Shown here: positions 1-23,923 of the stretch, piece after piece | How the letters are laid out: the number at the start of each line of letters is the position of its first letter | Position numbering within the stretch: the stretch's first letter is position 1 | Source of the DNA: a virus | Direction: 5' to 3' (one strand) | IMG/VR virus record: IMGVR_UViG_3300045950_000156 | Span: 1-23,923 of that record | Length of the DNA: 23,923 bases | Made by a program: the position numbers and the translations under genes | The notes under the pieces: model-generated | The model's input: the letters and a program-made list of their open reading frames with translations, nothing else | What the model was told of the DNA's origin: nothing | The model's database searches: none

Positions 1-926
1 AATCGGCCACCGAGATGGAGCGCCTGTTGCCGACCATGCAGCAAGCCGCGCAGGCCATCGGGCCGGATGCGGTGATTCGCGTGCAGGCGTGGCGCAACGA
101 GCTGGATCGCACCAAGCTCACTGTCGATGAAATGGCCCCGCTGTGGAATCGCATCGGCGAGAGCTTCGGCGGTGCGCTCAACGGGATGATCTCCGGCGCG
201 CAGACCTGGCGTAGTGCCTTGGCCAGCATCTTCCAGCAGGTGGCTGATGCCTTCCTGCAGCAGATCGTGATCCAGCCCTTCCAGCAGTGGATCGCTATGC
301 AGGCGCGGATGCTGGCGCTCAAGCTCGGTTTTATCCAGCAGGAGCAAACCGTCGATGCGGCAGCCAGCGCCGCCAAGGTCGCACAAAAGAGCGCTGAAAC
401 CACTGCGGTGGTGTCGATGGATGCCGCCAAGGCCGGTGCCGGGGCGGCCGCCTCGCAGGCTTCGATCCCCATCGTTGGGCCGGGACTCGCGGTGGCCGCG
501 ATGGTAGCCATGGTCGCCGCTGTGATGGCGCTCTTGGGTGGCATCAAGAAGTTTGCGGGCGGCGGTTTGGTCTCCGGGCCGGGCAGCGCCACGTCGGATT
601 CGATCCCGGCGCGTCTGTCCGCAGGCGAGTACGTGGTGCGGGCGGCCGCCGTGCGCCAAGTCGGTGTGGCCTTCCTCGATTCGCTCAACGGCTTGTCGGC
701 AGGCCCACGTTTCAAGGGTGGCGAACTGGCCTTCGCAGCGGGAGGGCTGGTACCGGAGGTGAAAGTGCCGCCCGCGCAGCCGCAGATGAATCAGGCGGTG
801 CGCATCGTCAACGCGGTCGATCCGGGCGTGACCCACGACCACCTCCAGTCGCCTGCCGGAGAGAAAGTCATCGTCAACATCATCGGGCGCAATGCACGGG
901 CCATCCGTGCGGCGCTGCAAGGCTGA
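1..926 (+). CDS. Phage tail tape-measure protein, C-terminal part
   Basis: The reading frame is open from base 3, so the gene begins left of the window; about 308 residues are visible. Tape-measure proteins span the tail tube and set its length. The visible part has an amphipathic helical stretch rich in Gln and Ala and a long Ala-rich segment. A hydrophobic run follows (around bases 470-540, IVGPGLAVAAMVAMVAAV), then a Gly-rich segment. The phrase SIPARLSAGEYVVRAAAVRQ is typical of tape-measure C-termini, where a similar 'ARLSPGEFVV' phrase is common. It lies immediately upstream of tail-tip genes, the normal place for a tape measure. The family call comes from remembered motifs and gene order; the N-terminal half is unseen. 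Confidence 0.8.
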   Translation, partial: SATEMERLLPTMQQAAQAIGPDAVIRVQAWRNELDRTKLTVDEMAPLWNRIGESFGGALNGMISGAQTWRSALASIFQQVADAFLQQIVIQPFQQWIAMQARMLALKLGFIQQEQTVDAAASAAKVAQKSAETTAVVSMDAAKAGAGAAASQASIPIVGPGLAVAAMVAMVAAVMALLGGIKKFAGGGLVSGPGSATSDSIPARLSAGEYVVRAAAVRQVGVAFLDSLNGLSAGPRFKGGELAFAAGGLVPEVKVPPAQPQMNQAVRIVNAVDPGVTHDHLQSPAGEKVIVNIIGRNARAIRAALQG

Positions 927-944
927 ATTTCAGGGGAAAGTCCA

Positions 945-2003
945 ATGGCACTTCTGTTCATCGACGGTTTCGATCACTACGACCCACAGGCCGTGGACAG
1001 CTTTGGCGATCCGTGGCTGGCACGTGGCAAGGCAGCGTATCTCTCGCCTCAGGCCACCCGGATCAATGGCCGTCGTCCGTCCTCCTATGCCCTGCGATTG
1101 CCAGAAGGTTCGGGTGGTGGCTACGTCAAGAACCTCGACGCCACCAAGGCCAGCCTGATCGTCGGGGCAGCCATTCGTGTGGTGCCGTACCAAAACACCT
1201 ACACCGAGCCACTGCTCCTGGGCGTGCGCGATGCCAACTCGCAGGTTGCGCATCTCGTGAAAATCGGCGAGGACGGTCGGCTCAAGCTCTACCGCTGGCA
1301 ATACGGCTATGACCAGTTGATCTCTGTCTCAGTTGCCAGCGCTCCGGCGCGCGGCTGGCACTACATCGAGTTGCAGGTCACGCAGGGCACGAGCAACGGG
1401 ATTCTGTCAGTGCGCATCAACGGCATCCTGGCCATCCAGATGACTGCGCAGAACACCATCCAGGGCGGTGGCCAACTGCTCACGGCATTTGTGGGTGCCG
1501 TGCCCGGCCAGAGCTGTCCGCTCACCATCGACGTCGACGACTTCTACATCGCCGACACCAGCGGCACGATCAACAACACCTTCCTCGGTGATGTGCGCGT
1601 CGATGCCTTGCAGGCACAGGCCGATGGCAGCCTGAACCAGTGGACGGCCAGCCCGGTCGGCACCGCTGCCTGGGAAGCCGTGAGCGACGAGGACGAAGCT
1701 ACGGCGATCAATGCACCGAACGTGGGGTTGCGCCAGTCCTTCGATATTGAGCCGCTGCCGGTGATGGCCACGCCCGCCATCCATGGCGTCCAGCTCACGA
1801 TGCTGGCGCGCAAGACCGACGCCGGTCTGGGCAAGGTCAAAGGCCTCGTGCTCAGCGGTGCACAGAGCGCCGTCAGCACTGACGTCATCCTGCAAGAACA
1901 ACTGGCCTGGCACACGGCACTCTTCGAGCGCAACCCGAACGGCAACGTGCAGTGGACGGAGGCCGCCTTCAATGCCGCTGAGTTCGGCGTGGAGTCGGCA
2001 TGA
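945..2003 (+). CDS. Phage tail protein, probable tail-tip structural subunit
   Basis: A 352-residue protein whose ATG is preceded by a good ribosome site (GGGGAAA, about 8 bases upstream). It starts MALLFIDGFDHYD and is rich in predicted beta strands. The middle part (roughly residues 70-200), with DVDDFYIADTSG and alternating hydrophobic residues, looks like a jelly-roll or lectin-like fold. No catalytic motif is evident. It sits 18 bases after the tape measure and overlaps the next gene by four bases (ATGA), so it belongs to the tail-tip operon. Similar proteins occur in this slot in siphovirus-like and D3112-like prophages. The exact role (distal tail or adhesin support) is inferred from position only. 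Confidence 0.65.
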   Translation: MALLFIDGFDHYDPQAVDSFGDPWLARGKAAYLSPQATRINGRRPSSYALRLPEGSGGGYVKNLDATKASLIVGAAIRVVPYQNTYTEPLLLGVRDANSQVAHLVKIGEDGRLKLYRWQYGYDQLISVSVASAPARGWHYIELQVTQGTSNGILSVRINGILAIQMTAQNTIQGGGQLLTAFVGAVPGQSCPLTIDVDDFYIADTSGTINNTFLGDVRVDALQAQADGSLNQWTASPVGTAAWEAVSDEDEATAINAPNVGLRQSFDIEPLPVMATPAIHGVQLTMLARKTDAGLGKVKGLVLSGAQSAVSTDVILQEQLAWHTALFERNPNGNVQWTEAAFNAAEFGVESA

Positions 2004-3583
2004 CCGATCGCGTCGTCGTTCAAGACCTCGCGGAGGTTTCCAGCAAACCAACGTCGGGAAGCGAACTGCCCGCCTTCCAGAGTGAAGTGCTCTCGCGCGC
2101 CAGCTTCGGGGCGAGCGCAGCCAGCTTCACGCCGGAAACAGCTGTCGCTCCGCTGCCGCCCAATCTGGCGGCCAGTTTGCTCACGGAATCCTTGGCGGGC
2201 CCCTGGCCACCCATTGATGCGCCGACATTTCTGGTCGAAGTGTTGCGCCGGGATACGGCTTCGAGCGCCATCGTCGCCACCGGTATGGATGCCTTTGGCG
2301 ACCAGCCTTGGCCGGATGCGCAGCGCGGCGTGTTTGCCTTCCGTCATGATTGGATGGAGCCCCTTGTGGAACGGCTGGAGTGGCAGACCAGCGTCACGCG
2401 GCTGGCCAGTGGCAACGAATCCCGTCAGGCACGCCGACGTGTACCTCGGCGCTGGCTCACCTACAAGGTGGGCAACGCCCGACAGACCGATGCCCTGGTG
2501 GCCGACTGGCTGGCCGATCATCTCGGTCAAATGGCGCTGTGGCCGCTGCCGCAGTACGCGGTGCACCTGACCGAGCCCTGCGAACGTGGCGCACTGGCGC
2601 TCAGCGTGACGGACGCTGACGGGCGACAGTTCGGGCCACTCTCGGCCAATGTGCATCTGACCTACGACGGGGTGCAGGGCTGGCAGGAAACGGAGAACAA
2701 TGGCCGCTGGATTTTGATCATCGCCGCCGATGGCTGGCAGATCGCCCAACTTGAGCGTGTGGAAAGCGATCTACTGTGGCTGACGGAGCCCTTGGCACGC
2801 GCTGCAGCCGTGGGCAGCACCATCATGCCCTTGGTGTGGGGTAAGGCCATCGATCCGGCGGATCTCACGCAGTGGGTGCCTGGCATGGTCGGCGGCAACA
2901 TTCCCACACAGATCCAGCCTGCGCCACCGCCCGACCAGGATGTTCTCGATGACCCATGGCTAGCCTCGATCCCGGTCTGGCCCGATGGCAACTGGCGTGA
3001 CGATCCGACGGCCGCCGTGCAGGCCACGATCACCCGCCAAGACTTCTCGCCTGCAGATCCGTGGGTGCGCAGGGACGATCCGTGGGCGACGACGACTTTG
3101 CAGCGGCGCTATCTGGCCAGCTCACTCGATGAAATCGAACGCTGGCGGGCGCGGTTGTGGCGCACCCAAGGCCGTCTGGAAGCCTTCTGGCTGCCCGATG
3201 GCTTGGCTCCAATCCTGTGGGTGACCCATGACGCCGATCCTGAAGATGGCTTCCTGCGCGTGGATGGCAAAGACATCTCCGCGCGAATTTCGGATTTTTG
3301 GCATCGCCCCGCCGCCTGCTTGATCGTGCACCCAGACGGCTATCGGCAGTACGCCCTGACGGCGACCTGCCATCTGGATCAAGGCGGTGTGCTGGTGCTG
3401 CGCTCGGGACTTGAGACTCAAGTGCCCGCAGGCAGCCGCGTCATTCGCCTCGTGCGTTGCCGCCTCGACCACGACGCCATCGACCTCTACTGGCACAGCC
3501 CGACGCTGATGGAGATCACCCTGACCGCGCACCAACTGCCCGAACCACGCGGCAACGACCGACAAACCTACGAGGGAGAGTAA
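2000..3583 (+). CDS. Phage tail-tip virion protein
   Basis: A 527-residue protein translationally coupled to the preceding gene through an ATGA overlap. The N-terminal 80 residues are low-complexity (Ser, Ala, Pro), possibly a flexible linker. The centre carries the phrases VPRRWLTYKVGN and LWPLPQYAVHL. The C-terminal third, after a Pro-rich hinge (near residue 310, QPAPPPDQD), has Trp-rich segments such as SLDEIERWRARLWRTQGR. No enzymatic motif is recognisable. Its place between the tape measure and the BR0599-type protein matches a structural protein of the distal tail in lambda-like, RcGTA-like and D3112-like modules. Function beyond 'tail structure' is not supported. Confidence 0.65.
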   Translation: MTDRVVVQDLAEVSSKPTSGSELPAFQSEVLSRASFGASAASFTPETAVAPLPPNLAASLLTESLAGPWPPIDAPTFLVEVLRRDTASSAIVATGMDAFGDQPWPDAQRGVFAFRHDWMEPLVERLEWQTSVTRLASGNESRQARRRVPRRWLTYKVGNARQTDALVADWLADHLGQMALWPLPQYAVHLTEPCERGALALSVTDADGRQFGPLSANVHLTYDGVQGWQETENNGRWILIIAADGWQIAQLERVESDLLWLTEPLARAAAVGSTIMPLVWGKAIDPADLTQWVPGMVGGNIPTQIQPAPPPDQDVLDDPWLASIPVWPDGNWRDDPTAAVQATITRQDFSPADPWVRRDDPWATTTLQRRYLASSLDEIERWRARLWRTQGRLEAFWLPDGLAPILWVTHDADPEDGFLRVDGKDISARISDFWHRPAACLIVHPDGYRQYALTATCHLDQGGVLVLRSGLETQVPAGSRVIRLVRCRLDHDAIDLYWHSPTLMEITLTAHQLPEPRGNDRQTYEGE

Positions 3584-3588
3584 GCACG

Positions 3589-4377
3589 ATGAGCCAGAAC
3601 CCATTGCTGGAAGTCGAGCTCTACGCCTTCGCCAGCAACAGCGCGCAGTTCTATCTGACGCCGCACGAATTCGATGTTGATCTGGATGGCAAGCTCTACA
3701 AGAGCCTGCCCCTGGAGCGCAACGAACTGGCGCTGGGTGCCGAAGCCGCCAAATCGGCGCTGGATCTGAAACTGCCGCCGAACTGCGATCTGGTGCGCCA
3801 TCTGCTCGCCAACGCGCTGACCGGTGCCACCACCTCGATCACCCTGCGCATCGGACGGCGCGATAGTTGGGGCGACTACTGGTGGATCTCCGGCACGCGC
3901 TGGATGGGCCGGGTGCTGGGCGTCGAAATCGCTGACGATGTGGCTCGCGTTCGCTGCGAGTCGGCGCAAGTCAGTCTCAAGCGCATCGGCTTGCGGCGGC
4001 TCTACAGCCGCAAGTGTTCCCACGTGCTGTATTCGGCTGCCTGTGGTGCCTCCCCGATTTCTGCCAGCGCCATCGTGACGCAGGTCTATGGCCGCAACGT
4101 CGAATTTGAAGGCGGGATTCCCGGCAGCGTCAGTGGCGGTCTGGCCGGTGGCTGGTTGCAAACGCCGGAAGGTGCGCGCCACATGATCGTCAATGACTAC
4201 GGTGGCGGCGTCGAGTTGCTCTATCCGGTGGCCATTGAAGTCGGCACCGAGGTTCTGCTGACGGTCGGCTGCGATCACAGCACGGCCACGTGCGAGTCGC
4301 GCTTCGGCAACCTCGACAACTACGGCGGCTTTCCCGCCATCCCGAGCAAAAACCCGTTCTCGACGGGCGTGTTCTGA
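3589..4377 (+). CDS. Tail assembly protein, BR0599/DUF2163-type
   Basis: The ATG at 3589 lies 5 bases after the previous stop and follows a clear ribosome site (GAGGGAGAG). I prefer it to an upstream in-frame extension, which would overlap the preceding gene. The 262-residue product starts MSQNPLLEVELYAF. It contains the pattern LYSRKCSHVLYSAACGAS, reminiscent of the conserved Cys region of the phage BR0599 / DUF2163 family (compare gene transfer agent protein g13). These proteins belong to the tail-tip hub and precede the small tail factors and the large hub protein, exactly the order seen here. The family assignment is from motif memory and synteny. Confidence 0.72.
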   Translation: MSQNPLLEVELYAFASNSAQFYLTPHEFDVDLDGKLYKSLPLERNELALGAEAAKSALDLKLPPNCDLVRHLLANALTGATTSITLRIGRRDSWGDYWWISGTRWMGRVLGVEIADDVARVRCESAQVSLKRIGLRRLYSRKCSHVLYSAACGASPISASAIVTQVYGRNVEFEGGIPGSVSGGLAGGWLQTPEGARHMIVNDYGGGVELLYPVAIEVGTEVLLTVGCDHSTATCESRFGNLDNYGGFPAIPSKNPFSTGVF

Positions 4378-4395
4378 ATCCTTGGAGAAATTTCC

Positions 4396-4623
4396 ATGTG
4401 GTACCTCGTCGTCATCGTGGTGGCGGCGCTGGTTTCGGTCGCGCTCGCGCCGAAACCGCCCGAACCCAAACCGGCCTCCTTGTCCGACGTCGATGCGCCC
4501 ACTGCAGAAGAAGGCCGACCGATTCCCGTCGTGTTCGGCGCCGTGCTGCTACGCGGCGCCAACGTCGTCTGGTACGGCGACCTGGCGGCCGAGCCGATCC
4601 GCAAGAAGGGAGGCAAGAAATGA
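4396..4623 (+). CDS. Small membrane-anchored tail-tip accessory protein
   Basis: A 75-residue protein beginning MWYLVVIVVAALVSVALAP, a clear N-terminal hydrophobic helix, then a Pro/Lys segment. The remainder (GRPIPVVFGAVLLRGANVVW) resembles the opening segment of tail hub proteins that carry a 'PIPVVYG...GNVVWYGD' phrase. It has a ribosome site (TTGGAGAAATTTCC upstream) and overlaps the next gene by four bases. It may be a split-off N-terminal piece of the hub module or a separate assembly factor. Small proteins of this kind are usual at this point in BR0599-containing tail clusters. No reaction can be assigned. Confidence 0.6.
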   Translation: MWYLVVIVVAALVSVALAPKPPEPKPASLSDVDAPTAEEGRPIPVVFGAVLLRGANVVWYGDLAAEPIRKKGGKK

Positions 4624-4841
4624 ACGCAACGGATCACACGCTTCGCATCACGATTGACCATGTTCGCGCTGCCGGACTGTGCGTCAACGGCTCTCGCGCC
4701 TGGTTTGCGCGTCACGGTCTGGACTTCCGATCCTTTCTGCGTGAGGGGCTAACCGCAGAAGCATTGCTGGCCACGGGCGATGCCATGGCGTTGCGGGTGG
4801 TGCAGTACGCCCGTGCGCAACAACGGATGGGGCGCGACTGA
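4620..4841 (+). CDS. Small phage tail-cluster protein, unknown
   Basis: A 73-residue protein (MNATDHTLRITIDHVRAAGL) coupled to its neighbours by an ATGA overlap upstream and a one-base TGATG overlap downstream. It contains one Cys in the phrase GLCVNGSRAWFARHGLDF and a helical C-terminus. No signal peptide or membrane segment is visible. The phrase 'CxxGxRxWFxxHGLDFxxFLxxGL' is shared by small proteins of many Pseudomonadota prophages just upstream of the hub gene, which makes it a real gene, although its role is unknown. A longer in-frame extension to the left overlaps two genes and has no ribosome site, so I rejected it. Confidence 0.62.
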   Translation: MNATDHTLRITIDHVRAAGLCVNGSRAWFARHGLDFRSFLREGLTAEALLATGDAMALRVVQYARAQQRMGRD

Positions 4842-7114
4842 TGGGTGGCCGCAAAAAGAAGCAAACCGTCGGCTACCGCTACCGGATGGGATTGCACCTG
4901 GTGCTATGCCAGGGGCCGGTCGATGCCGTGCAGGAGATCCAGATGGGCGACCGCACTGCGTGGGGTGATGCCGACCGTGCGCCGCTGTCCAGCGGGCACG
5001 GCCTGACCACTCTCAGCATCAACAAGCCCACACTGTTTGGTGGTGACGAGCGTGAAGGTGGCGTGGTCGGCAACATCGATGTACTGCCCGGCGGTCCTGG
5101 ACAGGGACGCAACGACTATCTGATGAGCCGCCTTGGCAGCGCCATTCCAGCCTTCCGGGGCGTGCTGTCCTTGGTGGCGCGCAAGATCCTGTTCGCGGCC
5201 AACAACCCCTACATCAAGCCGTGGGCAGTGCGCGTGCGCCGTTTCACGGCGGGTTGGAACGACTACCCGTGGATGGAGTGGAACGCCGAAGTCCGTGCCT
5301 GGGATAACAATCAGGGCCGCGAGATCAGTGTCGGCATGAACCCAGCCCACATCCTGGTGCAATGCCTGACCGATCCGCACTGGGGCATGGGCTACCCGCA
5401 GGACAGCATCGGCTGGAGCTTCTGGAATGCAGCATGGGCCCTGTCGGACGAAGGCTTTGGTCTGAATCTGATCTGGACGCGCCAGCAGCCCATCGAGAGC
5501 TTCATCAGTCAGGTCATTGACCACATCGGCGGCATCCTCTACACCGACCCGGAGCAAGGCACGTTTGAGCTCAAGCTGCTGCGCGACGACTATTGGATCG
5601 ACAGCCTGCCGCAGTTGGGGCCTGACGAAATCGTGCGGCTGGAACGCTTCGAGCGTGCCCAGTGGGGCGAGCTGCCCAACGAACTGACCGTGGTCTACAC
5701 CGACTGGCAAACCGGCGGTGATGCCACCGTCACGGTCGAGAACCTGGCCGCCATCCAGTTGCAAGGCGGCGTGATCAATCAGCGCCGCGACTACCCGGGT
5801 GTGAACTACGGGCCGCTGGCCGCGCGGCTGGCCTTGCGTGACCTGCGCGCCTTGGGTTCGCCCCTGGCCCGGATGAGTCTGACGGTAGCGCGCGACACGC
5901 TGGAGCGTGCGCCGCTGCCGGGCGACGTGTTCCTGCTGAACTGGCCACGCTTAGGGCTAGACCAGATGGTCGTGCGCGTCACCGGCATCGACACCGGCAC
6001 CTTGGGCGCGGCCGAGTGGCGCATCGAAGCGATGGAAGATGTGTTCGGGATGAGCAACACCGTGCTGTCGCCCCCGCCACCACAGGTCGAGGAACCGACC
6101 ATGGAGCCTTTGCCGCCCGCCTTGGTGCTGGCCGTCGAGGTGCCGTATTGGGAACTGGCGCGCACCTTGTCACGAGCCGAACTGGACTACCTGACCGACA
6201 CCGATGCTGCGCTTGGCGCATTGGCCGCAGTGGGTGGTGCGGGCCAGCTCAATTGGCAGTTCGCCACCGGTGCCTCAGCCAGTGATATCGCCAGTGTGGC
6301 CAGCGAGGACTACGCGCCACTTCTCACGATCGATGTGGCACTGCCTGCCAGTGAGGCTGTTGCCGTCGGTGTGCCAGTGACCGCCATCAGTCAGCCGGAA
6401 AGGCTGTCCGTGGGCGACTACGCCTATCTCGTGGATGCGAGTGGGGCGATTGCCGAGGCCGTTGCCGTCCTGGCCTTCGATGCCGCCGACGCGACCATCG
6501 ATCTCGCACGCGGCGTGCTCGACACCACACCCCAAGCACATGCCTCGGGGACTCGGTTGATCGGTGTCGGCGAATGGCTGGCGTCGGAAGGCGCGGAGCG
6601 CGCCCCGGGCGAGTCGGTGTTCGTAGGCGCGATCCCGCGCACATCGACCGATCAGGGCGATTCTGTGCTGGCCGCCAATGGGCAGCCGATCGTGCTGACC
6701 GGTCGGCAGGCTTTGCCGTATCCACCCGGTCGTATCCGCCTCAATGGCCAGACCGAGCCTGCCGTGGTGGCCGGTGACCTCACCGTCGCGTGGGCCCATC
6801 GCGACCGCACGCAGCAGACCGCCTACCTCGTGCAGCAAGACGAGGGCGACATCGGGCCAGAACCGGGTGTCACCTACACGCTGCACATCCGCAATCGCAA
6901 CGGCGTGCTGGTTCGTACTGAGACAGGGCTGCTCGGCACCACCTACATCTGGACGACAGCAGTGGCCGCGCTGGATGCCGGTGCGCTGGGCGACCGTATC
7001 ACGGTGGAAATCAGTGCCGAGCGCGATGGTTTGAGCAGCTGGCAGCCGCAGGTGCGGGTCATGGATCGCGCGGGTTACGGCCTGCGCTGGGGGCAGTATT
7101 GGGGAGGTGTGTGA
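4841..7114 (+). CDS. Tail hub / tip attachment protein (J-like)
   Basis: A 757-residue protein starting MGGRKKKQTVGYRYRMGLHL, the largest gene of the tail tip. The N-terminal 450 residues carry hub-like phrases: LHLVLCQGPVDAVQEI, NPYIKPWAVRVRR, NPAHILVQCLTDPHWGMG and the segment around PIESFISQVIDHIGGILY. These resemble the central hub of lambda J and gene transfer agent g15-type proteins. After a Pro-rich hinge (PPPPQVEEPTMEPLPP, near residue 410) comes a beta-rich C-terminal part of about 340 residues ending GQYWGGV. Its place at the end of the tail cluster and its size support a baseplate hub or receptor-contact role. Homology is judged by eye. The start ATG overlaps the preceding stop (TGATG), so translation is coupled. 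Confidence 0.78.
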   Translation: MGGRKKKQTVGYRYRMGLHLVLCQGPVDAVQEIQMGDRTAWGDADRAPLSSGHGLTTLSINKPTLFGGDEREGGVVGNIDVLPGGPGQGRNDYLMSRLGSAIPAFRGVLSLVARKILFAANNPYIKPWAVRVRRFTAGWNDYPWMEWNAEVRAWDNNQGREISVGMNPAHILVQCLTDPHWGMGYPQDSIGWSFWNAAWALSDEGFGLNLIWTRQQPIESFISQVIDHIGGILYTDPEQGTFELKLLRDDYWIDSLPQLGPDEIVRLERFERAQWGELPNELTVVYTDWQTGGDATVTVENLAAIQLQGGVINQRRDYPGVNYGPLAARLALRDLRALGSPLARMSLTVARDTLERAPLPGDVFLLNWPRLGLDQMVVRVTGIDTGTLGAAEWRIEAMEDVFGMSNTVLSPPPPQVEEPTMEPLPPALVLAVEVPYWELARTLSRAELDYLTDTDAALGALAAVGGAGQLNWQFATGASASDIASVASEDYAPLLTIDVALPASEAVAVGVPVTAISQPERLSVGDYAYLVDASGAIAEAVAVLAFDAADATIDLARGVLDTTPQAHASGTRLIGVGEWLASEGAERAPGESVFVGAIPRTSTDQGDSVLAANGQPIVLTGRQALPYPPGRIRLNGQTEPAVVAGDLTVAWAHRDRTQQTAYLVQQDEGDIGPEPGVTYTLHIRNRNGVLVRTETGLLGTTYIWTTAVAALDAGALGDRITVEISAERDGLSSWQPQVRVMDRAGYGLRWGQYWGGV

Positions 7115-7710
7115 TGGAGCCGCGCATTGACGTTCATCTACTCACCCTGAACGAGCCTGTCGAATGGCGTGAGGCCTGCATCGCCAGTCTTGAAGGTGCG
7201 CCGATCCAGTTGCACGTTCTGCCCGGCATTCCAGGCCGTATCGGTGAGGCACGCGCAGAAGGCTATGCACAAGGCACCTTGCCGCTGGTGTCCTTTGTCG
7301 ATCCCGATGATTTGTACGAAGCCAGTGCCTTCACACGACTGGCCGATGCGCTGGATGCCTGCCCGCAGGCCGTGATGGCCTACACCGACGAAGCACTGAC
7401 CGACGAGAACGGCCACGACATCGCGGTGCGGCGTCTGGCCTACAGCCGTTGGCAGCACGCCAACAGCGCCAGCCACGTTCACGGCCTGATCGTGATGCGC
7501 CGATCTGCCGTGGAAGCCGTGCTCAAGGAAACCACCGACCTCAACAACTTCGCCGACTGGCTGCTGACCCTGCTCGTAGCCAAGCGCGGCGGCGTGCTGT
7601 ACCTGCCCATCGTTGGGCGTCATTGGCGACAACACCCGCAGCAAAGCCACCGCACCGGCGACCCGGAAGCAGTCCGGCACATTCGCCAAGCATCGAACCT
7701 CTGGAGATAG
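7114..7710 (+). CDS. Small glycosyltransferase-like (GT-A/GT2) phage protein
   Basis: ATG at 7114 overlaps the hub stop by one base and follows a strong GGGGAGG ribosome site. The 198-residue product has GT2-like features. Its N-terminus, VHLLTLNEPVEWREACIASL, looks like the 'tllNp...l..ci.Sl' opening. PGRIGEARAEGY looks like the sugar-nucleotide contact loop. LVSFVDPDDLYEASAF looks like the metal-binding DxDD motif. It is shorter than free-standing GT2 enzymes (usually 230-300 aa), so it may be minimal or non-catalytic. A glycosyltransferase-like gene after the hub is seen in some prophages, but its substrate is unknown. Candidates are modification of tail tip or of host surface glycans; neither is shown. 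Confidence 0.6.
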   Translation: MEPRIDVHLLTLNEPVEWREACIASLEGAPIQLHVLPGIPGRIGEARAEGYAQGTLPLVSFVDPDDLYEASAFTRLADALDACPQAVMAYTDEALTDENGHDIAVRRLAYSRWQHANSASHVHGLIVMRRSAVEAVLKETTDLNNFADWLLTLLVAKRGGVLYLPIVGRHWRQHPQQSHRTGDPEAVRHIRQASNLWR

Positions 7711-7713
7711 ACC

Positions 7714-8064
7714 ATGTCATCGACCGACCCGAACCTTGGGCTCAACTACGGCTGGACGCTCGGCGAGAGCGGCTGGGACACCGGCATGGACGCCAACCTC
7801 AAGCGCCTCGGCGCGGTGGTCGGCCTGTCCGTGAAAGACCGCGACCTGACCACGCCACCTGCCAGCCCCGCCAACGGCGACCGCTACCTCATTCCTGCCG
7901 CCGCCACGGGCGTTTGGGCAGGCAAAACCAACCAGATCGCCGTGCGAATTGCCGATGCCTGGGAGTACCACACGCCCAAGATCGGCTGGCTTTGCTACAT
8001 CGAGGACGAGGCAGTGCTCTCGGCCTACAAAGCCACCGGCTGGAGTCCCGGCATCGCCATCTGA
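7714..8064 (+). CDS. DUF2793-like phage tail protein
   Basis: A 116-residue protein starting three bases after the preceding stop, with a TGGAGATAGACC ribosome site. It begins MSSTDPNLGLNYGWTLGESG. It holds phrases typical of DUF2793 domains: PASPANGDRYLIP, GVWAGKTNQIAVR and EYHTPKIGWLCYIEDE. In other phages this domain is usually part of larger tail-tip or fibre proteins; here it is a short free-standing form, perhaps a tail fibre stub or cap. It is the last gene before a hairpin terminator, so it closes the tail operon. Structural role is inferred from position. Confidence 0.72.
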   Translation: MSSTDPNLGLNYGWTLGESGWDTGMDANLKRLGAVVGLSVKDRDLTTPPASPANGDRYLIPAAATGVWAGKTNQIAVRIADAWEYHTPKIGWLCYIEDEAVLSAYKATGWSPGIAI

Positions 8065-8088
8065 ATCTCCATCCCTTCGCAACCACCT

Positions 8089-8111
8089 GAACCCGCCCAC
8101 GAGGCGGGTTC
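8089..8111 (+). terminator. Hairpin terminator after tail genes
   Basis: The perfect inverted repeat GAACCCGCC / GGCGGGTTC (9 bp, 5-base loop) lies 25 bases after the DUF2793-like stop. The T-tract is weak (GTCGTATTT), so read-through into the lysis genes is likely. It separates the tail operon from the lysis cassette. Confidence 0.7.
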
Positions 8112-8130
8112 GTCGTATTTGGAGACGCCC

Positions 8131-8433
8131 ATGACTGAACCGACCCAAGCCCCCGCCCTCGTCGAGAACACGCTACTCCTGCGCCGCGAGGACTTCGACG
8201 AACTGCTCGACCGTGCCGCTGAACGCGGAGCCGAGCGTTGCCTCGCCCATCTCGGGCTGGAGAACGGCAGTGCCGCGAAGGACATCCGCGAACTGCGCGA
8301 CCTGCTGGAAGCGTGGCGCGATGCCCGCCGCACGGCGTGGCAGACCACCATCAAGGTCGTGACCACCGGCATCCTGGCCGCGCTGCTGGTGGGGGCCGCC
8401 ATCAAGTTGAAGCTGATGGGAGGCGTGCAATGA
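8131..8433 (+). CDS. Small membrane protein of the lysis cassette (DUF6127-like)
   Basis: I chose the ATG at 8131, which has a GGAG site 7 bases upstream, over an in-frame TTG at 8119. The 100-residue product has a charged, helical, probably cytoplasmic N-terminus (REDFDELLDRAAERGAERCL and KDIRELRDLLEAWRDARR). A single C-terminal membrane helix follows (about residues 75-93, TTGILAALLVGAAIKL). This looks like small phage proteins annotated DUF6127, often found just before the holin. It overlaps the next gene by four bases. It may be a holin accessory factor or antiholin, but this is position-based. Confidence 0.6.
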   Translation: MTEPTQAPALVENTLLLRREDFDELLDRAAERGAERCLAHLGLENGSAAKDIRELRDLLEAWRDARRTAWQTTIKVVTTGILAALLVGAAIKLKLMGGVQ

Positions 8434-8657
8434 CCGCCAAGCCGAAGATCTGCCTTCTGGACGACTGGCGGCGAGTGTTGCTACGGGCCTGGAGCATTCG
8501 CTTCTCGCTGCTGGCTGCTGCCTTCACGGCGGCAGAAGTTGTCGTGCCGCTGTTTGGCGACGTGCTGCCGCGTGGCGCATTCGTGCTGCTGGCCTTCGCC
8601 GCCAGCATCGGCGCGACCGTGGCCCGCATCGTGGCGCAGCCGGAGATGCACCGATGA
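8430..8657 (+). CDS. Holin-like small membrane protein
   Basis: A 75-residue protein starting MTAKPKICLLDDWRRVLLRAWSIR. Two hydrophobic segments (about residues 25-42 and 48-67) flank the turn FGDVLPRGA, with short charged ends. This topology and its position directly before the endolysin, joined by ATGA overlaps on both sides, fit a class II holin. Holins make the inner-membrane lesion that starts lysis. The opening 'DDWRxVLxRAWSIR' phrase is common in prophage proteins at this site. Direct holin activity is inferred, not shown by motif. Confidence 0.65.
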   Translation: MTAKPKICLLDDWRRVLLRAWSIRFSLLAAAFTAAEVVVPLFGDVLPRGAFVLLAFAASIGATVARIVAQPEMHR

Positions 8658-9163
8658 CCCGGACACCATCACCCGTGATGCGCAGGACGGTGGCCGGACT
8701 AACGCTGTCCGCCACCGCCCTGGTCGGCATCGTGCTGCACGAGGGCTACACCGACCGCGCGGTGATCCCGGTCAAGGGTGATGTCCCGACCATCGGGTTC
8801 GGCACCACCACCGGGGTGAAGCTGGGCGACACCACCACGCCGCCCAAGGCGCTGGCGCGCGCGCTCACCGATGTGCAGCAATTCGAGGGCGCGCTCAAGC
8901 AATGCGTGACCGTGCCCCTGGCCCAGCACGAGTACGACGCGCTGGTGAGCTTCTCCTACAACGTCGGCAGCCGTGCGTTCTGCCAGTCCACGCTGGTCAG
9001 GAAACTCAACGCCGAGGACTACGCCGGAGCGTGTGCTGAGCTGCTGCGCTGGCGCTTCTTCCAGGGCAAGGACTGCGCGCTGCCTGCCAATGCGCGGCTG
9101 TGCGGCGGGCTGGCTACACGGCGAGAAGCTGAATACCGGCAGTGCATCGGGGAGGCATCGTGA
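8654..9163 (+). CDS. Endolysin, GH24 phage lysozyme family
   Basis: A 169-residue lysozyme that cleaves the glycan strands of peptidoglycan. The N-terminal region (residues 10-28, RRTVAGLTLSATALVGIVL) is a weakly hydrophobic, Ala/Gly-rich helix typical of signal-anchor-release (SAR) endolysins, which are exported without holin help. The catalytic block follows at once: E30 in LHEGY, D43 and T46 in KGDVPTIGFG. In the commonest GH24 pattern the Asp sits three residues earlier; this placement matches a subfamily carrying 'KGDVPTIGFG'. Further matches are HEYDALVSFSYNVG and the Arg/Trp-rich segment LLRWRFFQGKDC. Length is usual for the family. It overlaps the holin-like gene (ATGA) and Rz (GTGA). 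Confidence 0.9.
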   Translation: MTRTPSPVMRRTVAGLTLSATALVGIVLHEGYTDRAVIPVKGDVPTIGFGTTTGVKLGDTTTPPKALARALTDVQQFEGALKQCVTVPLAQHEYDALVSFSYNVGSRAFCQSTLVRKLNAEDYAGACAELLRWRFFQGKDCALPANARLCGGLATRREAEYRQCIGEAS

Positions 9164-9675
9164 GCGTGATTCCGTGGCCGTACCGGCTGCTGGCACTCAC
9201 GGCGCTCGGCATCGCCCTGGTTGGCTTTGGCTGGATCAAGGGGGCGAACCACGTTCAAGCGCGATGGGATGCCGCCATCCAGCAACAAGCCCTACAGACC
9301 GCAGCTATCCGCGAGCGGCAGGCGCAAGCGACCGTCAAGGTCGTCACCCAGTACGTCGACCGCGTCCGTGTCGTCCGCGAGAAGGGCGACACCATCATCA
9401 AGGAGGTACCCGTCTATGTGCCCGTTCAAGCCGATGCTGCTTGCACTATCAACCGTGGCTTTGTGCGCCTGCACGACGCTGCCGCCGCCGGAGAACTACC
9501 CGAGCCCGCCCGAGATACTGATGCGGCCGCCGCAGGCGTTGCGCTCTCTGCCGTCGCCGGAACCGTTGCCGCCAACTACCAGACCTGCCACGAGAACGCC
9601 GAGCAACTGAGGGCGTTGCAGGCGTGGATTAATGCCGTCTGGCGATTGATTCCGACCTCGGCTCCAACCCAGTAA
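9160..9675 (+). CDS. Rz-like inner-membrane spanin (i-spanin)
   Basis: Starts at GTG 9160, overlapping the endolysin stop, with a strong GGGGAGG site. The 171-residue protein has one N-terminal membrane helix (residues 8-27, YRLLALTALGIALVGFGWIK). A long Gln/Ala/Arg-rich coiled coil in the periplasm follows (residues 30-75, with ARWDAAIQQQALQ). This is the i-spanin layout: with Rz1 it fuses inner and outer membranes as the last step of lysis. The position right after the endolysin is typical. The C-terminal half, with Ala-rich stretches and a late Cys (NYQTCHENAEQL), is longer than in lambda Rz. Confidence 0.85.
   Translation: MSVIPWPYRLLALTALGIALVGFGWIKGANHVQARWDAAIQQQALQTAAIRERQAQATVKVVTQYVDRVRVVREKGDTIIKEVPVYVPVQADAACTINRGFVRLHDAAAAGELPEPARDTDAAAAGVALSAVAGTVAANYQTCHENAEQLRALQAWINAVWRLIPTSAPTQ
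9416..9610 (+). CDS. Rz1-like outer-membrane spanin lipoprotein, embedded in Rz
   Basis: This gene lies wholly inside Rz in another frame. It has its own ATG at 9416 and a perfect AGGAGG site at 9401-9406. The 64-residue product opens with a lipoprotein signal (MCPFKPMLLALSTVALCAC) with C19 as the probable lipidated residue in the lipobox LCAC. The mature part is very Pro-rich (TTLPPPENYPSPPE and further PxP runs), as in all Rz1 proteins. It would sit in the outer membrane and bind the Rz periplasmic end. A Cys at the -2 lipobox position is unusual, but the rest is classical. An embedded Rz1 is a known arrangement in lambda-like lysis cassettes. Confidence 0.87.
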   Translation: MCPFKPMLLALSTVALCACTTLPPPENYPSPPEILMRPPQALRSLPSPEPLPPTTRPATRTPSN

Positions 9676-9722
9676 TTCGCTCTTTATGACTGGCAAGGTA
9701 ACGTCGGGCGAAGACTGATGAT

Positions 9723-9747
9723 ACTCATAGTCCGTGGCACTATGGTC
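9723..9747 (+). promoter_or_regulatory. C-box operator of the restriction-modification controller
   Basis: Two half-palindromes, ACTCATAGT (9723-9731) and ACTATGGTC (9739-9747), flank the centre CCGTGGC. This matches the known C-box layout of controller proteins, where two 'ACT..AGT' boxes flank a GTCCGTGG-like core. The right box is degenerate. The controller ATG follows only 22 bases later without a Shine-Dalgarno sequence, so its transcript is probably leaderless or nearly so, as in other C-protein genes. The controller is expected to bind here and both activate and later repress its own gene and the endonuclease gene. Confidence 0.78.
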
Positions 9748-9769
9748 ATCAATCTGTTCCAATGTCCGA

Positions 9770-10003
9770 ATGCCCAAGCATCATGACGACTTCCTACATT
9801 GGTTCGGCGCCCGAGTCCGCGGACTTCGGCAGCGGAAGAGCCTTTCGCAAGAAGAACTCGCGCAGCTCGCAGGAATCGACCGCACCTATATCGGGGGGGT
9901 CGAGCGCGGCGAGCGTAACCTGAGCCTATTGAACGTCAAGAGGCTTGCCGATGCATTGGGCGTCAATGCAAAGGACCTCTTCGACGATGACTTCCAACTC
10001 TGA
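9770..10003 (+). CDS. Restriction-modification controller (C) protein, XRE family
   Basis: A 77-residue single-domain helix-turn-helix protein. Its recognition region (SLSQEELAQLAGIDRTYIGG, then VERGERNLSLLNVKRLADAL) is nearly the textbook C-protein sequence. Such proteins delay endonuclease production after the system enters a new host so that methylation comes first. I place the start at ATG 9770 rather than at an in-frame GTG (9734), because that GTG lies inside the operator. The endonuclease gene begins within its last codons, and a C-box lies just upstream. The acidic C-terminus (DLFDDDFQL) is also usual for the family. Confidence 0.92.
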   Translation: MPKHHDDFLHWFGARVRGLRQRKSLSQEELAQLAGIDRTYIGGVERGERNLSLLNVKRLADALGVNAKDLFDDDFQL

Positions 10004-11162
10004 CTACCTCGCCCGTCTGCTTCAGCGTCTCAGTGCCTTCAGAGCGGAGGCTGGGCTCACCCCCGCTCAAGTCGAGGAGCGTCTGATTCTCGGCCCCGGA
10101 TGGGTTGGTGCAATTGAGGCTGGGACCATTCACCCAAGCCTTGATGTCATCGCTTCGATGCTCTCGGTATACGGGAAGAGTTTGAGCGATCTTGCCCAAG
10201 GTGCGACGGGGAGCGTTCCTCATATCAACCGCTCTATCGCCGGTGAAGCGGTGGGCGCAGACTTGGATATTCACTTCGCCTACGCCCAGCACGACGCGAC
10301 GTACAGGCTGCCGAATGCCTCCTTGGAGCAGTTTACGGAAGTGGTGCTTACGCTTCGGAATGGTCTTGCTCAACTGAGCAGCCAGAACATGAGCGACGAG
10401 CAAGAGAAGGCTATCAAGACGGAGAGCGTAGCGATCGCCTTCTTGAAGGCTGTTGAGCTTTGGCCGACGGCTAACCCCTCCGATCTATGGTGGTTCGTGA
10501 TTTATCGTGCCTACTGTGACCAGTACAACCACCCCTCTGAGCATTCGCGACTCGATTTCACGCAGAGCTGGAAGCGAACCGGGGGCTGGGCACTGGAGCG
10601 CATTCTTGAAAGGCATTATGGGCCGGCGCTCGCGGCACACGGTATCAACCTTGTAATTGCCGATGGTGAGCGCAAAGTTCGGTTGCTGGCAGGTTTGGAC
10701 GTTGGGCACAGGCTGGAAGCGGACAAGATGGACGTGCTTTTAACAGTCGGAGCCGGTGCCAATGAAAAGCTCATCGGGGTTGTTCACGTCAAGGCGAGCT
10801 TTGCTGAAAGACGGACGGATGACGTGCCCATGAGCCAGGCGCTCGTGGCCGCTGGGTACATTTCTCCTCTTTGGACGATGGACTGCAAGAGCACGCCATC
10901 CGCGCGTCCTGTGAATCGTGGTGAGCTGGGGGCCGTCTTTAGTGGGCAGGGAACGGATGGCCGAAGTGCGAAGCGCAAAGACATCGAGGATGATGGATTT
11001 TTCTCCGCGTGCTTCTCGTACAACAAGAACACCGCTCCCACTCCCGCGGGCTACCCAGCGCGGGGGCGTGTTTATGTTTGCGACTTCTCGAATCCTAACG
11101 ACGCCTTCACAGACTTCGTTGTAGCCGAACGCCAGCGGATCAGAGCAAAGCTTGGGATTTGA
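9987..11162 (+). CDS. Type II restriction endonuclease, BsaWI/CCGG-type with N-terminal HTH
   Basis: I choose ATG 9987 (AAGGA about 10 bases upstream), giving 391 residues and a 17-base overlap with the controller gene. The N-terminal 70 residues form a second XRE-like HTH (GLTPAQVEERLILGPGWVGA and following). The C-terminal half looks like the BsaWI family of CCGG-core enzymes. It has the strand pair around D249 (DKMDVLLTVG) and HVKASFAERRTDD, with K269 as the likely PD-(D/E)xK lysine followed by a conserved-looking Arg/Asp run. The family call is from motif memory. The position, C gene upstream and methyltransferase convergent downstream, strongly supports a restriction role. The actual site cannot be read from sequence; a CCGG core is an inference. 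Confidence 0.8.
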   Translation: MTSNSDYLARLLQRLSAFRAEAGLTPAQVEERLILGPGWVGAIEAGTIHPSLDVIASMLSVYGKSLSDLAQGATGSVPHINRSIAGEAVGADLDIHFAYAQHDATYRLPNASLEQFTEVVLTLRNGLAQLSSQNMSDEQEKAIKTESVAIAFLKAVELWPTANPSDLWWFVIYRAYCDQYNHPSEHSRLDFTQSWKRTGGWALERILERHYGPALAAHGINLVIADGERKVRLLAGLDVGHRLEADKMDVLLTVGAGANEKLIGVVHVKASFAERRTDDVPMSQALVAAGYISPLWTMDCKSTPSARPVNRGELGAVFSGQGTDGRSAKRKDIEDDGFFSACFSYNKNTAPTPAGYPARGRVYVCDFSNPNDAFTDFVVAERQRIRAKLGI

Positions 11163-12051
11163 CGCCTTCAGTCGCTGCCAGTCGTTCATTCGATGCAGCG
11201 ACTTGCTCCGGCTCAATCTCGAAACCGACATAGGAACAGCCCAAGCGCAAAGCGGCGATGCCGGTTGTCCCGGAGCCTGAGAACGGGTCCAGGACAACAA
11301 CGTCTTCTCCAGCTAGTCCATAGGCGTCGATGCACCGGAACGGCAGTTCCTCCGGAAATCTGGAGAAGTGCTTCAGTCCGTCGATCTTCTCGTTGGCGAA
11401 CTCCCAAACGCTTTTCACGGGCGGCGCTACTCGAAAATTGTGTCGTTCGCCCTTTGCCAAGAGGTAGATTGGCTCATGGTAGCGATGGGGGCGACGGCAG
11501 CGGCCTTCCGGCATGGGGTTCTTCTTGCGCCAAATCACCTCGCCGCGGTACAGATAGCCACCATCACATAGCGCAAGGACAAGCCGGTACGGTAGCGCCA
11601 ACAGATTTCCATACTGCAACCAAGCCGTCTCCTTCTCGATGAAGGCTTTGCGCTTCATGCGCGGCTTGGTATAGGCGGAGTTGTGGGCAGGAAGTCCACT
11701 TTTGTCTGCTCCCAAGGTGCTGAACTGCCGGTCATCTTCTCGCCAGTTCACCGGCGTGTTGTAGGCGTCTCCGATATTGATCCAGATAACACCACCCGGC
11801 TTGAGCTTCGGTAGCAAGCCCATGAACACGTCTGTGAGAAATCTGACGTAGTCGCGCGGGTCTTCTTCCACGCCAATCCCCTTCGAGTGCCGCTGACCCC
11901 AATAGGGCGGACTTGTCACAACAACGTCAATCGATTCATCCGGCAACTGGGGGATCAGCTCAAGGCAATCGCCTTCGTGTGCTCTGTTTAGTTGAAAGGG
12001 GCCTAGCATGCGGTCATCTCGAAAAATGGAACTTATAGTCATCATAGCCAT
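11140..12051 (-). CDS. Type II DNA methyltransferase, beta class (probable N4-cytosine)
   Basis: A 303-residue methyltransferase. The catalytic motif TSPPYW (residues 46-51) comes first, and the S-adenosylmethionine motif DPFSGSGTT (residues 255-263) near the C-terminus; this order defines the beta class. SPPYW is the usual form for N4-cytosine methylation, although some N6-adenine enzymes share it. It would protect the host from the endonuclease encoded on the opposite strand, and the two genes overlap tail to tail by 23 bases. The start is uncertain: ATGs at 12051, 12045, 12042 and 12009 are all in frame and none has a strong ribosome site. It lies 22 bases downstream of the DUF262 gene on the same strand, so it may also be read from that operon. 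Confidence 0.9.
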   Translation of the reverse strand: MAMMTISSIFRDDRMLGPFQLNRAHEGDCLELIPQLPDESIDVVVTSPPYWGQRHSKGIGVEEDPRDYVRFLTDVFMGLLPKLKPGGVIWINIGDAYNTPVNWREDDRQFSTLGADKSGLPAHNSAYTKPRMKRKAFIEKETAWLQYGNLLALPYRLVLALCDGGYLYRGEVIWRKKNPMPEGRCRRPHRYHEPIYLLAKGERHNFRVAPPVKSVWEFANEKIDGLKHFSRFPEELPFRCIDAYGLAGEDVVVLDPFSGSGTTGIAALRLGCSYVGFEIEPEQVAASNERLAATEGVKSQALL

Positions 12052-12073
12052 TTAGCGCTCTTGGAGCAACGAC

Positions 12074-13846
12074 TCAGGCCTTGATGGTCGTAAAGGTCTC
12101 TCGTTCGTTTGTAGGGACGAGAGTGTTGTCGTCGGCAATAGCTAGCCCCCAATGGCTTCGAAGTACATCAACGAGGCGCCTTTGCCGCTCGGCCAGCATC
12201 GCCGGTGTCCACTTTTCTTCCGAGCGCACTTCCTGCGTCAGGACGAAGGGTGACGCTGTGCCCTTGCCCTTGAAGTACACGTTCTTCTTCTTGGCGAAGT
12301 CGTAGTTGCTGGCAGACGAGTTCTTCTTCCTATCCAGCGGAACCAGATTGGCCAAACGGTGCGTCCAGCCATTGCGCTCGTCTTCATCCGGGAACCACTT
12401 GATCCAGTCCGAACCGTCGGGCGGGGTTTGCGGCAGAACGTGCTCCAGAGACACGGCATCTTGGAGCTGCACGCCGGGGGCGCGCACCAAGGACTCAAGG
12501 CGCAAGACCAGGGCCATCCGTGCCTTGGGCAGATCGTCGTAAACGTCGCCATCGAGTGCCGCGACGAACTTGCGCTTTTGCGCGTCAGTCAGTGTCAGCG
12601 TGGTGAGCGCGGCCAGATCCCCCTTGAAGGTCTCCGGCTCGATTTCCTTGGTCAGCGCAGCGTAGGTTTCGATGCGCTCGTTGATACCCACCTTGGTGAT
12701 CAGCAGGAAATAGGTCAGGCGTTCCAGTGACTTGAAAAACTCGGCGAGCAATTTGGGCTGCTGCCGGAAGCGCTTGAAATAGACCAGTGCCGGGGGCACC
12801 CAGTCCTTGAAGTCCACGCGGTTGAGCCAGGACAGGTATTCGTTGATCGTCTCGGCGTGCTCGGTGGCTTCGAAGTTGGCATCGCGCACGAAGTCCCACA
12901 CTTCGGCATAGGGTTTGATGACCTTGTCGACGAGGTCGATGGGGGCCTTGTACTCGGTGACGTGCTCCTGGAATTCCTTGACCAGCGTGGCCCGCTGCTT
13001 CTGCTTGGCGTAGATGGTGCGGATATGGCCGAACAGGTCGCCGAAAGCGTCGCGGCCAAGCTGGCTTTCGATCTCGCTCCACTTCTTCGAATAGGCGCGC
13101 GCCTTGTCCTCCCCGCCGATGCGACGGATCGAACCGAGCACTTCCGCCTTAATGATGTCGATGGGTGCCAGATCGAGCCCACGATTGTTCAGTACCGAGA
13201 AGATGCGGTAGGCCGCTTCGAGGTCGGGTGTGGAAATGACGACCAGGGAGCAGTCGTTCGCGAGGAATTTCCACAGGGCATTCAAGTCGTCAGGCGACAG
13301 GGCCTTGGCCTTTTCGAGCAGCAGCGTGGCGTTTTCGCGGTAACGCAGACGGCTGTCTTTCAGCTTGTCCGTACTGGCGACTAACTGTGCGATGCCACCC
13401 GGCTCCTGGATGTACTGACGGAAGAACGTCGCATCTTCCTCGCGGGCGGTGAATCGGTAGCCGGTGGCCTTGCCCAGCATCTCGTCCCCCTCTTCGTAGA
13501 GGAAAGGGGTCACGCTTTTGACGCCTGGTGGGTAGTTGGCCGCCTCCCACGCTGCGCGCAGGGCCGCAAACAGGATCGTGAGCGTGGTCAGTCGCTGCTG
13601 GCCATCAACGACCATCGCCTTGGGGTCGCGGTCGTTCTTGATAAGAACGATGCTGCCCAAGAAGTATTGGCTTGTGGCCCCGTTGGCTCGGGCATCCTGC
13701 ATAGCGGAGACCAGATCATCAAACAACTCTCCCGCTTGCTCGGTTGTCCAGGCGTAGGGGCGCTGGTAGTCCGGAATCTCGAACTGGTAGCTGCCTTCGA
13801 AGATCTCCCGGATCAGCTTGTCGTGGGCTTCAAGTGTCTTGGCCAT
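12074..13846 (-). CDS. DUF262/DUF1524 protein, GmrSD-like type IV restriction family
   Basis: A 590-residue protein with both GmrSD halves fused. The N-terminal DUF262 domain has IPDYQRPYAW (residues 24-33) and DGQQRLTTL (81-89), the ParB-like nucleotide-binding signature. The C-terminal DUF1524 domain has the HNH-like nuclease motif LEHVLPQ (H469), followed by RLANLVPL (N500) and KKNSSASNYDF. In GmrSD this pairing is a nucleotide-dependent endonuclease against phage DNA with modified cytosines; many relatives have other or unknown targets. Key residues appear intact. A ribosome site (TAGGAAAG) overlaps the stop of the upstream WYL gene, 15 bases away, so the two are coupled. Substrate modification is not predictable here. 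Confidence 0.88.
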   Translation of the reverse strand: MAKTLEAHDKLIREIFEGSYQFEIPDYQRPYAWTTEQAGELFDDLVSAMQDARANGATSQYFLGSIVLIKNDRDPKAMVVDGQQRLTTLTILFAALRAAWEAANYPPGVKSVTPFLYEEGDEMLGKATGYRFTAREEDATFFRQYIQEPGGIAQLVASTDKLKDSRLRYRENATLLLEKAKALSPDDLNALWKFLANDCSLVVISTPDLEAAYRIFSVLNNRGLDLAPIDIIKAEVLGSIRRIGGEDKARAYSKKWSEIESQLGRDAFGDLFGHIRTIYAKQKQRATLVKEFQEHVTEYKAPIDLVDKVIKPYAEVWDFVRDANFEATEHAETINEYLSWLNRVDFKDWVPPALVYFKRFRQQPKLLAEFFKSLERLTYFLLITKVGINERIETYAALTKEIEPETFKGDLAALTTLTLTDAQKRKFVAALDGDVYDDLPKARMALVLRLESLVRAPGVQLQDAVSLEHVLPQTPPDGSDWIKWFPDEDERNGWTHRLANLVPLDRKKNSSASNYDFAKKKNVYFKGKGTASPFVLTQEVRSEEKWTPAMLAERQRRLVDVLRSHWGLAIADDNTLVPTNERETFTTIKA

Positions 13847-13861
13847 TGCGCTTGTTCTTTC

Positions 13862-14773
13862 CTATCGTTTCTTGGGGCTGCTCGGAGCTTGATACCCCGG
13901 CGCGAGCTTTGCGTTCTCAACGCCGTACAGCGCCAGCGGATCGCTGAGCCATAGGCGGTACTGTTCTTCCTTGAGGCGGTGGTCGGGCGAGCAGTCCACG
14001 CTCCAGCGCAGCAGCATGTAGCCCGCGACGGCGGCGCGAACGCGCATCCGGATCGAGCCGTCGGTCATCCCGTAGTCCATCCTGATGATCTCGGGGTGTT
14101 CAAGGCGCGGGTGCGGCACCAACTCCAGCTCGACGATGCGCGTCCACTGGATGTCGTTTTCCGGTCGCTCAAAGGCCTGTGGCTCCTCGTCGAGCAGCGT
14201 CGGCGCTTCGATACGGGTGACGACGAAGTCCCGAAACTCTCCGCTCTTGCGATCAAAGGCCCGGACGTGCCAGCGCAGGCCGGTATCCACCAGCGCGAAG
14301 GGAACGATGACGCGCTCGGATTCACCGCTGCTCATCGAGTGGTAGCGAATGGCGACGGGGCGCTTGGCGTGGATCGCCCGGCAGACCGGAGCCAGCACAT
14401 CCATCCTGGGGTTGCTCAGGGCGGTGGGCGACTCGCACGGCAGCAGCGGCTGCAAGGACTGATTCGGGCCGTTCACACCATCGCCGAAGCCCAGCGCCAG
14501 CGCCGACAGCACGCGCTGCGGGGCGTGGTTGAACAGCGGGGAGAACGCCTGCCCGATCCGGTAGATCTTGTGGCTACCGTCAAAGGTGATGTTCTGCGGC
14601 GCGATTTCCCGGTACAGCGCCAAGTCGCGCGTCGCCCCTGCCGGCGCCACGCCGAAGCGCTCAATCAGATCTGGGCGACCGATCTCACCGAAGAAGTAGA
14701 GCCGGAAGTCGATGTAGGCCAGCCGCTCGCGCTGGGCGTGGCTCAAGCTCTCGACGCGCTGGGGTTGAGTCAC
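13862..14773 (-). CDS. WYL-domain transcriptional regulator (BrxR/CapW-like)
   Basis: I prefer the GTG start at 14773, with GAGGAG 6 bases upstream, over an in-frame TTG at 14791; this gives 303 residues. There is an N-terminal winged helix (to about residue 75, with ERLAYIDFRLYFFGEIGRPD). The WYL domain is at about residues 125-200 (RPVAIRYHSMSSGESERVIV, then GLRWHVRAFDRKSGEFRDF). A C-terminal WCX-like extension follows. This architecture and length match BrxR/CapW regulators, which repress defence operons and are thought to sense a phage- or damage-related ligand through WYL. It is the first gene of the operon with the DUF262 protein. A perfect inverted repeat about 80 bases upstream is its likely operator. 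Confidence 0.88.
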   Translation of the reverse strand: MTQPQRVESLSHAQRERLAYIDFRLYFFGEIGRPDLIERFGVAPAGATRDLALYREIAPQNITFDGSHKIYRIGQAFSPLFNHAPQRVLSALALGFGDGVNGPNQSLQPLLPCESPTALSNPRMDVLAPVCRAIHAKRPVAIRYHSMSSGESERVIVPFALVDTGLRWHVRAFDRKSGEFRDFVVTRIEAPTLLDEEPQAFERPENDIQWTRIVELELVPHPRLEHPEIIRMDYGMTDGSIRMRVRAAVAGYMLLRWSVDCSPDHRLKEEQYRLWLSDPLALYGVENAKLAPGYQAPSSPKKR

Positions 14774-14850
14774 CGAAGGCTCCTCATCCAAGACGGACGA
14801 CCGAAAGACTGAGATTGGTTTTATGTTTGTCCATTGCCAGGCAGTTCACA

Positions 14851-14865
14851 TCATCAAACTGATGA
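14851..14865 (-). promoter_or_regulatory. Inverted repeat, probable operator of the WYL operon
   Basis: TCATCA, a 3-base spacer (aac), then TGATGA form a perfect inverted repeat about 78 bases upstream of the WYL gene start. WYL regulators of the BrxR/CapW type bind short palindromes in their own promoter, so autoregulation is likely. A weak -10-like CATAAA lies about 30 bases downstream on the - strand, with no good -35. This is inference from position and symmetry. Confidence 0.5.
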
Positions 14866-14898
14866 CATTATGCGCCACAACTTGGACTACAACAACAC

Positions 14899-14977
14899 GA
14901 GCGTAGCTACGTCTCAGGAGTCGAGTTCGATTCCGTGTTCGGGATTGAACCGGCGTCCGCAAAAGACGGCCGGACGC
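14899..14977. other. Run of three inverted repeats (hairpins) in the intergenic region
   Basis: Three hairpin-forming repeats follow each other. First, CGTAGCTACG (14902-14911), extended by GAG/CTC. Second, GTTCGATTCC with GGGATTGAAC (14925-14950, 8 of 10 complementary). Third, GCGTCCG with CGGACGC (14953-14977). They occupy about 80 bases between the WYL operon and tniQ with no convincing gene. They could be a structured small RNA, a recombination site or a mobile-element junction. The second resembles a tRNA T-arm in wording but does not fold as one. The rest of 14866-15118 holds nothing else I can support. Confidence 0.4.
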
Positions 14978-15119
14978 GACAGGGGAGAGCCAAGGGATGG
15001 TGATCAGCGTAGAATCATCGCCGAACGGTGCTCATTGGAACTCATTGCAGCCGCGATAGGCCGCGTGGCGTCGCCTCAGCACCACCAAGAACACTTCCAA
15101 AGCAGTCCAAATTGTCCCG

Positions 15120-15187
15120 GGAAGCATAACCTTACCGCTTAGGCAAGGTTATGCTTCCAAACGGGGTTGGCAAGAATATGCTTCCAA
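15120..15187. repeat. Three copies of a 17-bp repeat next to tniQ, possible transposon-end sites
   Basis: The motif GGCAAGGTTATGCTTCC lies at 15142-15158 and, with two changes, as GGCAAGAATATGCTTCC at 15169-15185, 27 bases apart in the same direction. An inverted copy with one change, GGAAGCATAACCTTACC, lies at 15120-15136, making a near-perfect palindrome with the first copy. Both direct copies extend to 21 bases including flanking T and AA. TnsB-type transposases bind several short repeats at transposon ends, so this may be an end. It could instead be an operator. I see no matching copies to the right of tnsAB. Confidence 0.55.
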
Positions 15188-15192
15188 GCCTT

Positions 15193-15229
15193 AGGCCGGA
15201 CCAGCTAGCGCTGATCCGGCCTTTGTTTT
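15193..15229 (+). terminator. Hairpin terminator between repeats and tniQ
   Basis: AGGCCGGA pairs with TCCGGCCT, and inside it CAGC with GCTG across a 4-base loop; the T-tract TTTGTTTT follows on the + strand. The T-tract shows it stops rightward transcription, facing the tniQ stop 6 bases further on. It could also act weakly for tniQ. No + strand gene precedes it, so it hints at an untranslated rightward transcript or protects the tns operon from antisense reading. Confidence 0.7.
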
Positions 15230-15234
15230 ACGTA

Positions 15235-16572
15235 TTACACCTTTTGTAGCGCTTTCAGGTAGGCTTGGAACAGATGGGGTAGGGCCAAGGACATCCCCTC
15301 CTTTCGCAGCATGCGATTGACCCGCCGTCGCGAGGGATACTCCTTGTTGGCCCTTATCTGCCCCACGACCTCCACAACCCGGCTACTCTGCCGATTCTGA
15401 TGTTCCCTGGACCTTGCCCTGACGGCTGCCTTGAACCGTTTGGTCAGCCTGGCATATTGCTCAGGAAACCAGTAGCGCAGGTAGCTTCGTGTCAGGCCTA
15501 GGCTGGCGGCGATTTCGGATACCGGCAAGGCGTCGTTTGCATCCAGCAGGGCAATCAGATGATCCTGGATTTTCTGGCGATGCTCGGGAGACACCCTTGG
15601 GCAAGCGTTCCGGTCCTTCAGTCGGCCCGGCAGAAGCCTCAGCGCGGTTGCCTTTGGCCAAGATGCTCCGAACACCTCAGTAGGCATCACATTCAACCCA
15701 TAGCAGAGCGGCAGGAGGTGGGTGATGCTGGGCCGCTCGTCCTTTCTCAGCCAGCCGTTCAGCCCGCGATCATGGAATCCCAGCGCTTTGCAGAACGCCG
15801 CCCTGTTGCCTTCCGCCACCGTCGAAACCTGCTCTTCGACGAAACGGCGGAATCGGTCGAAACAGATCGACAATCCAGCATCCGACTGATGCACCACCAT
15901 GTCGGTTACCGCCTTGGACACCCAGGACTGGAATTCCGTCAATGCCGCAGAAGGCCGGATGCCGGTGAGCGGTTTCCGGCAATGGCTACAGATGCCCAGA
16001 TCGGGATAGCGGGGCAGGTAGGGTTGCGTTTTGCTGCAATGAGGACAGCGATCTTCGAGCAGGCAAGCGTGCTCAGGGCAGGCCCGATACGGTTCGATGG
16101 ACCAGACCAGCGGGAAGCTGGTTGATTCGCCCAGAAGACGTTGCCGGTACAGGCAAACGGGGCACCATCTGGGATGGCGTGCCAGCAGCCCCTGTCCGTT
16201 GTGCGGAAAGGCCTCTTTCCATGGAAGCATGGTCAGACAGTCGAGGCCTGGCCGTCCGGTGAGATCTTCCATTGCAGAGACGAACAGCTCGGCATACTGG
16301 CCTATCCCATTCACGGTGCCGGCAAGACTGCGATAGAAAGTCGAATAGTCCAGCTTCCCGATCGCAGGCATGGCCTTGCCGAAAACCTTCCCAACCAGAT
16401 GGCGCGGACTGACTGCGTGCGCCCGGCTGGTTCGGACAATGAGCGACAAGAGTCCTTCCTGCCGCGGCGTCCCGATTCCAGCCGGAGGCAGCGAGAACAG
16501 GACGCTGCGGGGCGGAACATGCACGGCTGCCTGAGAATCCTCATCGAGCGAAAATTCCCAAGGGGCGTTCAT
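15235..16572 (-). CDS. tniQ: TniQ/TnsD-like target-selection protein
   Basis: The ATG at 16572 overlaps the TnsC stop (ATGA), giving 445 residues; the open frame continues upstream through tnsC but that is a shadow. The N-terminal TniQ domain (residues 25-160, with EGLLSLIVRTSRAHAVSP) is followed by zinc-binding pairs: CPVC (137-140), CPEH/C (165-170), CPHC (176-179) and CSHC (195-198). The C-terminal half has helix-turn-helix-like segments, LPVSEIAASLGLTRSYLRYWF (350-370, quoted in part) and a second at about 395-435. This is TnsD-like: such proteins read a target site and recruit TnsC. No attachment site is identifiable here. Shorter CRISPR-type TniQ proteins usually lack the long C-terminal DNA-binding part, so direct DNA recognition is more likely. 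Confidence 0.9.
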   Translation of the reverse strand: MNAPWEFSLDEDSQAAVHVPPRSVLFSLPPAGIGTPRQEGLLSLIVRTSRAHAVSPRHLVGKVFGKAMPAIGKLDYSTFYRSLAGTVNGIGQYAELFVSAMEDLTGRPGLDCLTMLPWKEAFPHNGQGLLARHPRWCPVCLYRQRLLGESTSFPLVWSIEPYRACPEHACLLEDRCPHCSKTQPYLPRYPDLGICSHCRKPLTGIRPSAALTEFQSWVSKAVTDMVVHQSDAGLSICFDRFRRFVEEQVSTVAEGNRAAFCKALGFHDRGLNGWLRKDERPSITHLLPLCYGLNVMPTEVFGASWPKATALRLLPGRLKDRNACPRVSPEHRQKIQDHLIALLDANDALPVSEIAASLGLTRSYLRYWFPEQYARLTKRFKAAVRARSREHQNRQSSRVVEVVGQIRANKEYPSRRRVNRMLRKEGMSLALPHLFQAYLKALQKV

Positions 16573-17684
16573 GGAAGCACCATTCCGACCGGATCGCGCT
16601 TCGGATTGCGCGTGCCAGGACGACGGGGCTTCTTCATAGCGCCGGGTTCGTCCCGTGCCAGCAGGACGCCGTTCTTCAGGAGATCGAGCAGCCGGTCGTC
16701 CCCGACATCGGCCAGCTTTACCTCGCCGAGACAGGCTTCCTCGATGATGGTCATGAGCCCGCGGTTTTTCAGGGCGAAGCGCTCGGCGAAGACCGCATCG
16801 ATGAGAGGCGCTCCCTCGCGCAGGGCGTACTCGAGACAGCGCGCCAGCCAGTCCTTCAGGATGCCGACGCAGCCTGCCGACTTCTGATAGAAATATTCGG
16901 CATCGCAGTCCAACCGGGTCGGAACATGTTTCGACAACCGCTCCTCGAAGAACTTGAGGATCTTGCGGAAGTTCTTGCGATCCTCGCCCGATCTCAGGTC
17001 GTAGCGGGGGTAGTTCACCACCTGACTGCGCCGGGTGAGCTGGCCGCTCTGCTCCAGGATATCGAGCAGGCGGTAGGTGCCGATGAGCAATATGGTGACC
17101 CCGGTTTCGATGGTGAGGGATTTCAGGCACTCGAACTGGCACTCCAGGCGCTGCCTGCCTCCCACCAGAAGCAGATGCTGCGCCTCGTCGATGACGAGCA
17201 GCCTGGTCTTGCGCAGGCGCAGATATTCCTCGACCGCGCGGCGCAGCGCGTCTGCGGTCGACTGCTCCAATCCGTTGGCTTCGAAGCCATGGTCGGGCAG
17301 AAGCGAGCCCTGCCTGGGCAGCATCAGCTTGCGATCGACCAGCGGTTCGCCCTGGCCATGGAGGAGGCGTATGTGGAAGTCCTTCCAGCTGAACCCGGCG
17401 CCGTTCGGCGGTACCGCATTGATCGTCACCACCGGCACGAAATCCGGCTCCAGGGCTATGCGTTCCTCGTAGTACAGGAGCAGCCGATTGCGGGCGGCCC
17501 TGGCCAGCGTGCTTTTGCCCACACCGGTAGGGCCGGTGAAGATGATGATCTGGGGCGACGAAGACGCCCCGAGGGCGGCTCCAAGCTTGCTGAAGGTGTC
17601 CTTGGCGATCGGGTGCGAAAAGACGCAACCCTGAAAGTCAGCCAGCGCCTTGGTAACCGGATCGTGAGTTGTCTGCGGCATCAT
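16569..17684 (-). CDS. tnsC: TnsC-like AAA+ transposition regulator ATPase
   Basis: A 371-residue AAA+ protein. Walker A is GPTGVGKST (residues 51-59). Walker B is LLVIDEAQH (162-170). A sensor-1-like strand is ILLIGTYR (199-205), and TRRS near residue 218 is a candidate arginine finger. TnsC/TniB proteins form ATP-dependent filaments on DNA, linking the target selector to the transposase. The start ATG overlaps the TnsAB stop (ATGATG with TGA inside), and the end overlaps TniQ, so all three are translated as a coupled operon. The Lys/Arg/Pro-rich tail (KKPRRPGTRNPKRDP) may be the contact region with TnsA/TnsB. Length is shorter than Tn7 TnsC (555 aa), nearer to TniB-like and CAST forms. Confidence 0.92.
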   Translation of the reverse strand: MMPQTTHDPVTKALADFQGCVFSHPIAKDTFSKLGAALGASSSPQIIIFTGPTGVGKSTLARAARNRLLLYYEERIALEPDFVPVVTINAVPPNGAGFSWKDFHIRLLHGQGEPLVDRKLMLPRQGSLLPDHGFEANGLEQSTADALRRAVEEYLRLRKTRLLVIDEAQHLLLVGGRQRLECQFECLKSLTIETGVTILLIGTYRLLDILEQSGQLTRRSQVVNYPRYDLRSGEDRKNFRKILKFFEERLSKHVPTRLDCDAEYFYQKSAGCVGILKDWLARCLEYALREGAPLIDAVFAERFALKNRGLMTIIEEACLGEVKLADVGDDRLLDLLKNGVLLARDEPGAMKKPRRPGTRNPKRDPVGMVLP

Positions 17685-20323
17685 TTCAGCACCTCGAAGA
17701 CTTCGAGGCTGACCGGGCCCGACCAGGGATCCTCCGCGGGGCCCGCCGGCTCCTGTGCAGGGGGCGCCGGCAATGCCGGGGCCTGGGGTTCGTGGGCGCG
17801 CAGCTCGGCGTCGCGGCGCTGCTGCCGGAGAACGGCCTCCGTTTTGCGAGTCTGGCTGACGTAGGTGGCGATATCGCTGGCATTGACGCCACGCCGGACG
17901 TCGGCCAGATGATGCAGCGCCCGGATTTCCTGACTGATGGCGGCGATTTCACGCTCGGTGCGGCGCTCGAAAAGAGACTGATGCTCGGAACGGCACAGCA
18001 CCCATTCGCCGCTGACCAGCGCAAAGGCCCTGGAAACGTCGAACGGATCGTAGACCAGAGGAACCTTTGAACGGACCACCTTGGGCTCGCGGAAGATCGG
18101 ATGCCAGTAGTGGATGCCCTTGATCTTGATGCCACTGCCGGCACGCACCAGTGCCTTGCCGGCCGGAGTCGTGGGCATGCAGAGGCGATTGAAGTCCTCC
18201 GTATACGGAATCAGCACATGTTCGCGCGTACCGGCCAGACGCAATCCACGGATCATTGCGTCCCTGGGCGACATGCCCAATGTGGGATGTTGGCGGTTGG
18301 CGTATACCGTATCGACAAATGCCTCGAAGGCGTCCGTCAGGGCCGGCAATGTCCAGACGGCGAGTGTGCGCGGATCGTGGCTCGGCGACATGCTGCGCGG
18401 CCGCTGCAGAGCCTGGCTGTTGCCGGCAAGGTTGTGGATGAACGCCTGGTTGTTCACCCCGAAGAAGCGTTCGACGACCGAGCCGAAGCGCCCCTTGGCG
18501 GCCGGGCGCGATTTCTTGTTGCACCGCAGCCGCGCCAGCAGCGCCTCGAAGTAGAGGCTCTCGAAGTCGCTGCCCTGGTCCACCACGATCGTCTTCGGTA
18601 TCCGCCCGTGGCGGCGGACGGCGTTGCGGATCACCGCCATGCAGCTTCGGTAGCTGGGCGGGTCGAAGCTGAGGAAAAAGGCCAGAATCAGACGCGTGTA
18701 GGCATCGATGAGAATGGTCAGCCAGGGCCTGCCCAGGTTGGCGCCCGTGCGGCTGTCCACCAGTTCCACGTCCAACTCGGTGTGGTCGATATGGCCGATC
18801 TCGAAAGGACGCTCACCGTGCCGCGGCGTGGATTGATTAATACGCCACTGGAACTCGCTGACGCCGTAGGCGGCACGTCTGCCCTGGCGGGCAAGCACGA
18901 CCTCTTCTTCTTTCCGCCGCCGGATCTCGGCCCGGAAGGTCTTGTCGGAAGGCGGCGGCAGGCCGCGCTTGATGCAGAGGTTGCGCGCCATGCCCCAGGC
19001 CACCGTGATCTTCGGCTGCGAAGCATTCAGCACCTCGGCGTCGATGACCTCGTTCATCGCTTCGATTACGCCGGCGCTGATCTTCCTGGTGCGGTTACCG
19101 CGGGCGCTGATCCTGGGTAGCAGGCCGACAAAGCGATTGCCGTAGAGAAGTTCGCCCTCGACGGCACGCTTGCGCAGGTAGCGCAATGTTCTGGGCGGTA
19201 CGGCAACATCGCCGGGCGAGGCATCGAGGCGCCTGATGCGCTCGACGGCCTGTTTAAGGTCTACGGGGGAGGCTTTCCTCAGGGCTTCCGCAGCCAGGGC
19301 ATTGCGCTGGTTCTCATCTTCGGTGAGGCCGGTGATCGCGCCCTTTGCGACGAGGGATCGGAACAAATCCAGATCCAGGTTCGTGATGGCACGATTCCCG
19401 TCTTCAAGAAAGACATCCGTGGAGCCGACGTTGAGAATGCGCCAGGGATTGCCGTCCCAAATAACTTGGGTTCCGGCCTGCATGAGGACCGTATGCAGGG
19501 GAACGAGTGCGCACCCGCTGCTGCCGCGCCTTTGCCCCGCATAGATCTCGGCGCTGAGGGCATCGTGGCAGACGTTGGTGAAGCCGGGCTCCGACAGCAG
19601 TTCGTGCTCCAGGTCGACGAATAGGCGTTTGAAGGCGATCAGCCTGAATACCGTGTCGGCCGGGATGTCGCCGCCTTCCAGCAGCCGCTGCAGAGGCACC
19701 CACCGCTCCGTCGCGAAGAGGCCAGCGACAGCGGCAGCCTCTTCGTCGGTGGGCGACTGACAGTCGGCGCGGAGGTAATCGGACAGAAACTCGAGATTCC
19801 GCACCAGGATCCAGTTGACACCCTTGTCACACACCACCTTGAAGCCGAGGCCATACTGCGCCGCGAACGCCTCTCCCGGCGGGCAGCGCCAGCCGCCGTT
19901 GCCATCCGGCACGAAACGTTCGCTGCCGCTCCGGTGGGATTCCTGCAGGTCCTTCTCCGGCTTGCATTCCACCCATCCCATCCACCGGGTCTGGATGAGG
20001 AAAAAGTCCGGCGTGGAAAGATGGGAGATGTTTTTCCCGCTTCCGTTCCGGTAGGTGAGCTTCACCTGGGAAGGCTGGTCGTAGAACTCGGCCGTGTCCG
20101 GGTCGTGTTCCCACTGATAGATCCAGGGCAACTCGCCCTTGTGGCTTTCGGCCTGGATGACGCAGCCCATCTTCAGGCTGGCGAATCGGGTGGCGACGTT
20201 GTGGGTGCCGCCGCCCACCCTGCGTACTGGTTCGGATGTGCGGACGTGCTCGACGACCTTGCGGCCGATAAGTGGAATATCCTGCTGAATGAAAAATTGC
20301 AGCAGCTGTTCTTTGTTAAGCAT
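17681..20323 (-). CDS. tnsAB: TnsA-TnsB fusion transposase
   Basis: An 880-residue fusion. Residues 40-200 match the TnsA endonuclease: E64 region (ESHKGELPWIYQWEHDPD), D106 in STPDFFLI, and K121 in WVECKPEKD. TnsA cuts the 5' ends. After a linker and helix-turn-helix-like region (about 330-480), the DDE integrase domain begins. It has D513 (GHIDHTELDVELV), D582 (VVDQGSDF) and E618 (SVVERFFG), i.e. DX35E spacing between the last two. The C-terminal part includes NRQHPTLGMSPRDAM and ends in a Pro/Ala-rich tail. All catalytic residues look intact, predicting cut-and-paste transposition. The start has an AAGGAG site 6 bases upstream. Natural TnsA-TnsB fusions occur in some Tn7-like and type I-B CAST elements. 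Confidence 0.93.
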   Translation of the reverse strand: MLNKEQLLQFFIQQDIPLIGRKVVEHVRTSEPVRRVGGGTHNVATRFASLKMGCVIQAESHKGELPWIYQWEHDPDTAEFYDQPSQVKLTYRNGSGKNISHLSTPDFFLIQTRWMGWVECKPEKDLQESHRSGSERFVPDGNGGWRCPPGEAFAAQYGLGFKVVCDKGVNWILVRNLEFLSDYLRADCQSPTDEEAAAVAGLFATERWVPLQRLLEGGDIPADTVFRLIAFKRLFVDLEHELLSEPGFTNVCHDALSAEIYAGQRRGSSGCALVPLHTVLMQAGTQVIWDGNPWRILNVGSTDVFLEDGNRAITNLDLDLFRSLVAKGAITGLTEDENQRNALAAEALRKASPVDLKQAVERIRRLDASPGDVAVPPRTLRYLRKRAVEGELLYGNRFVGLLPRISARGNRTRKISAGVIEAMNEVIDAEVLNASQPKITVAWGMARNLCIKRGLPPPSDKTFRAEIRRRKEEEVVLARQGRRAAYGVSEFQWRINQSTPRHGERPFEIGHIDHTELDVELVDSRTGANLGRPWLTILIDAYTRLILAFFLSFDPPSYRSCMAVIRNAVRRHGRIPKTIVVDQGSDFESLYFEALLARLRCNKKSRPAAKGRFGSVVERFFGVNNQAFIHNLAGNSQALQRPRSMSPSHDPRTLAVWTLPALTDAFEAFVDTVYANRQHPTLGMSPRDAMIRGLRLAGTREHVLIPYTEDFNRLCMPTTPAGKALVRAGSGIKIKGIHYWHPIFREPKVVRSKVPLVYDPFDVSRAFALVSGEWVLCRSEHQSLFERRTEREIAAISQEIRALHHLADVRRGVNASDIATYVSQTRKTEAVLRQQRRDAELRAHEPQAPALPAPPAQEPAGPAEDPWSGPVSLEVFEVLK

Positions 20324-20464
20324 GAGAATCTCCTTGCCCTATTCCGTCCTATAGCGATGCCATCTTTGATCAAGACGGATGCTCGCCTGACGACGGAGTC
20401 ATTCAGAAATTGCGAGTGGATGGCCCGAAACGGCCATAGGAGACCAACCAGGTGCGAAAAACTC

Positions 20465-20493
20465 TTGACACCCGGGGATACGACGCGGAGAAT
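20465..20493 (+). promoter_or_regulatory. Promoter-like sequence, rightward, upstream of tnsAB
   Basis: TTGACA (20465-20470) and GAGAAT (20488-20493) with an ideal 17-base spacer form a sigma-70-like promoter pointing away from tnsAB. The inverted repeat at 20494-20521 begins at the next base, where transcription would start, and a strong hairpin follows. No + strand gene is downstream for more than 400 bases, so the product would be a short RNA of about 60 bases. The -10 is imperfect, so chance occurrence cannot be excluded. Confidence 0.4.
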
Positions 20494-20521
20494 TTGCATG
20501 TCGGTCAGCACTGACATGCAA
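20494..20521. promoter_or_regulatory. 28-bp inverted repeat, possible operator or transposase site
   Basis: TTGCATGTC and GACATGCAA are perfectly complementary 9-base arms around a 10-base spacer that itself contains part of a smaller inverted repeat (GTCAG/CTGAC). It lies about 170 bases upstream of tnsAB. Its length and two-turn geometry fit a dimeric DNA-binding protein, for example the small HTH protein encoded nearby, or a transposon-end site. No second copy is visible in the window. Confidence 0.5.
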
Positions 20522-20524
20522 TCC

Positions 20525-20556
20525 AAACGGCCTGGGGTTACCGCCTCAGGCCGTTT
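20525..20556. terminator. Strong hairpin, probable (bidirectional) terminator
   Basis: AAACGGCCTG pairs perfectly with CAGGCCGTTT, with further G-C and G-T pairs inside, leaving a 6-base loop. T-tracts are weak on both sides (CGTTTGCGTCTT rightward, CCGTTTGGATT leftward). It would end transcription arriving from the small HTH gene on the - strand, and could end a short + strand RNA from the adjacent promoter-like sequence. Confidence 0.6.
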
Positions 20557-20585
20557 GCGTCTTGGTCTCGTGAATCAGCGCATAT

Positions 20586-20597
20586 CTAGGTTGTCAT
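20586..20597 (-). pseudogene. Abrupt gene start (three codons then stop): possible insertion scar
   Basis: A perfect AGGAGG (20605-20610 on the complementary strand) stands 7 bases before an ATG at 20597, 41 bases after the stop of the small HTH gene and on the same strand. The frame reads Met-Thr-Thr and then TAG. A strong start signal with no gene suggests that a second gene of this operon was cut off near here, perhaps by insertion of the transposition module. Alternatively it is a short leader peptide or a chance match. Confidence 0.4.
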
Positions 20598-20638
20598 GAT
20601 GGGACCTCCTTCTTCTGTGGGCTTGTCGTGGTATCGGC

Positions 20639-20881
20639 TCAGATTTTTCCTGCGCCGGCCTGCGTACTTAGCCACGCAGCAACGTCGATAGTCAGGGCAA
20701 ACAACCCCCGCCTTCCTGGTAACGAAAAAACATTGACGCCAAGCTCGCCGCGCTGTTTGCTGCGATGAAATGCGGCGTAGCTTTTAAATCCCAAAGCCGA
20801 GTACAGATCTCTGCCACCTAGCGTTGGGCCATAGCGATCAAGCAACTGCCTGGACAGCGCTTGTGGGGTGGTTGAGCCCAT
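20639..20881 (-). CDS. Small winged-helix DNA-binding protein, AlpA/PrtN-like
   Basis: I chose ATG 20881 (AAAGG 7 bases upstream) over a TTG at 20908, giving 80 residues. The sequence LLDRYGPTLGGRDLYSALGF is followed by a basic segment (HRSKQRGEL), a short hairpin (VFSLPGRRGLFAL) and DVAAWLS. This pattern resembles MerR/AlpA-type winged helices and pyocin activator PrtN-like proteins, which control excision or prophage and toxin genes. No effector domain is present. It is divergent from the unknown gene to the right. Partial symmetry in the shared promoter suggests that it regulates both. The family call is tentative. Confidence 0.6.
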   Translation of the reverse strand: MGSTTPQALSRQLLDRYGPTLGGRDLYSALGFKSYAAFHRSKQRGELGVNVFSLPGRRGLFALTIDVAAWLSTQAGAGKI

Positions 20882-20901
20882 ATGCGAACCTTTAGCAAAA
20901 T

Positions 20902-20932
20902 TGAGCAAGATCGATTTGGGCTCATCTTGACA
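20902..20932. promoter_or_regulatory. Divergent promoter region with overlapping inverted repeats
   Basis: CAAGAT (20906-20911) and ATCTTG (20924-20929) form one inverted repeat; TGAGC (20902-20906) and GCTCA (20920-20924) form a second that overlaps it. TTGACA at 20927-20932 could be a -35 for the rightward gene, but the -10 at suitable spacing (TCTAGG) is poor. This 108-base gap between divergent genes is the natural place for the small HTH protein to act. Confidence 0.4.
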
Positions 20933-20989
20933 ATGCGGAATCGGGGAATCTAGGCTTCTTTAACCTTGATTCAAGTGACACCAAAAGCG

Positions 20990-21841
20990 ATGGGCAAACC
21001 GCGCGGAGGGCAGCGAAAACATTGGGCGGAAGAAGCGCGTATATGGGCTTGGTATGCCGAGATCAGGAGGCGCTGCAACTGGTCCGACTATGCGCTGGAC
21101 TTGGAGTTTGCCTGGACTGAGGAAGGACGGGGTTCTCGCTCTACCACCCAGCGACCACGGACATTCGAGGGGATTCGCAAGTTGGCGCGAGCGCCAAGAG
21201 GTCATGAGGGGCGCTGGCGGGGAATGGCGGAGCTTGTGGCCGCCGTTGAGCGAAATCGACTGTTCAAAGGCACTCAGGCGCTATTCAAGGCAGAAATATG
21301 GGATCTGTTCCAGGATATGGCTCCGCCCCCCGCAACTGTCCAGAAGCGAATTGATCGCCTCCTCAAGGCCAATCGGCTGATGCGCGTGCCAGCGGAAAAG
21401 GCTTTGAATAGCAGCGAGGCGTTGGTCCGCAAACACGGACTAGCGTCCGTATATGACCGTTGCCTGCTTCTTAGTCTTGGACAGATGGACCGGTTCTCCG
21501 CGGTGGCGTTGGTCTGGTCTCTGTATCTGCAGACAGAGCCCGCCCATAATGCGCGGTTCAGGGCTGTGGTCGAAGGGATCGCCGATCGCTTGCTTGACCA
21601 TTTCTTCTTTGATTTGTTGCCTGACCGGCATCTCGATTTTTACGACAAAGCAATCGGGGCTCTACTCCGATCCCGGTTGGATTTATCCTCCATGGGAATA
21701 AGCGGATATGGATACATTGAGACAGTTGGAACCTGGCTTGTGGTTCCAGAGCATTTGATTGAGAAGCTGACAGAGGGGCACTTGATGCTGGATCCTTTGG
21801 AAGGAGTTCCAGGAGCGCCGTTACAACGGAAGTCGCAGTGA
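20990..21841 (+). CDS. Protein of unknown function (about 283 aa)
   Basis: I do not recognise this protein. The best start is ATG 20990 (MGKPRGGQRKHWAEEARIW), with in-frame GTG 20975 and TTG 20966 as alternatives; none has a strong ribosome site. It is basic and helical at the N-terminus, with many Trp and Arg residues (IWAWYAEIRRRCNWSDYALD). The middle is helical (GTQALFKAEIWDLFQDM). The C-terminal part is more acidic and aromatic (DHFFFDLLPDRHLDFYDKA). There is no signal peptide, membrane segment or enzyme motif. It is divergent from the small HTH gene and its codon use is less GC-biased than that of the phosphoesterases downstream, which suggests separate acquisition. Some mobile elements carry such HTH-plus-unknown pairs. 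Confidence 0.65.
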   Translation: MGKPRGGQRKHWAEEARIWAWYAEIRRRCNWSDYALDLEFAWTEEGRGSRSTTQRPRTFEGIRKLARAPRGHEGRWRGMAELVAAVERNRLFKGTQALFKAEIWDLFQDMAPPPATVQKRIDRLLKANRLMRVPAEKALNSSEALVRKHGLASVYDRCLLLSLGQMDRFSAVALVWSLYLQTEPAHNARFRAVVEGIADRLLDHFFFDLLPDRHLDFYDKAIGALLRSRLDLSSMGISGYGYIETVGTWLVVPEHLIEKLTEGHLMLDPLEGVPGAPLQRKSQ

Positions 21842-21858
21842 TTTTGGATGAGGTGGCG

Positions 21859-21879
21859 TTTCCGTGTTTTTCGCGGAAA
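21859..21879. terminator. Hairpin between convergent genes
   Basis: TTTCCG and CGGAAA form a 6-bp stem with a T-rich 9-base loop, between the convergent stops of the unknown gene (21841) and the first phosphoesterase (21887). T-tracts after the stem are absent, so efficiency is doubtful, but its position suggests a shared terminator. Confidence 0.4.
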
Positions 21880-21886
21880 GAGCACA

Positions 21887-22681
21887 TCACAACTTTACTA
21901 CCAATTCTGGCTGAAACTCACCCACCATCTCCCCCGGCACATACCCCCGCGGATTACTCACCACCCGCGTACCCTCGATCTCATAGTCCGTCGCCAGATG
22001 CGTATGCCCATGCACCCATAACCGTACTTGGTTTTCGCCCATCAGGCGCTCCAGGTTCGAAGCGTAGGCCGCGTCCAGCAGCCATGAAGGCTCCTGATAG
22101 CTGAGGCTTCTCGCGCTCGGCGCATGATGGGTCACCACCACAGTCGGCCCATCGTGGTGATTGGCGAGCTCTCCTTCCAGCCAGGCGCGCGAGACCAAAT
22201 GCCGCTCCCGCGACATGGCCGGTGTAAATGGAATCAGCTTTGTCTTTCCGTAGCCGCCGTCCCGGCGTCCCGCCATGATGTGCCGGAAGTCGCCCATCTT
22301 CATCCCCGCCTCTTCCATCGCCCGGACGTTCCGCTCCTCTTCCTCGAAGAGCGCAAAGTCCGTCCATAACGTGCAGCCGAGGAAACGCACCCCGTCGATC
22401 ACCGCGGCGTCGTTCTCCAACACATGCACGTGCGTGCCCCGGCACTTCGTCCTCGCTGCGGCGAGGAGCTCCGGCATCAACCGCTGCCCGTAATACTCGT
22501 GGTTGCCGAGGACGTAGATCACCGGCCTCCGAATGGCGGCGAGCGCCCAGGCGATGCCCCGCAGCCCGACGCCGATGTCGCCGGCGAGAACCGTGACATC
22601 GGCGTCGATGGCGTTGAGGTCGACTTCCCGCGGCCAGCGGGCGAACTCGAGGTGCAGGTCGTTCAGGATGTGCAGCCTCAC
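21887..22681 (-). CDS. Metallophosphoesterase (calcineurin-like), copy 1
   Basis: Starts at GTG 22681, one base after the stop of the second phosphoesterase, with GGAGG just upstream. The 264-residue protein contains the full metal-binding set: D8 and H10 (NDLHLEF), D35 (LAGDIG), N60 and H61 (LGNHEYYG), the TVVVTHHAPS histidines, and H226 with H228 in VHGHTHLATD. Such enzymes hydrolyse phosphoester bonds in nucleotides, nucleic acids or proteins with two metals; the substrate cannot be read from sequence. It is a tandem paralogue of the upstream gene, sharing motif spacing and end phrases (NPRGY). The two are almost certainly co-transcribed with the AAA+ gene. Confidence 0.88.
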   Translation of the reverse strand: MRLHILNDLHLEFARWPREVDLNAIDADVTVLAGDIGVGLRGIAWALAAIRRPVIYVLGNHEYYGQRLMPELLAAARTKCRGTHVHVLENDAAVIDGVRFLGCTLWTDFALFEEEERNVRAMEEAGMKMGDFRHIMAGRRDGGYGKTKLIPFTPAMSRERHLVSRAWLEGELANHHDGPTVVVTHHAPSARSLSYQEPSWLLDAAYASNLERLMGENQVRLWVHGHTHLATDYEIEGTRVVSNPRGYVPGEMVGEFQPELVVKL

Positions 22682-22682
22682 C

Positions 22683-23447
22683 CTATACCTCCACCATGAG
22701 TTCCGGATCCCAGCCCGTCGCTTCCAGCGACCGGCCGTCCCGCGCATAGCCGCGCGGGTTGCACACCACCCGGCAGTCTCCGATCCGGTGATCGGCGAAG
22801 GCGTGGGTGTGCCCGTGCAGCCACAGGTCGGCCCGGGCCACCAAGAGGTCGAGGTTGCTGGCGAAGGCCGCCGTCAGGAGATCGTCCTGCCACCAGGGTG
22901 CGATGCTGGCCAGGCTCGGCGCGTGGTGGGTCACCACCACGGTCTTGCCGGCGAATGGCTCGGCCAGCTTTCCCTCCAGCCAGGCGCGGCTTGTCCGGTG
23001 CAGCTCCACCGTCTGCTCGGGCAGCAGATAGCCGCCCGAGCCCGTGCGGATCGTCCTGAAGTCGTTCATCGAGCGCGCAGCTTGCCGGCGCGCGGCGAAC
23101 GCCATCTCGGGCCCGAACAGCTCGAAGTCGGTCCACAGGGTGCCGCCGAGGAACCTCACGCCCCCGACGACCACTTCGTCGTTGTCCAGGAAGTCGATGC
23201 CCAGATCGAGCGCCGCCTTGCGCATCTGCGCCGCCAGGCCCCGCAGGTGGGCGAAGTAGAACTCGTGATTGCCGGCGACATAGACGATCCGTTTGCCCGC
23301 GAACGCCGTCCTGGCCCACTCCAGGCCATGGGTGTGCCGGCCGATGTCGCCGGCCAGCACGACGAGGTCCGCTGCCGCCACCGTGGAGGGTGTAGGCATC
23401 CAGTTGCTCATCTCGAGGTGCAGGTCGCTTACCGCGTAGATCCTCAT
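22683..23447 (-). CDS. Metallophosphoesterase (calcineurin-like), copy 2
   Basis: I place the start at ATG 23447 (MRIYAVSDLHLEM) with GGAAGG close upstream, 254 residues, over an in-frame ATG at 23471. The catalytic set is complete: D8 and H10, D34 (LAGDIG), N60 and H61 (AGNHEFYF), VVTHHAPS, and the HGHTH motif followed by AFAD. It is clearly paralogous to the copy downstream: the motif positions are the same and so is the phrase NPRGYA/V. It differs in loops and in a higher GC content. Two similar phosphoesterases in one operon behind an AAA+ ATPase suggest division of labour or a heterodimer. Substrate unknown. Confidence 0.88.
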   Translation of the reverse strand: MRIYAVSDLHLEMSNWMPTPSTVAAADLVVLAGDIGRHTHGLEWARTAFAGKRIVYVAGNHEFYFAHLRGLAAQMRKAALDLGIDFLDNDEVVVGGVRFLGGTLWTDFELFGPEMAFAARRQAARSMNDFRTIRTGSGGYLLPEQTVELHRTSRAWLEGKLAEPFAGKTVVVTHHAPSLASIAPWWQDDLLTAAFASNLDLLVARADLWLHGHTHAFADHRIGDCRVVCNPRGYARDGRSLEATGWDPELMVEV

Positions 23448-23500
23448 GATCCTTCCTTTCCGTTCATTCATGCCACTTCAGCTACCTTGCTTGTTTCCGT

Positions 23501-23923
23501 TCAAATGAACCCCATGCGCCGGTCGTCCCGGCGCGTTCCCTCCGGGCCCGCTTCCTCGAATCGGAAGTCCCGGCCCGCCAAGCGGTCCCGCGCCATGCGG
23601 CCGATGGCCGTCTGCAGCACCAGGCCCAACTCGCGCGGGCTGGCCACCGCCCGCTCCAGCAACACCGGCGGCGGCTCGACCGGCAGCTGCTCCGCCAGCC
23701 CGTAAGCCTCGATCAGCCGCCGGTACTGCTGGCGGCCGATCTGGCGCAGCTCGCACGCCGTCGGCCGACGCACGGTGAAGATCGCCAGGCGGCTCTGGAT
23801 GGGGTCCGGCAGGCGCTCGAGGGCGTTGGCCGTCGCCACCCAGGAGAACCAGCTGGCGTCGATCGGCAGCTCCGCGAACTCGTCCCGGAAGCGCCGCGCG
23901 CTCTCCGCCTCCAGCAGGGCGTA
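23501..23923 (-). CDS. AAA+ ATPase, Lon-like, C-terminal part only (runs off the window)
   Basis: The frame is open to the right edge, so only the last 140 residues are seen. SWVATANALERLPDPIQSRL is the sensor-1/arginine-finger strand of Lon-type AAA+ modules (compare 'FIATANxxxxIPxPLxDR'). The helical lid follows, with the sensor-2-like phrase SPRELGLVLQTAIGRMARD. The usual Lon protease domain with a catalytic Ser-Lys is absent, because the protein ends soon after the lid (MGFI). It is therefore an ATPase without an obvious protease. It is first of the operon with the two phosphoesterases (53-base gap). The N-terminal half is outside the window and would decide its role. Confidence 0.75.
   Translation of the reverse strand, partial: YALLEAESARRFRDEFAELPIDASWFSWVATANALERLPDPIQSRLAIFTVRRPTACELRQIGRQQYRRLIEAYGLAEQLPVEPPPVLLERAVASPRELGLVLQTAIGRMARDRLAGRDFRFEEAGPEGTRRDDRRMGFI

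Follow-up and report, generated by a model that had tools for sequence, protein, structure and literature searches.

A CRISPR-free Tn7-like transposon of Rhodocyclaceae-type bacteria that very probably homes to tRNA-type genes, with a putative antisense RNA opposite its transposase leader

Background

How does a Tn7-like transposon with a single target selector and no CRISPR system in sight choose its insertion site, and what might hold its transposase in check? These questions are raised by the virus record IMGVR_UViG_3300045950_000156, whose whole stretch of 23.9 kb, called the window here, carries a transposon that starts at position 15113 and runs beyond position 23923.

A fused-TnsAB transposition core

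An initial annotation of the window had described three overlapping leftward genes of a Tn7-like element. We found them present, intact and overlapping as in an operon, followed by a hairpin:

17681-20323, minus strand: tnsAB, 880 aa, fused TnsA endonuclease and TnsB transposase (Pfam, structure match, residue conservation)
16569-17684, minus strand: tnsC, 371 aa, AAA+ ATPase (Pfam and structure match)
15235-16572, minus strand: tniQ/tnsD, 445 aa, target selector (Pfam TniQ and TnsD 8v32 match)
15191-15223, minus strand: terminator hairpin behind tniQ, an inverted repeat conserved in the relatives L002 and L003

TnsAB carries the Pfam domains TnsA-N, Mu I-gamma, rve and Mu-C, with rve and TnsA-N scoring slightly below the curated Pfam cut-offs, and aligns over nearly its full length with TnsAB of the solved I-B2 TnsABCD transpososome (9bw1, E 2e-209). 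At least 21 of 22 aligned homologs retain the TnsA residues E59, D106, E119 and K121, and all 22 the TnsB DDE triad (D513, D582, E618); the sole deviation is in the TnsA part of a Caballeronia copy. In this comparison no catalytic residue is mutated in the window, as had been read from its sequence, and the Walker A (GPTGVGKST) and Walker B (LLVIDEAQ) motifs of TnsC, read directly, are likewise intact. TnsC matches Pfam AAA_22/TniB, and its best solved match is I-B2 TnsC (E 1e-53).

TniQ (Pfam TniQ, E 2e-13) is 88% identical in L002 and 82% in L003, and has TnsD 8v32 as its best solved match (E 5e-35, residues 18-425). Because this match is nearly full length and includes the C-terminal half, the single TniQ is, by sequence comparison, a TnsD-type selector, and the element's design is then not unusual. 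Protein-based target choice by TniQ, as initially proposed, is supported. The "four Cys pairs" attributed to TniQ turned out to be three CxxC motifs and one CxxH (C136/C139, C164/H167, C175/C178, C194/C197). An AlphaFold model of TniQ built on a three-row alignment reached a pLDDT of 52, too weak for a fold search. All three proteins match the I-B2 TnsABCD complex of a Peltigera cyanobiont better than any other solved structure.

The window holds no CRISPR array and no cas gene, in agreement with the initial annotation. The window's element is incomplete; inside the ends of the complete relative G107, neither Cascade genes nor a repeat array were seen and there is one TniQ only, a second TniQ or an array being the finds that had been named as contrary to the first reading.

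Relatives in the Betaproteobacteria

A scan of 85,000 species genomes returned two close relatives, L002 and L003, whose TnsAB proteins match the window's at 91% and 79%; both are betaproteobacterial MAGs, one of them named Rhodocyclaceae. Among 299 genomes of that family, five had close copies (64-91%) and eight more distant ones. An order-level search added three further copies (36-38%), a draw from the class gave no copy beyond L003's own genome, and a TnsAB scan of viral contigs gave zero relatives. In the TnsAB tree, rooted at its midpoint, the window lies within a betaproteobacterial clade of 11 rows (SH-aLRT 98) beside cyanobacterial sequences, and a second betaproteobacterial group lies further out. 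The core falls within the fused-TnsAB branch of Tn7-like elements, from which the CAST I-B2/I-D transposases arose as well, and the element is a new CRISPR-free betaproteobacterial member, from Rhodocyclaceae-type bacteria, of this known tRNA-homing branch.

Element ends

The tRNA-proximal end of the element is placed by comparison with relatives:

15113-15119, plus strand: left (tRNA-proximal) terminus, TGTCCCG, aligned with the termini of ten relatives (L003, L002, G012, G107, G069, G036, G185, G209, G448, G484)
15120-15136 (plus strand), 15142-15158 (minus strand) and 15169-15185 (minus strand): three TnsB-like end sites, GGAAGCATAACCTTRCC, from a motif scan

Similarity between the window, L002 and L003 spans tnsAB through tniQ up to the three GGAAGCATAACCTTRCC repeats, and the arrangement of the sites recurs in L002, L003, G012 and G107. 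A near-identical site, GGAACCATAAnnTTGCCG, lies upstream of a Nostoc TnsAB (L081); the TnsB site is almost unchanged in the cyanobacterial elements. In the complete relative, G107, the ends are of the form TGT...ACA and carry arrays of TnsB-like sites, four of them at the far end (TGTCCCGGGAACCATAATCTTGCC), and a 5-bp duplication, ACTCA, lies on both sides. Directly upstream stands an identical tRNA-side end of an older element adjoining the same ACTCA, which implies two insertions at the same base. The truncated second TniQ next to the G107 element belongs to this neighbouring tandem element. G012 has a solo end. Searches for the far end in L003 and for target-site duplications in copies other than G107 found none, and no empty site with both flanks was obtained among the relatives.

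Flanks and cargo

With one end at 15113 and the other beyond 23923, the genes at 20639-23923 are cargo inside the element, and the prophage, R-M, GmrSD and WYL genes left of 15080 are flank outside it. The initial annotation had bounded the element at 15119 and 20597: its left limit stands, lying at most 6 bp from our end, and its right limit gives way, as the element continues past the window. The features concerned are:

1-9675: phage tail and lysis genes, left flank of the transposon
20966-21841, plus strand: 291-aa protein, divergent from tnsAB, with homologs placed likewise in G001, G031 and G214
21887-22747 and 22683-23471, minus strand: two calcineurin-like phosphoesterases (Pfam Metallophos), cargo

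The phage genes lie 6 kb from the transposition core, and between them and the transposon are a controller/REase/MTase set, a GmrSD-type nuclease and a WYL protein. We also considered the R-M, GmrSD and WYL genes left of tniQ as cargo and rejected this, since L002 and L003 carry the tRNA right at the tniQ-side end. The phosphoesterases are counted as cargo on account of the tRNA-side end at 15113. No family or PDB match was obtained for the uncharacterised 291-aa protein, which is encoded divergently from tnsAB in four copies. Elsewhere the cargo includes NsnABC-type defence genes with TIR, RmrA and NACHT proteins (G107) and a MukB/Wadjet-like set (L003).

Insertion behind tRNA-type genes

The initial annotation had left the target unknown, and it can be read from the relatives as the 3' end of tRNA-type genes; the nearest relatives use tRNA-Ala(CGC). 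In all 11 homologs whose contig reaches the tniQ-side end, an RNA gene stands there with its 3' end facing the element: tRNA-Ala(CGC) in six (G001, G002, G030, G069, G036, G094), tRNA-Val(CAC) in one (G107), tRNA-Ser(TGA) in two (G448, G484) and tmRNA in two (G185, G209). The CCA end and the TGT terminus are 25-30 nt apart in ten of the 11 (G001, G002, G107, G069, G036, G094, G185, G209, G448, G484), the count leaving out G030, where a tRNA-Ala in the same orientation lies at the end and the exact terminus is less clear. L002 and L003 have tRNA-Ala(CGC) right behind the GGAAGCATAACCTTRCC repeats. At the tRNA-Ala locus among relatives of G002, three carry an element end (G001, G002, G012) and several have host DNA after the tRNA. 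All targets share the T-arm GTTCGA and CCA, and we hypothesize that TniQ reads this part of the target.

We are highly confident that this is a Tn7-like transposon of the fused-TnsAB branch, homing to tRNA-type genes and showing no CRISPR in the part covered by the window. Judged by its sequence, the transposon would be active and its TniQ would bind the tRNA gene. In the mechanism we propose, TniQ/TnsD would bind the 3' half of the target RNA gene (tRNA-Ala CGC in the window's subclade) and recruit TnsC, and TnsAB acting on the TGT...ACA ends would excise the element and paste it 25-30 bp behind the CCA end. Insertion would set the tniQ-side end beside the tRNA, create a 5-bp duplication and leave the tRNA intact, with most cargo sitting between tnsAB and the far end.

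Two other accounts of the core were weighed. The closeness of TnsAB, TnsC and TniQ to the I-B2 set among solved structures would also fit the decay of a CAST I-B2 or I-D in which Cascade was lost and tRNA homing left over, a reading we find highly unlikely: in the tree the betaproteobacterial rows group separately (support 98), next to the cyanobacterial ones, neither the complete G107 nor the window has a repeat array or recognisable cas gene, TniQ is full-length and TnsD-like, and a CRISPR-free tRNA-homing ancestor is simpler. Nor do we find it credible, save at the margin, that the core is domesticated or immobile and serves the neighbouring prophage or defence island. Homologs with matching termini are found at a variety of tRNA-type genes, and their cargo varies between copies; against this stand the viral classification of the record, with phage tail and lysis genes 6 kb off, and the tRNA missing from the window's copy.

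The junction in the window

That missing tRNA concerns a single stretch next to the terminus:

15082-15112, plus strand: CCA end of the target tRNA-Ala with the attachment arm AGAACACTTCCAAAGCAGTCC; the expected target-site duplication is the last 5 bp, CAAAT

Apart from a few bases, the stretch matches the DNA behind tRNA-Ala(CGC) in G012 and L003, and going by its relatives tRNA-Ala is the presumed target of the window's own copy. The tRNA body is absent here; left over are the CCA end and a 20-nt integrase-type attachment arm. In other genomes the AGAACACTTCCAAAGCAGTCC arm follows tRNA-Ala or tRNA-Leu, and a tyrosine integrase gene comes next in five examined loci with a similar arm. The DNA left of the window's arm ends in a stretch of ~165 bp common to G161 and G133. 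Viral contigs gave no match to the arm, and phages and plasmids none to the left flank; an Rfam scan of the window was likewise negative and showed no tRNA remnant at the junction. The missing body suggests a second integration or an excision at the same tRNA. We lean towards a course in which the transposon would have landed in an integrative element's attachment arm at tRNA-Ala, and a later integration (the left prophage or island) or excision would have replaced the tRNA.

A conserved antisense module opposite the tnsAB leader

Three small features lie upstream of tnsAB:

20465-20566, plus strand: putative antisense RNA, with promoter, two-hairpin RNA and intrinsic terminator opposite the tnsAB leader
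20586-20597, minus strand: mini-ORF ATGACAACCTAG (M-T-T-stop) in the tnsAB leader, preceded by a GGAGG ribosome-binding site
20639-20908, minus strand: small protein of 89 aa in the slot of a probable DNA-binding regulator upstream of tnsAB

The antisense promoter consists of TTGACA (20465-20470), a 17-nt spacer and GAGAAT (20488-20493), and the intrinsic terminator spans ~20524-20556. We detected the module, as a promoter and terminator within ~100 nt, in 11 of 11 clade members (window, G001, G002, G107, G031, G238, G030, G214, G448, G484, G515), in none of six outer-group copies and in none of 1965 controls (0/945 random stretches, 0/1020 shuffles); the rule was tuned on the first members, so these figures are a comparison with controls and carry no formal p-value. 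The module was also absent from four cyanobacterial copies and the Caballeronia copy. Across members the promoters are strong, with 16-18-nt spacing, and the predicted RNAs are 69-88 nt long and fold into two hairpins in most cases. Among six sequences, both partners have changed in 9 of 20 consensus pairs.

The surroundings are conserved too. Upstream of tnsAB, six close relatives have the same succession: the small DNA-binding protein, then a purine-rich ribosome-binding site and its tiny ORF (start codon in five of six), the hairpins and the opposite-strand promoter. A purine-rich site with ORFs of 2-3 codons occurs at the same place in L002, L003, G031, G238 and G214, and in G107 without a start codon. 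The 89-aa protein had no match in Pfam, NCBIfam, PHROG or PADLOC. Related short proteins fill its slot in G001, G031 and G107, and by sequence inspection the slot holds an AlpA-like HTH protein in G002 and G238 and a Cro/gp16-like one in G214; the 89-aa protein is probably a DNA-binding regulator.

What the module does can be read in several ways. Its strict association with the window's transposase clade would fit a guide RNA aiding TniQ in target choice, but in three copies the match to the target tRNA, on either strand, was no better than in shuffled controls, and the stem sequences vary freely while the target stays tRNA-Ala; we rejected this very improbable reading. The hairpins could instead act on the sense strand as an attenuator, or as DNA bound by the small regulator, with no separate RNA: the inverted repeat reads alike on both strands, and the GGAGG mini-ORF lies just before it. 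We regard this as rather unlikely, since all 11 members have on the antisense strand a suitably placed promoter (16-18-nt spacing) and a T-run, and the module occurs on 0 of 17 sense strands.

Most likely, as far as sequence can tell, the antisense RNA represses tnsAB: running across the leader it would, with the small DNA-binding protein, hold tnsAB expression down. The arrangement recalls RNA-OUT of IS10/Tn10 and CopA of plasmid R1, short hairpin RNAs against the leader of the controlled gene, with a leader peptide as well in R1; the putative antisense RNA has no homology to either, and the likeness would be one of arrangement. In the literature searched, the relevant terms came together only in a general CRISPR review that mentions each once or twice, and the clade's conserved module appears to be undescribed. 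We put at about even the chance that the whole clade is controlled by a dedicated 70-90-nt antisense RNA against the tnsAB leader, together with the mini-ORF and small DNA-binding protein, as the first such control described for a Tn7-like element. It might even act as a copy-specific incompatibility system, because the stems diverge while the fold is kept.

Relation to known systems and significance

PmcCAST (Tn7744, type I-B2 CAST) shares with the window's element a fused TnsAB (~840 residues aligned), TnsC, a TnsD-type selector, the cut-and-paste residues and a tRNA gene as attachment site; its target plasmid carries a tRNA-Val gene (PMC10293859). Unlike PmcCAST, the window's element is betaproteobacterial, shows no Cascade, CRISPR array or second short TniQ, and has cargo between tnsAB and the far end and the antisense module. 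The type I-D systems CyCAST and McCAST come from the same transposase branch and use TnsD homing, CyCAST inserting 30-33 nt behind tRNA-Leu with TnsAB, TnsC and TnsD alone (PMC10293859); their RNA-guided pathway was not seen in the window's element, and the targets here are tRNA-Ala, tRNA-Val, tRNA-Ser and tmRNA. A review has described tRNA-targeting TnsD in the fused-TnsAB branch (PMC11406308). With the TnsABC+D pathway of Tn7, which inserts at glmS, the element has in common the logic of TnsD-directed insertion behind a conserved gene, TGT...ACA ends and, as seen in G107, a 5-bp duplication, whereas here the target is a tRNA-type gene, TnsA and TnsB are fused and the tniQ-side end adjoins the target.

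The transposon itself is thus of a known kind, and the antisense RNA is its novel part. With three proteins and no CRISPR, the element is a compact insertion system from Betaproteobacteria whose ends and target are defined and which stands near the stock that gave rise to the I-B2 and I-D CASTs. Swaps can now test directly how TnsD reads differing tRNA-type genes (Ala, Val, Ser, tmRNA). If true, control by the conserved antisense RNA would add a new level to the regulation of transposition in this clade.

Insertion sites and element ends

Next to the left end of the element, at 15080-15107 of the window, island DNA meets CCA and an integrase-type attachment arm, and the tRNA body is absent. 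This junction looks like an attP-type or tandem-integration type. The following genes lie in the window:

9734-14791, type II restriction-modification genes (BsaWI-like restriction endonuclease, N6/N4 methyltransferase), a GmrSD-type nuclease and a WYL regulator
20966-21841, member of an uncharacterised family of ~290-aa proteins

The first set is bordered by prophage lysis genes on one side and by the transposon end on the other.

Among genomes carrying relatives, G107 has two elements in tandem at tRNA-Val (locus L032, 7395-9545 and 9549 onward). The older element has a truncated TniQ, its end is identical to that of the newer one, and ACTCA lies between the two; the same base was hit by two insertions. 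In G012, a tRNA-side end without transposase genes stands alone behind tRNA-Ala (L043, 15274-15340). Related elements in G185 and G209 (L041, L042) are located 30 nt 3' of the tmRNA gene ssrA. A second set of TnsB-like sites, perhaps a nested end, was seen ~170-270 nt inward of the tRNA-Ser-side end in G448 and G484 (L077, L078).

Variation in encoded proteins

TnsA of Caballeronia sp. M1242 (L084) has H, D and V at the catalytic positions in place of D, E and K; it may be inactive in this copy, or these positions may be misaligned.

The ~290-aa family (window, L089, L087, L088) had no match in Pfam or PDB. Four elements carry its gene in divergent orientation to tnsAB, and in a few further genomes the gene stands alone. 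The protein could be an accessory factor or a second selector.
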